The notes beneath the pieces were generated by a model, which made no database searches, had not been told where the DNA came from, and was given only the letters and a program-made list of their open reading frames with translations. Positions 1 to 64,000 of a stretch of 64,000 nt of DNA are shown one piece after another; position 1 is the stretch's first letter; each line of letters starts with the position of its first letter. Position numbers and translations under genes: made by a program. This stretch comes from Leucobacter triazinivorans (lineage in GTDB: Bacteria > Actinomycetota > Actinomycetes > Actinomycetales > Microbacteriaceae). The stretch lies in NCBI RefSeq assembly GCF_004208635.1, contig NZ_CP035806.1:1674001-1738000 (forward strand), written 5' to 3'.

Positions 1-1421
1 AGCTCGCCGCTCTCGACGTCGAGGTTCAGCACCGCGTTGCGGTTGGCCGAGAAGAGCTGGGACTTCAGCACGTCGAAGTCGGCACGGCCGACCATGGAGT
101 GGTAGACCTGCACGGTGTCGATGTCGCGCTGGGCCTCGTCCTGGGCCACCTGGTCGCCCGCGAAGATCTCGACGCCGATGCCGATCTCGGCCAGCTGCTC
201 CTGGATGAGCGTGACGACCTCCTTCGATCGCGGCTGCGGGAGCGCCTCGTTGAAGGTCAGGATCAGCCGCTCGCCGTCCTTCTCGCGGATGCCGTCGGCT
301 CCCGGAGCCCACCCGGCCTCGTCGAGCAGCTCGCGGGCGCGATCCTGATCGAAGACGTAGTGCTCGGACGTGTCGACGTAGCCGCGCGCGTTCTGCGCCA
401 GGATGCCCGTGGCGAGCGGGTAGCTGTCGGTGAAGAGGGTGTCGACGATGTTCTGGCGGTCGATGCCGGCGATGATCGCCTGGCGCACGCGCAGATCCTC
501 GAGCAGGGGATGGCCGAAGCGCAGGTTCAGCCCGTTGTTCACCCCGTTCGTGGCCGCGGCCACGAGCTCGAGGCCGTCGGCGGCGAACTGCCCCTCGTCG
601 GGAGCGGGGATCGTGCGGGCGAGATCCGCCTGCCCCGAGACGACGGTGCCGACGCGTACGCTCGCCTCGGCCGCGACGATGATGTCCACGCCGTCGATCT
701 GCGCCGGGCCCTGGTGGTCGCGCGACGGGGGCGCCCAGTCGTAGTCCTCCCGAGTGGCGAGCGAGAGCTCGCTGCCGATCGTCTCGTCGTCGATCACGAA
801 GGGGCCGCTGCCGATGATCTCGGTCGCGTTGCCCGGCCCGAACTCCTCGCCGCTGCGGTCGAGCGTGTCGTTCGAGAGCAGCCCCGAGTTGATCGTCGAC
901 ACCGCCTGCGCGAAGCCGGGCGACGGCGCCGTGAAGTGGAAGGTGACGGTGCGATCGTCGATCACCTCTCCGCGGTCGTAGTTGTTGATGGCCTCCGAGA
1001 CCGACAGCGCCCGATCCGGATCACCCGTGCCGAAGAGGTCGATGTTCTTGACGACGTTCTCGGCGTCGAGCGGCGTGCCGTCGGAGTAGGTCACCCCCTC
1101 TCGCAGCGTGAAGGTGTACTCGGTGGCGTCGGCGTTGACCTCGGGCAGGTCCTCGGCGATCCAGGGCTCGAGCTCCAGGGTCTCGGGGTTCTGGTACAGC
1201 AGGCGATCGGTGATCTGATTGACCACGCCGCCGTTCGGGTAGAAGCCCGCGGCCGGCGGATAGAGGGTGATCCAGGTCTGCGGTTCGAGGTAGGTGAGCG
1301 TGCCGCCCGCCGTGGCATCCGACCCGGAATCTCCCCCGCCGTCTCCGCTCGCGGAGCAGCCGGTCATCGCGATCGCGACGGCGGCGAGTGCTCCGATCCA
1401 GGCGATGCGGCGTGTCTTCAT
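1..1421 (-). CDS. ABC transporter substrate-binding lipoprotein, peptide/nickel type (partial, C-terminus beyond left edge)
   Basis: Reading leftward from ATG at 1421 the frame stays open to the window edge for 473 codons. The N-terminus is a lipoprotein signal (MKTRR, hydrophobic core, AMTG-C with Cys22), then a Gly/Ser/Asp linker. The mature part has the SBP_bac_5 pattern: an early 'TYLEPQTW' strand, 'SDGTPLDAENVVKNIDLF', 'TVTFHFTAPSPGFAQ', 'GSGPFVID' and 'LRFGHPLLEDLRVRQAIIAGIDRQ'. Such proteins capture oligopeptides, nickel or metal chelates outside the membrane and hand them to a permease. AGAGGAG lies 5 nt before the ATG. The gene is divergent from an FAD-dependent enzyme across a 209-nt gap holding a palindrome. 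The substrate cannot be told from sequence. Confidence 0.9.
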   Translation of the reverse strand, partial: MKTRRIAWIGALAAVAIAMTGCSASGDGGGDSGSDATAGGTLTYLEPQTWITLYPPAAGFYPNGGVVNQITDRLLYQNPETLELEPWIAEDLPEVNADATEYTFTLREGVTYSDGTPLDAENVVKNIDLFGTGDPDRALSVSEAINNYDRGEVIDDRTVTFHFTAPSPGFAQAVSTINSGLLSNDTLDRSGEEFGPGNATEIIGSGPFVIDDETIGSELSLATREDYDWAPPSRDHQGPAQIDGVDIIVAAEASVRVGTVVSGQADLARTIPAPDEGQFAADGLELVAAATNGVNNGLNLRFGHPLLEDLRVRQAIIAGIDRQNIVDTLFTDSYPLATGILAQNARGYVDTSEHYVFDQDRARELLDEAGWAPGADGIREKDGERLILTFNEALPQPRSKEVVTLIQEQLAEIGIGVEIFAGDQVAQDEAQRDIDTVQVYHSMVGRADFDVLKSQLFSANRNAVLNLDVESGE

Positions 1422-1500
1422 GTGGGGACTCCTCTGGGTTTTCGCGCGGTGATGCGCGGTGTACGAGCGGATGCACGGGATCCCGAGCATTGAAAGCTAT

Positions 1501-1519
1501 TCTTATACCTGTCATAAGA
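1501..1519. promoter_or_regulatory. 19-nt inverted repeat, candidate operator
   Basis: Perfect 6-bp arms TCTTAT / ATAAGA are separated by 7 nt in an AT-rich patch within very GC-rich DNA. It sits 80 nt upstream of the transporter start and about 110 nt upstream of the divergent FAD protein, so one regulator could control both. No regulator gene is visible next to it. Confidence 0.45.
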
Positions 1520-1618
1520 TACAAGAAAGTCCGGTTGTCACAGAACTTCATGAAATCCACGCCGAATCCCGCCCGTCACATTCCGTCATCCGATTCCACG
1601 ACCGCCGTTGCGCCGGCG

Positions 1619-1624
1619 TATAAC
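1619..1624 (+). promoter_or_regulatory. -10 box (TATAAC) of a likely leaderless transcript
   Basis: TATAAC ends 6 nt before ATG 1631 and no Shine-Dalgarno sequence is present. The same spacing recurs before at least ten other genes in this window. Confidence 0.5.
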
Positions 1625-1630
1625 AGCGGG

Positions 1631-3730
1631 ATGGCCGTTCCCCCGCCCCGAGCCTCGATCGCGCTGATCGGCGCCGGGCCGCGCGGCACCTCGCTGATCG
1701 AGCGCATCGGAGCCCATCTCGACGCGGATCCGACGATCGGCGGGCTCGACCTGCACGTGATCGACGACGCGCAATCGGGGGCCGGGCGCATCTGGCGCAC
1801 GGATCAGACCCGCGAGCTGTGCATGAACACGCTCGCCCACGCCGTGACCCTTTTCACCGAACCCGGCAGCTCGGTGGGCGGACCGGTGCGACCGGGTCCG
1901 ACCCTCTACGAGTGGTGCCTGCTCGTGCGCCACGGGGACGACCTCCTCCGGCCGAGCATGCGGGCCGCAGACCCCGCACGCACCGCCCGGCTCGCGGAGA
2001 TCCCGGCAGCGCACGTCGCGGCGCTCGCGGCGTTCGCCGTGCGCGACGGCCTGGCCGAGGACTACCGCGAGGAGCTGGCGGCCATCCGACCCGACTCGCA
2101 CCCGAGTCGCGCGCTCTACGGCGAGTACCTGAGCTGGTGCTTCCACCGCGCCGTCGCCGAGCTCCCCGACGGCGTGCGCGTGATCCGGCACCGCGCCCGC
2201 GCCGTCGGCATCGAACGCGCCGACGACGCCGAGGGCCCGCGCGAGACCGTGCGGCTGTCGAACGGCGGGCGCATCGTCGCGGACTCCGTGATCCTCGCGA
2301 CGGGCTGGATGCCCCGCGGCGAGACGCCGGCCGAGCGCCGGATGGCGGTGCAGCTGGCGGACCGCCCCGAGCTCGCCTGGGTGCGCCCGGCGAGCCCCGT
2401 CGAGCAGGATCTCGAGGTCATCGCCCCCGGTGCGCACGCGATCGTGCGCGGCATGGGCATGGGCTTCTTCGACACGATGGCCCTGCTGACGATCGGGCGC
2501 GGCGGTCGGTTCGCCGCGGATCCGCAGGCGCCGGGCGGGCTGCGCTACGAGCCGTCGGGGGGCGAGCCGATCCTGCACGTCACCTCGCGGCGCGGCGTGC
2601 CGTTCCGGGCGAAGACCCTCTACGGATCGCTGCCGCCCGCCCCGGCGCAGCGCTTCGCCCTGGAGATCGACTGGCAGTCGGTGCCGCGACCGATCGACTT
2701 CGACCGGCAGCTGTGGCCCCGCATCGTCGCCGACGCGTACCTGGACTTCGCGGAGACGCTGCTCCGCAGCCGGCCGGAATCGGTCGCGGCCGGCGCGGAG
2801 GAGCTGCGCCGCACGATCGCCGCCGCGCTGGCCGAGACGCTCGCCGAGGCGGCAGCGCCGGGCGACGGGCCCGTCGACCTCTTCGCGGCGCCCACCCGCA
2901 TCGGCGCCGCGGTCGCGCGGCTCATCCCGGACCCGTCGCTGCACTTCGACCTCGCCGCCGAGCTGCGTCCGGTGCACCGCGACTTCGCGAGCCCGCACGA
3001 GTTCGACGCCTGGGTGCGCGAGCGGGTGCTCGACGATCTGCGTGAGGCCGAGCTGGGGCACGACAGCGCGCGCAAGGCCGGGCTGTGGTCGATCAGCGCC
3101 GCGCGCGGCCTCGCGGGCGCGCTGGGCACGCTGGGCGGTTTCGACGCCGAGTCGCGCGCGGCGGGCTACGAGCTGCTGATCGCGATCGGCGGCATGGCGG
3201 GATCGGGGCCTCCCGCGTTCCGCAACCGCCAGCTCATCGCGCTCGCCGAGCAGGGCCTCGTGCGCTTCATCGGGCCCGAGGCCCGCGTCGCGGTGGACGA
3301 GCGCGGCTTCACCGCGAGTTCCCCAGCGGTCGCGAGATCCGAGGTCGTCGCACCCGCGCTCATCGACGCGTGGATGCACTTCCACAGCGTCGCCGAGACC
3401 GCCGACCCCCTCGCGCAGAGCCTCGTCGCCGCCGGACGCGCGCGGCCCTTCACCGTGCCGGCGCGGCGCGGGGCGCGAGCGACGACCGGAGCCTTCGATC
3501 TCGACGCGCCCACCGGGCGGCTGATCGGCGCGGACGGCTCGCCCGATCCTGCCGTGCACATCGCCGGCATCCCCGTCGACGAGGCCGTCCACGGCACCAT
3601 CATCAGCCCGATGCCCGGGACCGATCCCCCCATGCTGCGCGAGACCGACCGCGTCGCCCGCAGCGCGATCCGCATCGCGGTCACCGCCCACGACACCAGG
3701 AGCAGCGCATGTCCGATCCCCGTCCCGTAG
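1631..3730 (+). CDS. FAD/NAD(P)-binding protein
   Basis: A 699-residue soluble protein. Residues 14-19 (GAGPRG) follow a hydrophobic beta strand and form a dinucleotide-binding Rossmann turn. A second typical flavoprotein motif, ATGWMPRG, lies near residues 222-229. This matches the NAD_binding_9 / 'FAD/NAD(P)-binding protein' family of predicted flavin monooxygenases or N-hydroxylase-like enzymes of unknown substrate. Start chosen at ATG 1631, because the first conserved strand begins at once and a TATAAC box ends 6 nt upstream. The 3' end overlaps the next gene by 22 nt. Divergence from a peptide/nickel-type binding protein suggests the enzyme modifies or makes the imported compound, but that is inference. 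Confidence 0.75.
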   Translation: MAVPPPRASIALIGAGPRGTSLIERIGAHLDADPTIGGLDLHVIDDAQSGAGRIWRTDQTRELCMNTLAHAVTLFTEPGSSVGGPVRPGPTLYEWCLLVRHGDDLLRPSMRAADPARTARLAEIPAAHVAALAAFAVRDGLAEDYREELAAIRPDSHPSRALYGEYLSWCFHRAVAELPDGVRVIRHRARAVGIERADDAEGPRETVRLSNGGRIVADSVILATGWMPRGETPAERRMAVQLADRPELAWVRPASPVEQDLEVIAPGAHAIVRGMGMGFFDTMALLTIGRGGRFAADPQAPGGLRYEPSGGEPILHVTSRRGVPFRAKTLYGSLPPAPAQRFALEIDWQSVPRPIDFDRQLWPRIVADAYLDFAETLLRSRPESVAAGAEELRRTIAAALAETLAEAAAPGDGPVDLFAAPTRIGAAVARLIPDPSLHFDLAAELRPVHRDFASPHEFDAWVRERVLDDLREAELGHDSARKAGLWSISAARGLAGALGTLGGFDAESRAAGYELLIAIGGMAGSGPPAFRNRQLIALAEQGLVRFIGPEARVAVDERGFTASSPAVARSEVVAPALIDAWMHFHSVAETADPLAQSLVAAGRARPFTVPARRGARATTGAFDLDAPTGRLIGADGSPDPAVHIAGIPVDEAVHGTIISPMPGTDPPMLRETDRVARSAIRIAVTAHDTRSSACPIPVP

Positions 3731-4404
3731 CCCTCATCACCGGCGCCTCCAGCGGCATGGGCCGCGAGATCGCCCGCGAGCTGTCCCGTACGCACCGCAT
3801 CATCGCGGTGGGACGAGATGCGTCGCGGCTGAGCGCGGTCGCGGCCGAGACCGGAGGCGAGCCCTGGCGGCTCGACGTCACCGACGCCGAGGGTCTTGCC
3901 GAGCGCGTCGCCGGCCTCGACCGGCTCGACGTGCTCGTGCACGCCGCCGCGCTCGCGCGCACCCTGCGCGTGGACGAGGCCGACCCGCAGGATTGGCACC
4001 GCCACTTCGCGGTCAACGTGACCGCCCCCGCCACCCTCACGCGCCTCGCGCTCCCGCTGCTGCGCGCGGCGCGGGGCACCGTGGTCTTCATCGGCTCGGG
4101 AGCGAGCACCCGTCCGGTGCCCGGGAGCGCCGTCTACTCGGCCACCAAGCACGCGCTGCGCGCCGTCGCCGACGTGCTGCGCATCGACGAGGAGGCGCAT
4201 CTCGTGCGCGTCGTCACCGTGGCTCCGGGGCAGACCGACACGCCCATGCTGCGCGACATGGTGCCCGACGAGCACTACACCCCGGAGCGGTACATCCGCC
4301 CCGAGTCCGTCGCGGGCGCGGTGCGCTTCGTGGTCGACGCGCCCGCCGACGTGCAGATCACCGACCTCGCGGTGCGCCCCCGTCGGGAGATCGCCCGCAT
4401 CTAA
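3709..4404 (+). CDS. short-chain dehydrogenase/reductase (SDR)
   Basis: A 231-residue classical SDR. The cofactor site TGASSGMG is at residues 11-18, a central acidic/NAG-equivalent region is 'LVHAAALAR', the catalytic Ser is in FIGSGAS (about 127-131) and the YxxxK pair is Y143/K147 in YSATK. The family oxidises or reduces hydroxyl/keto groups with NAD(P)H. The start ATG at 3709 has AGGAG just upstream and lies inside the end of the FAD gene, so the two are translationally linked and probably act on one substrate. The stop overlaps the convergent transporter stop (4401-4403). Confidence 0.88.
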   Translation: MSDPRPVALITGASSGMGREIARELSRTHRIIAVGRDASRLSAVAAETGGEPWRLDVTDAEGLAERVAGLDRLDVLVHAAALARTLRVDEADPQDWHRHFAVNVTAPATLTRLALPLLRAARGTVVFIGSGASTRPVPGSAVYSATKHALRAVADVLRIDEEAHLVRVVTVAPGQTDTPMLRDMVPDEHYTPERYIRPESVAGAVRFVVDAPADVQITDLAVRPRREIARI

Positions 4405-6632
4405 TCCCCCTCTGCCCGGGCCTCCGCCCGCGACTCGCGCTCGCGACGGCTCAGGCGCGACGGCCACCAGACGGCGGGCCCGATGTCGTACATCAGGGCG
4501 GGCACGAGAAGCGCGCGCACGATGAAGGTGTCGATCAGCACGCCGAAGGCGACGATGAACGCGATCTGCACGAGGAAGAGGATCGGGATCACCGAGAGCG
4601 CCGCGAAGGTCGCCGCGAGCACCAGCCCGGCCGAGGTGATGACGCCGCCCGTGACCGACAGTCCGCGCACGATTCCCTCCCGGGTGCCGTGCTGCAGCGA
4701 TTCCTCGCGGATGCGGGTGGCGAGGAAGATGTTGTAGTCGATTCCGAGCGCGACGAGGAAGACGAAGCCGAACAGCGGCACCGCGGGATCCGCGCCGGGG
4801 AACGCGAAGAGGTGGTTGAACACGAGCGCCGACACGCCCAGGGCCGTGCCGAAGGAGACGACGGTCGTGAGGATCAGAATCACGGGCGCCACCACCGAGC
4901 GCAGGAGGAGCATGAGGATCAGCAGGATGACCACGAGCACGACGGGGATGATCAGCGTGCGGTCGTGGATCGACGCGTCGTTCGTGTCGATCGCCGTCGC
5001 GGTGGTGCCCCCGACGAGCGCCGAGAGGTCGGCGTCGGCGAACACGCTCCGCAGCTCGCGCACGGTCTGCTCGGCCTCGGGGGAATCCGCCGCATCGGTG
5101 AGCGTGGCCTGCACCAGCACCCGGTCGTCGACGACGGTCGGCTCGGGGGCGGGCGTGCCGGGCGGGCCGAACGCCGTGATCCCGTCCGCCGTGACGGTGG
5201 CGGTGCCCGACGGGGAATCGGCGCTGAGCACGCTGACCCCGTCGATGCCGGGGCTCGCGAGCAGCACGTCGGCGACCTGCTGCAGCTCGCTCTGCGCTGC
5301 GAGCACCGAGACCGGGCTGCCGGAGCCGCCCGGGAAGTGCTCGCCCAGCGCCTCCTGGCCGTCCCGCGCCTCAGAGGCCCCGAGCACGAGATCCGACTGC
5401 GGCACGCCCTGCGCCTGCAGCTGCCCGACTCCCACGGCGCCGGCGAGCAGCACGACGAGCGTGATGGCCCACACCGCGCGCGGGCGACGACTGATGAGGC
5501 GCCCGGCCCGATGCCAGAGTCCGGTGCGCGGCACCCCGCCCTCGGCGGCGACGACCTCGGGTTCGTAGGCCGGTCGCTTCGGCCAGAACGCTGCGCGGCC
5601 GAACGCGAAGAGGATGGCGGGCAGCAGCGTGAGCGCTGCGAGCATCGCGAACACGATGCCGATGGACGCGACCGGCCCGAGCGTGCTGTTGGACTTGAGG
5701 TCGCTGAGCAGCAGGCAGAGCAGACCCGCGATCACCGTCCCGCCGGAGGCGAGGATCGGCTCGACCGAGCCGCGCAGGGCGCGCATGCTCGCGGTCCACT
5801 TGTCCTGGTGCACGCGCAGCTCTTCGCGGTACCGGGCGACGTAGAGCAGCGAGTAGTCGGTGGCGGCGCCGATCACCAGGATGAAGAGGATGCCCTGGGT
5901 CTGCCCGCTCAGCATGAGTACGCCGGCCTTCGCCAGCCACCACACGGAGAGGAGTGCCGCGGTGAGCGCGAACAGACTCGTCGAGAGCACCGCGATGGGC
6001 AGCAGGAAGGAGCGGTAGACGATCACGAGGATGACGAGCACTGCGAGGAGCGCGACGAGCAGCAGGAGCCCGTCGATGCCCGAGAAGGCCTCGACCAGGT
6101 CGGCGGTGAAGCCGGCGGGGCCCGTGACGAATGCTTCGACGCCCGGCGGGGCGCCCGCCTCGAGCCGCTCGGATACCTCGGCCACCACGTCGCCGATCTC
6201 GGAGTCGGCGTCGATCGGCACGAAGACCTCCAGCGCCAAGCCGTCCTCGGAGGGGATCAGTGGCGATATCCCGTCGGCCACGCCCTCGATCCCCGGGAGG
6301 CCGTCGACGACCTCCTGCACCTGCGCGATATCGGCGTCGGTGAGCGGGCTGGACGAGGTGACCACCACGACCGCGGGAAGCGCCTCCGAGTCGTTGAAGT
6401 CGCCGAGGGCCTGCTGCACCTGGGTGGCGTCGGCCGACTCCGGGAGGTAGCTCGTCTGATCGTTCGACGAGACCTCGCTGACCTTGCCGAAGTACGGGCC
6501 GCCGATGCCCGCGGCGACGAGCCAGACCAGGATGAGCACCGCCGGCAGGAGGATGCGCACCGCTCGTGAGGGGCGGAGGCCGGGGCGCGACCGCTCCATC
6601 GTGCGGTCGTCGTGGCGAGGACGTGCGTTCAT
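4401..6632 (-). CDS. MMPL/RND-family membrane transporter of the carotenoid operon
   Basis: A 743-residue protein with the MmpL layout: one N-terminal membrane segment (about 20-40), a large external loop starting 'GKVSEVSSNDQTSYLPES', a block of five or six membrane helices with 'GAATDYSLLYVARYREEL', a second external loop, and a second block with 'LGIDYNIFLATRIREE'. The paired GxxxDY motifs are the proton-relay Asp-Tyr pairs of the family. Start ATG 6632 overlaps the crtYf-crtEb stop by 4 nt (ATGA). The Corynebacterium glutamicum crt operon also carries an mmpL-like gene, there between crtE and crtB. Export or membrane placement of carotenoid or a lipid is likely but unproven. Confidence 0.88.
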   Translation of the reverse strand: MNARPRHDDRTMERSRPGLRPSRAVRILLPAVLILVWLVAAGIGGPYFGKVSEVSSNDQTSYLPESADATQVQQALGDFNDSEALPAVVVVTSSSPLTDADIAQVQEVVDGLPGIEGVADGISPLIPSEDGLALEVFVPIDADSEIGDVVAEVSERLEAGAPPGVEAFVTGPAGFTADLVEAFSGIDGLLLLVALLAVLVILVIVYRSFLLPIAVLSTSLFALTAALLSVWWLAKAGVLMLSGQTQGILFILVIGAATDYSLLYVARYREELRVHQDKWTASMRALRGSVEPILASGGTVIAGLLCLLLSDLKSNSTLGPVASIGIVFAMLAALTLLPAILFAFGRAAFWPKRPAYEPEVVAAEGGVPRTGLWHRAGRLISRRPRAVWAITLVVLLAGAVGVGQLQAQGVPQSDLVLGASEARDGQEALGEHFPGGSGSPVSVLAAQSELQQVADVLLASPGIDGVSVLSADSPSGTATVTADGITAFGPPGTPAPEPTVVDDRVLVQATLTDAADSPEAEQTVRELRSVFADADLSALVGGTTATAIDTNDASIHDRTLIIPVVLVVILLILMLLLRSVVAPVILILTTVVSFGTALGVSALVFNHLFAFPGADPAVPLFGFVFLVALGIDYNIFLATRIREESLQHGTREGIVRGLSVTGGVITSAGLVLAATFAALSVIPILFLVQIAFIVAFGVLIDTFIVRALLVPALMYDIGPAVWWPSRLSRRERESRAEARAEGD

Positions 6633-7804
6633 GATGAGATGCTCCAGAACAGGATCATGGTGAGGGTGACGAGGAAGCCGGAGAAGTAGTTCAGCAGGAT
6701 GAACCGGCGCCAGGCACGGTTCGTCCGAGCGGAGTCGGCGTCGGAGACGTTTGCGTAGGGCAGGCAGTTGAGCAGGTACGGCAGCGCGACGAGGGCCGCG
6801 AGTGGTCCGGGCCACGGCACGGCGAGCATGATCGCGCCCGCGGCGATCCACAGCAGCAGCGCCAGCCGCACCGTCCGCCGCGCGCCGATCACCGTGGCGA
6901 TCGAGCCGATCCCGGCCTCTCGGTCGGGCAGGATGTCTTGCACCGCCCCGAACGCGTGCGCCGCGAGCCCCCACACGAAGAACGCGAGCAGCACCAGCAC
7001 GAGTCCGCTGTCGAAGCGTGCACCCGCGAGCGCAAGGCCGACGAGCGCCGGACTCACGAAGTGGGTGCTCGAGGTGATGGAGTCGAGCAGCGGCCGCTCC
7101 TTGAACCGCAGCCCCGGTGCCGAGTAGGCGACGAGCGCGAAGGTGCTCAGCGCGATCGCAGCGGCCGAGAGGGCATCGCCCGAGACGAGCAGGATCAGCA
7201 GGAACGGAGCGTTCGTGGCCGCGGCGAGCCAGACCATCGGGCGGTGATACTCGGGCGGCAGCAGGGCGCCCTCGATGCCGCCCTTGCGCGGGTTGCGCAC
7301 GTCCGAGGGGTAGTCGAAGACGTCGTTGATGCCGTACATCGCGAGGTTGTAGGGCACCAGATAGTAGATCGTTCCGACCACCAGCAGCCAGTCGATCTCG
7401 CGCGTGGTCAGCAGCATCGCCGCGGCGAACGGGAACGCGGTATTGACCCAGCTGACGGGGCGCGACGCGACCCAGGCGTGTCGGAGCAGGCGCCCCATCG
7501 ATGCACCGCCCGGGCGCGTCAGCAGCGCCCACAGCGCGGGGAGCGCGAGCACGGCCGCGATCGGATACGCGAAGTCCTCGATCGGGGCGAGGCCGATCCG
7601 CGGCCCGGCCACCAGATCGGGCGCATAGGAGAAGAGACCGGCGGCGATCATCAGGCTGTCGAAGACCGCGGTGAGCAGGATCAGCGCCGCGCCTGCCAGC
7701 GCCACGGCCGGCCACGACAGGGCGGCGCCGGCGCGCCGGGCGAGGAGCAGCCCGGCGCCGGCCGCGAGTGCGAGAAAGGCGCCCGCCACGAGGGGATAGC
7801 TCAT
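6629..7804 (-). CDS. fused lycopene cyclase subunit (CrtYf-like) + lycopene elongase/prenyltransferase (CrtEb-like)
   Basis: A 391-residue integral membrane protein. Residues about 1-100 form the second half of a heterodimeric carotenoid cyclase (three to four helices, 'DSLMIAAGLFSYAPD', 'PIEDFAYPI'). Residues about 110-391 are a UbiA-type prenyltransferase with 'YGINDVFDYPSDVRNPRKGG' (first Asp-rich site, N/DxxxD) and 'QDILPDREAGIGSIATVIG' (second site). The elongase adds dimethylallyl units to lycopene to make C45/C50 carotenoids, and the cyclase closes the rings together with CrtYe. In Corynebacterium these are two genes. A similar natural fusion is recalled from Dietzia. Start ATG 7804 overlaps the crtYe stop by 4 nt. 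Confidence 0.88.
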   Translation of the reverse strand: MSYPLVAGAFLALAAGAGLLLARRAGAALSWPAVALAGAALILLTAVFDSLMIAAGLFSYAPDLVAGPRIGLAPIEDFAYPIAAVLALPALWALLTRPGGASMGRLLRHAWVASRPVSWVNTAFPFAAAMLLTTREIDWLLVVGTIYYLVPYNLAMYGINDVFDYPSDVRNPRKGGIEGALLPPEYHRPMVWLAAATNAPFLLILLVSGDALSAAAIALSTFALVAYSAPGLRFKERPLLDSITSSTHFVSPALVGLALAGARFDSGLVLVLLAFFVWGLAAHAFGAVQDILPDREAGIGSIATVIGARRTVRLALLLWIAAGAIMLAVPWPGPLAALVALPYLLNCLPYANVSDADSARTNRAWRRFILLNYFSGFLVTLTMILFWSISS

Positions 7805-8151
7805 GATCCGCTCCCCGCCTTCGGCCTGCGGCGCGCGCGCCGCGAGAGGAGACGGGCGGCGCCGGTGTAGAGCACCATCGTGCAGAGCACGAGGAAGACG
7901 AGGAAGACCGGTTCTTCGAGCGGCATCTCCGGACCGAGCATCACCCCGGTGGCGATCGCAGACGCACCGTGGAGGAAGATGCCCGCGGCGATCCCGGCCG
8001 CGTCCCACAACAGCAGGAACGCGGTGCCCGCGAGCGTCACCAGCGCCGCCGCGGCAGCGTCGCGCCAGAAGAACAGGCGGAAGCGCCAGTCGAGGAGCAG
8101 CATGCACCCGATCCCTCCCAGCAGGATCGCGAGGTAGAGCACCGCGCTCAC
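7801..8151 (-). CDS. crtYe: C50 carotenoid epsilon/gamma-cyclase subunit CrtYe-like
   Basis: A 116-residue protein with three hydrophobic segments and the small-cyclase-subunit signature 'LDWRFRLFFWRD' near residues 20-31, then 'LWDAAGIAAGIF' and 'EMPLEEPVFLVFL' (PxEE motif). Such subunits work as a heterodimer with CrtYf to cyclise the ends of the C50 chain. The start is GTG 8151, overlapping the crtI stop as GTGA; the stop overlaps the next ATG by 4 nt. Which ring type is formed cannot be read from sequence. Confidence 0.85.
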   Translation of the reverse strand: MSAVLYLAILLGGIGCMLLLDWRFRLFFWRDAAAAALVTLAGTAFLLLWDAAGIAAGIFLHGASAIATGVMLGPEMPLEEPVFLVFLVLCTMVLYTGAARLLSRRARRRPKAGSGS

Positions 8152-9743
8152 CGCCGGGCCTCCGCCGGCGCCGGGGCGGACGGGACCAGCGGCCCGGCCG
8201 AGTGGTCGCCGCGGATGCGCTTGAGCACCAGCTCGGCGCTGATGAGGCACATCGGCACGCCGACCCCCGGCGCGGTGGTGCCCCCGGCGTAGTAGAGGCC
8301 CGTCACGCGCTTCGACTGGTTCTGCGCGCGGAACAGGGCGCTCTGCCGCAGCACATGGGCGGGGCCGAGCATCCCTCCCATCCACGACGAGTAGTCGCGC
8401 GCGAAGTCGGCCGGGCCGATCGTGTGCCGCACCACGATCCTGCTGCGCAGGTCGGGGATGCCCGCCCAGCGCTCGATCTGCTGCAGCGCCGCATCCGCGA
8501 CCCGCTCGACCGCGCCGTCACCCTCCCCATCGGCGCCGCCGGCGCCGATGGAGGTGTCGGCCGGCACGGGGACGAGCACGAAGAGGTTCTCGTGCCCCTC
8601 CGGCGCGACCGCGGGGTCGGTGGCGCTCGGCCGGCAGACATAGAGCGATGCGGGGTCGGGAATGCGGGCCGCCGGGCCGAAGATCGCGTCGAAGTTGCGC
8701 CCCCAGTCCCGGGTGAAGAAGAGCGAGTGGTGCTCGAGCTCGGGCAGTTCCCCCCGCACGCCGAGGAGCAGGAGGACCGCGCCGGGGCCGCTCTCCGCGT
8801 CGTCCCACCAGCGCTGCGGATAGCTGCGCGCCTCGGCCGGCAGCAGCGCGGTCTCGGTGTGGTGCAGGTCTGCCGCGGAGACCACGACGTTGGCGTGCTC
8901 CACATGCTCGGATCCCGCCCGATCCCGCCACCTCACGCCGCTCGCGACCAGGCCGCCATCGGAGCGACGGGTGAGAATCTCCGAGACGTCGGCACCGGTG
9001 GTGATCTGCACGCCCGCCTCGCGCGCGAGGGCCTCGATGCGCTCCACGAGTCCCCAGAAGCCGCCCATCGGGTACTGCACGCCCTCGTCGAGATCGAGCG
9101 CGCTCATCAGGTGGTACATGGCGGGCGCCCGGCGGGGGTCGGTTCCCAGGAAGACCGCCGGGTATCCGAGCACCTGCCGCAGCATCGGGTCGCTGAAGCG
9201 GCGGGCCACGAAGCGCTCCAGCGAGGTGCCGAGCAGCGATGCGAGGCGCGGCAGTGCGCGCAGCACGGGCCCGGCGAGCAGCGATCGCCACCGGGTGAAG
9301 GGGTTGTAGAGGAAGAAGCGCTCGGCCATGCCGGAGGCCTGTCGGGCCGAGCTCAGGTAGGCGCGCAGCCTGGCGCCGCTGCCGGGCTCGACCTCTTCGA
9401 AGCACTCGACGACGCACTCCAGCCCGTGCGGGATCGTGAGGCGGCGCGCCTCGCCGCTTCCGACCGGTTCGCCGAAGACCCGGTACCCGGGATCGAGCAT
9501 GCGCAGGTCGAGCTGCTGCGACGTCGACGTGCCCAGCATCTCGAAGAAGTGGTCGAAGACTCCGGGCATGAGGTACCAGGACGGGCCGGTGTCGAAGCGG
9601 AACCCGTCGCGTTCGAGGGTACCGGCTCGTCCTCCGACGCGCTCGTTGCGCTCGAAGAGGTGCACGGAGTGCCCCTCGCGCGCGAGGAGCGCGGCCGTCG
9701 CGAGGCCGGCCACCCCTCCGCCGATCACCACGGTGCGGGTCAT
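8148..9743 (-). CDS. crtI: phytoene desaturase
   Basis: A 531-residue flavoprotein. The N-terminal FAD site GGGVAG is at residues 8-13, followed by E30 of the 'LFERNERVGGRAG' strand; the substrate region has 'FDTGPSWYLMPGVFDHFF'. The C-terminus has the CrtI-type bacterial phytoene dehydrogenase motif 'GLYYAGGTTAPGVGVPMCLISAELVLKRI'. It desaturates phytoene stepwise to lycopene at the membrane. Start ATG 9743 overlaps the crtB stop by 3 nt. Length is normal for the family. Confidence 0.96.
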   Translation of the reverse strand: MTRTVVIGGGVAGLATAALLAREGHSVHLFERNERVGGRAGTLERDGFRFDTGPSWYLMPGVFDHFFEMLGTSTSQQLDLRMLDPGYRVFGEPVGSGEARRLTIPHGLECVVECFEEVEPGSGARLRAYLSSARQASGMAERFFLYNPFTRWRSLLAGPVLRALPRLASLLGTSLERFVARRFSDPMLRQVLGYPAVFLGTDPRRAPAMYHLMSALDLDEGVQYPMGGFWGLVERIEALAREAGVQITTGADVSEILTRRSDGGLVASGVRWRDRAGSEHVEHANVVVSAADLHHTETALLPAEARSYPQRWWDDAESGPGAVLLLLGVRGELPELEHHSLFFTRDWGRNFDAIFGPAARIPDPASLYVCRPSATDPAVAPEGHENLFVLVPVPADTSIGAGGADGEGDGAVERVADAALQQIERWAGIPDLRSRIVVRHTIGPADFARDYSSWMGGMLGPAHVLRQSALFRAQNQSKRVTGLYYAGGTTAPGVGVPMCLISAELVLKRIRGDHSAGPLVPSAPAPAEARR

Positions 9744-10717
9744 GTCGCGACCTCCTTCGACGCCGGTCCGTTCGGCTCGAGCACCGACTGCAGCGCGAGC
9801 AGCGCCTTTCGGGGCGCGCCCACGCGCACGCGGCGGCGCGGCAGCAGCTCAGCCGGGGTATCCGCGATGCGGTCCGTCAGTTCGGAGAAGAGCCGCAGCG
9901 CGCAGCCCACGGCGACCCGTGCGTCGCGCGGGAGCAGCGGGAGCGTCGCCGCGGCGTCGGCGAGCTGCTCGCGCACCGTCGCCACCCAGCGCGCCTGCGC
10001 GGCGGCGTCCATCCGCGTGCCCGCGCTGAGATAGTCCCGTCCCAGTCGCTCGCGGTCGTCACCGAGATCCCGCAGAAAGTTGACGTTCTGGAACGCCGCG
10101 CCGAGCCGGCGCGCCCCGTGCTCGAGCACGGCGGCCTCGCGCTCGGAGGGCGCCTCGTCCTTCATGAAGACTCGCAGGCACATGAGGCCGACCACCTCGG
10201 CAGAACCGTAGACGTAGCGCGCGTGGTGCTCGGGGCCGCTCTCGGCGAAGCCGCCGAGCGGGGCGGGCGCGTCGGCGCCGAGCGGAATGCCGCTGCCGAG
10301 CGACGCCCCCGACGGCGCGGCGGCGTTCTCCTCGAGATCCATGCGCATGGAGGCGAAGAAGGGTCCGGTGAGCTCGCCGTCGATCCCCGCGGCGCGCGCC
10401 GTGCCGCAGAACGCCTGCACGACGGGGTTGCTGCTGTACCCCCACTGCGTGGCGCGCTCGGTCTCGCGCTCGAGCTGGTCGAGCAGCTCGTGCTGCTGCG
10501 CGTTCGACAGCCCTGCGCCCTCGGCGGCACCGTCGACGAGCTCGTCGGCGACGCGCACGAGCGCGTAGATGTTGCGGACGTGCACGCGGTGCCTCGGGCC
10601 GAGCAGCCGGGTCGCCAGACCGAACGACGAGGAGTAGGCGGCGATGATCTGCTCGGCGGCGCGCTCCGACGCGCGCGCATATCTCGGGAGCGGAAGGAGG
10701 TGCTCGAGGCCGGACAT
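9740..10717 (-). CDS. crtB: phytoene synthase
   Basis: A 325-residue squalene/phytoene synthase. The first Asp-rich motif DELVD is at 58-62 after 'RNIYALVRVA', and the second is 'NFLRDLGDDRERLGRDYL' near residues 195-212. It condenses two geranylgeranyl diphosphates head to head to phytoene. The start ATG at 10717 shares one base with the crtE stop (TGATG), so it is translated by coupling. GC-rich codon use matches its neighbours. Confidence 0.95.
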   Translation of the reverse strand: MSGLEHLLPLPRYARASERAAEQIIAAYSSSFGLATRLLGPRHRVHVRNIYALVRVADELVDGAAEGAGLSNAQQHELLDQLERETERATQWGYSSNPVVQAFCGTARAAGIDGELTGPFFASMRMDLEENAAAPSGASLGSGIPLGADAPAPLGGFAESGPEHHARYVYGSAEVVGLMCLRVFMKDEAPSEREAAVLEHGARRLGAAFQNVNFLRDLGDDRERLGRDYLSAGTRMDAAAQARWVATVREQLADAAATLPLLPRDARVAVGCALRLFSELTDRIADTPAELLPRRRVRVGAPRKALLALQSVLEPNGPASKEVAT

Positions 10718-11880
10718 CAGAACCTCCGCTTCTCGAGCGACTCCACCAGCCGCAGCAGACGATCGACGAGCGCCGGCGGCAGCGCACCGTCGGTGGTCGA
10801 GACCAGCTCGAGCGCGGCACGCAGATGCTCGTCGACGAGCGAGCGGATGAACTCCTCCGCACCGCAGGCGACGAGCTGGGCGCGGATCGCGGCGCCGTCG
10901 CGATCCGTGAAGTCGGCGGCGCCGAAGCGGGGCTCGATCCCCGGCCAGGCGCTCGTCATTCGGGCGTAGGCGATGATCGCCGTCTCCTTGCCCTCCCGGA
11001 AATCGGAGAAGGGATCCTTGCCGTGCTGGTCGCTCGACGAGAAGGCCGAGAGCAGGTCGTCCTGCAGCTGGAACGCGACGCCGAAGCGCCGCGCGATGGC
11101 CGCGATCGCCGTCTCGGTGCGCGGCACCGCGCCGGCGAGCACGGCAGCCGCGCGAAGCGGCAGCTCGAAGGTGTAGGTCGCTGTCTTGAGCCTCGTCATC
11201 TCGAGCACGGCGCTCAGCTCCGCAGGCATGATGCCGTCGCTCAAACCGACGTCGGCGCACTCGCCGACGATCGACTCGGTGATCGTGTGATCGAGCAGAT
11301 CGAGCAGCCGGAGCCGCAATTCCTCCGGGAGCGGTTCTCGGGCGAAGACCTGGTGCACGAGCGAGAGCATGGCGTCGCCCACCAGGATGCCGCTGCTGCG
11401 GGCCCAGTGGAGCGGGCCGCCGGCCCCTCCCCGCGGGGCCTGCCCGTCGCCGTCGACGGCCTCCTGCCGCCGCAGCAGCTCTCCGATGAGATTGGGGGTG
11501 CCCCTCCGCAGCAGATCCTCGTCGATCACGTCGTCGTGGAGCAGAAAGGAGAAGTGCAGGATCTCGATGGCCGCCGCGATGCGGAGGGCCGACTCCCGGC
11601 GCTCAGAGCCCCGGAGCTGCGGCGCGGCGAGGGCGTCGAAGGCGTCGACCAGCAGCCGCGGCCGCAGGAGCTTGCCGCCCTGCGCGCACCGCGATGCCGC
11701 CTCCCAGACCTCGGCGTAGGTCGGCCCGTAGGCCGCCGCGCGCGCCGCGCGCCGGTCGAGCAGCTCGCGGATCTCGCGCTCGATCTCCTCCCGCGGCTCG
11801 AGTGCGCTGGGCGTCGCGGCGCGCGCTGCATCCTCGAGCGTCGCGAGACCGGCCCCTGCGGTGCGCTGCTCGCCCGCCAT
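10717..11880 (-). CDS. crtE: geranylgeranyl diphosphate synthase
   Basis: A 387-residue polyprenyl synthetase. The first Asp-rich motif HDDVID begins at H115 (D116, D117, D120) and the second, 'QLQDDLL', is near residue 274; both bind Mg-diphosphate. It makes GGPP, the substrate of CrtB. The start is ATG 11880 with AGGGAGG 6 nt upstream; an upstream in-frame TTG is less likely. It is the first gene of the leftward operon and faces crtR across 111 nt. In C. glutamicum the divergent regulator CrtR senses GGPP, so product-level control is plausible here. Confidence 0.95.
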   Translation of the reverse strand: MAGEQRTAGAGLATLEDAARAATPSALEPREEIEREIRELLDRRAARAAAYGPTYAEVWEAASRCAQGGKLLRPRLLVDAFDALAAPQLRGSERRESALRIAAAIEILHFSFLLHDDVIDEDLLRRGTPNLIGELLRRQEAVDGDGQAPRGGAGGPLHWARSSGILVGDAMLSLVHQVFAREPLPEELRLRLLDLLDHTITESIVGECADVGLSDGIMPAELSAVLEMTRLKTATYTFELPLRAAAVLAGAVPRTETAIAAIARRFGVAFQLQDDLLSAFSSSDQHGKDPFSDFREGKETAIIAYARMTSAWPGIEPRFGAADFTDRDGAAIRAQLVACGAEEFIRSLVDEHLRAALELVSTTDGALPPALVDRLLRLVESLEKRRF

Positions 11881-11991
11881 CGCAACCTCCCTTGGGTTTA
11901 TAATCAACTCACGGTAATATTATCCATAGATAACTTAATATCTGAGAGGATACTATCTACCCGAACGGTTGAGCAACCTTAGGATGGTGGA
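11881..11991. promoter_or_regulatory. crtE/crtR divergent promoter and operator region
   Basis: AT-rich 111-nt gap with nested inverted repeats: AGATA-n6-TATCT at 11928-11943, and TAGATA (11927-11932) facing TATCTA (11954-11959). A TAATATTA palindrome lies at 11915-11922. The crtE Shine-Dalgarno is at its left end and the TAGGAT box of crtR at its right end. A MarR dimer bound here could block both promoters. Confidence 0.6.
11980..11985 (+). promoter_or_regulatory. -10 box (TAGGAT) of crtR
   Basis: TAGGAT ends 6 nt before the GTG start at 11992, the spacing expected for a leaderless transcript. Confidence 0.45.
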
Positions 11992-12579
11992 GTGCACAAG
12001 AGCGAGGAGACGCGGGGCGAGGATCAGATCGCCGCGAATCTCTATGCCTTCAGCGCCTCGACCGGGCCCGCGCGGCTCCCGGAGACCGAACACCTCACCG
12101 AGCGGGATCTCGCCGAGATCGGCGACCTCATGAACTCGCTCGCCCGGCTGCGCGAGGCCGAACTCGCGCTGTCGGAGGCCTCGAGGAAGTACATGCAACT
12201 GAGCACGCAGGACATGCGGGCACTGCACTATCTGATCGTCGCGCAGCGACAGAGCCGCAGTGTCACCCCGAGCATGATCGCGCGACACCTGCGCATCTCC
12301 GCGGCGTCGACGACCAAGCTGCTGAGCCGCCTCGAGAAGGGCGGGCACGTCGTGCGGCACATCCACCCCACGGATCGACGGGCCTTCGTCATCGAGATCA
12401 CGCCCGAGACCGCCGCCTCTGCGCAGGAGACCGTCGGGAAGATCCAGTCGCGGCGCTTCTCATCGGCGGCACGCCTGACGAGCGACGAGCGCGCGGTGGT
12501 GCAGCGGTTCCTCGACGACATGACCGAGCAGATCTCGCTGCGCAACGCCCCCTGGGCGCAAGAGCCCGATCCCGCATAG
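11992..12579 (+). CDS. crtR: MarR-family regulator of the carotenoid operon (CrtR-like)
   Basis: A 195-residue protein. A winged-helix core runs about residues 60-150: 'LSTQDMRALHYLIVA', recognition part 'TPSMIARHLRISAASTTKLLSRLEKGGHV', and wing 'RHIHPTDRRAFVIEITPE'. The ~55-residue N-terminal extension lacks an obvious domain. Start is GTG 11992; an ATG at 11984 is out of frame. Divergent position against crtE is the same as for C. glutamicum CrtR, a GGPP-responsive repressor, which supports the name; ligand and target are inferred. Confidence 0.8.
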   Translation: MHKSEETRGEDQIAANLYAFSASTGPARLPETEHLTERDLAEIGDLMNSLARLREAELALSEASRKYMQLSTQDMRALHYLIVAQRQSRSVTPSMIARHLRISAASTTKLLSRLEKGGHVVRHIHPTDRRAFVIEITPETAASAQETVGKIQSRRFSSAARLTSDERAVVQRFLDDMTEQISLRNAPWAQEPDPA

Positions 12580-12605
12580 CGCGACCTGCGCCGCAGCTGT
12601 CGAGA

Positions 12606-12618
12606 CCCCGACTCGGGG
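12606..12618. terminator. short hairpin, possible shared terminator
   Basis: CCCCG-act-CGGGG lies between the convergent crtR and desaturase stops. The stem is short and no T-run follows, so support is weak. Confidence 0.25.
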
Positions 12619-12683
12619 GCGGCGTGCGCCGGCGACCGCGCGCGGGATCCTGCGCCGCGGCGCACGCTCGCCGCGGCAGCGAT

Positions 12684-13796
12684 TCAGCGGGCGCGGCCGT
12701 ACTGCGCCGCGATCGGGCAATCGAACGGGTCGCGCGCGGCGAGCCCGACACGGTTGAGGTACTCGATCACGATCGCGTACGAACGCCAGAGCGAGGTCTC
12801 GGTGTAGGGCACATCGAGCGTGCGACAGTGCTCGCGGACGATCTTGCGCGCCCGGGCGAGATGCGGGCGCGCCATGCTCGGGAAGAGATGGTGCTCGACC
12901 TGGTAGTTGAGGCCGCCCATGAGCCAGGTCGCCCACCAGCCGCCCCGGATGTTGCGCGAGGTGCGCACCTGCTTGGTGAAGAAGTCGAGTTTCGCATCGT
13001 GCGCGATCACGGGCATGCCCTTGTGGTTCGGGGCGAATGAGGCTCCCATGTAGACGCCGAACACGGCGAGTTGCACCCCGATGAAGGCGAACGCCATGCC
13101 GGGCGGCAGCAGCAGGAACACCGGCACGAGCACCACCGCGAAGCGTGCGGCGATGATCCCGATCTCCGTCCAGCGGCCCGTCACCGGCCCGCGGCCGAAG
13201 AGATGCTTGAAGCTGTGGACGTGGAGGTTGAGCCCTTCGAGGGTCAGCAGGGGGAAGAACAGCCATCCCTGCCATCGCGTGATCGCGCGTCGCAGCCCGC
13301 GGGCCTCGACGGCATCCTCTTCGACGAACGAGATCGTGTCGACCTCGATGTCGGGATCCTTGCCGATGCGGTTCGGATTGGAGTGGTGGCGGGAGTGCTT
13401 GGAATCCCACCACGAGTAGCTCATGCCGATGAGCCCCGCGAGCACGCGGGAGAGGCGGTCGTTCGCGGGCCCGAGTGCGAGGATCTGCCGGTGCGCCGCC
13501 TCGTGCGCGAGAAACGCGATCTGCGTGAAGATGATGCCGAGGGCGCCGGCGATGAGGAGCTGGAACCAGCTGTCTCCGAGCAGGATGAAGCCGGTGATCG
13601 CACCGCCGAGGGCGACGGCGATCGCCACGCCGACCCAGGTGTAGAACCCGGGCGCACGGCGCAGCAGACCCGACTCTCGAACCACCTGCGAGACGCGGGT
13701 GTAGGCCTTCGCGATCGGCGGGAAATCGCCGGATCGGGCCCTCGTCGGTCGGAGCGGCCCGAGTCCGTCCAGCGTCTGGGGGAGAGCGGTCGTCAT
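12684..13796 (-). CDS. membrane fatty acid desaturase
   Basis: A 370-residue di-iron desaturase with the three histidine boxes: HEAAH near 120, 'HSRHHSNPN' near 155, and 'QVEHHLFP' near 310. Pairs of membrane helices separate them. The QVEHH third box is typical of acyl-CoA or acyl-lipid desaturases acting on membrane lipids, often cold-induced. Start ATG 13796 gives a normal length; only a weak CAGGTG lies upstream. A 30-nt near-perfect palindrome about 90 nt upstream probably overlaps its promoter. The regiospecificity cannot be inferred. Confidence 0.9.
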   Translation of the reverse strand: MTTALPQTLDGLGPLRPTRARSGDFPPIAKAYTRVSQVVRESGLLRRAPGFYTWVGVAIAVALGGAITGFILLGDSWFQLLIAGALGIIFTQIAFLAHEAAHRQILALGPANDRLSRVLAGLIGMSYSWWDSKHSRHHSNPNRIGKDPDIEVDTISFVEEDAVEARGLRRAITRWQGWLFFPLLTLEGLNLHVHSFKHLFGRGPVTGRWTEIGIIAARFAVVLVPVFLLLPPGMAFAFIGVQLAVFGVYMGASFAPNHKGMPVIAHDAKLDFFTKQVRTSRNIRGGWWATWLMGGLNYQVEHHLFPSMARPHLARARKIVREHCRTLDVPYTETSLWRSYAIVIEYLNRVGLAARDPFDCPIAAQYGRAR

Positions 13797-13883
13797 GCGC
13801 GGCACCTGTTTCGTCGTGAACCGCGTGCGACGCGATCCGGTGAAGCCAAGGGCAACTGCCGATCGCTGTCTCCACGCTATCCG

Positions 13884-13913
13884 GTCGACCATGCAGGGAC
13901 CTGCATGGTCGAC
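13884..13913. promoter_or_regulatory. 30-nt palindrome upstream of desaturase gene
   Basis: Perfect 14-bp arms beginning GTCGACCATGCAGG are separated by 2 nt. On the minus strand a GGATAGCGT-type -10 region follows, so the palindrome lies near the -35 position of the desaturase promoter. It could be an operator for a dimeric repressor or an RNA hairpin. Confidence 0.5.
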
Positions 13914-13960
13914 GATGCGCAGGAGTCTCCCAGTCCCAGACGTTGCGGCGGGGCGACTCG

Positions 13961-13997
13961 CGGGTGCGCAGCAGCCGCAACGGCAGCCGCGCACCCG
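13961..13997. repeat. inverted repeat with 9-bp arms
   Basis: CGGGTGCGC at 13961-13969 pairs with GCGCACCCG at 13989-13997. It lies in the non-coding stretch between the desaturase promoter and the tRNA-Ser terminator; function unknown. Confidence 0.35.
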
Positions 13998-14017
13998 CAA
14001 CGGCGGGGCGACACCGC

Positions 14018-14063
14018 AGAAGCCCCGGCTCCCCTGGCGCGCGCCTGGGAAGCCGGGGCTTCT
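14018..14063 (-). terminator. strong hairpin downstream of tRNA-Ser
   Basis: Perfect 13-bp arms AGAAGCCCCGGCT / AGCCGGGGCTTCT with a 20-nt loop that can pair further. It lies just after the 3' end of the leftward tRNA and before the desaturase promoter. No long T-run follows, as is common in actinobacteria. Confidence 0.75.
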
Positions 14064-14080
14064 GGTGTTGCTCGATCTGG

Positions 14081-14168
14081 CGGAGACGGGGGGATTTGAA
14101 CCCCCGGTCGAGTTAACCCCGACCCTTCATTAGCAGTGAAGTCCGTTCGGCCGCTCCGGCACGTCTCC
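14081..14168 (-). tRNA. tRNA-Ser (anticodon GCT)
   Basis: Read on the minus strand it starts GGAGACG and ends CGTCTCC-G, giving a 7-bp acceptor stem. The anticodon loop CTGCTAA carries GCT. A long variable arm typical of tRNA-Ser and a T-loop with GTTCAAATC follow. CCA appears to be encoded (14078-14080). Confidence 0.96.
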
Positions 14169-14266
14169 ATACGCGAACAACGTCATCCATTCTAACCGGA
14201 CGACGGGCCCCGCAGGAAATCGTGGGATCCCGGTGCGCGCCGGATCCGTGCGACTCGCGCCGGGCG

Positions 14267-15541
14267 TCAGAAGACGGTTCGGCCCGCCGAGCAGGTCGCC
14301 GTGCCCGCGTCCTGCCCCGTGATGCCCTCTGGCAGCACGACCGCTCCGCTCTCGTCCACGGCCGGCGCCTCGGCGTCGACGGGGGCGTTCGGATCGGCCG
14401 GCGTCTCGGCGGGCACCTCCTCCGCGGGTGCCGCCGGATCGGCTGCGGCCTCCTCGCCCTCCGCGACCGCACCCTCGCCGGTGCCCGCCACCGAGAAGGG
14501 CTTGCCCTGCTCGAGCACGTCGAACAGCAGCTGCGCGTTGGCGTAGTCCGGGGTGAGGCGACCCTCCTGATACGGGTGGGTGAACGACGGGTACTGCACG
14601 AAATTGATGCGGTCGAGGTCGATGTCCTTGACAGTGCCGGCGACGGCCTGCATGAACTGCACGCTCGCCATGCTGCTGGAGAGCGTCATGTTGTCGACGC
14701 CCGCCTTGGCGAGCCCGTAGACCTTCACCGGGTCCGAGAGAGTCTCGGCGCTCTTCAGCTCGCGCACCAGCGACGACATGAAGACCTGCTGATTGCTGAT
14801 GCGGCTCGTATCGCCGCCGTCGCCCACGCCGTGGCGGGTGCGCAGGAACTGCAGTGCGTCGTTGCCCTGGAGGGTCACCTCGCCGGCGGGAAGGTCGAGG
14901 CCGGTGTGCTCGTCGACGATCGGCTGGGCGAGGCAGACCTCGACTCCGCCGATGGCGTTGGAGATGCCGATCACACCGTCGAAGGTCACGAGCCCCGCAT
15001 AGGGGATGCTCATGCCCGTGAGCGATTCGATCGTGCGCACGGTGCACGGCAGACCGCCGTACATCATGGTGCTGTTGAGCTGCTGCTCGCTCATCGCCGG
15101 GTAGTAGTCGGGCTGACCGTCATCGCTGGGACAGCTCGGGATCGGGAGCATGAGGTCTCTGGGGAAACTCACGACCGTGGCATTCTGGTGGTCGGCGGAC
15201 ACGTGCAGCATGAGGGTGACGTCGTTGAGCTCGCCCTCCTCGCCGTCCTGATAGCTCTGGCCCTCGCGGGAGTCGGATCCGACGAGCAGGATGGTGAGCG
15301 CGCCGTCGATGGACTGGTCGCCCGCGCCCACCGCGTCGGCGCTGGGGCCCAGCTCGACCGTGCGCACATCGGAGACCAGCCCCCACAGCGCATAGGTGAC
15401 CGTCGCCACCCCGCTCAGCGCGACCACGATCGCTGTGGTGAGCAGTACGCGCAACGCATTGCCCCAGGCGCTCGAGCGTCGCAGCCTGCCGTGACGCACC
15501 GAGGTGGAGCGATCCACCCCTGCGGCGAGTTTCTTGGCCAT
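14267..15541 (-). CDS. LytR-CpsA-Psr (LCP) family wall glycopolymer transferase
   Basis: A 424-residue membrane-anchored protein: a basic N-terminal tail, one transmembrane helix near 30-52, then the LCP domain with 'ILLVGSDSRE', 'DVTLMLHVSADHQNATVVSFPRDL' (the conserved Arg), 'GVIGISNAIGGVEVCL' and 'LQFLRTRHGVGDGGDTSRISNQQVF'. The C-terminal ~60 residues are Ala/Pro/Glu-rich and probably disordered. LCP enzymes move undecaprenyl-linked polymers such as arabinogalactan or teichoic acid to peptidoglycan outside the membrane. Start ATG 15541 follows GGGAAGC. Confidence 0.92.
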   Translation of the reverse strand: MAKKLAAGVDRSTSVRHGRLRRSSAWGNALRVLLTTAIVVALSGVATVTYALWGLVSDVRTVELGPSADAVGAGDQSIDGALTILLVGSDSREGQSYQDGEEGELNDVTLMLHVSADHQNATVVSFPRDLMLPIPSCPSDDGQPDYYPAMSEQQLNSTMMYGGLPCTVRTIESLTGMSIPYAGLVTFDGVIGISNAIGGVEVCLAQPIVDEHTGLDLPAGEVTLQGNDALQFLRTRHGVGDGGDTSRISNQQVFMSSLVRELKSAETLSDPVKVYGLAKAGVDNMTLSSSMASVQFMQAVAGTVKDIDLDRINFVQYPSFTHPYQEGRLTPDYANAQLLFDVLEQGKPFSVAGTGEGAVAEGEEAAADPAAPAEEVPAETPADPNAPVDAEAPAVDESGAVVLPEGITGQDAGTATCSAGRTVF

Positions 15542-15670
15542 ACAGCTTCCCGTGATTCCCTGCGAGTCGCGACGGCCGCGCTCGACGATATCGCCTCAAT
15601 CTACCCGAGGCTACTGTGTGCCCCCTTGGAGAGCGTCGCGCTTCTGCGGCGCGCGGAAGAGCAGCGGATC

Positions 15671-18310
15671 TCAGACCGAGGTGAGCGACGTGCGGTGCCT
15701 CGTCACCCAGCGCCCCAGCTCGTCGCGATTCTCGACGTCGAGCTTCGCGAAGACGTTCGAGAGGTGCGTCTCGACGGTGCGCACCGAGATGTACAGGCGC
15801 TCCGCGATGAAGCGACTGGAGTGCCCGAGCGCCGCGAGCAGCGCGACCTCCCGCTCGCGCGCCGTGAGACCGGGCGCCGGGGGCAACGGCAGCCACACCC
15901 CGAGATCGGCGAGCAGCCGCACTTCTGGCTCGTCGCTGTCTGCCGCGGTCACCCCGGGCGGTGCGGCGATGCGCTCGATGTGCGCGGCGAAGGCGCCGCC
16001 CACCGTGGGGTCGATCCGCGCGGCGATGCTGCGGGCCCGCGCACGGAGCTCGTCGGACGGTGACCGGGTCTCGAACGCGATCGTGTGCAGGGCCTGCAGC
16101 TCGATCAGCGCGAGCCCCTCCTCGCGCGCCCAGGCCGCGATGCGCTCGGCCTCCGCGAGCGCATCGGCGCAGCGCAGCCACTGCCGGGCGCGCAGCGCGA
16201 GTACGGCCCCGTGCCCGCCGAGCGCCCGAGCCATCCCGGGCCGCGGGGCGTCCGCCGCCCGGATCGCCCGCAGCGCGGCCTCTCGCTCACCGAGCACCGC
16301 GAGCGCCAACGCGAGTGCGGCCTGCGCGAGCGGCTCCAGACCGTAGCGGTCCCGGCGCGCGAAACGCTCCACCAGGCGCTCCCCGCTCTCGACCACCTCG
16401 CTCCACCGCCCCTCCTGCACGCCGAGCAGCACGGCGCCCACCTCGACCAGCCCGGAGTAGCGGGCCTCGGCGTGGGTGTCGGCGTAGGCCTCGGCGACGA
16501 GTTCGTCGAGCACCTGCCGCGCCGTCTCACTGCTGCCGCTGCCCCAGTAGCCGAGCAGCCAGCAGAAGCCCTGCAGATCGATGTGGTCGGTGCGGAACCG
16601 GGCACCGAGCCGGCTGAGGCGGCGAGCGCTCTCGGCGCACTGCACGGCGCTGTGCAGCGCACCCTGCTGCTCGAGGATCAGCGCCTGCACGGCGCGCGCC
16701 GGGGAGCGCACCCACTCCACTCCCAGATCGGCGGACAGCTCGGGATCGGGCGCGGTCTCGGCCGCGTCGCGGATGCGGCCGGAGCAGGCGAGCAGGAGCA
16801 CTCGCGTGCTGCGCACCATCTCTGCGGCGACGGGATCCTCTGCCAGGTCGGCCTCCCGGTCCAGGCGATCGAGCGCGCGCAGCGCCGGGCCGAGCTCCTC
16901 GCCGTCCCACACGAGCTGGCGGAGCAGCGCGGTGCGCAGGGAGATGCCCAGTCGCGTACCGAGTGCCCCCGCGCGATCGGCCGCGTCGAGCAGGCCGTCG
17001 ATGACGCGCATCGTGCTGCGCAGCGCGACGTCGTCGCCCAGCAGGCTCGCGATGCGGAAGGCGCGCAGCGCCGCGGCGCCGGCCTGCGTCGCGTCGGCAT
17101 CCGGGTGCACGGCGGTCGCCATCGCCAGGCGCAGAATGACCCGGGGGCCGCCGTTGCGCGCCGTGAGCTCGAACGCCGTCCACAGCCAGGAGAGCGGGAT
17201 GCTCCTCCCGCCTTCCAGACCGAAGGCGACGAGGCGCATCAGGCGATCGGGCAGGTGCGTGGGATCCGCGCCGCCGCGATCCTCGTCGAGCGCGCGGAAG
17301 ATGCGATCGTTGAGCTGGATCCGCCGCACCGGAGACATGCGCGTGCGCAGCGAGGCGGCGAGCAGCGGAGGACCGAGCACGAGCGAGAGCGCGCCCTCGT
17401 GGGTCTGGGACGCCACGAGGCCCCGTTCGAACAGACTCGACAGGCACGCCGCATCGAGCGCGCGCAGCAGCGACGTCTCGACCACCGGCTCGGCCACCGC
17501 GATGGTCTCGAGCACGTCGAGCTCGCCGCGGCTGCACGACTCGGTGAGGAGATCGGCGAAGTCGCCCGGCACGACGTCTTCATCCGAGGAGACCCAGGCG
17601 GCCCCGCGGCTGCGGTGCAGCGCGCCCATCCGGTCGCTCGCGAGCGCGAGGACGGAGAGCGCATGGAGATTGCCGCCGGACGCCTGGTGCCAGCGGTGCA
17701 GCGTCTCGGCCTCGATCCGCTCCACGCCGAGCAGGGAGACGAGGTACGCCTCGCTCTCCGCGCGGTCGAGCGGCCCGATCGAGACCAGGTGCCCGTTCGG
17801 CCCGTTGCAGAGACGCTCCACCTCGCTCGTCAGGTGCTTCGCGGTGGCGACGATGCGCGCGCGGCGCGCATCAGCGAGGGCGGCGAGGCTCCGGGTATCG
17901 CCGGGCGCATAGCCGTCGATGTGCGGCACGACGAGGATCAGCTCACGTCCCTCGGCCCGGCGTTCGAGCTGCTCGAGGACCCTCGGCGCCCCCTCGGGCG
18001 GGTCCCGGTGCTCCTCGAGCCCACCCGGGTCGCCGGTGGAGGCCGAGACGGAGTCGCCCGACGCGTGCGCGGCGGCGCCCACCACGATCACGTCGGCGTC
18101 GCCGAGCCGCTCCCGCACGGCCTCGGCGGCCCGGACCGCCAGTCGTGTCCTGCCACTGCCCGACTCGCCGATGAGCACGGTGATCGATGCCGGACGGTCG
18201 ACGGCGGCGATGACGCGCTCGAGACGCTGCGCAGCAGGGTCGACCGCCTGCTGCCGATGTTCGTGGTCGTCGTGGGAATCGCCTCTCCCGCGACGGGACC
18301 CGACAGGCAT
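15671..18310 (-). CDS. LuxR-family transcriptional regulator with AAA-type ATPase domain (LAL)
   Basis: An 879-residue regulator. Walker A GESGSGRT is at about 48-55. A long helical middle follows, and the C-terminus is a GerE-type HTH ('LTAREREVALLAALGHSSRFIAERLYISVRTVETHLSNVFAKL', about 810-855). This is the MalT-like LAL layout, which senses a ligand through the ATPase and helical repeats. The start ATG 18310 has GGGAGGGAAG 4-5 nt upstream; an ATG at 18343 would add 11 residues without a ribosome site. The gene is divergent from xth across a spaced palindrome. Target unknown. Confidence 0.82.
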   Translation of the reverse strand: MPVGSRRGRGDSHDDHEHRQQAVDPAAQRLERVIAAVDRPASITVLIGESGSGRTRLAVRAAEAVRERLGDADVIVVGAAAHASGDSVSASTGDPGGLEEHRDPPEGAPRVLEQLERRAEGRELILVVPHIDGYAPGDTRSLAALADARRARIVATAKHLTSEVERLCNGPNGHLVSIGPLDRAESEAYLVSLLGVERIEAETLHRWHQASGGNLHALSVLALASDRMGALHRSRGAAWVSSDEDVVPGDFADLLTESCSRGELDVLETIAVAEPVVETSLLRALDAACLSSLFERGLVASQTHEGALSLVLGPPLLAASLRTRMSPVRRIQLNDRIFRALDEDRGGADPTHLPDRLMRLVAFGLEGGRSIPLSWLWTAFELTARNGGPRVILRLAMATAVHPDADATQAGAAALRAFRIASLLGDDVALRSTMRVIDGLLDAADRAGALGTRLGISLRTALLRQLVWDGEELGPALRALDRLDREADLAEDPVAAEMVRSTRVLLLACSGRIRDAAETAPDPELSADLGVEWVRSPARAVQALILEQQGALHSAVQCAESARRLSRLGARFRTDHIDLQGFCWLLGYWGSGSSETARQVLDELVAEAYADTHAEARYSGLVEVGAVLLGVQEGRWSEVVESGERLVERFARRDRYGLEPLAQAALALALAVLGEREAALRAIRAADAPRPGMARALGGHGAVLALRARQWLRCADALAEAERIAAWAREEGLALIELQALHTIAFETRSPSDELRARARSIAARIDPTVGGAFAAHIERIAAPPGVTAADSDEPEVRLLADLGVWLPLPPAPGLTAREREVALLAALGHSSRFIAERLYISVRTVETHLSNVFAKLDVENRDELGRWVTRHRTSLTSV

Positions 18311-18426
18311 CCTGCTTCCCTCCCGCATTCCCTCTGCCCCCACTCCCCCTCAGCCAGATTCTCGCCCCGACCTCGCCAAATAGCAAGCGATTCCCAGACA
18401 TCAGCCAGAGATGCACGGCGTGTTGC

Positions 18427-18464
18427 CTGGACAAATGTCCAGTGCTCCGATATCGAATGTCCAG
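18427..18464. promoter_or_regulatory. palindrome plus third half-site, candidate operator
   Basis: CTGGACA-aa-TGTCCAG is a perfect palindrome at 18427-18442. AATGTCCAG recurs at 18456-18464, exactly 22 nt (two helix turns) after the first copy. It lies between the LAL gene and the xth -10 box, so binding could affect either. Confidence 0.5.
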
Positions 18465-18490
18465 GTCGGGCGCGACCTTCGCGGTCCCAC

Positions 18491-18496
18491 TACGCT
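18491..18496 (+). promoter_or_regulatory. -10 box (TACGCT) of xth
   Basis: Ends 6 nt before ATG 18503, with no Shine-Dalgarno; leaderless pattern. Confidence 0.5.
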
Positions 18497-18502
18497 GGGA
18501 CC

Positions 18503-19381
18503 ATGCGCATCGCCACCTGGAACGTCAACTCGATCCGCACTCGATTCGGCCGCGTGGTCGACTGGATGGTGCGCGAGGACATCGATGTGCTGGCCATGCA
18601 GGAGATCAAGTGCCGGCCCGAGCAGTTCCCGGTCGACGCGTTCGCGCAGGCGGGCTACGAGCTCGAGATCCACGGGCTCAATCAGTGGAACGGCGTGGCC
18701 TTCGCGAGTCGCCACGAGATGACCGACGTCGCGCGCTCCTTCGCGGGAATCCCGGGATTCGGCGCTCCCGTGAAGGGCCAGGAGGCGGTGCAGAGCGTCG
18801 GTTCGAACGGGCTGCCGGTCGAGGCCCGCGCCCTCGGCGTGACGGTGGGCGATCTGCGGCTGTGGAGTCTCTACGTGCCGAACGGCCGCGCGCTCGGCGA
18901 CCCCCACTTCGACTACAAGCTGGCGTGGCTCGAGGCGCTGCGGCGCGAGTCCGAGGCCTGGCTCGGCGAGGACCCGGATCTGCCGCTCGCGCTGATGGGC
19001 GACTGGAACATCGCCCCCCTCGAGGGCGATATGGGCGACCCGTCCTTCACCGTGGGCGAGTCGACGCACGTCTCCCCCGAGGAACGGGCGATGTTCGCCT
19101 CGTTCTCGCCGACGGTCGAGGACGTCGTGCGGCCCATCGTCCCCGAGGGCTACACCTTCTGGGACTACAAGGCGGGCCGCTTCCCGAAGAACGAGGGCAT
19201 GCGCATCGACTTCATCATGGGCTCGCGCGCGTTCGCCGACGCCGTCACCGGGGCGGCGATCGCGCGCGACGAGCGCAAGGGGGACGCGCCGAGCGACCAC
19301 GTGCCGGTGGTGTGCGACATCGACCCGTCGCTGCTGGGCGACACCTTCGAGGACGAGGACGACCGGCCCATGGTGTTCTGA
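18503..19381 (+). CDS. xth: exodeoxyribonuclease III
   Basis: A 292-residue EEP-fold nuclease. Active-site residues are visible: N7 in TWNVNS, E34 in QEIK, the 'LYVPNGRALGDPHF' loop, 'GDWNIAP' near 165 and the catalytic His in 'SDHVPV' near 270. It cleaves DNA 5' of abasic sites and acts as a 3'-5' exonuclease in base excision repair. Length matches ExoIII. A second, more divergent member of the same superfamily lies at 25251-26114, so the two may divide the work. Confidence 0.95.
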   Translation: MRIATWNVNSIRTRFGRVVDWMVREDIDVLAMQEIKCRPEQFPVDAFAQAGYELEIHGLNQWNGVAFASRHEMTDVARSFAGIPGFGAPVKGQEAVQSVGSNGLPVEARALGVTVGDLRLWSLYVPNGRALGDPHFDYKLAWLEALRRESEAWLGEDPDLPLALMGDWNIAPLEGDMGDPSFTVGESTHVSPEERAMFASFSPTVEDVVRPIVPEGYTFWDYKAGRFPKNEGMRIDFIMGSRAFADAVTGAAIARDERKGDAPSDHVPVVCDIDPSLLGDTFEDEDDRPMVF

Positions 19382-19446
19382 CCGCTGCGGATCCTGCGCC
19401 CTCCGGCGTCGCACGGAGACGAGGGGAGACCCGCGGATCGGGCCGC

Positions 19447-21051
19447 TCAGCGCCCCTCGACGCGCAGCAGGAGCCAGAGCGCGAGGGTGCGATCCGGATC
19501 GTCGAGATCGATACCGAGGCGCGCCGCAGCCTGCCGGATCCGGTACCGCACGGTCTGCTCGTGCACGTTGAGGCGCGCGGCCACGCGCGGGGCGCTGCCG
19601 CGCTCCTCGAGCCAGGCGAGCAGCGTCTCGCGCGTCTCGCGCTCCTCGGCCGACCGGAGGAGCTCGGCTTCGGGCAGCCGCAGCTCCGTCGCCCCGAGCG
19701 CATCTGCGCACGCTCGCAGAATGAGCTGCGGCCGCACATCCTCGGGGGTGGCGACGGGAAGCCCCAGTGAACGAGCGCACTCGGCGACTCGCACCGCGCG
19801 CTCGGAGTCGCTCGCGAGCGACGCGCTGGGGCGGCGCGGCTCCGTCACGCCGGCGGCGCAGTCGGTGCCCGCGATCCGCAGCAGCTCGGGAAGCAGCCGC
19901 TCGAGCGACCGGACCACCGGCGCGGCCGATCCGCTCGGCACCAGGGCGACCGCTTTGCCCGCCATCACCGTGCAGACGCTGCCGGGGAAGTAGACCGAGA
20001 GATGACGCGCCACGGCCGTTCTCAGCTCGCTGAGGTCGGCGTCGCGCACCTCGCCCGCCGTCCCCGCGTCGATCGCCAGCACCAGGCACGGCTGGTCCGG
20101 ACGGATCCCGAGCACCGTCGTGTCGTTCTCCTGGGGGGTGCCGGCGAAGAGGCGGCGCAGCGCGGTCTCCTTCGAGCGCTCGTCGCCGTGGTCGAAGCGC
20201 CACGCATCGACGATATAGCCCGCCGCGAGCTCCGCAGCGGTGCGCAGCGCCTCCTGCTTCTCCTGCGCGAGCGGTGCGGCGACGTCGTCGCCATCGGGGT
20301 CGATCACCCAGATCGACCCCAGGGGAATGCTGCCCACCCGCAGCGGCACTGCGGCGCGCGGAGCGAACTGGCCCTCCGCGGGGAACCGCGAGATGCCGTC
20401 CGCCGCGAACACCTGGCGGTAGCGCACCTCGTTGAGCGGCCCGTCCGGAGTGCGCCGGGTGAGGATGCCGTTCGCGCGCAGGCTGTCGATCGCCTGCCCG
20501 GGGAGGGCCGAGTAGGCGAGGATGTTGCGACGATGATCCTCGATCGCCACGGATCCCTTGAACACCTGCGCGACCGAGTTGGCCAGCGAGAACAGGCGGT
20601 CCCCCGAGTTCGCGCCGAGCTGCAGGCCCGCGCCGTGCTCGCCGAGGAGCCGGCTCACGAGCGCGTCGAACTCGCGCCATCCGACCGCGGGCGACAGCCC
20701 GAGCAGCGGCAGCTCGTGGTGCGCGCAGGCCGCGACGAGGCCGGCACCCTCGGGCCCGAACACCGAGCGCGCGACGATCCCGCTCGCCCGAGCCGCCCGG
20801 AGCCGGGCGCAGAGCGCGTCCAGGCGCTCCGGCCCGAGCTCGGCGTGCACGGTGAGCATGACGAGCTGGCCCGTCAGCTGCTGATCGCCGAGATCGCTGT
20901 CGTAGTAGGCGATCCCGAGCATCGGCGCCGGCCGCGGCACGGCGTGCACGACGGTGAGCACCCCGTGCCCCATCTGCTCCACCAGTGAGCCGATGGGGAG
21001 CCCGTTGGAAATCGGGTGGGACAGATCGATTCGCGAATTCGATAACTCCAC
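19447..21051 (-). CDS. PucR-family transcriptional regulator
   Basis: A 534-residue protein with an N-terminal purine-catabolism-regulator-like domain (about 20-130), a central GGDEF-like segment and a C-terminal PucR HTH: 'ETLLAWLEERGSAPRVAARLNVHEQTVRYRIRQAAARLGIDLDDPDRTLALWLLLRV'. The start is GTG 21051, 6 nt after a TAATCT box; a TTG two codons earlier is possible. It is divergent from the decarboxylase-ABC importer operon, which it probably controls in response to a nitrogen compound. PucR proteins are usually activators. Ligand unknown. Confidence 0.88.
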   Translation of the reverse strand: MELSNSRIDLSHPISNGLPIGSLVEQMGHGVLTVVHAVPRPAPMLGIAYYDSDLGDQQLTGQLVMLTVHAELGPERLDALCARLRAARASGIVARSVFGPEGAGLVAACAHHELPLLGLSPAVGWREFDALVSRLLGEHGAGLQLGANSGDRLFSLANSVAQVFKGSVAIEDHRRNILAYSALPGQAIDSLRANGILTRRTPDGPLNEVRYRQVFAADGISRFPAEGQFAPRAAVPLRVGSIPLGSIWVIDPDGDDVAAPLAQEKQEALRTAAELAAGYIVDAWRFDHGDERSKETALRRLFAGTPQENDTTVLGIRPDQPCLVLAIDAGTAGEVRDADLSELRTAVARHLSVYFPGSVCTVMAGKAVALVPSGSAAPVVRSLERLLPELLRIAGTDCAAGVTEPRRPSASLASDSERAVRVAECARSLGLPVATPEDVRPQLILRACADALGATELRLPEAELLRSAEERETRETLLAWLEERGSAPRVAARLNVHEQTVRYRIRQAAARLGIDLDDPDRTLALWLLLRVEGR

Positions 21052-21076
21052 CCGCAAAGATTATCGGCTTCGATAA
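21038..21076. promoter_or_regulatory. CGATAA repeat cluster, candidate PucR operator
   Basis: TTATCG-gctt-CGATAA is a perfect inverted repeat at 21061-21076. A further TTCGATAA lies at 21038-21045. The cluster covers the start region of the PucR gene (including its TAATCT box at 21058-21063) and lies 58 nt before the decarboxylase start. Confidence 0.55.
21058..21063 (-). promoter_or_regulatory. -10 box (TAATCT) of the PucR gene
   Basis: On the minus strand TAATCT ends 6 nt before GTG 21051. It overlaps the CGATAA palindrome, which suggests autoregulation. Confidence 0.4.
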
Positions 21077-21133
21077 AAGATCGCCACGTGCGCCTCCCTA
21101 CAGTCGAAAGGGACGACAGCGAAGGAGCACACA

Positions 21134-22432
21134 GTGGCAGCACCCGGGTTTCACGATCCCCGATTCGAGCGGATCTTCCCCCCGAACGCATCCGTGCGGA
21201 CAGACGGCGTGCTCGAGATCGGCGGCTGCGCGCTGCCCGAGCTCGCCGCGGAGTACGGCACCCCGCTCTACGTCATCGACGAGCTCGGCCTCCGGGAGCG
21301 CATGCGCGCCTACCGCGACGGGCTCGCGGCGCGCCGGCCCAACAGCCAGGTCGCCTTCGCGTCCAAGTCGTTCCCCGTGCTGGCCGCGTACGCCATCGCC
21401 GCCGCCGAGGGCCTCGCGATCGACGTGGCCGGGGCGGGCGAACTGCTGCTCGCGCTCGAGTCGGGCGCACCGCCCGAGCTCATCCACCTGCACGGCAACG
21501 CGAAGAGCGAGGAGGAGCTCGCGCTCGCGGTCGACGCCGGGATCGGCACGATCGTGCTCGACGGCGAGGCCGACGTCGAGCGCCTCGACGCGCTGCTCAC
21601 CCGACCCCAGGATGTGCTGATCCGGATCATCCCGGGCGTCGACCCGCGCGTGCCCCGGGCGATCTCCACGGGCGGCGAGCGCTCGAAGTTCGGACTCCCG
21701 ATCCCGCAGGCGAAGGCGCTCATCGAGCGCCTCGAGGGCCACCCCTTCATCACCGTCGTGGGCCTGCACCTGCACATCGGCTCCCAGGTGCTCGAGGTGG
21801 AGCCCTTCGAGCGCGCGGTCGAGGCGGTGCGCGAGCTCGGCGAGTTCCCCGTCTACAACATCGGCGGCGGCCTCGGCGTCGACTACCACGTGCGCCACGC
21901 GGCCCCGACCCTCGACGCCTACCTCGATGCGATCACCGCGGCCGCAACCTGCGTGCTGCCCGCGCACAGCCGCCTCATCATCGAGCCCGGGCGCTCCCTC
22001 GTCGCGCGCAGCGGGGTCACGGCCTACCGCGTGAACAACGTGAAGCGCACGGGCGCCACGTTCGTGGCCGTCGACGGCGGCCTCGCCGACCAGCTCAACG
22101 TGGCGCTCATGGACATGGAGTTCACCCCGCTCGTGGCCGACCGCGCGAGCACCCGCCCCGACACCGTCGCACAACTGGTCGGGCGCCAGTGCGAATCCGG
22201 CGACCTGCTCGTCGACCGCGCAGAGCTGGCCGCGCCGGCGACGGGCGATACCATCGTGCTCGCCGCAACGGGGGCGTACGGCTACACGCTCTCGAACAAC
22301 TACAACGGCGCGCTGAAGCCCGCCGTCGTCTTCTGCCGCGAGGGCGAGAGCCGCCTCGCGGTGCGCCGGCAGACCTACGCCGAGTTCCTGGGGCACCACG
22401 TCGGGCCGTCCCAGCAGTCGTGGGCGTCCTGA
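21134..22432 (+). CDS. diaminopimelate decarboxylase-like PLP enzyme (fold type III)
   Basis: A 432-residue alanine-racemase-fold decarboxylase. The PLP lysine is in 'QVAFASKSFPVLA' (about 75), with 'GLHLHIGSQ' near 212, the glycine-rich phosphate loop 'YNIGGGLGVDY' near 243, 'IEPGRSLVA' near 288 and C-terminal 'GAYGYTLSNNYNG' carrying the substrate Tyr. Start GTG 21134 follows GAAGGAG. It heads an operon with a polar amino acid importer and lies opposite a PucR regulator. Catabolism of an imported amino acid such as meso- or D-configured diamino acids is therefore as likely as lysine biosynthesis. That role is inference. Confidence 0.82.
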   Translation: MAAPGFHDPRFERIFPPNASVRTDGVLEIGGCALPELAAEYGTPLYVIDELGLRERMRAYRDGLAARRPNSQVAFASKSFPVLAAYAIAAAEGLAIDVAGAGELLLALESGAPPELIHLHGNAKSEEELALAVDAGIGTIVLDGEADVERLDALLTRPQDVLIRIIPGVDPRVPRAISTGGERSKFGLPIPQAKALIERLEGHPFITVVGLHLHIGSQVLEVEPFERAVEAVRELGEFPVYNIGGGLGVDYHVRHAAPTLDAYLDAITAAATCVLPAHSRLIIEPGRSLVARSGVTAYRVNNVKRTGATFVAVDGGLADQLNVALMDMEFTPLVADRASTRPDTVAQLVGRQCESGDLLVDRAELAAPATGDTIVLAATGAYGYTLSNNYNGALKPAVVFCREGESRLAVRRQTYAEFLGHHVGPSQQSWAS

Positions 22433-22493
22433 CGCGACCATCCGACCACCCGTCCGCCGTACACGAACATTCCCCGAGGAAGAGGAAACACCC

Positions 22494-23429
22494 ATGAAGA
22501 AACTCGTTCAGGTCTCCGCCGCCGCCGCGCTCGCCGCGATGCTCGGCCTCACCGCGTGCTCGGGCGGAGGCGATGCGGCCTCCGCAGAGGGCGATGCGCC
22601 CGCTCAGCAGCTCACCTCGGGCATCGACGAGGCCGCAGCTGCCGCGCTGCCCGACTCGATCCGCGAGGCCGGTGTCATCCGAGCCGCGGCGGGCATCCCC
22701 TACCCGCCGTTCATCCTGCTCGACGGCGACGAGCAGACCGGGCTCGACCCTGATCTCGCCCAGGCGCTCGGCGAGAAGCTCGGCGTCGAGATCGAGCTCT
22801 CGCATCAGGCGTTCGAGACCGTGATCCCCGCGCTCCAGGCCAAGAAGTTCGACGTGATCATGTCGGGTATGAACGACACCATCGAGCGCGAGAAGACGCT
22901 CAACTTCGTCGAGGAGATCTACGCCGGCTTCACGATCGTGGTCAAGGCGGGCAACCCCGAGGGCATCGCGGGCCTCGAGGATCTCTGCGGCCACCCGGTC
23001 GCCGTGCAGAAGGCGAGCGCGCAGCTCGAGCTGCTGAACGAGCTCTCGGAGACCTGCTCCGCCGAGGGCAAGGGCCGACTCACGATCCAGCAGCTGCCGA
23101 CGGCCCAGGATCCGCAGACGGCGCTGAAGGCCGGCCGCGTGGTCGCGTACCCGGTCGACGCGCCGGTGGCGGCGTACACCGTCGCCACCGCGGGCGACGG
23201 GAAGGACTTCGAGATGGTCGAGGATCCCGAGCACCCGGCCGGCGTCAACCCCGTCTACACCGGCATCGGCACGCTCAAGGAGAACACGGAGCTGACCGAG
23301 GCGCTGCGTCTCGCGCTCCAGGCCCTCATCGACGAGGGGGTCTACCAGGACATCCTCGAGTCGCACGGGCTCGGCAGCTTCGCGACCGAAGAGGCGATCG
23401 TCAACGGCGCATCGCTGGCGGGCGAGTAA
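22494..23429 (+). CDS. polar amino acid ABC transporter substrate-binding lipoprotein
   Basis: A 311-residue lipoprotein: signal peptide with lipobox LTAC near residue 22, then SBP_bac_3 motifs 'GVIRAAAGIPYPPFILLDGDEQTGLDPDLAQALGEKLGV', 'DVIMSGMNDTIEREKTLNFVEEIY' and 'CGHPVAVQKASAQLE'. It binds a polar amino acid outside the membrane for the permease that follows. AGAGGAAA precedes the ATG. It is the second gene of the decarboxylase operon, 61 nt after it. Confidence 0.93.
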   Translation: MKKLVQVSAAAALAAMLGLTACSGGGDAASAEGDAPAQQLTSGIDEAAAAALPDSIREAGVIRAAAGIPYPPFILLDGDEQTGLDPDLAQALGEKLGVEIELSHQAFETVIPALQAKKFDVIMSGMNDTIEREKTLNFVEEIYAGFTIVVKAGNPEGIAGLEDLCGHPVAVQKASAQLELLNELSETCSAEGKGRLTIQQLPTAQDPQTALKAGRVVAYPVDAPVAAYTVATAGDGKDFEMVEDPEHPAGVNPVYTGIGTLKENTELTEALRLALQALIDEGVYQDILESHGLGSFATEEAIVNGASLAGE

Positions 23430-23434
23430 TCGCC

Positions 23435-24397
23435 ATGAGCGCATCGACGGTCACGGCGCCGGAGCGGGATCGGAGCTTCGACATCGAAGCCCGGCCGCTC
23501 CGGCGGCCCGGACGGTGGATCTGGGCGATCGTCCTGATCCTCTTCGCCGCCTGGTTCGTCCAGGCCCTGTGGACGAACGAGAACATCGACTACGCGGTGG
23601 TCGGCCAGTACCTCTTCAACCCCGAGATCGTGTCCGGCGTCGGAGTGACGCTGCTCATCACCGCGATCTCGATGGTCATCTCGACCGTGCTCGCGGTGAT
23701 CCTCGCGGCCATGCGGCTCTCGGGCAATCCGGTGGCCGTGGCGTTCTCCTCGTTCTACGTCTGGCTCTTCCGCGGCACCCCGCTGCTCGTGCAGATCGTC
23801 ATCTGGGGCTACTTCGGCCTCATCTTCGAGAAGATCACGCTGGGGATCCCGTTCACCGACATCGTCTTCTGGCAGGTCGACACCAACCTGCTGCTGACCG
23901 CATTCGTGGCGGGCATCATCGCGCTGACGCTCAACGAGGCCGCCTACTCCGCCGAGATCGTGCGCTCGGGAATGCTCTCCGTCGATGCGGGGCAGAAGGA
24001 GGCGGCCGCCTCGCTCGGCATGAGCCCGTTCGACACGTTCGTGCGGATCCTCCTGCCGCAGGCGATGCGCGTCATCATCCCGCCGCTCGGCAACGAGCTC
24101 ATCTCGATGATCAAGAACACGTCGCTGCTCTCGCTCATCGCGGTCATGGAGGTCTACACGCGGGCCACCCAGATCTCGGCCCAGAACCTCAAGCAGGTCG
24201 AGCTGCTGATCGTCGTGAGCATCTGGTACCTGGTGATCGTCTCGATCCTGTCGATCCCGCAGCACTATCTCGAGCGGTACTTTGGCCGCGGGATCGAGCG
24301 CAACGCGCCGACCTCGGCGTTTCAGAAGGCCCGCGAGATGACCGGCGCGATCACCGTGCAGTTCCAGGGCAGGAAGAAGGGGGAGCGACATGACTGA
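23435..24397 (+). CDS. amino acid ABC transporter permease
   Basis: A 320-residue membrane protein of the HisM/GlnP type: N-terminal helix near 30-50, a permease domain from about 65 with '[18 protein letters not shown]' and 'RGTPLLVQI', and the cytoplasmic coupling (EAA) loop '[39 protein letters not shown]'. It starts 5 nt after the binding-protein stop and overlaps the ATPase gene by 8 nt. One permease gene probably forms a homodimer. Confidence 0.94.
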
Positions 24398-25166
24398 GCT
24401 CAGCGACACCGCGCTCGTGCAGCTGCGCGGGGTGCGCAAGCACTTCGGCAGCCTCGAGGTGCTGCAGGGGATCTCGATGGACGTGCACGCCGGCCAGGTG
24501 ACCGTGCTGCTCGGGCCCTCCGGCTCGGGCAAGTCGACCCTGCTGCGCTGCATCAACCACCTCGAGAGCATCGACGGCGGCCGCATCTCGGTCGACGGCG
24601 AGATCGTGGGCTACCGGGATCACGGCTCCCAGCTGCGCGAGATGCACCCGCGGGAGGTGGCGAAGCAGCGGCGCTCGATCGGCATGGTCTTCCAGCGCTT
24701 CAACCTCTTCCCGCACAAGACCGCGCTCGAGAACATCATCGAGGCGCCCATGGTCGTGTCGAAGCGCTCCCGCGCCGACGCGGTCGCGGAGGCGCGCGTC
24801 CTGCTCCGCCGCGTGGGCCTCGACGCCTGGGCCGATCACTACCCCGCGCAGCTGTCGGGCGGCCAGCAGCAGCGCATCGCGATCGCCCGGGCGCTCGCCA
24901 TGAAGCCCAAGCTCATGCTGTTCGACGAGCCCACCTCGGCGCTCGACCCCGAGCTGGTGGGCGAGGTGCTCGACGTGATGAAGGAACTCGCGAACGAGGG
25001 CATGACGATGATCGTGGTGACGCACGAGATCGGCTTCGCGCGCGAGGTGGCCGACCAGGTCGTCTTCATGGACGGCGGCGTGGTGGTGGAGGCCGGCCCC
25101 CCGGCGTCCGTGATCGACGACCCGCAGCACACCCGTACCCGCGGCTTCCTGCACAGCGTGCTGTAG
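24390..25166 (+). CDS. amino acid ABC transporter ATP-binding protein
   Basis: A 258-residue ATPase with Walker [10 protein letters not shown] near 41-49, Q-loop '[19 protein letters not shown]', signature LSGGQQQR, Walker B '[14 protein letters not shown]' and the switch His in '[12 protein letters not shown]'. It powers the importer encoded just upstream. Start ATG 24390 lies inside the permease gene end and follows GGGGGAG. Last gene of the operon. Confidence 0.95.
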
Positions 25167-25237
25167 CCGGCCGGCGATGGGGCGGCGCTCGTCGTCGGCA
25201 ACGGCGGCGAGCGCCGCCCCCGTTCGGGAGACCGAAC

Positions 25238-25243
25238 TAGACT
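25238..25243 (+). promoter_or_regulatory. -10 box (TAGACT)
   Basis: Ends 7 nt before ATG 25251; leaderless pattern, no Shine-Dalgarno. Confidence 0.5.
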
Positions 25244-25250
25244 GGTCGGC

Positions 25251-26114
25251 ATGTCTGACTCTCTGCGCGTGGCCTCCGTCAACGTCAACGGCATCCGTGC
25301 CGCGTTCCGCAAGGGCATGGGCGACTGGCTCGAGCACCGCGACGTCGATGTGCTCGCGCTGCAGGAGGTGCGCGCCGACGACTCGCACCTGCTCGATCTG
25401 CTCGGCGACGGGTGGCACATCCTGCACGATCCCTGCCAGATCAAGGGCCGCGCCGGCGTCGCGATCGCGAGCCGGGAGCCCGCTGTCGCGCACCGGGCGG
25501 GGCTCGGCGCGCTGGACGCGCAGGAGAGCATCCAGTCGTCGGGCCGCTGGCTCGAGGCCGACTTCGAGCTGGGCGGATCCCCCTTCACCGTGATCAGCAA
25601 CTACACGCACTCCGGCGAGGTCGACACCCCCCGCCAAGACGCGAAGTGGGCCTTCCTCGACGCGATGGGCGCCCGCATGAACGAGCTCGCCGACGAGCGC
25701 GAGCTCGTGGCCATCGTGGGCGACTTCAACGTGGGCCACCGCGAGTTCGACATCAAGAACTGGCGGGGCAACGTGAAGCGATCCGGCTTCCTGCCCAGAG
25801 AGCGCGCCTACTTCGACCGCTTCTTCGGCCCGCGGGGAGAGGCGGTGCTGGGCGTCGACGGCACCGAGGGCCCCGGCCTCGGGTGGGTCGACGTGGGCCG
25901 CCGCTTCCACGGCGACGTCGACGGCCCCTACACGTGGTGGTCGAACCGCGGCCAGGCGTTCGACAACGATACCGGCTGGCGCATCGACTACCACGTGGTC
26001 ACCCCCGCGCTCGCCGAGCGGGTGGAGCACTACACGATCGACCGCGCGGCCTCGTACGCCGAGCGATGGTCGGACCACGCGCCCGTCATCGTCGACTACC
26101 GGCACGGCGCATAG
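25251..26114 (+). CDS. ExoIII/EEP-superfamily endonuclease-exonuclease
   Basis: A 287-residue paralogue of exonuclease III. It keeps 'VNVNGIRAAF', the metal Glu in QEVR (about 40-43), 'SNYTHSGEVDTPRQ', 'GDFNVG' and the catalytic His in 'SDHAPV'. It contains 'FDIKNWRGNVKRSGFLPRERAYFDRFF' and 'YTWWSNRGQAFDNDTGWRIDYH', which resemble the XthA branch of abasic-site nucleases. It lies directly upstream of trpS but is separated from it by two small repeats, so co-transcription is uncertain. Confidence 0.9.
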   Translation: MSDSLRVASVNVNGIRAAFRKGMGDWLEHRDVDVLALQEVRADDSHLLDLLGDGWHILHDPCQIKGRAGVAIASREPAVAHRAGLGALDAQESIQSSGRWLEADFELGGSPFTVISNYTHSGEVDTPRQDAKWAFLDAMGARMNELADERELVAIVGDFNVGHREFDIKNWRGNVKRSGFLPRERAYFDRFFGPRGEAVLGVDGTEGPGLGWVDVGRRFHGDVDGPYTWWSNRGQAFDNDTGWRIDYHVVTPALAERVEHYTIDRAASYAERWSDHAPVIVDYRHGA

Positions 26115-26115
26115 G

Positions 26116-26188
26116 GCACAGCATCGCTGTGCGCGCCGACGCCGGTCGCGCCCCTGCGGCCGGCCGACGTGCGAAACACGGAGGAAGC
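26116..26188 (+). repeat. dispersed ~75-nt repeat element, copy A
   Basis: Begins with the hairpin GCACAGC-atc-GCTGTGC (26116-26132) and ends CACGGAGGAAGC. It aligns along its whole length with the reverse complement of 32336-32411 inside ribD, about 60-70% identical with conserved ends. It starts 2 nt after the nuclease stop. Confidence 0.7.
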
Positions 26189-26192
26189 ATGA

Positions 26193-27356
<1,164 letters not shown>

Positions 27357-27389
27357 CTCGGGATCCCGGGTGTCGACTCGCCCCGGACC

Positions 27390-28427
27390 CTAGGGCACCA
27401 GCACCGCGCGCCCCTGCACGCGGCCGTGGTGCAGATCGTCGAACGCCTGCACCGCATCGTCGAGCGGGTAGCGCACCACCTCGACCGCGATCTTGCCGGC
27501 CCGTGCGAGCCCGAGCACTTCGAGCAGCTCGGACCGCGTGCCGCCGTAGGCGCGCTCGATGTTGACGCCCCAGGGCAGCTCGCTCGCCGATGCCGCGTAG
27601 TCGAAGTGGCCGCCGCCGAGCCCGACGAAGCGGATCGCGCCGCCGCCCCGCACGACGGCGAGCGCCAGATCGACGGTGGGCTGCACGCCGACGAAGTCGA
27701 GCACCACGTCGGCGCCGACGCCCCCGGTCTCCTCCATGATGCGGGCGGCCGCGTTCGCGTCGCTCGGCAGTGCGAGATCGGCTCCGTGCGCCTCGGCGAA
27801 GGCCAGCTTCTCAGCATCGGTGTCGAGCGCGATGATCCGAGCGCCGGTGGTCACGGCGAGGATCTGCAGCGCCAGGTGCCCGAGCCCGCCGAGCCCGATC
27901 GTGACGACCGTGGCATCGCCTGTCATCCGATCCCGCACCGTGTTAATGGCGTGCATGGGGGTCAGCGCCGCGTCTGCGAGCGGCGCCGCGGCGACGGGGT
28001 CGAGCCCGCCGAGCGGCAGCAGGTGGTGGGCCTGCACCGCGATGTAGTCGGCCATGCCGCCCGGGCTGCCGATCCCCGGAGAGAGCGGTGCGAGCGCGTC
28101 GCGCGGGTAGAAGACCTCGCACTGGTTGTCACGCCCCGCCAGGCACTCCCGGCACCGCCCGCAGCAGAGGATCAGCGCGACGATCGCGCCCTCGCCCGGC
28201 TCCCACCCGGTCACGTCGTCGCCGACCCGCTCGATCGTGCCCGCCACCTCGTGGCCGAGGGTGCTGCCGATCAGCGGGTTGTCGTCGCCCATGCCGATGA
28301 TGGTGATGTCGGAGTGGCAGAGGCCCGCGCCCCCGACCTTCAGCAGCACCTCGTCCGGTTCGATCTCGGGAACCGGCTTGTCCTGGATCTCGACCGTGTC
28401 GTTCTTCACGTAGGTCACTGCGCGCAT
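27390..28427 (-). CDS. zinc-dependent alcohol dehydrogenase (MDR family)
   Basis: A 345-residue medium-chain dehydrogenase. Catalytic zinc ligands are in 'GLCHSD' (about 37-42) and 'GHEVAG' (about 61-66). The structural zinc lobe has cysteines in 'LCCGRCRECLAGRDNQC'. The Rossmann site is GLGGLG near 175, followed by the acidic 'ALDTD' that favours NAD over NADP. It oxidises alcohols or reduces aldehydes. Start ATG 28427 has AGGAGA at good spacing; upstream codons in frame are not conserved in character. It runs convergent to trpS. Confidence 0.92.
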   Translation of the reverse strand: MRAVTYVKNDTVEIQDKPVPEIEPDEVLLKVGGAGLCHSDITIIGMGDDNPLIGSTLGHEVAGTIERVGDDVTGWEPGEGAIVALILCCGRCRECLAGRDNQCEVFYPRDALAPLSPGIGSPGGMADYIAVQAHHLLPLGGLDPVAAAPLADAALTPMHAINTVRDRMTGDATVVTIGLGGLGHLALQILAVTTGARIIALDTDAEKLAFAEAHGADLALPSDANAAARIMEETGGVGADVVLDFVGVQPTVDLALAVVRGGGAIRFVGLGGGHFDYAASASELPWGVNIERAYGGTRSELLEVLGLARAGKIAVEVVRYPLDDAVQAFDDLHHGRVQGRAVLVP

Positions 28428-28606
28428 CACTTCTCCTGTTCCGGCCGCGCGGCGCACGGCCACGGTTCGTCAGGGCGTCGGATCGGCGTCCTCACCTCCA
28501 GCGTACCTCCGTTGCACGAGCCCGCTAGGGGTCGTCGCGACGCGTTGGCACGGCGTTCATCTCGCCCGCCGTCGCCGCCCGGCGCGCAAATCCTTAGACT
28601 GGGTCC
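28428..28606. other. 179-nt divergent intergenic region
   Basis: Contains the Shine-Dalgarno of the dehydrogenase at its left end and the TAGACT box of the right gene. No repeat or RNA structure was recognised. Confidence 0.4.
28595..28600 (+). promoter_or_regulatory. -10 box (TAGACT)
   Basis: Ends 6 nt before ATG 28607; leaderless pattern. Confidence 0.5.
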
Positions 28607-30838
28607 ATGACCGACGACGCCGTCAGCACCCGGACCGCCGAGACCACGCAGACCGCCGAGACCACGCAGACCGCGGCGCCAGCGCGCCGGCCCGCGCGGG
28701 CGCTCGCCGTGCTGCGGCGGCTGCCCGTCACCGTCTCCTTCGTGCTCGCCATGCTCGTCGTCGGAGCCGTCACCGGCACGCTGCTCGCCCCCGCATCCGA
28801 GCAGACGTGGTACCCGCAGGTCGCGACGGGGTTGCCGGCCTTCGCCGAGGGACGCTGGTGGACGCTGCTCACCTCGCCCTTCTTCGTGGACCACCCGTTC
28901 GTCTACCTGACGCTCCTGCCGCTGGTGATCGGCGGCCTCGGCTGGGCCGAGTGGCGCTTCGGCGCGCTGCGCGCCGCGGGCCTCTTCGCCGCGGGCCATG
29001 TGGTCGGGGTGCTCGGGGCCGCCGGGATCCTCGCCCTCGTGGCCCAGGGCGGCTGGCCCTGGGCCGTGCGCCTCTCGGAGACCCTCGACGTGGGGCCGTC
29101 GTGCGGCGCGCTCACGGCGCTGGTGTTCGCGATCGCCACACTGCCCGCCCCGTGGCGGCTGCGAGCCCGCATCGCGATCGCGGTGTGGGTGGGCATCTCG
29201 GTGCTCTACCTGGGGCAGCTGCACGATCTCGAGCACGCCGTGGCGATGGTGGCGGCGCTCGCCGCGAGCGGCTGGCTGCCCGCATTCCGGCACCCGGCGG
29301 GCCGCCCGAGCCAGCGCGAGTGGCGCCTCATAGGGCTCGCCGCACTGGTCACCGTGGGCGCCGTGCAGGTGCTCGACCTGGTCGTGCCCTACGACGGCCC
29401 GCTCGGCAGCAACGACCCCACCGCCTCGATGGTCGACGTGGCCATCGACCTGGTGATCATCCTGCTCATCGCCAACGGGATCCGACAGGGCTACCGGATC
29501 GCGTGGATCGCGGCGATCGCGCTCGCCGCCTTCAACGTGAGCGCGGGCGTGCTCGTCCTGGCGCTGCTGCCGCTGCTCGTCGAGGTCGGGGCGCTCGACT
29601 CGCCGACCGATGTGCTCGGCCTCCTCGTCGCCCCGACGTTCTTCTGGGCGGCCACGATGCTGCTGCTGATCCTGGGACGCAGCGCCTGGCGGGTGCGCCT
29701 GCGCGCCTCGCGCCGCGCGCTGCAGGCCGAGCCGCTCACGCGCGAGCAGCTGATCGGGCGGCTCCGCCGCTTCGGCGGCGGCACGATCTCGTGGATGACC
29801 ACCTGGGACGGGAACACGCGGATCGCCGCCCCCGGCGAGGGCGCGATCGCCTACCAGTCGCACGCCGGCGTCGCGGTGATGCTGGGCGATCCCATCGTGC
29901 CGGGGGCGTCGCGCGCGAGCGCGCTCTCCGAGTTCGGCCGACTGGCGCAGCACGCCGGGCTGATCCCCTGCGTCTTCTCTGCGAGCGAGGCCGCCGCCGC
30001 GGCCCGCCCGCCCGGCTGGCGCTCGGTGGTCGTCGCCGAGGACACGATCGTCGACCTCCCGGGCCTCGCCTTCACCGGCAAGGCTTGGGGCGCGGTGCGC
30101 ACGGCGATGAACCGGGCCGGCCGGGAGGGCATCGAGTTCCGCATGGTGCGCCTGGCCGACGAGCCGTGGAACGTGCTGGCCCAGGTACGCGCGATCTCCG
30201 AGCAGTGGAGCGGCGACAAGGGGCTCCCCGAGATGCGGTTCACCCTGGGCACGGTGGACGAGGCGCTGGATCCCGAGACCCGTGTCGGCATCGCCGTCGA
30301 CGGCGAGGGCAACCTGCACGGGATCACCTCCTGGCTGCCGGTCTACGCGCACGACGGTTCCGACGGAGCGAACGGAGCCGGGGCCGGGGCCGGCGGCCCC
30401 GACGCGAGCGCAGACGCGAGCGCCGGCGGCGAGCCCCGCATCGCGGGGTGGACGCTCGACCTCATGCGGCGCAGGGACGGCGGTTTCGGCCCCGTCATGG
30501 AGTTCCTCATCGCCGCGTCGGCGCAGCACTTCTCAGCAGAGGGCTACGACTTCGTCTCGCTCTCCGGCGCCCCCCTTGTGCGCCCCGAGCAGGCCGAGGC
30601 CGGCCCCGTCGATCAGGTGCTCGAACAGCTCGGCGGGCTCATCGAGCCCCTCTACGGCTTCGCTTCGCTGCACCGCTTCAAGCAGAAGTTCAACCCGCGC
30701 CACGAGTCGCTGCACCTGCTCTACCGCGACGAGGGCGATCTGCCGCGCATCGGCATCGCCCTCACCCGCGCGTATCTGCCCGACGCCTCGCTGCGCGATC
30801 TCGTCGCGTCGGCGGCCTCGGTGGGACGCGGCGACTGA
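28607..30838 (+). CDS. multi-helix membrane protein with rhomboid-like N-terminus and MprF-type DUF2156 transferase domain
   Basis: A 743-residue protein. A Thr/Ala-rich tail holds a repeated TAETTQ unit. A first block of six helices (about 40-220) carries 'DVGPSCGALTALVF' and 'LGQLHDLEHAVAM', reminiscent of the rhomboid Ser (GxSxG) and His positions. A second membrane block follows (about 240-370). The C-terminal half is a DUF2156/GNAT-like domain ('GDPIVPGASRASALSEFGRLAQ', 'NRAGREGIEFRMVRL', 'LYGFASLHRFKQKFNPRHE') as in lysyl-phosphatidylglycerol synthases. It probably modifies lipid head groups with an aminoacyl unit. The acceptor, the amino acid and any protease activity are unknown. Confidence 0.8.
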   Translation: MTDDAVSTRTAETTQTAETTQTAAPARRPARALAVLRRLPVTVSFVLAMLVVGAVTGTLLAPASEQTWYPQVATGLPAFAEGRWWTLLTSPFFVDHPFVYLTLLPLVIGGLGWAEWRFGALRAAGLFAAGHVVGVLGAAGILALVAQGGWPWAVRLSETLDVGPSCGALTALVFAIATLPAPWRLRARIAIAVWVGISVLYLGQLHDLEHAVAMVAALAASGWLPAFRHPAGRPSQREWRLIGLAALVTVGAVQVLDLVVPYDGPLGSNDPTASMVDVAIDLVIILLIANGIRQGYRIAWIAAIALAAFNVSAGVLVLALLPLLVEVGALDSPTDVLGLLVAPTFFWAATMLLLILGRSAWRVRLRASRRALQAEPLTREQLIGRLRRFGGGTISWMTTWDGNTRIAAPGEGAIAYQSHAGVAVMLGDPIVPGASRASALSEFGRLAQHAGLIPCVFSASEAAAAARPPGWRSVVVAEDTIVDLPGLAFTGKAWGAVRTAMNRAGREGIEFRMVRLADEPWNVLAQVRAISEQWSGDKGLPEMRFTLGTVDEALDPETRVGIAVDGEGNLHGITSWLPVYAHDGSDGANGAGAGAGGPDASADASAGGEPRIAGWTLDLMRRRDGGFGPVMEFLIAASAQHFSAEGYDFVSLSGAPLVRPEQAEAGPVDQVLEQLGGLIEPLYGFASLHRFKQKFNPRHESLHLLYRDEGDLPRIGIALTRAYLPDASLRDLVASAASVGRGD

Positions 30839-30859
30839 TCGTCGACCGCCGATACCGCC

Positions 30860-30865
30860 TACAGT
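30860..30865 (+). promoter_or_regulatory. -10 box (TACAGT)
   Basis: Ends 7 nt before ATG 30873; leaderless pattern. Confidence 0.45.
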
Positions 30866-30872
30866 GGGAATC

Positions 30873-31586
30873 ATGTCCAGGCTGAGCGCATTCCGGTCCA
30901 CGACCGGCGCCGTGATGAGCATCGGCGGCGAGATCCTCGGCCTGCTCCTGCAGCTCGTGCTCGTGTGGCTCGGCGCGCTGATCATCTGGGGCGACGACGG
31001 CCAGGTCGACGAAGACGAGGCCTTCATCCTGTTCGGGTGGTGCATCGTCGCCAGCCTGTATCTCGGGCTCACGCTGCTCTGGCTCAACGTGCTGGTGCGC
31101 ATCGACACCCCGGATCCCGCGGCCACGCGGCTGCTCGTGGGGCACCCGCTCACCCGGCTGCTCTCGATGGTGCTGACGTTCGGCGCGAGCCTCCTCGGAC
31201 TGACCGTGGCCCTCGATCTCATCTCGAGCCTCGGCCGCGACATCCACAACGCGTTCCTCGAGCTCAGTGCGGTGTGGGCGATGCTGCTCTCGTGGGTGCT
31301 GTTCAACTGGGGATACGCACGCATCTACTTCTCCCGATACCACCGCGCGTCCCGCCCACCTCTCGAGTTCCCCGGCACCGACGAGCCGCGTCTCGTCGAC
31401 TTCGCCTACTTCGCGTTCACCAACGCGACCACCTTCTCCGTGTCAGACGTGAAGGTGGTGCACACCCACATGCGCTGGACCGTCGTCTGGCACACGACGC
31501 TCGCGTTCTTCTTCAACGCCCTCATCATCGTGCTCACGATGAACGTGATCGCCAACGGCTCGCTCCTCGCCGACCTGTTCGAGTGA
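30873..31586 (+). CDS. DUF1345-type membrane protein
   Basis: A 237-residue protein with about five hydrophobic helices and the late motif 'VDFAYFAFTNATTFSVSDVKVVHTHMRWTVVWHTTLAFFFNALIIVLTMNVI', which resembles the pore-like C-terminal region of DUF1345 proteins. Function is unknown. It starts 34 nt after the MprF-like gene but has its own -10 box, and it ends before the rib riboswitch. Confidence 0.75.
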   Translation: MSRLSAFRSTTGAVMSIGGEILGLLLQLVLVWLGALIIWGDDGQVDEDEAFILFGWCIVASLYLGLTLLWLNVLVRIDTPDPAATRLLVGHPLTRLLSMVLTFGASLLGLTVALDLISSLGRDIHNAFLELSAVWAMLLSWVLFNWGYARIYFSRYHRASRPPLEFPGTDEPRLVDFAYFAFTNATTFSVSDVKVVHTHMRWTVVWHTTLAFFFNALIIVLTMNVIANGSLLADLFE

Positions 31587-31658
31587 CCGCGAGCGCCGAC
31601 GGTGCGGCTCGAGCCGTCACAGCACGACATCCCGGGTTCGCCGTCCGGCCAAACGAGA

Positions 31659-31664
31659 TACAGT
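31659..31664 (+). promoter_or_regulatory. -10 box of the rib operon (TACAGT)
   Basis: Lies 8 nt before the start of the RFN aptamer; TTCGCC at 31637-31642 is a weak -35 at 16 nt spacing. Confidence 0.5.
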
Positions 31665-31672
31665 AGAGACAT

Positions 31673-31808
31673 GTTCCGGGGTCGGTGAGAATCCGAACCG
31701 GCGGTACAGCCCGCGAACCTCGCACCTGCGAGGCCGAACCGGTGGAACTCCGGTGCCGACAGTGATGGCCGTGACGCGAGTCGCGGTCGAGTCTGGATGA
31801 GAGGAACA
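31673..31808 (+). promoter_or_regulatory. FMN riboswitch (RFN element)
   Basis: The conserved blocks are present in order: GTTCC...GGGTCGGTGAGAATCCG, AACCGGCGGTACAGCCCGCGA, a variable hairpin CCTCGCACCTGCGAGG, CCGGTGGAACTCCGGTGCCGACAGT, a second variable arm, and AGTCTGGATGAGAGGAAC closing P1. It binds FMN and turns off the riboflavin genes that follow. It lies 69 nt upstream of ribD. Confidence 0.95.
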
Positions 31809-31835
31809 CGGACGCCCGCGCACGCCGGCGTCCGT
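31808..31835 (+). terminator. hairpin 3' of the RFN aptamer, candidate expression platform
   Basis: ACGGACGCC pairs perfectly with GGCGTCCGT across a 10-nt loop. It begins at the last base of the aptamer, so P1 formation and this hairpin are adjacent. No T-run follows, so intrinsic termination is uncertain; a Rho or translational mechanism is possible. Confidence 0.5.
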
Positions 31836-31876
31836 CGCAGCACCCCCGGACGCAGGATCAAAGAACGGCGAACGGG

Positions 31877-33055
31877 ATGATCGAGCTGGCGCGAGTCGAA
31901 GACGCGATGCGTCGCGCCCTCACCGTGTCCCGCCGCGGTCCTGCCGACGATCCCAACCCGCAGGTGGGCTGCGTGCTGCTCGATCCCGACGGCCGCATCG
32001 TCGCCGAGGGCTGGCACCGAGGCTCCGGCACCCCGCACGCCGAGATCGACGCGCTGCAGCAGCTGCCGGAGGCCTGGCGCTCGCGCACGGCCGAGCTCAC
32101 CGCGGTCGTCTCGCTCGAGCCCTGCAACCACACGGGGCGCACCGGGCCCTGCGCGCGTGCGCTGGTCGAGGCGGGCATCGGCGCGGTCGCCTATGCCCTC
32201 TCGGATCCCGGGGCCGAGGCCGGGGGCGGCGCAGCCACGCTGCGAGCCGCGGGCGTCGAGGTGCGCGGGGGTGTGCTACCCGGGGAGGCCCGAGCAGTGC
32301 TTGGGCCGTGGCTCGCGCGGCAGACGTCATCGACAGCTTCTTCCGTGCTCCGCACGTCAGCTGAGCGCGAGGACGCGCTCGGCGGTATCGGCACGCAAAG
32401 CGATGCTTTGCTTCACGCGCCTGGCCGCCCGCACGTCACGGTGAAGTGGGCGCAGACGCTCGACGGCCGTGCCGCGGCGGCCGACGGCTCGAGCCAGTGG
32501 ATCACCGGCGTCGACGCCCGGGCCGACGTGCACCGGCGTCGCGCCGAAGCCGACACGATCCTCGTGGGCACCGGCACCCTCATCGCCGACGACCCGGCGC
32601 TCACGGCCCGAGCCGAACACGGCGGCCTGCTCGTTCCGGCGCAGGAGCAGCCGGTCCCGGTGGTGATGGGCCATCGCCCTATCCCCGACGGCGCCCGCGT
32701 GCTGCAGCACCCCGCGCTCGCGGCCCGCGGCCTCGCGAGTCCCCTCCGCCTGACCGGCGACGACCTCACCGCCGACCTCGCAGAGTTGCACGCTCGGGGC
32801 TTTCGCCGGCTCTTCGTCGAGGGCGGCCCCGCCATCGCGAGCTCGTTCATCGCGGCGGGGCTCGTCGACGAGATCCTCGTCTATCTCGCCCCGGCGCTGC
32901 TCGGCGGCCCGCGCCTCGCGCTCGGCGACCTGGGCATCGAGAGCATGAGCGGGATCGCGCGGCTGCGCGTCTCGCGCACCGTGCAGATCGGCGCCGACCT
33001 GCTCATCAAGGCCATCATCGTCACCGATCCCGACCCCACACCCGAGGAGGGCTGA
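31877..33055 (+). CDS. ribD: bifunctional riboflavin deaminase-reductase, with an in-frame repeat insertion
   Basis: A 392-residue RibD. The deaminase half has the zinc motif 'HAEIDAL' near 55 and 'PCNHTGRTGPC' near 83-93. The reductase half has 'TVKWAQTLDGRAAAADGSSQWITG' and 'LFVEGGPAIASSFIA'. It catalyses the second and third steps from GTP-derived pyrimidine to riboflavin. Residues about 153-178, between the domains, are encoded by a reverse copy of a dispersed repeat and add a Ser/Thr/Ala-rich linker. First gene after the FMN riboswitch; ribE starts 3 nt after its stop. Confidence 0.95.
   Translation: MIELARVEDAMRRALTVSRRGPADDPNPQVGCVLLDPDGRIVAEGWHRGSGTPHAEIDALQQLPEAWRSRTAELTAVVSLEPCNHTGRTGPCARALVEAGIGAVAYALSDPGAEAGGGAATLRAAGVEVRGGVLPGEARAVLGPWLARQTSSTASSVLRTSAEREDALGGIGTQSDALLHAPGRPHVTVKWAQTLDGRAAAADGSSQWITGVDARADVHRRRAEADTILVGTGTLIADDPALTARAEHGGLLVPAQEQPVPVVMGHRPIPDGARVLQHPALAARGLASPLRLTGDDLTADLAELHARGFRRLFVEGGPAIASSFIAAGLVDEILVYLAPALLGGPRLALGDLGIESMSGIARLRVSRTVQIGADLLIKAIIVTDPDPTPEEG
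32336..32411 (-). repeat. dispersed ~75-nt repeat element, copy B (inside ribD)
   Basis: Reverse complement of the element at 26116-26188. It shares the hairpin end GCAAAGC-atc-GCTTTGC (minus-strand reading) and the other end GACGTGCGgAgCACGGAaGAAGC. The element carries no stop in the ribD frame and lies between the two enzyme domains. Confidence 0.7.
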
Positions 33056-33058
33056 TCC

Positions 33059-33724
33059 ATGTTCACCGGACTCATCGAGGAGATCGGCGAGATCGTCGCC
33101 GTCGACACGGTCGACGACTCGCTGCGTCTCACGATCGCGGGCCCGACCGTCACGTCGGACGCCGCGCACGGCGCCTCGATCTGCGTCTCGGGCGTCTGCC
33201 TCACCGTGATCGACCGCAGCGAGACCCCCGACGGCCGCGGCGCCTTCACCGCCGACGTCATGCGGCAGTCGATCCGCATGTCGACGCTCGGCGAGCTGCA
33301 GCCCGGCAGCGCCGTCAACCTCGAGCGGGCCGTGCGGGTCGACACCCGGCTCGGCGGCCACATCGTGCAGGGGCACGTCGACGGCACGGCCGAGCTGCTG
33401 TCGGTGACGCCGCACGAGGCCTGGCGCACGCTGCGATTCTCGCTCCCCGCCGCGCTGGCGCCGCTGCTCGTCGACAAGGGCTCCATCACGCTGTCGGGCG
33501 TCTCGCTCACGGTCTCGGCGATCGCCGGGGAGCAGGATCCGCAGCAGTGGTTCGAGGTCTCGCTGATCCCCGAGACGCTCAGCGCCACCACGCTCGGCGC
33601 CCTGCGGCCCGGCCAACGCGTCAACGTCGAGACCGACATCCTCGCGCGCCACGTCGCCCGCATGCTGCGCCTGGGCGCCGTCTCCGAGAACTCCGTCCCC
33701 ACCACCGAAGGGAACCCGTCATGA
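33059..33724 (+). CDS. ribE: riboflavin synthase (alpha subunit)
   Basis: A 221-residue lumazine-binding protein with two repeated barrels. The first starts 'MFTGLIEEIGEI' with 'GASICVSGVCLTV' and 'ADVMRQSIRMSTLGELQPGSAVNLERA'. The second has 'GGHIVQGHVDGTAEL', 'KGSITLSGVSLTV' and 'LIPETLSATTLGALRPGQRVNVETDILARHVARML'. It dismutates two lumazines to riboflavin. The stop overlaps the ribBA start (ATGA). Confidence 0.97.
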   Translation: MFTGLIEEIGEIVAVDTVDDSLRLTIAGPTVTSDAAHGASICVSGVCLTVIDRSETPDGRGAFTADVMRQSIRMSTLGELQPGSAVNLERAVRVDTRLGGHIVQGHVDGTAELLSVTPHEAWRTLRFSLPAALAPLLVDKGSITLSGVSLTVSAIAGEQDPQQWFEVSLIPETLSATTLGALRPGQRVNVETDILARHVARMLRLGAVSENSVPTTEGNPS

Positions 33725-35019
33725 GTGATCCCAGCACCACCCCTGGCATCTCCACCATCGAGGAGGCCGTCGCCGCGATCAAGGCCGGGCGCCCCGTCAT
33801 CGTCGCCGACAACGAGGATCGCGAGAACGAGGGCGACGTGATCCTCTCCGCCGAGCTCGCGACCGCCGAGACCATCGCCTGGACCGTGCAGCGCTCGTCG
33901 GGTCTGCTCTGCGCTCCGATGACGAACCAGATCGCCGATCAGCTCGACCTCCCCGTGATGGTCGAGACGAACGAGGACGTGCGCGGAACCGCATACACCG
34001 TGACGGTCGATGCCGCGCACGGTGTGACCACCGGGATCAGCGCAAGCGACCGCGCGGCGACGGTACGGGCACTCGCCGGCGCCGCCGCGGTGCCGGGCGA
34101 CGTGCGCCGCCCCGGGCACGTGCTGCCGCTGCGGGCCGTCGACGGCGGTGTGCGCGCTCGCGACGGGCACACCGAGGCGAGTGTCGAACTCATGCGCCTT
34201 GCCGGTCTGCGCCCGGTCGCGGTGATCGCCGAGATCGTGGCCGACGACGGCGAGATGATGCGCCTGCCCGAGCTGATCGAGCTCGGGCGGCGCGAGAACG
34301 TGCCCGTCACGACCATCGAGCGACTCATCGCATACCTCAACGAGCATGAGCCCGCGGCCCCCACCTCCGACGACGCGGCGACCGACCAGCCGGTGCAGCC
34401 GCACCGCAGCGTGAGCCTGCGGGCCAACACGCTGCTCCCCACCGTCCACGGCGAGTTTCGCGCCCTCGCCTACCGCGATCGGCGCATCGGCGTCGATCAC
34501 ATCGCGCTGGTCGCCGAAACGCCGGAGGGAACGATGCCTGGGCCCGAGGCCCTCGTGCGGGTGCACTCGGAGTGCATCACCGGCGAGGCCTTCGGCTCGC
34601 TCAAGTGCGAGTGCGGACCCCAGCTCGATGCCGCGCTGCGGCTCGTCAACGAGCGCGGCGGGATCGTCATATACCTGCGCGGGCATGAGGGCCGCGGCAT
34701 CGGGCTCGCCAACAAGCTGCGCGCCTACCAGCTGCAGGAGCAGGGGCTCGACACACTCGATGCCAACCTGCAACTCGGCCTGCCGGCCGACGCGCGCGAC
34801 TACTCGGCTGCCGCGGAGATCCTCGCCGACCTCGGGGTCGACCGTGTGCGCCTGCTCACGAACAACCCCGACAAGGTCGCCCAGCTGCGCGACCACGGCA
34901 TCGAGATCACCGAGCGCGTCCCGCTGCTCGTCGGCGTGACCGAGCAGAACATCGGCTATCTCGCGGCGAAGCGCGATCGCATGGGGCACGAGCTGCCGGG
35001 CGACGTGCGTGGTGCCTGA
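33721..35019 (+). CDS. ribBA: DHBP synthase / GTP cyclohydrolase II
   Basis: A 432-residue fusion. The RibB half has 'VADNEDRENEGDVILSAE' near 25-42 and 'GHTEASVELMRLAGL'. The RibA half has 'RVHSECITGEAFGSLKCECGPQL' with the zinc cysteines, and 'RGHEGRGIGLANKLRAYQLQE'. The first half makes the four-carbon unit from ribulose 5-phosphate, the second opens GTP. Start ATG 33721 overlaps the ribE stop by 4 nt. A 22-nt tandem repeat array follows the stop. Confidence 0.97.
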   Translation: MSDPSTTPGISTIEEAVAAIKAGRPVIVADNEDRENEGDVILSAELATAETIAWTVQRSSGLLCAPMTNQIADQLDLPVMVETNEDVRGTAYTVTVDAAHGVTTGISASDRAATVRALAGAAAVPGDVRRPGHVLPLRAVDGGVRARDGHTEASVELMRLAGLRPVAVIAEIVADDGEMMRLPELIELGRRENVPVTTIERLIAYLNEHEPAAPTSDDAATDQPVQPHRSVSLRANTLLPTVHGEFRALAYRDRRIGVDHIALVAETPEGTMPGPEALVRVHSECITGEAFGSLKCECGPQLDAALRLVNERGGIVIYLRGHEGRGIGLANKLRAYQLQEQGLDTLDANLQLGLPADARDYSAAAEILADLGVDRVRLLTNNPDKVAQLRDHGIEITERVPLLVGVTEQNIGYLAAKRDRMGHELPGDVRGA

Positions 35020-35035
35020 GATCCTCCGCCCTCCG

Positions 35036-35200
35036 GTCATCCTGCGCGAGCCCTCCCGTCATCCTGCGCGAGCCCTCCCGTCATCCTGCGCGAGCCCTCC
35101 CGTCATCCTGCGCGAGCCCTCCCGTCATCCTGCGCGAGCCCTCCGGTCATCCTGCGTGAGCCCTCCGGTCATCCTGCGCGAGCTTGCGAGTCGCAGGATC
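35036..35200 (+). repeat. 22-nt tandem repeat array derived from the GTCATCCTGCGCG element (copy 2)
   Basis: Units start with GTCATCCTGCG at 35036, 35058, 35080, 35102, 35124, 35146 and 35168, exactly 22 nt apart. Spacer text between them is almost constant (CGAGCCCTCC), so this is not a CRISPR. The last unit runs into AGTCGCAGGATC, the inner arm of the dispersed palindrome. It sits between ribBA and ribH. Confidence 0.9.
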
Positions 35201-35246
35201 CACCACCGACCACACCACCAACACCTGAGATGAAGGAGCAGTCACC

Positions 35247-35747
35247 ATGAGCGGAGCCGGAGCACCTGACCTGGCCGTCGATGCGAGCGGGCTGCGGATC
35301 GCCCTGCTCGCGGGCAGCTGGCACGAAGAGATCATGACGTCGCTGGTCGAGGGCGCACGCGAGACGCTCGCCGGCGCGGGCGCCGACGTCGAGTTGTTCC
35401 GGGTCGCGGGAGCGTTCGAGCTGCCCCTGGCCGCGCAGGCGGCGCTGAGCCCCGCGAACGAGGGCGGGGGCGGCTTCGACGCCGCGGTGTGCCTCGGCGT
35501 GATCATCCGGGGCGGCACCCCCCACTTCGAGTACGTCTGCAGCGCCGTGACCGATGGGCTCACCCGCGTGCAGCTCGACACCGGCAAGCCCGTCGGCTTC
35601 GGTGTGCTCACCACCGACACCGAGCAGCAGGCGCTGGATCGCTCGGGTCGACCGGGTGCGCCCGAGTCGAAGGGGCGGGAGGCCGCGGAGGCGGCGCTGC
35701 ACCTCGCGGTGACCGTGCGCGGCATCCGCGAGACCGGGCTCGCCTGA
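35247..35747 (+). CDS. ribH: 6,7-dimethyl-8-ribityllumazine synthase
   Basis: A 166-residue lumazine synthase: 'RIALLAGSWHEEIMTSLVEGARETL' early, 'FRVAGAFELPLAAQAAL' near 52-68, the active-site His in 'LGVIIRGGTPHFEYVCSAVTDGLTRVQLDTGKPVGFGVLTTDTEQQAL'. It condenses DHBP with the ribityl-pyrimidine and usually forms pentamers or 60-mers. ATGAAGGAG precedes the start. It is the last rib gene and is separated from ribBA by 227 nt of repeats. Confidence 0.96.
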   Translation: MSGAGAPDLAVDASGLRIALLAGSWHEEIMTSLVEGARETLAGAGADVELFRVAGAFELPLAAQAALSPANEGGGGFDAAVCLGVIIRGGTPHFEYVCSAVTDGLTRVQLDTGKPVGFGVLTTDTEQQALDRSGRPGAPESKGREAAEAALHLAVTVRGIRETGLA

Positions 35748-36003
35748 CGCGGCTCACCGATCCCGCGCACCCTCGTCAGCCCCGATCCCTCGCGCCCGAT
35801 CCCGCGCGCGCCCGACCCCGCGCGCCCGATCCCCCGCCCCCGCGCGCCCGATCCCCCGCGCGCCCTCGCCCGCCCCACACGCCCAAATTGTGGGCTCAGC
35901 AGGTGCGAAATCAACCGGATAACGCACCTGACGGGACTCGAATTCCGTGCGTGTTCCAGGGCGCGCGCCGGATCGCCGAAGCGCGCTGCCAGGCACCCTG
36001 GCT
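35748..36003. other. GC-rich intergenic region with short inverted repeats
   Basis: The left half is a low-complexity run of CGCGCGCCCGATCC-like units (about 35760-35870). Two inverted repeats follow: GCCCA-n5-TGGGC (35881-35895) and CAGGTGCG-n15-CGCACCTG (35900-35930). The first could end the rib transcript, the second could be an operator for the ABC gene. Confidence 0.4.
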
Positions 36004-36009
36004 TAGAGT
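36004..36009 (+). promoter_or_regulatory. -10 box (TAGAGT)
   Basis: Ends 7 nt before GTG 36017; leaderless pattern that fixes the start. Confidence 0.45.
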
Positions 36010-36016
36010 GGTGGCC

Positions 36017-38056
36017 GTGGCCGACAGACCAGACGACATCGCGAGCGACACCGTCCCCATCTCCCGGACCGCTCGGTCCCGCCGGCCCCGGCGCGACGCG
36101 ACCGCGCAGACGCGCGGCCCTCGCGCGACCCTGAAGCAGCTGCTCCCCTACCTCTTCGAGCAGCGCGGCAAGCTGCTCTTCATCGCCGGGCTCAGCGTGC
36201 TGGGCGCGCTCGCCTCGCTCGCGCAGCCCCTGCTGGTCGGCTCGGTGATCGAGCGGGTGCAGCAGTCCGCCGCCCTGGGCGGGCTGCTGTGGGCGCTGGT
36301 GGGGCTCGTGCTCGCGAGCGCCCTGCTCAACAGCTATCAGCACTACCTGCTGCAGTGCATGGGGGAGGGCGTGGTGCTCGCCAGCCGCAAGCGGCTCGTC
36401 GCCAAGATCCTGCACCTGCCGATCGCCGAGTTCGACCGCCGCCGCACGGGGGACCTCGTGTCGCGCGTGGGCAGCGACACGACGCTGCTGCGCGCGGTGC
36501 TCACGCAGGGGCTCGTGGAGGCCGTGGGCGGCGCGCTGCTCTTCGCGGGCGCCCTCATCGGCATGCTCGTGATCGACCCCCTGCTCTTCGCGGTCACCTT
36601 CGGAGTGATCGTGGTCGCCGTCGTGGTCGTCGTCGCGCTCTCGGCGAGGATCCGGCCCGCCGTCGCGCGCTCGCAGGAGAAGGTGGGCGACCTCGCCGCG
36701 GCGGTGGACCGCGCGATCGGATCAATGCGCACGATCCGCGCCGCCGGAGCCGCGAAGCGCGAGCAGCGGGAGATCGAGGGCGAGGCCGCCGAGGCCTACC
36801 GCCTCGGGATCAGGGTCGCGCGCATCTCGGCGCTCATCGTGCCCGTGTCGTTCATCGCCATGCAGGTGTCGTTCCTCGCCGTGTTGGGCATCGGCGGCTT
36901 CCGCGTGGCCACCGGCGCGATCACGATCGCGCAGCTCGTCACCTTCATCATCTTCCTGTTCCTCATGATCATGCCGCTGGGTCAGGCCTTCGGAGCGATC
37001 TCGGCGGTGAATCAGGCCCTGGGAGCGCTCGGCCGCATCCAGGAGATCACCTCCTTGCCCACCGAGACCGAGCGGGACCAGCAGCTCTCGCCGCTCGGGC
37101 GCACGGCGCCGCTCGCCGACTCCGGACTCGACTACGCGGCGGCGATCCGGTTCTCGGACGTGCACTTCACCTACCGCTCGGCGGCACCCGAGCGCGCCGA
37201 CGCCCGCGAGCTGGTGCGCGGCGGCCGGGGCGGGTCTCGGCGCGACGCCGAGGCGGCTCCCGCCGAGATCATCGAGACGCCGGTGCTGCACGGGGTCGGG
37301 TTCGCGGTGCCACGCGGATCGCGCGTCGCGCTGGTCGGCCCCTCCGGCGCGGGCAAATCGACGATCCTCGCCCTGATCGAGCGATTCTACGACCCGGACC
37401 GGGGCGCCGTCTCCCTCTACGGGGCCGACCTGCGCACGCTGGACCGCGCCGAGGTGCGCGCGCAACTGGGGTATGTGGAGCAGGACGCCCCCGTGCTCGC
37501 CGGCAGCCTGCGCGACAATCTGCGCATCGCCGCCCCTGAGTCCACCGACGCCGCGTGCGAGCGCGTGCTGCGCGCGGTGAACCTCGGCGGGCTGCTGGAC
37601 CGGTCGGCCGCCGCCGAGCGCGCGCGCCGCACGGACACGGCCGGCCTCACCGAGACGGACGGGTCGGACCGGGCGCTCTCCGACGCCGAGCTCGCCGCCG
37701 CGCTCGACAGCCAGGTGGGCGAGAACGGCATCATGCTCTCGGGCGGCGAGAAGCAGCGCCTGGCCATCGCGCGGGCGCTGCTCACGGCTCCGCCGATCCT
37801 GCTGCTCGACGAGTCGACCGCGAGCCTCGACGGAGTCAACGAGCGCCTCATGCGCGACGCCCTCGACTCCGTCGCCACGGGGCGCACCCTGATCGTGATC
37901 GCCCACCGGCTCTCGACCGTGATCGACTCGGACAAGATCGTGGTGCTCGACGAAGGCCGAGTGATCGGCGAGGGCACCCACTCCGAGCTGCTCGAATCGA
38001 CGCCGCTCTACCGCGAGCTCGCGCAGCACCAATTGCTCGTGCCCGAGCAATCGTAG
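36017..38056 (+). CDS. ABC transporter, fused permease and ATP-binding domains (exporter type)
   Basis: A 679-residue half-transporter. Six membrane helices (about 55-335) are followed by a nucleotide-binding domain: Walker A GPSGAGKST near 440, signature LSGGEKQR, Walker B 'ILLLDESTASLD', and the switch His in 'VIAHRLS'. A loop of about 35 charged residues lies before Walker A and another Asp/Thr-rich insert before the signature. It probably works as a homodimer exporting a lipid, drug or peptide. The frame is open far upstream; GTG 36017 was chosen because a TAGAGT box ends 7 nt before it, with GTG 36008 and 36011 as alternatives. Confidence 0.88.
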   Translation: MADRPDDIASDTVPISRTARSRRPRRDATAQTRGPRATLKQLLPYLFEQRGKLLFIAGLSVLGALASLAQPLLVGSVIERVQQSAALGGLLWALVGLVLASALLNSYQHYLLQCMGEGVVLASRKRLVAKILHLPIAEFDRRRTGDLVSRVGSDTTLLRAVLTQGLVEAVGGALLFAGALIGMLVIDPLLFAVTFGVIVVAVVVVVALSARIRPAVARSQEKVGDLAAAVDRAIGSMRTIRAAGAAKREQREIEGEAAEAYRLGIRVARISALIVPVSFIAMQVSFLAVLGIGGFRVATGAITIAQLVTFIIFLFLMIMPLGQAFGAISAVNQALGALGRIQEITSLPTETERDQQLSPLGRTAPLADSGLDYAAAIRFSDVHFTYRSAAPERADARELVRGGRGGSRRDAEAAPAEIIETPVLHGVGFAVPRGSRVALVGPSGAGKSTILALIERFYDPDRGAVSLYGADLRTLDRAEVRAQLGYVEQDAPVLAGSLRDNLRIAAPESTDAACERVLRAVNLGGLLDRSAAAERARRTDTAGLTETDGSDRALSDAELAAALDSQVGENGIMLSGGEKQRLAIARALLTAPPILLLDESTASLDGVNERLMRDALDSVATGRTLIVIAHRLSTVIDSDKIVVLDEGRVIGEGTHSELLESTPLYRELAQHQLLVPEQS

Positions 38057-38092
38057 GCGGCCGGATCGCGGCCCCGCCGGGCAACCTTCACC

Positions 38093-38176
38093 GTCATCCT
38101 GCGCGAGTTTGCGAGTCGCAGGATCTATGGATTCGCCGCGTGGATCCTGCGACTCCCTCCGGTCGCGCAGGATGAC
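38093..38176. repeat. GTCATCCTGCGCG inverted-repeat element, copy 3
   Basis: 84-nt palindrome with outer arms GTCATCCTGCGCGA / CGCGCAGGATGAC and inner arms GAGTCGCAGGATC / GGATCCTGCGACTC. It lies between the convergent ABC gene and hypothetical gene and could act as a bidirectional terminator. Confidence 0.8.
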
Positions 38177-38207
38177 GAGGTGCGAAGTGCAGGCCAAGCC
38201 GCAGGTT

Positions 38208-38912
38208 TCAGCGAGCGCTGAGGCTCTCGAGGAGAGCCGAAATGGCCGGGCGATACGGATCGATCGGCTCGCGTCCCGTGTCGGCGCGCACCGTGACGAT
38301 GCCGAATCCCGTGTCGACCACCGCCGCGATCCGCTCCGGTCCATCGACGTGGCGCACGCCGAGCCCGGAGGCGAGCATCTCGTCACGCACCTCCGGAGCC
38401 CCGGGATCCTCGTCCGTCGCGCCGCTCGCGCCCATCCCCCGGCCCTCTTCGCGTAGCCAGGCCAGCCCCGCGCGGTCGCTCGATCCCGGCAGCACATCGA
38501 CTTCGACCCGCAGCCGCTGGTCGGGCGAGAGCAGCAGCACGCCGCTCTGCTCGCCGAGCAGCACGGACCAGTCCTTCAGCGGCGGCAACGGCGGCCACTC
38601 GATGAGGTCGCGCACGAGCGGCTGCACGACCCACCCCGGCTCGGGCACCACGGTGGCCGTGTCGCCCACAGCGACCGTCTGCGCCCCGTCGGCGGTCTCG
38701 GCCTGCAGCTTCGCGAACTGCTCGGGGCCGAGTGTCGCAGCGTACGCGACGCCGCCCACGAGGATCAGCAGCAGCACGAGCACCGCCGCCGTCACCCAGC
38801 GCCGCCCGCGGCCGGGGCGCCGCGACCCCGGCGGCTCCGCGCGCGCCGTCGGCTCGGCGGGCTCCACCACCACCCGGGCCGCCGCCCGCCTGCGCTCGCT
38901 CCGTCGGGTCAT
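38208..38912 (-). CDS. membrane-anchored protein of unknown function
   Basis: A 234-residue protein: an Arg/Pro-rich cytoplasmic tail of about 38 residues, one transmembrane helix (about 40-60), and an extracellular domain with 'VVPEPGWVVQPLVRDLIEW', 'DWSVLLGEQSGVLLLSPDQRLRVEVDVLP' and a beta-rich end. No family recognised. Its ATG overlaps the deacetylase stop by 4 nt (ATGA), so the two are made together and the protein may work in wall modification. That link is inferred from position only. Confidence 0.7.
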   Translation of the reverse strand: MTRRSERRRAAARVVVEPAEPTARAEPPGSRRPGRGRRWVTAAVLVLLLILVGGVAYAATLGPEQFAKLQAETADGAQTVAVGDTATVVPEPGWVVQPLVRDLIEWPPLPPLKDWSVLLGEQSGVLLLSPDQRLRVEVDVLPGSSDRAGLAWLREEGRGMGASGATDEDPGAPEVRDEMLASGLGVRHVDGPERIAAVVDTGFGIVTVRADTGREPIDPYRPAISALLESLSAR

Positions 38913-40642
38913 CGTCGCGACACCCGTCCCTCCGGAACCCGGCCGTCGAAGAGCTCCGTCACGGTCACGAGAGTGAAGCCGCGATCCCGCAATCCGCGGA
39001 GCACCACGTCGGCATGCTCAACCGTTTCGGCATGGATATCGTGGAAGAGGATGATGTCGCCGGGCTCGGCGGCGCCGACCGAGCGCTCGACAAGCTGCTC
39101 GAGCGACGGCTTCTTCCAGTCGAGCGTATCAATCGACCAGAGAATGGCCGGCTGATCGACGGCGTCGAGCACCTTCTGGTTCACGGCCCCGTAGGGCGGG
39201 CGATACATGTCGATGCTGCGACCGGTGAGCTCGGCCAGCATCTGCTCCACGTCGCGCACTTCGTCGCGCGCCTTCGCCGGCGAGAGGGTGGTGAGGTCGG
39301 GGTGCGTCATGGTGTGGCTCGCGATCTCATGCCCCTCCGCGGCGACCCGTTGCGCCACCTCCGGCAGCGCTCGGATCGAGCGGCCCACCATGAAGAACGT
39401 GGCGGCGGACTGCTCGTCGCGCAGCGTGTCGAGCAGCTGCGCCGTGTACTCGGAGGGCCCGTCGTCGTAGGTCACGGCGACGCACGCGAGCAGGGCGCAG
39501 TCCACCTCGTGATCGGCGCGCCACGCCGGCATCCCGGTGAAGGGCACGCCTCGCTGCGCCTGCATCTGTGCGCCGAGCCCGGTCGACCAGCGGGCGACGG
39601 TCTGCGCATCGACCTCGACGACAGTGGGCCCCGCGGTCGCGTCGATGCCCAGGCCCGCGAGTTCGGGAGCCGCGACTCCCGCGGGAAGGGTGATCCGCGC
39701 GCCGGTCTCACCGAGTCGCGCCGCCACCAGTGCGCGCTGCGCCAGCGCGAGCTGCTCCTCGGCAGGCTCCGACACGGGTGCGGCGCTCAGGCCTCCGGCG
39801 TCCCGGCGCAGCAGCTCGACCGTGCTGCGCCACAGCTCGCCCGCGGCCTCGGCAGTCCACAGCTCGCGGTCCTCGTGCACCTCCCCCGTCGCCAGGTCGG
39901 TGTACAGCGTCACCGTCTCGTCCCGTGTCACCCCCGATGCGTCTCCCGCCACGACGCGCATGACCACACCGACGGAGCTTCCGAACGCCGCGGTGAGGTC
40001 GCAGACCACCGCGACGCCGGCGCCCTCCGCGGGCCCGGTCTCGGGATCGGAGAGCACGCGCGCGCCAGGCCAGCTCGCCGACCCGGGCACGCACCCCGCG
40101 TTCGACAGGCCCGCAGATACCGGGAACACTTCGGGTGTGAACGTACCGCCCGTCGTCGCGATCTGCTGCGCGAGCAGATCCGCCACTCGCACGTTGAAGA
40201 GATGCCATCCCGGAATCTCGATGTATCGCGCGTGGAACCTGGTGTGATCGTTGCGCACGCGGCGCTCGATGAATCCGAGCTCGGCCGCCGATGGCACGAT
40301 CGCGTCGGGAGGATTCCCGGTGCCGGCCGGCTCTGCGGAGCCGTCGGACGTCGCGCCCTCGGCATCGTTCTCCGCGGCGCCTCCGGATGCCGCCGCGCCG
40401 TCTCCGGCTCCGTCGCCGGCCGGATCATCAGCCGGATCATCAGCCGGCAGGAGCCGCGTTCCGGCGGGATCCGGCCACGCGGCGGGCGACCAGTCCGCGA
40501 CCGGCGGGATCTGCGCGCACGCGACGAGACCGCCGACCACCACGAACGCGGCGAGGCTGTACGCCGCACGCCGCACGCGCCGTCCGCGCCGCGCACGCGC
40601 GGCACCGCCGCGGTTGCGCAACACCCTGGCGCGCTGCGGCAT
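38909..40642 (-). CDS. polysaccharide deacetylase with PdaC-like N-terminal domain
   Basis: A 577-residue exported protein. The start ATG 40642 has GAGGAGGGGAC immediately upstream. A basic tail and a hydrophobic segment (about 25-43) act as signal/anchor, with 'GGLVAC' as a possible lipobox. An Ala/Asp/Gly-rich linker is followed by a ~220-residue domain that resembles DUF4163/DUF3298 ('RYIEIPGWHLFNVRVADLLAQQI'). The catalytic NodB domain has 'VTYDDGPSEYT' (TFDDGP-type metal Asp), 'HEIASHTMTHPDL' (HxxxH), 'YRPPYGAVN' and 'ILWSIDTLDW'. It likely de-N-acetylates peptidoglycan or a wall polymer and may confer lysozyme resistance. Confidence 0.88.
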   Translation of the reverse strand: MPQRARVLRNRGGAARARRGRRVRRAAYSLAAFVVVGGLVACAQIPPVADWSPAAWPDPAGTRLLPADDPADDPAGDGAGDGAAASGGAAENDAEGATSDGSAEPAGTGNPPDAIVPSAAELGFIERRVRNDHTRFHARYIEIPGWHLFNVRVADLLAQQIATTGGTFTPEVFPVSAGLSNAGCVPGSASWPGARVLSDPETGPAEGAGVAVVCDLTAAFGSSVGVVMRVVAGDASGVTRDETVTLYTDLATGEVHEDRELWTAEAAGELWRSTVELLRRDAGGLSAAPVSEPAEEQLALAQRALVAARLGETGARITLPAGVAAPELAGLGIDATAGPTVVEVDAQTVARWSTGLGAQMQAQRGVPFTGMPAWRADHEVDCALLACVAVTYDDGPSEYTAQLLDTLRDEQSAATFFMVGRSIRALPEVAQRVAAEGHEIASHTMTHPDLTTLSPAKARDEVRDVEQMLAELTGRSIDMYRPPYGAVNQKVLDAVDQPAILWSIDTLDWKKPSLEQLVERSVGAAEPGDIILFHDIHAETVEHADVVLRGLRDRGFTLVTVTELFDGRVPEGRVSRR

Positions 40643-40792
40643 GTCCCCTCCTCGGTTCACGCACTCCGACGCGGAATGCCTGATCCGAAGTTACCGCCCG
40701 CCGCCGACATTCACGGGGCGCGGCGCGCCGGGAACCCCCGCAGAATGCGCCGCCGATGCGCCGCCGATCCACCGCTCCGGGCAGCAGGAGCG
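40643..40792. other. 150-nt intergenic region
   Basis: Holds the promoter of the leftward deacetylase and the end of the leftward acyltransferase. No clear terminator or repeat beyond two ATGCGCCGCCGAT-like copies near 40745-40760. Confidence 0.3.
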
Positions 40793-41893
40793 CTACGAGC
40801 GGCGCAGCAGCCCGTCGAATCGCGGCTCGACGATCGCCGAGAAGGACTTCTGTACCCAGGCCATCGAGAGCAGAATCGCCAGCCCGATGCCGAACGCCAC
40901 GACGATCAGCACGCCGGGCACCCCCAGCGCACCGACCCGATCGATGGCCCCGGTTTCGCGCAGCACCCAGATGATCGGCCCGTGCAGCAGATACACGTAG
41001 AGGGTGCGGGTGCCCCACACGGTCATCGCACTCCTGCGCCGCGGCGTCACGACGAGCAGCGCGAGGGTCATCGCGGCCGCTACGGCCATGAGTGCGGCGG
41101 TCACCGCGGCTCCGCCGAGCATCACCCACCCCCACTGGTCGGGCACCCAGTCGCCGATCGGCGCGTTCACGAACAGCCAGGTGTAGTCGTCCCGCCAAGT
41201 GAGCCACCTGTCGATGCGCCAGAACTCGCGCAGGCCGGGCGTCGCCGCGAAGGCCGCCGCGAGCGCCCCGAGGCCGGCCCAAGCCGCGACGAGCGCGCCC
41301 CGCGACGGGCGGACGAACCACTGCCCCTCGAGCCAGCCTCGCTGGCGGACCAACCAGCCCGCGACGAAGAACGGCAGGAACGCGAGCGTGCGCGAAGCCG
41401 AGAACTGCGTGCCGATCGCGGGGAGGATGCCGGAGGCGAGGGCGATGAGGATCGAGGTCAGCAGCGGCCACCGCAGCATCGCGATGTAGGGCAGCAGAAT
41501 GCGCATCGTCGCGAGCGTCACCAGGAACCAGAGCGTCCAGGCCGGCGAGACCAGGAAGTTCTGGCCCGGCGTCTTCTCCTCGACGGCGAAGTGGATTCCC
41601 GCCCAGATCGCCTCCCACGTCAGCCAGACCAGCACCAGTTGGATGGTGGAACGCAGCACCTTGGGCGACGATTCTGCGCGGGAGAACATGCCGGAGAGCA
41701 GGATCATCGCGGGCATGTGGAAGAGATAGATGTAGGCGTAGAGCGCGAAGCCGAGCTGCGAATCGTTCCGCACCGTCGAGATGGCATGGCCGACCACCAC
41801 GAGCACGATCAACAGGAAGCGGGCGTTATCCCACACCGCGATGCGTGGTTTCGCGGTGCGCACCGACGGCGCGATGGTGGGGTCTGCGGTCAC
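40793..41893 (-). CDS. acyltransferase family 3 membrane protein
   Basis: A 366-residue protein with about ten hydrophobic helices. The N-terminal motif 'RIAVWDNARFLLIVLVVVGHAIS' carries the conserved Asp-Arg and His of the Acyl_transf_3 (OafA/NodX-like) family; 'YLFHMPAMILLSGMFSR' and the late 'YVYLLHGPIIWVL' fit too. These enzymes O-acetylate surface polysaccharides or lipids. GTG 41893 lies 6 nt after a TATGCT box; ATG 41899 and GTG 41926 are alternatives two and eleven codons earlier. Confidence 0.85.
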   Translation of the reverse strand: MTADPTIAPSVRTAKPRIAVWDNARFLLIVLVVVGHAISTVRNDSQLGFALYAYIYLFHMPAMILLSGMFSRAESSPKVLRSTIQLVLVWLTWEAIWAGIHFAVEEKTPGQNFLVSPAWTLWFLVTLATMRILLPYIAMLRWPLLTSILIALASGILPAIGTQFSASRTLAFLPFFVAGWLVRQRGWLEGQWFVRPSRGALVAAWAGLGALAAAFAATPGLREFWRIDRWLTWRDDYTWLFVNAPIGDWVPDQWGWVMLGGAAVTAALMAVAAAMTLALLVVTPRRRSAMTVWGTRTLYVYLLHGPIIWVLRETGAIDRVGALGVPGVLIVVAFGIGLAILLSMAWVQKSFSAIVEPRFDGLLRRS

Positions 41894-41899
41894 CCGCAT

Positions 41900-41905
41900 A
41901 GCATA
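41900..41905 (-). promoter_or_regulatory. -10 box (TATGCT) of the acyltransferase gene
   Basis: Lies 6 nt before GTG 41893 on the minus strand; preceded by AT-rich GCATA. Leaderless pattern. Confidence 0.4.
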
Positions 41906-42029
41906 TGCGACGCTTCCTGTCTGCACGCTCTCGCGCGCCCTCTCGTCCTCGCGCGCGCCCGCCCCTCCCGTTCCCTCCCGATCCCTCCTGATTCGTTCCG
42001 CCCTCCGTTCCTCCCTCCGTTCCCCCCCT

Positions 42030-42146
42030 CGCGCGTCAGTAGTTGCGGCCTCCCCCCCCTCGCGCGTCAGTAGTTGCGGCTTCCTCCGCTTCGCGCGTCA
42101 GTAGTTGCGGCCTCAGCTCACGTTTGGCGACAACTACTGGCGCGCG
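42030..42146. repeat. three 31-nt direct repeats plus an inverted copy
   Basis: CGCGCGTCAGTAGTTGCGG occurs at 42030, 42061 and 42092, exactly 31 nt apart. A near-identical inverted copy lies at 42126-42146 (CCGCAAC changed to CGACAAC). The third copy and the inverted one can form a hairpin of about 20 bp. The stretch is non-coding and lies on the host side of attL. Confidence 0.8.
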
Positions 42147-42207
42147 AACAGGCCGAGCGCGCGAACAGGCCCGGCGCGCGAACAGGCCGAGCGCGCGAAC
42201 AGGTCGC
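42140..42207. repeat. 17-nt tandem repeat, four units
   Basis: GCGCGCGAACAGGCCGA-like units start at 42140, 42157, 42174 and 42191. They lie between the 31-nt repeats and the old tRNA-Thr terminator. Confidence 0.8.
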
Positions 42208-42238
42208 CCGCGCGTCGGGCGCGGGCTGAAACAGGAAC

Positions 42239-42263
42239 GGCCCCCACCGAGACGGTGGAGGCC
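42239..42263 (-). terminator. original terminator of tRNA-Thr, displaced to attL
   Basis: Minus-strand reading gives GGCCTCCACCG-tct-CGGTGGGGGCC, an 11-bp stem with one G-U pair, directly beyond the tRNA 3' fragment. A hairpin of the same shape but different sequence is supplied by the phage at 59425-59450. Confidence 0.75.
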
Positions 42264-42266
42264 GAA

Positions 42267-42308
42267 GAGAGCCGCCTGTCGGATTTGAACCGACGACCTG
42301 TTCTTTAC
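42267..42308. other. attL, 42-nt core
   Basis: Identical over 42 nt to 59453-59494. It comprises the 3' part of tRNA-Thr (T-arm, 3' acceptor strand) on the minus strand; left of it is host sequence, right of it phage sequence. The core equals 14 codons of the phage repressor frame. Confidence 0.95.
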
Positions 42309-42376
42309 AAGGTCCAAGATTGGCCCGAGTGCCCCGACACAGTGCCCGCCTGGATGGTCGAGGCGGTGAACGCGCG

Positions 42377-42565
42377 ATGAGGGCGACAGCGGACGGCTGG
42401 ATCCGCCTATCGTGCGATCGGTGCGGATCCCCCAACCATGTATTCGAGCCCGGCATTCCATCCGGCCCGGAGGCGAGCGAGGTCATCCGCTTCTGCCCGC
42501 GTTGTCGCCGGGACCGTCAACGCGCGGTTGACGGTGAATCGCGCGGCTCGGGCGGTGCGGTGTGA
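42377..42565 (+). CDS. small zinc-ribbon protein of the prophage left arm
   Basis: A 62-residue protein with paired cysteines CDRC and CPRC 23 residues apart, a zinc-ribbon arrangement. Function unknown; DNA or protein binding is possible. Its ATG at 42377 overlaps, as ATGA, the stop (42378-42380) of the frame that crosses attL. In the excised circle that frame is the repressor gene, so this gene would be coupled to it. Confidence 0.7.
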   Translation: MRATADGWIRLSCDRCGSPNHVFEPGIPSGPEASEVIRFCPRCRRDRQRAVDGESRGSGGAV

Positions 42566-42816
42566 GCGTCGAGACCGGCGAGTTTCTGGCGATGCTGCGG
42601 CGGATGCTGCGCGCTGCGGGCAGGCGGGTCGCTGCGGCTGACGAGGTGGAGCTAGCGGACCTTGCGGCTCTTCGTGACGATCTCGACCGGGTGATTGCCG
42701 ATGCCGTGCAGGGGCAGCGCTCGCACGGGCGGTCCTGGGCCATGATCGGTGACGGCCTGGGGATTTCTAAGCAAGCCGCCCAACAGCGGTACGGACAAAG
42801 GAAGACGACTCAATGA
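42562..42816 (+). CDS. small helix-turn-helix protein
   Basis: An 84-residue protein. An alpha-helical first half (about 5-50) is followed by 'SWAMIGDGLGISKQAAQQRYG', a typical sigma-like or DNA-inversion HTH. GTG start overlaps the zinc-ribbon stop by 4 nt and its own end overlaps the integrase start by 4 nt, so it belongs to the integration operon. It may serve as a recombination directionality or regulatory factor, which is inference. Confidence 0.65.
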   Translation: MSVETGEFLAMLRRMLRAAGRRVAAADEVELADLAALRDDLDRVIADAVQGQRSHGRSWAMIGDGLGISKQAAQQRYGQRKTTQ

Positions 42817-43658
42817 CGGATCAGCCGACCCTCTGGGACGACACCGACGCCCTGCTCACGACGTGGCGGGGGTGGCAAGTGGCCCAGGGCCTTTCTGATC
42901 GCACCTATGACGAGCGGGACGCGACGATGCGGCACCTGTTCGAGGTCACCGGGGCGACGCCTCGCACGCTCGCCCCGTTCCACATCATCATGTACACGGG
43001 TCGCCCCGAGCTGTCGGACGCGAGCCGGTACAGCTATCACGCAACCATCCGGGCGTTCTGCGCCTGGATGGTGAAGGCCCGTGTGCGTCTCGACGATCCC
43101 ACCGACGAGACGCCGAAGCCGAAGCGAGCGCGCACGAAACCGCGCCCGCTGAGTTTCGAGGCGGTGCGGGCGATCTACGATGCTGCGAATCGCGAGCGTA
43201 CGCGCGCGTACATCCTGCTCGCGGTGCTCTCGGGGATGCGCATTCACGAGATCGCGAAGATCCGGGGCGAGGATATCGACCTGGATCGGGGAACGCTCAT
43301 CATCGAGGGCAAGGGCGGTGTAGTCGAGATCGTGCCACTTCACGACGAGCTGCGCGCGCTCGCGGCGCGGTGGCCCCGGGCGGGCCACTGGTTCCCCGCC
43401 TACACAGTCGAGGGGTGCGTGGGCCGCAAGGCCGTATATGCAGCGATCAAGGGCGCGATGCAGCGCGCGGGGTACGGGCATGCGAAGCCGCACATGCTGC
43501 GCCACTCCTACGGTACGGAGCTGCTCGGCCGCGGCGCCGACCTCCGCGTCGTACAGGAGCTGATGCGGCACGCCGATGTGAGCACGACCCAGCTCTACAC
43601 CGATATCCACTGGGCGTCCAAGGTTGCCGCGGTCGGCACTCTCCGGCTCGCGGCGTAG
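42813..43658 (+). CDS. int: tyrosine-type site-specific integrase with C-terminal LAA tag
   Basis: A 281-residue tyrosine recombinase. The SAM-like N-terminal domain covers about 10-95. Catalytic residues are R in 'SGMRIHEIAKIRGED' (about 145), K in 'EGKGGVVEIVPL', 'HMLRHSYG' (H/R near 225-228), H in 'MRHADVSTT' and the nucleophile Y in 'TQLYTDI' near 264. It recombines attP with attB in tRNA-Thr. The last residues are TLRLAA; a terminal LAA resembles the SsrA degradation tag and suggests ClpXP turnover, as reported for integrases of integration-dependent-immunity phages. Confidence 0.93.
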   Translation: MTDQPTLWDDTDALLTTWRGWQVAQGLSDRTYDERDATMRHLFEVTGATPRTLAPFHIIMYTGRPELSDASRYSYHATIRAFCAWMVKARVRLDDPTDETPKPKRARTKPRPLSFEAVRAIYDAANRERTRAYILLAVLSGMRIHEIAKIRGEDIDLDRGTLIIEGKGGVVEIVPLHDELRALAARWPRAGHWFPAYTVEGCVGRKAVYAAIKGAMQRAGYGHAKPHMLRHSYGTELLGRGADLRVVQELMRHADVSTTQLYTDIHWASKVAAVGTLRLAA

Positions 43659-43673
43659 GGATAGGATCGCAGC

Positions 43674-43961
43674 ATGAGTGAGACGCAGAAGGATTATCAC
43701 GCCCCAATCAAGGGTGCCGCGAAGCTCGCGCCCCGCGCGCTCGGGCCATTCCGCCTGCTCCTTTGGGCTGGGGTCGTGCTGCTCGCCCTGGGGCTTTTCT
43801 GGGTGCTGCGCGGATCCGCTGCGGGCGGCTCCGGGGTCGAGGAGGAGCTGCTGAACGCTGCGCGCATGGGCGTGGGCGGAACATTGTTCGGCTGGGCCGC
43901 GCCCTTCCTCGCTGGGGCGGCGGTGGTCGCTGCGGTGGGCAAGCGTGAGGGTGACGAGTAG
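43674..43961 (+). CDS. small prophage membrane protein
   Basis: A 95-residue protein with two hydrophobic segments (about 25-45 and 66-86) and a short Gly/Glu-rich loop between. GATAGGATCGC lies before the ATG. No family recognised; a lysogen-expressed membrane (for example exclusion) protein is possible given its place after int, but nothing in the sequence proves it. Confidence 0.55.
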   Translation: MSETQKDYHAPIKGAAKLAPRALGPFRLLLWAGVVLLALGLFWVLRGSAAGGSGVEEELLNAARMGVGGTLFGWAAPFLAGAAVVAAVGKREGDE

Positions 43962-43989
43962 CACTCACTCGGCTGCACCCCTTGCGCAG

Positions 43990-44010
43990 ATACTAACGTC
44001 GCGTTAGTAT
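43990..44010. promoter_or_regulatory. 21-nt palindrome, candidate prophage operator
   Basis: Perfect 9-bp arms ATACTAACG / CGTTAGTAT with a 3-nt centre. It lies 30 nt before ATG 44040 in an AT-rich patch and could bind a dimeric repressor controlling the small genes that follow. Confidence 0.55.
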
Positions 44011-44039
44011 GGTGTTACATCTTCCGATTGGAGTACATC

Positions 44040-44354
44040 ATGACCACGATCATCTACCGCAGCCACAAGGTCGAGACTCGGGGCGCGGCCTATGCGGCCT
44101 CGGTAGGGGCGGCGGTGCACGAGTTCGAGACGCTGCCGGACGCGCAGGCGGCGGTGGATGCGTGGATCGGTGCTCATCGAGATGCTGCGCTCGTGGCCGC
44201 GCTGGAGGCGGTGCAGGGTGGGGCGTCGAGTTCGGTGGAGGTGTACCGGGAGCGGGGCGAGGTCGATATGCAGATGATCGACTACGCGCTGAATGAGCTG
44301 ACGCGTGAGGGCGTGCTGCGCTCGCCTGCGCCGTTCGCATGGGAGCTGGCGTGA
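44040..44354 (+). CDS. prophage protein of unknown function
   Basis: A 104-residue, mostly helical protein beginning 'MTTIIYRSHKVETRGAAY'. GGAG lies 6 nt before the ATG. No family recognised. It overlaps the next gene by GTGA and lies behind a strong palindrome, so it may be a regulated lysogeny or antisuperinfection gene. That is only a positional guess. Confidence 0.55.
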   Translation: MTTIIYRSHKVETRGAAYAASVGAAVHEFETLPDAQAAVDAWIGAHRDAALVAALEAVQGGASSSVEVYRERGEVDMQMIDYALNELTREGVLRSPAPFAWELA

Positions 44355-44557
44355 CAGACGGAGCGGAGGGCGGCCGAGTGGCTGCCCTCCGCTCGGCTGC
44401 TGCGGCGGTCGCCGACGCTGAGCGGCTGGTGGAGCGTGAGCGCGACGTGCTGCGCGAGGTCGCGCGGGCCGCACGGTCGGAGGGTATGAGCATGTATCGC
44501 ATCGCGCAGGTGACGGGCTACACCGAACCTCGGGTAGCCCGTCTGGTGCGCGACTAG
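44351..44557 (+). CDS. small HTH-like prophage protein
   Basis: A 68-residue protein with an Ala/Glu/Arg-rich helix (about 8-45) and a C-terminal 'MSMYRIAQVTGYTEPRVARLVRD' that reads as a helix-turn-helix. The GTG start overlaps the previous stop (GTGA), so the two are co-translated. It is the last rightward gene; the leftward late block ends 2 nt beyond it. Confidence 0.55.
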   Translation: MTDGAEGGRVAALRSAAAAVADAERLVERERDVLREVARAARSEGMSMYRIAQVTGYTEPRVARLVRD

Positions 44558-44558
44558 C

Positions 44559-44753
44559 TCACTCTGCGGCGTGGTCGCCTATCTGTGTGTCGGGTGCGGG
44601 GATCTTGACGTTCGCTCCCGCGATGATGTTGGTGGTGATCCAGCCGAGGGCGACGCCCATCGTGGCGAGGTCGTCCGCGATGTAGGCGAGTACCGCGATG
44701 ATGCTCGCGGCGATGGTGGCGATGCTGTAGAGGGCGAGGCGGGTCCAGTGCAT
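44559..44753 (-). CDS. holin-like small membrane protein
   Basis: A 64-residue protein with one or two hydrophobic helices (about 5-25 and 30-46) and a charged C-terminus. It is the last gene of the late block, next to a second small membrane protein and the M23 lysin, which is the usual place of a holin. No sequence family can be assigned. Confidence 0.55.
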   Translation of the reverse strand: MHWTRLALYSIATIAASIIAVLAYIADDLATMGVALGWITTNIIAGANVKIPAPDTQIGDHAAE

Positions 44754-44755
44754 GG

Positions 44756-44995
44756 TTAGTCTCCTGTCTGGTAGAGGTGTTTGATGTGGTCGGGTGGTGA
44801 TGGGGGTGGGCCGATGCGGCCGCGGTAGATGTGGTCGATCAGGTCACGGGTGTACGCCCACAAGCCGTGGTTGGTGACTTCGGCGCGGATCATGCGCCGC
44901 CAGAGCAGGCCCGCGAGGGTCGCGCAGGCCGTGATGACGGCCGCTCCGAGCACGCCGCCTGCTGCGATGAGCGCGGCGAGCACGGGCGCGCTCAT
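44756..44995 (-). CDS. small membrane protein of the lysis module
   Basis: A 79-residue protein with one N-terminal transmembrane helix (about 4-30) and a cytoplasmic part 'HGLWAYTRDLIDHIYRGRIGPPPSP'. The start ATG 44995 follows GGGAG and overlaps the lysin stop by 4 nt. It is a candidate holin or pinholin, with the 64-residue neighbour as the alternative or partner. Confidence 0.6.
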   Translation of the reverse strand: MSAPVLAALIAAGGVLGAAVITACATLAGLLWRRMIRAEVTNHGLWAYTRDLIDHIYRGRIGPPPSPPDHIKHLYQTGD

Positions 44996-45648
44996 CGCTC
45001 CCGCCCGACGAGCGCCCTCATGGCGTCGGGGCCTTCTTCGGTGACGGGTACGCCGAGTCCTGCGCGGCGGCGTGCGCGCTGGTAGACGGTCCATTCCAGG
45101 GAGGAGACGGGGCGGGATTTCGGGCGTTTGCCGTGGCTCTCGGTGAGGGATACGGCGTAGACCTTGCTTTGGTCGGTGCGGCGGACGAACATGTCTGCGG
45201 CCATGATGGGGAACTCCTCTGCTGTGGGGGTGGGTGTGGATCGGATGTAGGGCATGGGGTCAACGAAGCCGCTGCCGATGAGTAGCTCGCCGTGGAGGTG
45301 TGGGCCGGTGGCGGCTCCGGTCGAGCCGACGTAGCCGATGACCTGCCCGGCTTTCACGGCGTCGCCGGGTTTTACGGCGTAGCCGGAGAGGTGCGCGTAC
45401 CGGGTGGTCACGCGGGCGGACCCGATTTCGATCATGTGTCCGCCTGCTGCGGCACCGCTTGCGAAGCGGTCCCACCATGTGCGGGAGACGCGGCCCGCGT
45501 GCATCGCGAGCACCGGGGTGCCTTCGGGTGCCGCCCAGTCTTGCCCCGTGTGGAGCTGTGCGGGGACGACGCCGGGGATCGCGGCACGCCACCCGTAGCC
45601 GTCGGTTTCGCGGCCCTTGGGGCAGGGGTTGACGAGTCGAATGCTCAT
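44992..45648 (-). CDS. M23-family peptidoglycan endopeptidase (phage lysin)
   Basis: A 218-residue protein. The LytM/M23 zinc peptidase covers about 10-125: 'HTGQDWAAPEGTPVLAMHAGRV' carries the HxxxD ligands, 'RYAHLSGYAVKPGDAVKAGQVIGYVGSTG' and 'GPHLHGEL' the HxH. The last ~90 residues ('FVRRTDQSKVYAVSLTESHGKR') may bind the wall or the tail. It cleaves peptide cross-links and could be the endolysin or a tail-tip hydrolase; adjacency to holin-like genes favours endolysin. Confidence 0.87.
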   Translation of the reverse strand: MSIRLVNPCPKGRETDGYGWRAAIPGVVPAQLHTGQDWAAPEGTPVLAMHAGRVSRTWWDRFASGAAAGGHMIEIGSARVTTRYAHLSGYAVKPGDAVKAGQVIGYVGSTGAATGPHLHGELLIGSGFVDPMPYIRSTPTPTAEEFPIMAADMFVRRTDQSKVYAVSLTESHGKRPKSRPVSSLEWTVYQRARRRAGLGVPVTEEGPDAMRALVGRER

Positions 45649-46169
45649 TAGAGGCCTGCCTTCACGATGCGCCAGGTGAAATGGCACGCGGTTTGTGTGG
45701 CGGCCTGCACGATCATGTGACGGAGCGAGAGCGTGGTGCGGTCGGCGTGGCGCGTGTGGCCGATGAGCGAGACGAACGTAAACCCGGACGAGGGGGGCGC
45801 GTGTCCGACGAGGATGGTTTCATCGAGGGCGAGCACGGTGGGGATATCTACGATGACGGTGCGCACGTAGAGCGTGATGGGGCCGGATGCTCCGCCCAGA
45901 TCCCACGAGGCGGCAGGGCCGGAGGCGTAGCCTTCGTGGAGTCGCCATTTGCCGTCCGGGCCGGTGGAGTAGAGGCGCTGGTCTCCGTCGGTGTCCTGCC
46001 ACATCGCCCCGGCTGGTGCGGGGTCGAGCGCGTCGCGATTCGCCCCCGGCCCAGACAGGTACGTCATCGCATCCGAGATGGAGCCCTGGCCGAGATTGAG
46101 GAGGTCGGAGAACGTTGCTTCGTCGTCGGCTTCGGTGTACTGATGGATGCCTTTGAGGTCGAGCGGCAT
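45648..46169 (-). CDS. tail-tip or receptor-region protein of unknown family
   Basis: A 173-residue protein. The N-terminus ('MPLDLKGIHQYTEADDEATFSDLLNLGQGSISDAM') is like the start of phage minor tail or fibre proteins; the C-terminal ~80 residues are beta-rich. AGAAAGGAC precedes the ATG. It sits between the tail protein and the lysin, the usual place for host-contact proteins. Function is inferred only from position. Confidence 0.6.
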   Translation of the reverse strand: MPLDLKGIHQYTEADDEATFSDLLNLGQGSISDAMTYLSGPGANRDALDPAPAGAMWQDTDGDQRLYSTGPDGKWRLHEGYASGPAASWDLGGASGPITLYVRTVIVDIPTVLALDETILVGHAPPSSGFTFVSLIGHTRHADRTTLSLRHMIVQAATQTACHFTWRIVKAGL

Positions 46170-46184
46170 GATGTGTGGTCCTTT

Positions 46185-47465
46185 CTAGATGACGTCGCGG
46201 AAGCCGAATGTGGTTTCGGCGTCGGGGTAGGTGTGGGTGAGGGTGGCGAGTGTGCCGTGGTGGACGGGCACGACCGGGGTGCCGTGCGCGTCGTACGGGG
46301 GTAGGCGGACCTCGACGCGGTGCCCGGGGCGCAATCCGAGCTGCACGGTGGCGTGTGCGGTGGCGCGTCCTGCACGGGTGCGGGATCGGGTGACGAGCTG
46401 CTCGGCGGCGCCGGGGAGGTGCCGGATCCCGGGGCGGGTCTCGTGGAGGATGCGGGTTGCACCGGGCATCATGTACACGTCCCAGCGGCGCGGGTCGAGG
46501 GGCTCCGCGTCGAGGTACTCGACCATCGCCCCGTCGTAGTAGGCGGTCTCGTAGTCCGTGACGGGCTCCCACCGGCTCAGGTTGTCGGTCGCGTCGAGGA
46601 TGACCGGCGCGGTCTCCGTGCTGCGGGGGTGGAGGCGGTGCAGGCCGTCGGTGTCGGCGTAGAGCGTCCATCCCACGGCCTCCAGGATCGGCTGCAAAAA
46701 CTCCCACGCGCTGACGGCGGGGTCCCAGAGCGCGGATTCTGGGATCGCGATATCCGGGCCGGGATGCAGACCGATCGAGTAGACCGGGTTCGAGCCTGCG
46801 GCGATCTCGGTGAGCACCTCATGCACGACCTGCCGCAGCGAGAACCTCTCGGTGAACGTCTTCGCGGTGGTGCTGGTGCGGCGGTAGTCGTGTAGGCGGG
46901 TGTCCTCTCCCGCGACCTCGTAGACGATGGTGCCCTCCTGCGCAGACGGGAGGATGCGGCGCACGCGCAGCCGGAGCAGGAGCCGCTCGGTGGGGCGGAT
47001 CCGGTACGAGCCGCCCGCGACGCGCAGCCGCCCCGTGATCGCATCCACATCCCCTGCGTGGTCGGTCGTGACCGCCGCCACCGCACCACCCCAAAGGCCG
47101 GTCGCGGTGGAGAGGGGTTCGATGTGCTCGCCCGGGTTCCACGGTCGGGTGAGATCCTCCCGCCACCTGGCGACACTGCCCCCAAACCGGGCCGTGAGCG
47201 CAGCGCACGAGCCGCCCGGGTCGCCGTCACCTGCGACACCCAGCATCGGCCCGTACCGGGTCACTAGCTCCAGTGTGATCGTGTCGCCCTGGTGTTTCCA
47301 GAGGAGCCCGCCGGAGAGGTCGGCGGTATCGGGGACGGTGATCGTGCCCTGCATACGGGGCGACCATTCTTCGTCCATGCTCAGGGATACGCTGATCGGC
47401 TCGGCCAGTGGGGCGAGCGTGATCCGCTCCAGCAGGCGCGCCGAGACCGCACGGATCGGGATCAC
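46185..47465 (-). CDS. minor tail protein
   Basis: A 426-residue protein, beta-rich: 'LAEPISVSLSMDEEWSPRMQGTITVPD', 'GEDTRLHDYRRTSTTAKTF', 'YSIGLHPGPDIAIPESALWDP' and 'GHRVEVRLPPYD'. The pattern is that of siphophage tail-hub or baseplate proteins downstream of the tape measure. Start GTG 47465 overlaps the previous gene by 4 nt (GTGA). The exact role is not identified. Confidence 0.7.
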   Translation of the reverse strand: MIPIRAVSARLLERITLAPLAEPISVSLSMDEEWSPRMQGTITVPDTADLSGGLLWKHQGDTITLELVTRYGPMLGVAGDGDPGGSCAALTARFGGSVARWREDLTRPWNPGEHIEPLSTATGLWGGAVAAVTTDHAGDVDAITGRLRVAGGSYRIRPTERLLLRLRVRRILPSAQEGTIVYEVAGEDTRLHDYRRTSTTAKTFTERFSLRQVVHEVLTEIAAGSNPVYSIGLHPGPDIAIPESALWDPAVSAWEFLQPILEAVGWTLYADTDGLHRLHPRSTETAPVILDATDNLSRWEPVTDYETAYYDGAMVEYLDAEPLDPRRWDVYMMPGATRILHETRPGIRHLPGAAEQLVTRSRTRAGRATAHATVQLGLRPGHRVEVRLPPYDAHGTPVVPVHHGTLATLTHTYPDAETTFGFRDVI

Positions 47466-47818
47466 TGCCCGACCTCCCGCACCTCAGCGGTCACGATCCA
47501 CACCGCCGCATTCTCCGGGTCCAGCTCGCGGCGCACCGTACCGACCACGGCATACTGCATCGAGTGCGTGGGCCTGCCCTCCTCGGTGATCGAGAGGATG
47601 CCCGGGCGGGCGTGCATCTGCTCGCACGCCTCGCTCTCCGCCTCCGAATTGAACAGCAACGCGACCGCGACACGGCGGGGGGTTGCGGGGGCGACCGTCA
47701 ACGCGATGCCGCCACTGAGGAGGGTGTGTTCGCGGGTGTTGCTGTCCCGGTCGGACACGTACTGCATCCACACCTTCGGGTGCAGCGTCGTCACACCATC
47801 AGAAATCGTTGTCGTCAC
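47462..47818 (-). CDS. distal-tail region protein
   Basis: A 118-residue protein beginning 'MTTTISDGVTTLHPKVWMQY', with a beta-rich body. It comes directly after the tape measure, where distal tail proteins are usually encoded, though it is shorter than most. GTG 47818 overlaps the tape measure stop by 4 nt. No family recognised from sequence. Confidence 0.6.
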   Translation of the reverse strand: MTTTISDGVTTLHPKVWMQYVSDRDSNTREHTLLSGGIALTVAPATPRRVAVALLFNSEAESEACEQMHARPGILSITEEGRPTHSMQYAVVGTVRRELDPENAAVWIVTAEVREVGQ

Positions 47819-49503
47819 GGTACGGGCTTCCCTTCCCTCGTCCGAACATCCGCCGTCACCTGCACAGTGCGCGCGCGGGTCAAGCGGTTCAGGGCCTGCT
47901 CTGCCGCCCACGTCGACGCCTGTGCGGTGATCTTCGCGGTGCGATTCCGGGCCACTGAGCGCAGCGCCGACGAGGCCAGCGTCGTCTGCGCCTTCGCGGT
48001 GATCTTCGCGGTGCGCTTCTTGTCTGCCACGCCGTCGAGGTCACGGGCCGCGGTGCGGGTCTCCGCGCTCCCCTTGATCGTGGTATCACGGTCTGCGGAG
48101 GCCGCTTCGAGCGCACTCACCGCGCCCTCAGTGTCTGCCTCGCCGGTCATCTTCGCGGTGATCGGGGTTCCATCGACGATGGACTGCCCGCCGTCGAGCA
48201 TCGCTCGGAGCTGCTCGACGTACTGCTCGTCGTACCCCCCGTTGATGAGATCTTGCAGCATCGGCGCGAAATCTAGACCCTTGTCGAGGATCGCCTGTAC
48301 CTCGTCGTGAGAGAGCCCGAATCTGCTCGCGAGATCCTGAACATTCGAGTTGAAATTTGCGGTGGCATCCATCCGGGCCTGCATCGCCGCGAGATACCCG
48401 GCTGGATCAGTGGCCCCGGTCTCTGCGTCGATGAAATCGCCGTACGATCCGATTGCATCGTTCAGCTCACCCTGGAGCGAATCGATAGCTTCGGCCTTCG
48501 CCTCATAGGCAGGACCGTTCGATGCGAGCCAGGCGGCCTCTTCGGCCTCGGCTTCCTCCGCGGCAGTGCTGGCCTTCTCTAGCCCGTCAACGATGGTGCG
48601 CAGGCCGTCGCGCTGGTCTCGGAGGTTCTTGGTCTTCTCCTGGTCCCAGCGCTTATCCTGGTTGTAGCTGGTTTCTGCGGCGGCGAGTCGTTCCTTCTCG
48701 GCTTCGAGCATGTCGCGCAAGCCCTCGGTGTTCCCGGCGTAGGCGTCGGCGAGGCGCTGGAATCCGGTGGCGCTGCCCTCTGCGGCGGCCCGGAGATCTG
48801 CGAGGGAGGTTTCGCCTTCCTCGCTCTCGGAGGCGAGATCTTTGAGGCCCTCGACTATGGCGTCGAGCTGCGCTACAGGGTCGCCGCCGATCTCGATGAG
48901 CTGGCCTGCGAGTTCGCCCACGCGGTCGCGCATGTCTTGCGCTGCCTCTTCTCCCTCTTCGAGCGAGGCCATGATCATGCCGATACCGATTGCACCCGCC
49001 GCGCCTGCGGCCATGCCGACTGGGCCGAGCGCCGAGATTACACCGCCGAAGGTATCTTGAGCGATCTGCGCGAAGTCTTCGGCCTCGCCACGGAACGACG
49101 AGAACGTTTCGGACATGTTCTGCACAGCTTCATCGCCGAACTCGGTGACGGCCTCGCTCGCTCCCGTTGCTCCGTCGCGCATGTCGGAGCGCATCGCGTC
49201 TGAGGCGTCCCCGGTCTCGCGGCGGGCGGTGTCGGCCATGTCTTTGAAGGTGCGTTCGAGGCGCTCGACGCTCTGCTCGGCGTCCTTCGCGCCGTCGCTG
49301 ATCTCATCGCCGATCTTGTCGCCTGCGCGCTTGGCGTCCTTGGCTGCGTCGGTGAGCGCGTCGCCGGTCTTGTCACCGGCTTTCTTCGCGTCCTTCGCTA
49401 CGTCATCGAGCGTGTCGGCCACATCATCGAGGGCTTCCTCCATGTCGTTCGTGCCCTTGAGAAAGCGGACCACGTTTGATAGGAACTTGATCTCGATTGC
49501 CAT
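47815..49503 (-). CDS. tail tape measure protein
   Basis: A 562-residue protein, the longest of the prophage. The N-terminal third is Asp/Ala/Lys-rich coiled coil with heptad-like 'DDVADTLDDVAKDAKKAGDKTGDAL' text. A hydrophobic glycine-rich segment 'GPVGMAAGAAGAIGIGMIMASL' near 175-196 follows. The C-terminus has repeated 'RTAKITAKAQTTLASSALRSVARN'-type units. Such proteins set tail length and line the tube. At about 1.5 Angstrom per residue it predicts a short tail. GGAGA precedes ATG 49503. Confidence 0.88.
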   Translation of the reverse strand: MAIEIKFLSNVVRFLKGTNDMEEALDDVADTLDDVAKDAKKAGDKTGDALTDAAKDAKRAGDKIGDEISDGAKDAEQSVERLERTFKDMADTARRETGDASDAMRSDMRDGATGASEAVTEFGDEAVQNMSETFSSFRGEAEDFAQIAQDTFGGVISALGPVGMAAGAAGAIGIGMIMASLEEGEEAAQDMRDRVGELAGQLIEIGGDPVAQLDAIVEGLKDLASESEEGETSLADLRAAAEGSATGFQRLADAYAGNTEGLRDMLEAEKERLAAAETSYNQDKRWDQEKTKNLRDQRDGLRTIVDGLEKASTAAEEAEAEEAAWLASNGPAYEAKAEAIDSLQGELNDAIGSYGDFIDAETGATDPAGYLAAMQARMDATANFNSNVQDLASRFGLSHDEVQAILDKGLDFAPMLQDLINGGYDEQYVEQLRAMLDGGQSIVDGTPITAKMTGEADTEGAVSALEAASADRDTTIKGSAETRTAARDLDGVADKKRTAKITAKAQTTLASSALRSVARNRTAKITAQASTWAAEQALNRLTRARTVQVTADVRTREGKPVP

Positions 49504-49994
49504 TAGCGTGTCTCCAGGTTCTTGTTGCCGCGGGCGAGGCCCTTTACGATGCCGTTTACCCAGGCGGCGACGATGCGGGGGCCGACCTTGCGGGCTGCGG
49601 GGAAGGCGACTTTGCCGCGCTGTTGACGGGGGCCGAAGTTTCGGCCTGCGATCTGTGTGCGGCGGTTGCCGCGGATCGACACCTCGACGCGCTTGGGGTT
49701 CGCGCCGAACTCTGCACCGTGCCACTGCGTTGCGGGGTTGAGCCCGCCTGAGAGGGAGCGGCGGGAGGTCGCGGCGAGCATCTGGAAGTTGTCGGAGCCG
49801 ACCTTGGCGCGTGCACCGCGCACGATCACCTTCTGCTGCTGCGCGGTCTTCGCGAACTGCTGGAGGGTGGGCTTCCAGGTCGCATTGAGTTCGCGCCGCG
49901 CGCCCGCCCGCATCTCTTTGCGGACGGGCGCGGCGGCAGTCTTGAGCAACAGGATCACGGCCTGTAGCTCGGGAGACTTGCGAACGTCGAGCAT
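49503..49994 (-). CDS. tail-region protein, position of tail assembly chaperone
   Basis: A 163-residue, strongly basic protein starting 'MLDVRKSPELQAVILLLKTAAAPVRKEM' with 'GLNPATQWHGAEFGANPKRVEVSIRG' later. It lies between tail tube and tape measure genes, where chaperones are normal, yet no -1 frameshift partner is visible. It also resembles HK97-gp10-like neck proteins in being basic and of similar size. Its end overlaps the tape measure start by one base. Confidence 0.6.
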   Translation of the reverse strand: MLDVRKSPELQAVILLLKTAAAPVRKEMRAGARRELNATWKPTLQQFAKTAQQQKVIVRGARAKVGSDNFQMLAATSRRSLSGGLNPATQWHGAEFGANPKRVEVSIRGNRRTQIAGRNFGPRQQRGKVAFPAARKVGPRIVAAWVNGIVKGLARGNKNLETR

Positions 49995-49998
49995 CGGC

Positions 49999-50418
49999 TT
50001 ACGGGCCTGCCGGGGTGCGCACGAGGGTGGGCTTGGTGGAGCCCATCGTGACGGTGAACTCGTTGTACGCGCCGACCGCGCCGCCGATCTCCGGGGACAC
50101 GATCTTGATATCGGAGATGAAAGACACCTCGCCGTCATGGTGGGGCTTGTACTCCACCTCGGCGGTCTCACCTTCGTGCTCCAGCAGGAAGTTGCAGAGC
50201 GACGTGGCCGTCTCCCAGTCCTGAATGCCGGTGAGCTCGAACGTGTAGGTGGGGGCCGTCTCGTCGGTGAACACGGCGTCGGGGGTGCCGCCGCGCCATT
50301 CCTGCATGCTGGAGGTGCGCGCGTACCGACAGTTGTTCACGTGCTTGGAGAAACTGTCTTCGCCGACCTTGAGGGTGATCTGCTTGACGAGTCGAGCGTT
50401 GACGGGCTGTTCAGCCAT
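49999..50418 (-). CDS. major tail (tube) protein
   Basis: A 139-residue protein: 'VNARLVKQITLKVGEDSFSKHVNNCRY', 'FELTGIQDWETATSLCNFLLEHEGETAEVEYKP' and 'EVSFISDIKIVSPEIGGAVGAYNEFTVTMGSTKPTLV'. The last part is the beta-sandwich signature of siphophage tube proteins. AGGAG lies before the ATG. Its place between the connector genes and the tape measure supports the call. Confidence 0.82.
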   Translation of the reverse strand: MAEQPVNARLVKQITLKVGEDSFSKHVNNCRYARTSSMQEWRGGTPDAVFTDETAPTYTFELTGIQDWETATSLCNFLLEHEGETAEVEYKPHHDGEVSFISDIKIVSPEIGGAVGAYNEFTVTMGSTKPTLVRTPAGP

Positions 50419-50431
50419 GATGGTGCTCCTT

Positions 50432-50806
50432 TTAGTTGTAGAAGTCTTCGGTGATGGTGAGGGAGTAGCCGGGGAGATCCGGCGCGCCGTCCGTGCCCTC
50501 TCGCGCGCCGGGTTCGGCGGCGTCGAGCGGGAGCGGGGAGGCAATCAGGGCGTCGAGAATCGGGTCGATAGCGCCCATTGCGTCGAGCGCATCCCCGGCC
50601 TTGCCGAGCACCCAGACGGTCCAGGTGCAACGGGTGACCTGCGGCACCGGGAACTCCAGGCGCGGGGCCGGGTGGACGAACACGACACCCTCCGCCTGGC
50701 GGCGCTTGTCGAGGTCGCGGGCGTCACTCGTGACGGGGACGCCCTCGGGCACGTGCTCCGCGATGGTGTCGCGGATCTGGGCGAGTCGTTCGGTGCGAGT
50801 GCTCAT
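50432..50806 (-). CDS. tail terminator-like protein
   Basis: A 124-residue protein with an N-terminal helix 'RTERLAQIRDTIAEHVPEGVPV' and a beta-rich end 'GYSLTITEDFYN'. Size and place, directly before the tube gene, fit tail terminator proteins. The ATG overlaps the upstream connector stop by 4 nt. No residue-level signature was recognised. Confidence 0.6.
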   Translation of the reverse strand: MSTRTERLAQIRDTIAEHVPEGVPVTSDARDLDKRRQAEGVVFVHPAPRLEFPVPQVTRCTWTVWVLGKAGDALDAMGAIDPILDALIASPLPLDAAEPGAREGTDGAPDLPGYSLTITEDFYN

Positions 50807-51135
50807 CGTGAGATCCCAGGGGTCGCGTAGGGGGCAAGCATCGGATACACCGTGCTCATGGGGTCTTTCGAGATCCGCATCGGGACCACCTCTCCGCTGC
50901 CGAATGTCGTGATCCCGTTCCGGGCGAGGCGACGGTAGAACACCGCCGCCCCGCACTCGGTCACAGCGAGCGCCCCCACCATGGCCGGGATCGCCGCCGA
51001 GCCTGCCGCGCCCAGGTGACGGGTCACCATGTCGAGCGCGGCGCGAGCGTCTGCGCTCACGCTCTCATCGCTGGGGTCTTCCTCAAGGTGCTTGGCGAGC
51101 GCCTGCACGGCCTGGGCTTCGGTGGGAAGTGGCAT
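50803..51135 (-). CDS. head-tail connector-like protein
   Basis: A 110-residue protein; the N-terminal half is helical ('EAQAVQALAKHLEEDPSDESVSADARAALDMVTRHLG'), as in HK97 gp6-type adaptors, and the rest is less regular. It follows the capsid gene by 3 nt. The call is from size and order. Confidence 0.6.
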   Translation of the reverse strand: MPLPTEAQAVQALAKHLEEDPSDESVSADARAALDMVTRHLGAAGSAAIPAMVGALAVTECGAAVFYRRLARNGITTFGSGEVVPMRISKDPMSTVYPMLAPYATPGISR

Positions 51136-51138
51136 GGG

Positions 51139-52749
51139 TCAGACCGCGAAGTCGATGGGGAGGATCGCGTCCGGGATCTCGCAGGCGGTCGCGAGGTAGC
51201 CGTACATGCTGTACGAGCGGGTGAGGTTGGTGACGTTCGCGTCCTCGAGCGAGACGGGCGCGCCCGCGTTCTCGAACGTTGTGATCGCCTGCTCGTTGTA
51301 GAACGCGCCCCTCCCGGTCGCCGCGCCCGGGAGGAGCCGCACGCGGGTGGTGGACACCTGCCCCTCCAGGCCCTCGACCTTCAGCTCGCCGACGCTGTTC
51401 GCCCCGGTGCCGAAGATCTGGAACTGCAGCCGGTCGTTCTGATCGGCGAGCGTGAACAGCTCCTTGAACTTGTCCTTGGAGAGGTAGAGACCCGCGATGG
51501 GGAGGGCGGCGTCATCGAACGCGTCGTGCGCGTCGATGAACAGGGATACCCAGTCTGCGGCCTTCGGGGAGGCGATCAGGTCGAGGTTGTGCCCCGCGGT
51601 GATGTTGTCGGTGATGGTGGTGGTGAGCAGGGCGCGCACCTCGGCCTCGGTCTGCTGCGCGTAGGCGATTGCCTGCGCGCGGCGGGTGAGGTTCAGCAGG
51701 GAGATGTCGGCGCGCTCGACAGCCTGGAACGACAGCTCCGACCAGCCGCCGTACGTGCCGACCGGCGCAGTGTCCGACCCAACGGACACCTGCCCCTTCG
51801 CCAGCTCGTCGCCTTCCGCGGCCTGCTTGTCGACCTGCACGGTGTTGGACTCCAGCACGCCGTACTCGATCTGGGTTCCCGTCGCGGGGAGCGGCGCGGT
51901 CTGGAAGCTGTTGAGCACCTTGCGGGGCTTGTCGATCAGGCGGATCACGTCACCGATCCAGGGGGCCTTCGCGATGGTATCCGCGATCACGCCGCCGTCA
52001 TAGGCGCGCTGCTCGTGCAGTGAGGCACCGGCTGCGGCTTCGGTGTAGGCGGTGTGCAGGGCGCGGGCCTCGGTGTCGCCGCGGTGGTAGGCGCGGATGA
52101 ACTCGCCGAAGCTGCGGAACTGGACCGCGGGCCGCTCGGGCTGCGGGCTGCTGACCTGCGCGAGCTGCGCCTGCACGGAGCGGATCTGCTCGGACAGCTC
52201 GGAGCGGTGGGCGTCGAAGTCCTCGCGCGTGATCGCGTCGGTGGTGGGGGGCATGGGGGTTCCTTCCTTGGGGGTCTGGCTGCGAACGTCGGTGACGACC
52301 GCATCGGTGTAGACGGGGTTGTCGGTCAGGCTGAACTCACGCACGCGCACCCGGGTGTGACGGATGGTGAAGCTGCCGTCCTCGTGGTCGGTGCGCTCGT
52401 ACTCGATGGGGGTGAAGCCGATGGAGAACGAGTCCAGGGCCTCATCGTTGGCGAGGGTCAGGGCGTCGTTGCCGTGCGTCGTCTCCGACACGTAGCCGGT
52501 GATGTCGAGCTTGCCGGGGGCTCGGGTCGCGGTGCGGGTGACGCCGATGAGGGGGCCGTGGTCGAGCTTGAGCTTGGCGCGCTCCAGGTTGTCGAACTCG
52601 CAGTCCTGCGCGAATAGCTCGTTAAAGCCGGGGTACACCTGCGTCTCGACTTCGAGGGGCACGCCGATGCCGAACACCTCGCGCTTGGGCACGTCGGCGA
52701 CGGCGCGGGCCTGGAATGTGCGGGTCTGGGTCGCGGTGGGATCAAACAT
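51139..52749 (-). CDS. prohead protease fused to major capsid protein
   Basis: A 536-residue fusion. Residues about 1-160 are a U35/HK97-type prohead protease: 'FGIGVPLEVETQVYPGFNELF', the catalytic His in 'KLDHGPL', Ser in 'LDSFSIGFTPIEYE', then 'VREFSLTDNPVYTDAVV'. A helical delta-like region follows ('REDFDAHRSELSEQIRSVQAQLAQ', about 185-210). The HK97-fold capsid covers about 225-536 ('FRSFGEFIRAYHRGDTEAR', 'FYNEQAITTFENAGAP'). GGAGACC precedes ATG 52749; 8-nt overlap with portal. Most phages encode these separately. Confidence 0.87.
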   Translation of the reverse strand: MFDPTATQTRTFQARAVADVPKREVFGIGVPLEVETQVYPGFNELFAQDCEFDNLERAKLKLDHGPLIGVTRTATRAPGKLDITGYVSETTHGNDALTLANDEALDSFSIGFTPIEYERTDHEDGSFTIRHTRVRVREFSLTDNPVYTDAVVTDVRSQTPKEGTPMPPTTDAITREDFDAHRSELSEQIRSVQAQLAQVSSPQPERPAVQFRSFGEFIRAYHRGDTEARALHTAYTEAAAGASLHEQRAYDGGVIADTIAKAPWIGDVIRLIDKPRKVLNSFQTAPLPATGTQIEYGVLESNTVQVDKQAAEGDELAKGQVSVGSDTAPVGTYGGWSELSFQAVERADISLLNLTRRAQAIAYAQQTEAEVRALLTTTITDNITAGHNLDLIASPKAADWVSLFIDAHDAFDDAALPIAGLYLSKDKFKELFTLADQNDRLQFQIFGTGANSVGELKVEGLEGQVSTTRVRLLPGAATGRGAFYNEQAITTFENAGAPVSLEDANVTNLTRSYSMYGYLATACEIPDAILPIDFAV

Positions 52750-53917
52750 TGGTGGTCTCCTGCGTCGGGGTGAGAGCGGCGAGCTGTTCGGGGGTGAGCG
52801 GGTCCAGTCCCTCGATCTCGCGAGCCTCGGGCACGGTGAGGAAGCCGGATCGGATGCCGACCTCGTGGGCCTGGTATCGGGTGAGGGTGTCGGAGCGGTG
52901 CAGGGCGTCCACGTTGAAACGCACGTGATTGCCGTGCGGGATGACGCTGGACAAGGCCTCCTCGATCTCGCGCAGGTACACCATGAGCGTGAACCGGGTG
53001 AAGGCGATCCAGTCCTGCTCAACGTTCGCGTAAGACTGCGAGTTGCCTTCGATCACGGCGAGCATGAGCGAGGCAGGAATGCCGAACAGGCGGGCGATCT
53101 GCGTCGTGTTGAACTGCTGCGTTTCGAGGAACTGGAGATCGGCCGGCTTGATCTGGAGGGGGTCATACTTGAGCCCGTGGCCGAGCACTCGGACGCCGTG
53201 CCCGCTCGGCTCGTACTTGCCCGTCTCGGGATTCCACCCCATCCACCGTTTCTTGTACTCGTCGGCGACATCGCCGTTGAGCTGCTGTTCGGTGGTGAGG
53301 ATCCCGCTGGGAACGTCGCCGCGCTCGAACCAGGTTGACGAGTAGTCGCGTGCCTGCATCGTGCCGGTCAGCTCAACTCGTGCCGCCTCGATGGGGCCGA
53401 GACCCTTTTCGCGCCCAGGCTTCCGGAGCTTCTGGAGATGCACGATATCGCCACCCGTGCGGTCGCCGGGGGCGAGTTCGAGGCCGCGCCAGTAGAACTT
53501 GACGCGGCCCGTCTTTTCGTCGCGCACCGGGGACACCTCGGCGGGGTTGAGGGGTTGGAGGCAGATGGGCTCGCGGTTCATGCCTCGCAGGATGCGCCAG
53601 TAGGCGTTGCCGTCGAGCGCGAGCGACACGACCGACCATTCGAGGAACGCGGGCCGGTGCGTCTCGGTGTCGGGCTTCACGATGATGGACGCGGGCGAGG
53701 TGCGCCGGTCGCCCCGCCACTGGTCCAGGCCGAGCTGCGAGACGCCGATCTGGAGCACCTCTACCGCCCGGTAGACATCCAGGATGAGCATCGCCGTGGT
53801 GTCGTTGAGGACGTGCTGGCGGGGCGGCGGCATGATCGCGGGCGGAGCGCTCGGCGTATCCTCGGCGGAGCGCTTGGCGAAGCCGATGAGTTCGGCAGTG
53901 CGCTGCATGATTCCCAT
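52742..53917 (-). CDS. HK97-type portal protein
   Basis: A 391-residue portal. 'ILDVYRAVEVLQIGVSQLGL' near 45, 'LEWSVVSLALDGNAYWRILRG', 'DIVHLQKL', 'QLNGDVADEYKKRWMGW', and the typical 'LQFLETQQFNTTQIARLFGIPASLM' motif near 275-300. It forms the dodecamer at the DNA-entry vertex. Start ATG 53917 with a second in-frame ATG at codon 4. Normal length for a compact actinophage. Confidence 0.92.
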   Translation of the reverse strand: MGIMQRTAELIGFAKRSAEDTPSAPPAIMPPPRQHVLNDTTAMLILDVYRAVEVLQIGVSQLGLDQWRGDRRTSPASIIVKPDTETHRPAFLEWSVVSLALDGNAYWRILRGMNREPICLQPLNPAEVSPVRDEKTGRVKFYWRGLELAPGDRTGGDIVHLQKLRKPGREKGLGPIEAARVELTGTMQARDYSSTWFERGDVPSGILTTEQQLNGDVADEYKKRWMGWNPETGKYEPSGHGVRVLGHGLKYDPLQIKPADLQFLETQQFNTTQIARLFGIPASLMLAVIEGNSQSYANVEQDWIAFTRFTLMVYLREIEEALSSVIPHGNHVRFNVDALHRSDTLTRYQAHEVGIRSGFLTVPEAREIEGLDPLTPEQLAALTPTQETTNV

Positions 53918-53960
53918 GCCCAGAATGCTCGCGGCCCGTCAACCGGATCACCTAGCGCGA

Positions 53961-54000
53961 ACGCTCACCAGCGCTCATGAGCGCTCACCAACGCTCATTA
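53961..54000. repeat. four 10-nt CGCTCA repeats with a 16-nt palindrome
   Basis: AACGCTCACC, AGCGCTCATG, AGCGCTCACC and AACGCTCATT follow without gaps. The centre AGCGCTCATGAGCGCT (53971-53986) is a perfect palindrome. It is one of the few non-coding stretches in the phage late block, between terminase and portal. Confidence 0.75.
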
Positions 54001-54015
54001 AGCTACACATGTTTG

Positions 54016-55479
54016 TTACACCCAGAGCTGCACGCCGGGGTCCTCGGGCAGGTTGTCGAGGCCGTGCGATGAGAGGGTGGCGGCTTCGAGCGCGGCGATG
54101 GAGCCGACCGACGCGCGACGCCCCCACACCCATGCGCCGTCTTGGATCCAGCGGCGCGCGGCGAGGTCTGCCGCGTGCTCCAGCGCGTCGTGCGAGCGGA
54201 AGTGCCACTCCCCCGTCTCAAGTCCCGTGATGACCTGCTGGCAGGCCGCGACCACGTAGTTGGTGCGCACGTCGAGCAGCGGGATACCGGCGTTCGCGGC
54301 GTTCTGGCGGAGCGCTGCGGAGGGGCCTCGGTCGTCGATAGCGACGTGCACGGGCCTGCCCGCGTTCGCTTGCAGCTCTTTGAGGCGCAGCAGCGCCCAG
54401 GCGGACCCGTCCCGCCAGCCGTTCGGGATGACTTCGGTGATCTTCCCCAGCTCGGGGTGGATTCCCGAGATCGTGATTGCGGCGTCTACGCCGTCCACGC
54501 CGACCGCCGCGCCGACGCACACGGGCGAGTCCTCGGGGATCTTCTCTAGGGTGCGGCCCGCGTTCCACAGGGTCGCGGGGATCACCCGTTCGCTGGAGCC
54601 GGTGCGCCGGTTCCCGAAGGCGCGCGCGAAGCCGTTCGCGTCGTTGCCGAACTCGCCGCGGAACTTCTGGAGGTCGCGCATGTCGAACAGATGCCGATAG
54701 CCGGGGTGCCACTTCGCGATGCCCTCAAGGTCTTCGGGGTCCATGTCGTCGGGGATCCCGAAGTCAACGAAGAACGTGCGCACGGGCGCACCGCTGCGGC
54801 ACTCGTCCAGGATCGGGTTGAACCAGGTCGATTCGATGGTGCCCTCGGTTGACATGATCCAGGTCTGCGGCTGGTGGCCGGTGAGCATGCGCCGGGTGGT
54901 CGTGGTCGGCGTGATCGCCTGCATCAGGTCGCGGCCCTCGCGCTCGGTGAATGCCCACGCCTCATCGATGGTGTTCTTGTCCGACTGCTTGGAGTGCAGG
55001 TTCTCGGGGCCGGGGGCGTGCGGCCTCCACTCCGAGCCGTTGATGAAGCGCACCAGCTCGGAGCCGTTGCCGCGCAGGTACTTCGACACGAGCCCGGTCC
55101 CGATGCCGCCGATGGGCGACTTCTCTAGTACGTCTTCCATCTCGCGGAACTTCTCGCGTGCGTGCGTGCCGTCCTGCGCGGTGTACCATGCGCGCCGGTT
55201 CGGCCCCATCATGCAGTTGCGGGTTGAGTCGATCGCATCCATCGTGGTCTTCCCGAACTGGCGCTGCACGGTGACCACGACGCGCCCGTAGTAGAGCGTC
55301 CCGGTCTCTGGGTCGATCTCGGACGCGCCCGCGAGCACGTATTCCTGCGCTGGGATCAAGGGCCATCCCATCGCCTGCGCGATAGCTGCGTTATGGCGTA
55401 GCAGGGTCGGGCGTTCCGGGTTCAGAGGGGTCGCCTGCCGGGGGCTGGGCATAGGACGCTGGGTCAACGGCGAGAGCAT
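54016..55479 (-). CDS. terminase large subunit
   Basis: A 487-residue packaging ATPase-nuclease. The ATPase half has a deviating Walker A 'VTVQRQFGKTT' near 68-78, 'NTIDEAWAF' as Walker B and 'GHQPQTWIMSTEGT' (coupling motif). The nuclease half has 'GVDGVDAAITISG' and 'AIDDRGPSAALRQ' with acidic metal ligands. It packages DNA into the prohead through the portal. ATG 55479 lies inside the small-subunit gene (89-nt overlap); a TTG one codon earlier or ATG 55452 are alternatives. Confidence 0.92.
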   Translation of the reverse strand: MLSPLTQRPMPSPRQATPLNPERPTLLRHNAAIAQAMGWPLIPAQEYVLAGASEIDPETGTLYYGRVVVTVQRQFGKTTMDAIDSTRNCMMGPNRRAWYTAQDGTHAREKFREMEDVLEKSPIGGIGTGLVSKYLRGNGSELVRFINGSEWRPHAPGPENLHSKQSDKNTIDEAWAFTEREGRDLMQAITPTTTTRRMLTGHQPQTWIMSTEGTIESTWFNPILDECRSGAPVRTFFVDFGIPDDMDPEDLEGIAKWHPGYRHLFDMRDLQKFRGEFGNDANGFARAFGNRRTGSSERVIPATLWNAGRTLEKIPEDSPVCVGAAVGVDGVDAAITISGIHPELGKITEVIPNGWRDGSAWALLRLKELQANAGRPVHVAIDDRGPSAALRQNAANAGIPLLDVRTNYVVAACQQVITGLETGEWHFRSHDALEHAADLAARRWIQDGAWVWGRRASVGSIAALEAATLSSHGLDNLPEDPGVQLWV

Positions 55480-55783
55480 CAATTAGGGCCTTCATTTCGG
55501 GGGTGAAGCCTGCCGCGTTGCCTTCCTCGGCGGTCAGCTTCTCGATGAGCGGGGTGAGCTGCGCAGCGGCCTGCACAGCGGCGATAGCGGACTTGGGTTG
55601 CTCGATGATGTGCGCCAGTCGCATGGCCGTGGCGCACATCACTTGCTTCGCGGCGGTCATGGTGCCGTTCTCGCGGATCTCGGCGATCAGCGCGCGAACC
55701 GCTTCGACTTGCAGAGAATCCCCCGGTTTCGGGTCGGTTTCGCCGTCGAATAGGTCGAGCGTCAGCGCGGTCCGGTCAACCAT
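55391..55783 (-). CDS. terminase small subunit-like protein
   Basis: A 130-residue protein: acidic start 'MVDRTALTLDLFDGETDPKPGDSLQVEAVRALIAEI', then helices 'MTAAKQVMCATAMRLAHIIEQPKSAIAAVQAAAQLTPLIEKL', and a Pro-rich end. Size and place before the large subunit fit the DNA-recognition subunit. GGAGG lies 7 nt before the ATG. The 3' end overlaps the large-subunit gene. Confidence 0.72.
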   Translation of the reverse strand: MVDRTALTLDLFDGETDPKPGDSLQVEAVRALIAEIRENGTMTAAKQVMCATAMRLAHIIEQPKSAIAAVQAAAQLTPLIEKLTAEEGNAAGFTPEMKALIDALAVDPASYAQPPAGDPSEPGTPDPATP

Positions 55784-55883
55784 TTCGGGCCTCCGTCCTG
55801 GGATTTTTTTGTAGGGGTTCGGGGAGAGAAAAGGGAGGGGAGCGCATGGGTGTCGGGGCATCGCGCACGGAAAAACGGGCCGG

Positions 55884-56627
55884 TCACCATGCGCGCGACG
55901 GCTCCGCTTGCTGCTCGCTCGCTTCGTCTCGGCTGACCGATGCGACCGGGCGAGTGGAGGCGATGCGCTCGACCGATGCCACGCCCTCGGGGTAGCGCGT
56001 ATACCATCGAGCCACGCCTTGCAGGCTGTCGTGCGGGCGGAGCTTGCGCACCCGTGCCTCCACCTCGGCGCGGCCCGGGTCGAGGGTGACGACGCGGTAG
56101 CGCAGGCGTGCGTACTGCTGGAGCTGGTCACGTGCTGGCACGGCGTGGATCAGCCACACGGTGCAGGGGTAGCGGGTGCGCAGTGCCCGGTGCATCGCGG
56201 CCTTTCTGGCGCCGATAGCGATGTTCCTGATGTGGGGCGGGTAGCCGTGCCGGTCGTTCACATCACCCGGCATGAACGCGCTGGCGATGCGGTCGAGGTC
56301 GATCACGATGTCCTTGGGCTTCGCGTTCTCGCGCACATAGGACGACTTGCCAGCAGCTGGCGGACCCGTCACGACGACCACGCTGATGCCGTGCGGGTCC
56401 GCTCCACTGATCGCGAGATCCTGCCGCTTCCCGTTGCACTTGTTGCAGGCGGGGCGCAGGTTCTCCATGCTGTCATCGCCGCCCAGGTTCACCGGGATCA
56501 CGTGATCCTTGGTGGTCGCACGCTTCGTGCACCCGGGCAGGTTCAGCCAGCACACAGGCCCGTAGTAGTCGATCACGGCCCGGGTCAGCTTCTGGTTCTC
56601 GGTGCCGCCCCGATGCCCGCTAGCCAC
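55884..56627 (-). CDS. HNH endonuclease fused to P-loop kinase
   Basis: A 247-residue fusion. Residues about 5-75 are an HNH nuclease with zinc cysteines and 'TKDHVIPVNLGGDDSMENLRPACNKCNGKRQD'. Residues about 85-247 start with Walker A 'VVVTGPPAAGKSSY' and 'IVIDLDRIASAF', with a later 'DPGRAEVEARVRKLRP', as in zeta-toxin or polynucleotide-kinase-like P-loop kinases. HNH proteins next to terminases help cos cleavage in HK97-like phages. The kinase part might act on DNA ends. GTG 56627 overlaps the upstream gene by 8 nt. Kinase substrate unknown. Confidence 0.82.
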   Translation of the reverse strand: MASGHRGGTENQKLTRAVIDYYGPVCWLNLPGCTKRATTKDHVIPVNLGGDDSMENLRPACNKCNGKRQDLAISGADPHGISVVVVTGPPAAGKSSYVRENAKPKDIVIDLDRIASAFMPGDVNDRHGYPPHIRNIAIGARKAAMHRALRTRYPCTVWLIHAVPARDQLQQYARLRYRVVTLDPGRAEVEARVRKLRPHDSLQGVARWYTRYPEGVASVERIASTRPVASVSRDEASEQQAEPSRAW

Positions 56628-56823
56628 GGCCCGGACCCTTCGCGCGCGCCTCCAGGTAGGCGTTGATCGAGGCACGCGAGTACCGGGGGAAGCGGCCCAC
56701 GTACGTGTACGCGGGGCCGCGCCCACGGTTCCGCATCTGCTCCAGCGCCCGCTTCGAGATCCCGAGCAGCACAGCCGCTTCCTCAGTCGTCATCAGCCGC
56801 ACCGGAGCCTTCACCGCGCTCAT
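56620..56823 (-). CDS. helix-turn-helix (excisionase/MerR-like) protein
   Basis: A 67-residue protein: 'LMTTEEAAVLLGISKRALEQMRNRGRGPAYTYVGRFPRYSRASINAYLEAR' is the winged-HTH of phage excisionase-type proteins (helix_turn_helix_17). It could be Xis or a DNA-binding partner of packaging. The ATG 56823 overlaps the stop of a 35-residue ORF upstream (ATGA), which supports this start. Confidence 0.78.
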   Translation of the reverse strand: MSAVKAPVRLMTTEEAAVLLGISKRALEQMRNRGRGPAYTYVGRFPRYSRASINAYLEARAKGPGRG

Positions 56824-56927
56824 GCTCGCGGCCCCCGATCCGTCGCCAGGCACCACACGACCATGCCGAGCATGGCGAGCAGCAGCAGCGACGAGCCGAC
56901 GCCGGTCGTCGTGAGTAGCGTGTACAT
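56820..56927 (-). CDS. 35-residue membrane peptide
   Basis: MYTLLTTTG, a hydrophobic stretch 'SSLLLLAMLGMVVWCLA' and a basic tail. It is held in place by coupling signals on both sides: its ATG shares one base with the upstream stop (TGATG) and its stop overlaps the next start (ATGA). No function known. Confidence 0.55.
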   Translation of the reverse strand: MYTLLTTTGVGSSLLLLAMLGMVVWCLATDRGPRA

Positions 56928-57157
56928 CAGTGCCCCCTCTCGATCCACGACAGCGCGGCGAAGATCAGGAGCACGATGACCGCCACGATTCCGACGGTGA
57001 GCATTGCCAGGCCAACCACGGCCAGGGCACCGACCATGCCGTAGTACGTCACCTCGCCTACCTCGATGCCCGCGAACCAGCCGCCAGCACCGAAGCCTCC
57101 GACGTAGATGATCGCGACAAGCACGCCAACCACCCAGGCGCGAGCCCGGGCGCTCAT
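56927..57157 (-). CDS. small prophage membrane protein with two helices
   Basis: A 76-residue protein with hydrophobic segments about 8-28 and 40-70 separated by 'AGIEVGEVTYYG'. GGAGG is before ATG 57157. It overlaps both neighbours. No family recognised; early membrane proteins of this kind are common in actinophages. Confidence 0.6.
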   Translation of the reverse strand: MSARARAWVVGVLVAIIYVGGFGAGGWFAGIEVGEVTYYGMVGALAVVGLAMLTVGIVAVIVLLIFAALSWIERGH

Positions 57158-57417
57158 GCGATCCTCCGGTCCCTCGCGCGGCGGGGCAGGGTCGCCCCGG
57201 CCGGTGCGGACTCGTCGCGCATGCGCTCGTAGGCGGGGTGCAGGCGAGCTTTCCGGGTCGCGTATACGGGGCCGGTGCGGCCCCTCGCGCCGATGATGCT
57301 GCGGGGCGTCACAGCGAAGTAGGGCCAATGCCCGTGCTTGTCGGCGTATGCCTTCGCGTCGGCCTGGTCAGCGGCGATGATGATGTCGACGTATCGGCGG
57401 GGTGCAGGCTTGCTCAT
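57154..57417 (-). CDS. prophage protein of unknown function
   Basis: An 87-residue basic protein, 'RRYVDIIIAADQADAKAYADKHGHWPYFAVTPRSIIGARGRTG'. The pattern resembles small conserved proteins of actinophages with no known role. AAGGACC precedes the ATG; the stop overlaps the next start by 4 nt. Confidence 0.6.
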   Translation of the reverse strand: MSKPAPRRYVDIIIAADQADAKAYADKHGHWPYFAVTPRSIIGARGRTGPVYATRKARLHPAYERMRDESAPAGATLPRRARDRRIA

Positions 57418-57668
57418 CGGTTGGTCCTTCGGTTGTGGTCGGCGAGGGTCTTGGAGAGTGCCGCGTGCCAACGGTCGAGGTCGGCCACCATGCCGGGGAT
57501 GGGCTCGGGTGCGCTCTCGGGGTGGCGGGCGGTGGTGTAGGAGACACCGATGACTGCCCAGAGCGTCGATATCGTGTCTTCGGGCATCATCACGCCTTGC
57601 TCGCCGGACTTGAGCATGAGGTCGGCGAGCTTGTCAGCGGCTCGGGTGAGTGCGGTAGGGGTGCTCAT
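57414..57668 (-). CDS. prophage protein of unknown function
   Basis: An 84-residue helical protein, 'MSTPTALTRAADKLADLML...DTISTLWAVIGVSYTTARHP'. Overlaps the next gene by 4 nt. Its ATG 57668 shares one base with the stop of the upstream gene. No family recognised. Confidence 0.6.
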   Translation of the reverse strand: MSTPTALTRAADKLADLMLKSGEQGVMMPEDTISTLWAVIGVSYTTARHPESAPEPIPGMVADLDRWHAALSKTLADHNRRTNR

Positions 57669-57985
57669 CAGGGGGCCTCCGGGGTGTAGAACTCGCAGTC
57701 GGGTGTGTTGCGGTGAGGTCCGAGATCGCGGCATCCGCCGCACCGCTCGACGCGGCGGCTGGCATGGCTCTCGTGGACTTCGTTCATCAGCTCGGCGTCG
57801 AGGTCGGCGAGCATCTTGTACGCGGCCTGCATCGCCTCGGCGTGCGATGCCGACCATTCGACGCGGCGGATGTCGGTAGTCAGGAGATCCTCGGGCTCGA
57901 CGCCGATGACGGTCGACCACGGGTTAGAGCCGGGTGGCCAGGCCATTGAGGCGCGGAACACGAATGCGCGGAGCTTGATCGTCAT
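57668..57985 (-). CDS. prophage protein with C-terminal zinc-binding cysteines
   Basis: A 105-residue protein. The body is helical ('EWSASHAEAMQAAYKMLADLDAELMNEVHES') and the end has 'RCGGCRDLGPHRNTPDCEFY', a likely zinc-knuckle (CxxC...H...C). It overlaps the replication-type gene by 4 nt. Function unknown. Confidence 0.6.
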   Translation of the reverse strand: MTIKLRAFVFRASMAWPPGSNPWSTVIGVEPEDLLTTDIRRVEWSASHAEAMQAAYKMLADLDAELMNEVHESHASRRVERCGGCRDLGPHRNTPDCEFYTPEAP

Positions 57986-58914
57986 GCTGTGAGTTCCAAT
58001 CCGTTGATGATGTCGGCGGCTTCCTCGCCGCAGCGGGCGCAGCCGGTGAGGGTGGGCGGGACGAGGTGGCGTGAGCCGGAGCCGGTGCCGAAGCCCTCGG
58101 GGCACTGGAGCCGGTTGGCGGCTTCGTTCATGGCGCGCTGCTCGGGTGACTGCACGGGAGGCTTTGCGGGGACGCTGGCGGGATCGAAGCGTGGCGGCAC
58201 CACTGCGGGCGGCACCATAGAGCGACTGCTGCCAGCTCGGCTGAGGTCGGGCCGCTTCACGGGCTGGTGTCGCTGCTCGGCGTCGGCGGCTTGCCGTGCG
58301 GCCTCGGCGATCTTCTGGCCGGGGTGCCAGTCTGCGTACCCGCTCGCCTCATCGGTGGAGACGCTTTCGCGGTCGTTCGCGTGCGACTCCCGGGCTGTAG
58401 TTCCAGAGTTCCCCATAGGTGGATGGTTAAGGGACGGTTCGGCGGGGCTGTGGCCCCGGGGGGTACGGGGCTGTGGCCCCGGGGCGGGGCTGTGGCCCCG
58501 GGGGTCTTCCGTGGAGTTATCCACAGGGATAAGGCGGTGCTGCGCGGAGCGGTCGCACTCGGGCGGGCAGGCGAGCAGGATGCGGTAGAGGTTCGTGCGC
58601 TCGTGCTCGGGCTTGCCCTGCACGCCGCCGTTGGTGATCACCTCGACCTCGCCGAGCGCTTCGAGCTTGCGCACGGCTTCGCGTGCGGCCTTCTTGGCGT
58701 TCTCGCGGCGCTTGCGTGCGGCCTTCTTGGCCTCGGGGGTGTCGTCCTCGGGCTCGGCGTCCCAGCCCTCGAACCCGGCGTACTTGGCAAGGGTCAGCGT
58801 CGCGGGGTAGCTGCCGCCGTCGCCGTCGTGGTTCGCGATCCCGATGAGCACGAGCTTGGCGCTGCCCTTGGCACGCGAGTGGTGCAGAGCGAGCGCGAGA
58901 GCTTCGACGCTCAC
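57982..58914 (-). CDS. winged-helix protein, probable phage replication initiator/organiser
   Basis: A 310-residue protein. The N-terminal ~120 residues form a replisome-organiser-like winged helix: 'ALALHHSRAKGSAKLVLIGIANHDGDGGSYPATLTLAKYAGF', a charged helix, and 'AVRKLEALGEVEVITNGG'. A long Pro/Ser/Arg-rich linker with repeated 'PRGHSPA' units follows. The end holds a zinc motif CxxC ('GCARCGEEAAD'). It is the only replication-like gene in the phage, so it may recruit the host helicase. GTG 58914 overlaps the upstream stop. Confidence 0.68.
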   Translation of the reverse strand: MSVEALALALHHSRAKGSAKLVLIGIANHDGDGGSYPATLTLAKYAGFEGWDAEPEDDTPEAKKAARKRRENAKKAAREAVRKLEALGEVEVITNGGVQGKPEHERTNLYRILLACPPECDRSAQHRLIPVDNSTEDPRGHSPAPGPQPRTPRGHSPAEPSLNHPPMGNSGTTARESHANDRESVSTDEASGYADWHPGQKIAEAARQAADAEQRHQPVKRPDLSRAGSSRSMVPPAVVPPRFDPASVPAKPPVQSPEQRAMNEAANRLQCPEGFGTGSGSRHLVPPTLTGCARCGEEAADIINGLELTA

Positions 58915-59090
58915 GACTCCCCCGCCTCGGACTCGGCCTGATCCTCGGTGAACAGGTGCGCGCCACTGGCGAGCGTCGCGGCGGGCTCGATCCGGCCTTC
59001 GCGCACGGCTCGGCTGATTGCCTGCCGCGTCACACCGCGGCGTGCAGCCACCTCACGAGTCGTGAGGAGTTTTGGGAGCATCGTTGTCAT
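58911..59090 (-). CDS. small HTH protein divergent from the repressor (Cro/excisionase-like)
   Basis: A 59-residue protein starting MTTMLPKLLTTREVAARRG with the HTH 'VTRQAISRAVREGRI' near 20-34 and an acidic tail. It is the first gene of the leftward lytic block and faces the repressor across 95 nt, the usual place of Cro or Xis. Its stop overlaps the replication gene start (GTGA). Two ATG codons three apart could start it. Confidence 0.72.
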   Translation of the reverse strand: MTTMLPKLLTTREVAARRGVTRQAISRAVREGRIEPAATLASGAHLFTEDQAESEAGES

Positions 59091-59185
59091 AGGACCACGA
59101 TAGGTAAGAAATTACACGGTTGTCATTTCGACACGCCGAGTGGGAACTTTGTTGTCAAGTGACTACGTTGTGTCAGAATTGGGGC
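59091..59185. promoter_or_regulatory. prophage switch region between cro-like and repressor genes
   Basis: AT-richer than its surroundings. TTGTCA appears at 59085-59090 (minus-strand start region shares it), 59133-59138 and 59152-59157, with GTCA-ag-TGAC at 59154-59163 and GTGTCA at 59170-59175. These repeated half-sites are candidate repressor operators over divergent early promoters. Confidence 0.55.
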
Positions 59186-59521
59186 ATGACGATGCAGATG
59201 ACACCGCAGAGGGCACGCGCAATCCCGGAGTTTGAATTGACGGACCGCCTGCGCCGAGCACGCGAGTACGCGGGCATGGATCAGATCGAGCTAGCCGAAG
59301 CTCTCGGTATCTCGCGCAACTCCGTGGGCAACTACGAGAACGGCCGCAGGAGGCCCACGCGGCCGTACCTGATCGCGTGGGCCGACGTTACCGGAGTCGA
59401 TCAGAGCTGGCTGGAAACAGGAAAGGCCCCCGTCACGGATGACGAGGGCCAGGAGAGCCGCCTGTCGGATTTGAACCGACGACCTGTTCTTTACGAGGGA
59501 ACTGCTCTACCCCTGAGCTAA
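59186..59521 (+). CDS. XRE/Cro-CI-type immunity repressor whose 3' end is set by the attachment site
   Basis: In the prophage it is 111 residues. Residues about 18-75 are an XRE HTH: 'LRRAREYAGMDQIELAEALGISRNSVGNYENGRRRP'. Residues 90-103 (ESRLSDLNRRPVLY) are encoded by the att core, and the last 8 (EGTALPLS) by the host part of tRNA-Thr read antisense. In the excised circle the frame would run on into 42309-42380, giving 126 residues with a different 23-residue tail ending VNAR. This matches integration-dependent immunity, where only the shorter prophage form is a stable repressor. Shares coding space with a tRNA terminator. Confidence 0.85.
   Translation: MTMQMTPQRARAIPEFELTDRLRRAREYAGMDQIELAEALGISRNSVGNYENGRRRPTRPYLIAWADVTGVDQSWLETGKAPVTDDEGQESRLSDLNRRPVLYEGTALPLS
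59425..59450 (-). terminator. phage-supplied terminator for tRNA-Thr
   Basis: Minus-strand reading: GGCCCTCGTCA-tccg-TGACGGGGGCC, an 11-bp stem with one G-U pair, placed as the host terminator at 42239-42263 is relative to the tRNA core. It lies inside the repressor coding region on the opposite strand. Confidence 0.7.
59453..59494. other. attR, 42-nt core
   Basis: Identical to 42267-42308. To its right the host's 5' part of tRNA-Thr continues; to its left is phage DNA. The core covers the 3' 39 nt of the tRNA plus 3 nt. Confidence 0.95.
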
Positions 59522-59527
59522 GGCGGC
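59456..59527 (-). tRNA. tRNA-Thr (anticodon CGT), 3' half restored by the prophage
   Basis: Minus-strand GCCGCCT...AGGCGGC-T acceptor stem of 7 bp, D-arm GCTC-AGGGGTA-GAGC, anticodon loop CTCGTAA carrying CGT, T-arm GTCGG-TTCAAAT-CCGAC. CCA is not encoded. Bases 59456-59494 come from phage, 59495-59527 from host. The cloverleaf is complete, so integration keeps the gene functional. Confidence 0.95.
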
Positions 59528-59627
59528 GGAGTGCGGGATCGCTCTCGCACACAAGCAAATACTTTAGCACGCCGGAGCAGTCGTTCCGTACGCCGGGACG
59601 CACGCCCGTCGCGCACCCCGCCCCCCG

Positions 59628-61222
59628 CTACGAGCAGCGGGGATCGGCGGCAGGCACAGCGCCCGTGAGCAGGTAGTCGTCGACCACGCGCCCGATGCAC
59701 TCGCTCTCGCCGTATGCGGTGTGCCCCTCGCCCTCGTAGGTGACCAGCACACCGCTCTCGAGCTGCTGCGCGAGCGACTCGGCCCAGCGGTAGGGTGTCG
59801 CGGGATCGCCCGTGGTGCCCACGACGAGGATCGGATCGGCGCCGGCTGCGACCACTCCCCCGCGCTCGGCCGCTCCCGCCACCGGCCAAGCGGCGCAGGC
59901 GATATCTCCGTACCCCTGGAAGCGGCCGATCGTGGGGGCGATCTCGGCGAGCTCCGCCGCCTCCGCGCGCATCCGTTCGGGATCCGGATCGCTCGGATAG
60001 TCGAGGCAGTTGATGGCCGAGAAGGCCTCCGTCGAGTTGCTGAGGTAGCGGCCGTCGACGCGGTCGTAGTAGAAGTCGGCGAGCGAGAGCGCGACGTCGG
60101 CGTCGCCCTGCGCGACCGACTCCCAGAGCCGATCGAGGTACCCCCAGTTGCTCTGGGAGTAGAGCGGCGTGATGGTGGCGGTGAGCATCGTGCCGACTGA
60201 GAGCATGCGCCCGTCGGAGCCCTGCAGCGGCGACGCCTCGACCCGGTCGAGCAGCTCCCCGATGCTCGCCATCGCCTCGTCGACGGTGCCGCTCAGCGGG
60301 CACCCGCTCCGCTGCAGGCAGTCGGACGTGTACGCGCGCAGGGCCAACTCGAAGCCCCGAGTCTGCTCGCGCACCACGTCGGCGAGGCCGGCAGACGGGT
60401 CCATGGCGCCGTCGAGCACGAGCCGACCCACGCGATCCGGGAACGCATCGGCGTAGCGCGCGCCGATGTACGTGCCGTAGGAGAAGCCGAGATAGTTGAG
60501 CGCCGGATCGCCCGAGATGGCGCGGAGCATGTCGAGGTCGCGCACCGTCGAGGCGGTATCGACGTGGCCGAGCAGCGCGCCCGTACCCTCCTTGCAGGCC
60601 GCGCCGAACTGCTCCGCCTCGTCGAGCGCGGTCGCGATCCACGCGTCGCTGCCCGGCTCGAGGTCGCCGGCATCGCCGAGGCCGAAGAGGAACTCGTCCA
60701 TGCCCGCGGCGTCGAAGCAGCGCACCGGTGTCGAGGCGCCCACCCCGCGGGGATCCCAGCCGATGACGTCGTAGGCGCGCTGCACCTCTTCGGCGATCGT
60801 GCCATCGATCCCGTTCGCGACGTATTCGGCCCCCGAGGCTCCCGGGCCGCCCGGGTTCACGAAGAGCGTGCCCATCGGCTCGCCCCCGGTCGCGGGGTGC
60901 TTCACGAGGCGCAGGGTGATCCGCTCTCCACCGGGGTCGCTCCAGTCGAGGGGCGCATACACGTCGGCGCACTGCATTCCGTTGTCGCAGTCGACCCAGT
61001 TCGGCCGCTGCGCCCCGTAGCCCTCCACCGTGCCATCAGGCGCCGCGGGCAGCTCGGCGGGCGCATTCGACCCCCCGGGAGCCGCCAGCAGCTGCGGCAG
61101 AATGCCGCAGCCCGAGAATGCGAGCGCGCAGGCCGCGAGGATCGCGACCGTCGCGCGCCAGGGCCTCCGTCGCGTCGCCGGCGTCGCCGGCGTCGCCGCC
61201 GTCTCGAGCGTCTGCGTCTCGC

Positions 61223-61226
<4 letters not shown>
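59628..61226 (-). CDS. TAP-like alpha/beta hydrolase lipoprotein (probable tripeptidyl aminopeptidase)
   Basis: A 532-residue exported enzyme. Lipobox 'LAFSGC' near 36-40 follows a hydrophobic signal. The hydrolase has 'LFVNPGGPGASG' (oxyanion loop), 'VIGWDPRGVGASTPV', the nucleophile in 'GFSYGTYIG' near 245, catalytic Asp in 'ILVVGTTGDPATPY' and His in 'GEGHTAYG', with a TAP C-terminal domain. It likely cleaves N-terminal tripeptides or ester substrates outside the cell. Its stop faces the tRNA-Thr gene; its start overlaps holB by 4 nt. Confidence 0.9.
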
Positions 61227-62461
<1,235 letters not shown>

Positions 62462-62467
62462 CAGAGA

Positions 62468-62473
62468 AGCGTA
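62468..62473 (-). promoter_or_regulatory. -10 box (TACGCT) of holB
   Basis: On the minus strand it ends 6 nt before ATG 62461; leaderless pattern. Confidence 0.45.
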
Positions 62474-62593
62474 TCGCTGGTAGCTGACAGACGCGCCCGC
62501 CGCTGGCGGCGCCGGGTTGCCCTGCCGGACGCGCCGAGGTGAAGATCAGGGTGAAGGTGCGGGCGCTCGGGCGCCGCTGCCGGGCCCGCTGGG

Positions 62594-62712
62594 TAGACTC
62601 GGGATCGGTCGGACGCCCATCCCCCCGGGACGATGACCGCATCCGAAGCGGCAATCCCCCGCCGCAGAGGAAAGAGCAACCCCCGGCCCTGCCCCCCAGG
62701 CCACCGGGGGTT
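62594..62712 (+). ncRNA. candidate small RNA between a TAGACT box and a hairpin terminator
   Basis: TAGACT at 62594-62599 looks like the -10 boxes used elsewhere, but no start codon follows at the leaderless distance. About 110 nt further a strong hairpin ends the region. CCGC-n6-GCGG lies in the middle. No known RNA family recognised; the SRP RNA motif is absent. Confidence 0.3.
62678..62712. terminator. hairpin terminator
   Basis: AACCCCCGG pairs with CCGGGGGTT across a 17-nt loop that itself holds CCTG/CAGG pairing. It lies at the stop of the leftward YigZ gene and can act for that gene or for a rightward small RNA, where CATCTTT follows. Confidence 0.75.
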
Positions 62713-63359
62713 CATCTTTGCCCGCGGTCCACCGGCAGATCCACGTACTCGGGCGCGCCCGACACGACCTGAGCGGTCCCGGCGCTCGCCTCCGCGGCGA
62801 GCGCCTCGAGCGCGTCGACCTGCTCCTCGGCCACGGCAAAGATCCGGCGCACGCGATCGCTGTAGTCGGCCGCTCCCACGGCGTACCCGCGGCGTCGCGC
62901 TTCGGCCTCGATCTGCGGAGCGGTCTCGTAGCTCGACGTCACGGCCACCTCGCAGCGCATGCCCCGCCGCACTCGGGGAGCATGCAGCACCGCCTCGGCC
63001 ACCGCGGAGCGATAGGCCCGCGTCAGCCCGCCGGCGCCCAGCAGCACCCCTCCGAAGTAGCGCGTCACCACGGCGACGACGTCGCTGAGGCCCGCGGAGA
63101 CGAGCGCGTCGAGCATCGGGGCGCCCGCGGTGCCGCTGGGTTCGCCGTCGTCGTTCGAGCGCTGCACGCGGGCGTCGGGTCCGATCACGAACGCGGAGCA
63201 GTGGTGGCGCGCTCTCGGGTGCTCCGCTCGCGCGCGAGCGATGACCTCGCGCGCCTGCTCCTCATGCTCCACTCGCTCGAGGCGGGCGATGAAGCGGGAT
63301 CGGGAGATCTCGAGCTCGGCGTCGGCGGCGCCCGCGATCGTCTCGTATTCCGCGCTCAT
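62712..63359 (-). CDS. YigZ/IMPACT family protein
   Basis: A 215-residue protein with 'SRSRFIARLERVEHEEQAREVIARARAEHPRARHHCSAFVIG', 'RSNDDGEPSGTAGAPMLDAL' and 'VVTRYFGGVLLGAGGLTRAYRSAVAEAL'-type text, the UPF0029/Impact signature. A C-terminal DUF1949-like domain follows (about 140-205). The family is linked to translation or ribosome-associated regulation but has no firm biochemical role in bacteria. GGATGGAGGC precedes the ATG. Confidence 0.92.
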   Translation of the reverse strand: MSAEYETIAGAADAELEISRSRFIARLERVEHEEQAREVIARARAEHPRARHHCSAFVIGPDARVQRSNDDGEPSGTAGAPMLDALVSAGLSDVVAVVTRYFGGVLLGAGGLTRAYRSAVAEAVLHAPRVRRGMRCEVAVTSSYETAPQIEAEARRRGYAVGAADYSDRVRRIFAVAEEQVDALEALAAEASAGTAQVVSGAPEYVDLPVDRGQR

Positions 63360-63389
63360 GCCTCCATCCTCTCAGCTGGAGGGTGCGGC

Positions 63390-63470
63390 GGGGACACCGG
63401 GGACACCGGGGGCACCGGGGACACCGGGAGGACCGGGACGCCGGGGACACCGGGCGCACCGGGGACACCG
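63390..63470. repeat. 9-nt minisatellite (GGGGACACC), nine units
   Basis: Nine consecutive 9-nt units, most GGGGACACC, a few changed. Because 9 is a multiple of 3, every frame reads as a collagen-like repeat, but no start or ribosome site supports coding. It lies just upstream of the S4-domain gene promoter. Confidence 0.85.
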
Positions 63471-63487
63471 GGAGCAGCGCGCACCGG

Positions 63488-63493
63488 TACGAT
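63488..63493 (+). promoter_or_regulatory. -10 box (TACGAT)
   Basis: Ends 6 nt before ATG 63500; leaderless pattern. Confidence 0.45.
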
Positions 63494-63499
63494 CGGTGC

Positions 63500-63877
63500 A
63501 TGGCCGAGAGCGTGCGCATCGACACCTGGGTCTGGGGTGTGCGGCTGGCGAAGACCCGCAGCCAGGCCACGGCGGCCTGCCGCGCGGGCCACGTGCGGGT
63601 CAACGGCGTCGCGGCGAAGGCGGCGCACCCCGTGCGGCTGGGCGATGAGGTGCGCGTGCGCCTGCACGGCTTCGACCGCATCTACCGGGTCGCCGGGCTG
63701 CCGGTGCGGCGCGGCAGCGCGGCCGAGGCCGCGAAGCACTTCGAGGATCTCACCCCGCCGCCCCCGCCGCGCGTCGAGCGTCCGGCGGCGGTGGTGCGGG
63801 ATCGCGGCGCCGGGCGTCCGACGAAGCGTGAGCGTCGCGAGATCGATCGCCTCAGGGGCCGGGACGCCCAGGACTAG
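63500..63877 (+). CDS. S4-domain RNA-binding protein (Hsp15/HslR-like)
   Basis: A 125-residue protein. The S4 domain covers about 5-65: 'VRIDTWVWGVRLAKTRSQATAACRAGHVRVNGVAAKAAHPVRLGDEVRV'. A basic, Pro-rich tail follows. Hsp15-type proteins bind the 50S subunit carrying stalled peptidyl-tRNA. ATG 63500 is set by the S4 start and the -10 box. Its stop overlaps the convergent ABC gene stop. Confidence 0.9.
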   Translation: MAESVRIDTWVWGVRLAKTRSQATAACRAGHVRVNGVAAKAAHPVRLGDEVRVRLHGFDRIYRVAGLPVRRGSAAEAAKHFEDLTPPPPPRVERPAAVVRDRGAGRPTKRERREIDRLRGRDAQD

Positions 63878-64000
63878 GCGAGGCTGAACCCTGCTGACCC
63901 GGGAACGGAGTTGAGCAGCAACTGCGTGTAGTCGCTCTCCGGCGCCCTGAAGACGCGTTCGACCGACCCGACCTCCACGATCCTTCCCTGCTTCATCACG
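63874..64000 (-). CDS. peptide-type ABC transporter ATP-binding protein (partial, C-terminal 42 codons)
   Basis: The leftward frame entering from the right edge reads VMKQGRIVEVGSVERVF then RAPESDYTQLLLNSVPG and stops at 63874-63876. 'MKQGRIVEVGSVERVFRAPESDYTQ' is the usual end of OppD/DppD-type ATPases ('M..G.IVE.G....vf..P.hpYT..Ll'). The rest lies outside. It may belong with, but is not shown to be linked to, the binding protein at the left edge. Confidence 0.85.
   Translation of the reverse strand, partial: VMKQGRIVEVGSVERVFRAPESDYTQLLLNSVPGSAGFSLA

Follow-up and report, generated by a model that had tools for sequence, protein, structure and literature searches.

A probable integration-dependent immunity switch in a Leucobacter prophage, with a terminator-like hairpin antisense in the repressor codons

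What becomes of a prophage repressor whose gene runs through the phage attachment site and stops inside a host tRNA gene, and how does a phage that inserts at the end of a tRNA gene avoid a collision between transcription of the tRNA and that of its own repressor? Both questions are raised by one locus of Leucobacter triazinivorans, which we analysed within a stretch of 64,000 nucleotides (hereafter, the window), and the second is one that we have not found discussed elsewhere. Our answer as a whole, which we consider quite probable, is that the locus is an integration-dependent immunity switch, and that a hairpin lying antisense in the repressor codons terminates transcription of the tRNA. 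The first part follows the original prediction, which had identified the layout as integration-dependent immunity and was very probably right. The elements on which the argument turns are as follows.

42267 to 42308, plus strand: left copy of the att core (attL), 42 bp.
42309 to 42380, plus strand: detached 3' end of the viral repressor frame, 23 codons (KVQDWPECPDTVPAWMVEAVNAR) and a TGA stop.
59186 to 59521, plus strand: repressor gene in its prophage form, 111 aa, with a helix-turn-helix (Pfam HTH_31, E 1.4e-15, and HTH_3; phrog_2328, E 2.5e-28).
59453 to 59494, plus strand: right copy of the att core (attR), 42 bp, identical to 42267-42308.
59455 to 59527, minus strand: intact tRNA-Thr(CGT) gene (ARAGORN), the attB gene, transcribed towards the repressor.

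The two cores form an exact repeat pair spaced 17,186 bp apart, and the attR copy is part of the intact minus-strand tRNA gene, which gives the overlap of attB with a host tRNA gene that is a feature of integration-dependent immunity. The prophage repressor opens with the ATG at 59186, reads the core in frame as 14 codons (residues 90-103), takes its last eight residues (104-111) from host tRNA DNA and ends with the TAA at 59519-59521; the original account of the core, of a stop eight codons beyond it and of a 111-residue product is correct to the base. When the left side of attR is joined in silico to the right side of attL, as excision would join them, the core becomes a predicted attP that the repressor gene reads through in frame, and the frame stays open through 42309-42380, as had been claimed, so that a predicted viral protein of 126 aa with a new 23-residue tail results. 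Integration accordingly leaves a shorter repressor with a different C-terminus, ended by a stop of host origin. The viral TGA (42378-42380) also overlaps the ATG at 42377-42379, the start of the first left-arm gene, as ATGA, just as had been noticed at the outset.

The 17-kb insertion itself is real, because three genomes of the same genus (L020, L024 and L021) have the same flanks joined, contiguous and uninterrupted, around a single tRNA-Thr gene. The original description of a prophage of about 17 kb in a host resembling the Microbacteriaceae is borne out by a 17.2-kb tailed prophage in Leucobacter, a member of that family, with the following contents.

42309 to 59494, no strand assigned: prophage, 17.2 kb, with integrase, endolysin-like, tape measure, tail, connector, capsid, portal, terminase, HNH, replication-like and immunity genes.
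42377 to 42565, plus strand: small ORF of 62 aa with four cysteines, whose start overlaps the viral repressor stop.
42562 to 42816, plus strand: helix-turn-helix (HTH) protein, 84 aa (phrog_686).
42813 to 43658, plus strand: tyrosine integrase, 281 aa, C-terminus RLAA (PF00589, E 3.4e-30).
58911 to 59090, minus strand: divergent small HTH gene, 59 aa, in a Cro/excisionase-like position.
59083 to 59185, no strand assigned: divergent promoter region, with TTGTCA at 59084, 59120 and 59152 and promoter-like sites on both strands.

In the predicted viral circle the integrase lies downstream of the repressor in the same direction, with the two small ORFs between them. The first of these has no Pfam or PHROG match, while counterparts of the second are present in G018, G041, G016 and L. 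chironomi, with none among the G015 ORFs of at least 55 aa that were listed. A PADLOC search with six small ORFs gave no match, and the entire prophage had no nucleotide match among phage records. The three TTGTCA copies between the divergent genes have three counterparts in G018 and are candidate operators; the host genome (3.48 Mb, one contig) holds 15 matches to the phage integrase family; and short tandem-like repeats (CGCGCGTCAGTAGTTGCGG and GCGCGCGAACAGGCC) lie beside attL at 42020-42220.

Might the prophage be defective, and the joined frame no more than a relic? Scans of viral contigs found neither a virion nor a circular copy of it, nor any free circular or virion attP of this prophage group, their matches being the prophage of Leucobacter sp. 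Ag1, a contig starting between attL and the integrase gene, and distant relatives. We nevertheless regard a defective prophage as very improbable, given that head, tail, packaging, lysis, integrase and immunity genes are all present and open and that the 42-bp cores are exact.

If the prophage is intact, is the long repressor frame ever read? Here the relatives are of most help. As had been suggested, we looked for relatives with attP inside the repressor gene, and these are predicted in six Leucobacter genomes as well as in other genera of the Microbacteriaceae. In the same-genus search (54 genomes, E<=1e-6) 16 genomes matched, and in six of the 54, including this one, a near-full-length repressor runs into tRNA-Thr(CGT); of the other ten, nine matched over a short stretch that ends in the tRNA region, and one (G040) matched in its HTH part only. 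The six are the window, G018, G041, G016, G015 and G006, which is L. chironomi (100% match), and their tails read KVQDWPECPDTVPAWMVEAVNAR (window), KDATCPDTAAELLELWAVTAS (G018), KVESCPDFVPAWMVQAVAR (G041), KVEACPDYVPPAWTAAYRTEVAR (G016), KVIGCPDTVDELVALWTVSV (G015) and KDATCPDYVPSWMVEAVNAR (L. chironomi), joined within one contig in five genomes and presumed to join in L. chironomi, where contig C7 carries the repressor and contig C9 the left end with the tail. All six tails contain CPD, and each ends in a stop that shares bases with a potential next start codon (four as ATGA, one as TTGA and one as TGATG); together these make a good case for translation of the long frame in the phage. The ATGA had been put forward as a sign of such translation in its own right, and that claim stands in part: as proof by itself it is rejected, being too weak without relatives, but with the overlap recurring in every tail it becomes stronger. 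The codon changes between tails, synonymous against other, are five to four for the window and G041, two to five for the window and L. chironomi, six to six for G041 and L. chironomi, and one to ten for G018 and G015; few and mixed, with no clear bias to synonymous change, they appear to add little.

Two further observations concern the cores of these relatives. In G018 (L027) attL and attR carry different bases at two core positions that would form a pair in the T-stem of the tRNA, a hint that the crossover lies on their anticodon side, and L. chironomi has a third core-like match (88%, G006:C16:3500-3547) besides those at the repressor end and the left end.

What the tail does is a separate matter. 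An ssrA-like -AA end, a usual though not universal trait according to the available text of PMC8092301, is found in none of the six Leucobacter viral tails, as compared with 15 of the 20 phage repressors examined, and it is because the usual -AA is missing that we only infer the long viral form to be unstable in this prophage, as the original prediction had it. Five of the six tails have alanine in the penultimate position, and the integrase ends in LAA in all six Leucobacter prophages, like the host tmRNA tag (ANAKRTDFALAA), which also ends in LAA. One could therefore argue that protein instability has no part in the matter, and that integration works by splitting an operon, separating the repressor from the HTH and integrase genes, with the tail serving merely to couple translation. 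The stop-start overlap common to the six tails fits such an arrangement, as does the pairing of a tail that has no -AA degron with an integrase that has one. The tail is, however, conserved beyond what coupling needs, as its invariant CPD attests, and in phage BPs the tailed repressor is degraded but is stabilised by A135E, a substitution of its penultimate residue (PMC4557955, in the part available), the very position at which most of the Leucobacter tails have alanine. We therefore think operon splitting alone unlikely and continue to favour inactivation of the tailed repressor; its unusual end raises the question whether a host protease recognises it, and which.

The families to which the proteins belong point the same way. 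For the window repressor and for all six phage repressors tested (those of Angel, from cluster G, and of Brujita, Twister6, SallySpecial, McGonagall and Malithi) the best family is phrog_2328, and it is because this PHROG is common to Angel, Brujita, Twister6 and SallySpecial that we assign the locus to integration-dependent immunity. With the repressor as query, tblastn matched 268 phage records, including 153 of Mycobacterium and 75 of Gordonia, while alignment matches were obtained from L. chironomi DSM 19883, Leucobacter sp. Ag1 and the metagenome-assembled genome LEU1, with a weak and distant one from Sedimentibacter; the integrase has about 40% identity to its counterparts in phages including WST1, BigNuz, Purky and Redi. 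The phrase integration-dependent immunity occurs in the available text of PMC4557955, PMC5559632, PMC5513430, PMC6109161, PMC9262239, PMC8092301, PMC9635641, PMC9934374 and PMC10865867. Excerpts of this literature name mycobacteriophage clusters G, I, N and P, Giles not being among them (PMC4557955), describe the same immunity in phages of Gordonia, M. abscessus and Bifidobacterium (PMC5559632, PMC8092301 and PMC6109161), and also name one Streptomyces phage. Architecture, protein families and relatives all support the layout.

Such agreement also bears on the idea that the overlap is a passive economy, in which both forms repress equally and immunity is independent of integration. A genome of just 17 kb might well be expected to economise, but repressor family and layout match those of phages in which the dependence has been shown by experiment (PMC4557955 and PMC9262239, as far as their available text goes), and the layout recurs in Microbacteriaceae prophages at several tRNA genes, so that we hold this idea to be rather improbable.

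That recurrence comes from a family search of 398 Microbacteriaceae genomes (an even sample including this genome; E<=1e-10), of which 22 had a match. Outside Leucobacter, 15 repressors adjoin a tRNA gene (Thr, Arg, Lys or Asn) on the opposite strand, which together with the six from Leucobacter makes 21. For 12 of the 15 we took 20 kb, G229, G340 and G324 being excluded as too close to a contig end, and a second core was present in 11 of these 12, with prophage lengths of 8.2-17.7 kb; in the twelfth, G252, none was found within the 20 kb. The endings of the joined tails vary, with -AA in two of the 11. Where the target is tRNA-Arg(ACG), the short form stops at the junction itself (TTC TGA) in seven of eight cases, the exception being G085, and this resembles BPs, in which a stop is created at the junction (PMC9262239, in the part available). 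The excepted genome has a peculiarity of its own: its locus L090 (G085:C1:626300-646299) carries two copies of the repressor, separated by about 16.7 kb, which have in common an 82-bp repeat containing the hairpin described below; these are probably tandem prophages at one tRNA-Arg gene. At L087 (G184:C3), an 8.2-kb element has the same repressor-attachment layout and a tail ending in GAAA, and is perhaps a reduced prophage or a satellite with the same switch.

We come now to the second question, that of colliding transcription, for which two further features of the window are needed.

59425 to 59450, minus strand: terminator-like hairpin with an 11-bp stem, antisense in repressor codons 80-89, its T-rich tract opposite codons 77-79.
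42238 to 42264, minus strand: terminator-like hairpin at attL, beside the tRNA fragment; read in frame, it resembles the repressor 3' end.

The first has the layout of an intrinsic terminator, a GC-rich stem followed by a T-rich tract near the tRNA 3' end, with a tract (TTTCCTGTTT) that is imperfect in the window. On the tRNA strand of all six Leucobacter repressor genes there is a GC-rich stem of 11-12 bp lying 2-5 nt past the tRNA end, followed in five of them by TTCCTGTT; among relatives the stem sequence varies on both arms with pairing kept, and loop lengths differ. A larger sample comprised 37 repressor genes, from 21 Microbacteriaceae prophages and 16 phages. Apart from Brujita, which was chosen by name, they were collected through their similarity to the window repressor with its linker, and several, such as those of Twister6 and Wizard or of Pygmy and Fishburne, are closely related, so that they are not independent of one another. 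When synonymous codons were drawn with the protein kept (500 draws per gene), the observed stem was reached in at most 5% of draws in 28 of the 37 genes (18 of the 21 prophages and 10 of the 16 phages), at a threshold (p<=0.05) that is uncorrected over 37 tests, by which about two passes are expected by chance. The exceptions are G229, G324, G235, BigNuz, Typha, Barco, Obliviate, Angel and Brujita. Whole-fold energy gave 29 passes out of 37, with G229, G140, G324, BigNuz, Typha, Barco, Angel and Brujita failing and G235, an exception to the stem test, passing at p 0.002. Strong stems, by a score of at least 26 that was set after the scores were seen, stand beside the tRNA in 28 of the 37 genes and in none of the 271 other 60-nt windows of those genes. 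We therefore reject the possibility that the hairpin is a by-product of the protein sequence, on the strength of the synonymous-codon randomisation and of those other windows.

The hairpin is of course not universal. It is missing or weak in nine of the 37, including Angel (of cluster G, like BPs) and Brujita, which represent the types best studied experimentally, and of four further T-arm repressors outside the 37 one has a strong stem while in three it is missing or weak; for these reasons it is not essential to the switch.

Integrases of integration-dependent immunity systems bind near the core. This lends some colour to the suggestion that the hairpin serves integrase binding, or alternatively the repressor mRNA, since the stem folds on the sense strand too, and that it has nothing to do with termination. 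The orientation and placing of the strong stems speak against both uses: T-richness is higher on the tRNA strand in 24 of 28, facing tRNA read-through (it is equal in three and lower in one), and in these 28 genes the distance from the tRNA end to the start of the stem has a median of 5 nt. Homologous repressors without a T-arm have a strong stem in just one case of nine (Dmitri). Comparable stems, moreover, stand on the displaced attL sides, in what was originally the host's downstream DNA, where one of that strength lies 1-26 nt from the tRNA fragment in 12 of 17 prophages (G016 and G140, for example) and was not found in the remaining five (G018, G041, G015, L. chironomi and G184). A role for the hairpin in the mRNA or in integrase binding in place of termination therefore strikes us as doubtful, and we keep to a tRNA terminator as the better reading. 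Integration appears often to leave the native terminator 8-18 kb away, with the tRNA given a new one within the repressor gene.

The attL side of the window offers an observation of its own. Nominally host DNA at 42225-42266, to the left of attL, reads in the repressor frame as ETGTAPTETVEAEESRL, like the repressor 3' end, and the tRNA-Thr trailers in L017, L018 and L020 read similarly; this could be either the scar of an earlier prophage or a sign of common ancestry of the host terminator and the repressor linker.

We lean, with some reserve, towards a general form of the idea, namely that many such repressors hide a phage-supplied tRNA terminator, the linker before the core (here codons 77-89, ETGKAPVTDDEGQ) being, when read antisense, a hairpin and T tract that replace those of the host. 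If so, each integration swaps two gene ends at once: the repressor gives up its tail and receives a stop codon from the host, and the tRNA gives up its host terminator and receives one that lies inside the repressor. Such a swap would keep transcription of the tRNA from working against repressor expression, and it could account for the recurrence of the ETGxAP linker. The word 'terminator' is absent from the main text of PMC4557955, PMC5559632, PMC6109161, PMC9262239, PMC8092301, PMC9635641, PMC9934374, PMC10865867 and PMC10023795, and in the portion of the full-text literature available, a scope outside which the founding paper, Broussard et al. 2013, falls, we found no report of an antisense tRNA terminator in a repressor. 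The available text of the literature on Leucobacter prophages and repressors likewise yielded nothing on integration-dependent immunity or on the hairpin.

How, then, might the switch operate? In the phage circle, the repressor gene would run through attP into the 23-residue tail, and the overlapping start would lead from the tail into a small operon ending in the integrase gene. The tailed repressor would probably be inactivated, most likely by proteolysis, and lytic growth would therefore not be blocked. The integrase would recombine the core with tRNA-Thr(CGT), so that tail and integrase operon come to lie 17 kb from the repressor gene; this gene would now be closed by a stop from the host tRNA sequence, and its short product may keep the divergent lytic promoter off. 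The same event would separate the tRNA gene from its own downstream terminator, upon which the hairpin and T-rich tract antisense in the repressor codons before the core would probably terminate the tRNA transcript and so protect the repressor gene from opposing transcription.

The switch is a clean case of a genetic decision made by DNA rearrangement, and its range is widened here from mycobacterial, Gordonia and bifidobacterial phages to Leucobacter and other genera of the Microbacteriaceae, in prophages mostly of 15-18 kb. If the hairpin does terminate, then one short stretch of DNA encodes the repressor linker, the tRNA 3' end and the tRNA terminator together. This is a known kind of switch in a new host group, with a tail whose end differs from the customary tag; what seems to be new is the hairpin within the repressor, which concerns many members of this kind, not all.

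Comparison with known systems makes the point concrete. Mycobacteriophages of clusters G (BPs, Angel), I (Brujita), N and P likewise have attP in the repressor 3' end and attB in a tRNA gene, with repressor and integrase co-directional in that order, a divergent small gene and a short prophage form, and the repressors of Angel, Brujita and Malithi belong to the same PHROG as ours. Unlike them, the window has two small genes separating repressor from integrase, its prophage form gains eight host residues, its viral tail ends in NAR and not in -AA (Angel's in KAS, Brujita's in HAA), and it has the antisense hairpin that Angel and Brujita lack. Another parallel is offered by small Gordonia phages, among them SallySpecial, with a genome of 15.9 kb, in which tail genes, integrase, repressor and divergent HTH gene follow in the same order, with repressor and integrase co-directional and the tail genes beyond the integrase, as in the window. 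Its repressor is about 46% identical to ours, and both it and McGonagall have the antisense hairpin, although their tails, unlike that of the window, end in -AA. GMA5, a Gordonia phage that shares cluster CW with McGonagall, has an extra gene between integrase and repressor, as does the window (PMC5559632, in the part available). The small Bifidobacterium prophages Bb423phi2 and 689b-1 resemble it in that their tails too were restored by joining ends in silico, but those tails, of 18 residues with ssrA-like tags, set them apart from it by description (PMC6109161, from excerpts). Prophages of M. abscessus, which were matched here solely by integrase (tblastn), supply further precedents in the available text of PMC8092301: among MabB, MabC, MabH, MabK, MabN and MabO there are tails without ssrA-like tags, host-encoded residues (seven, in MabB), an integrase gene several genes away and a tRNA gene transcribed towards the repressor.
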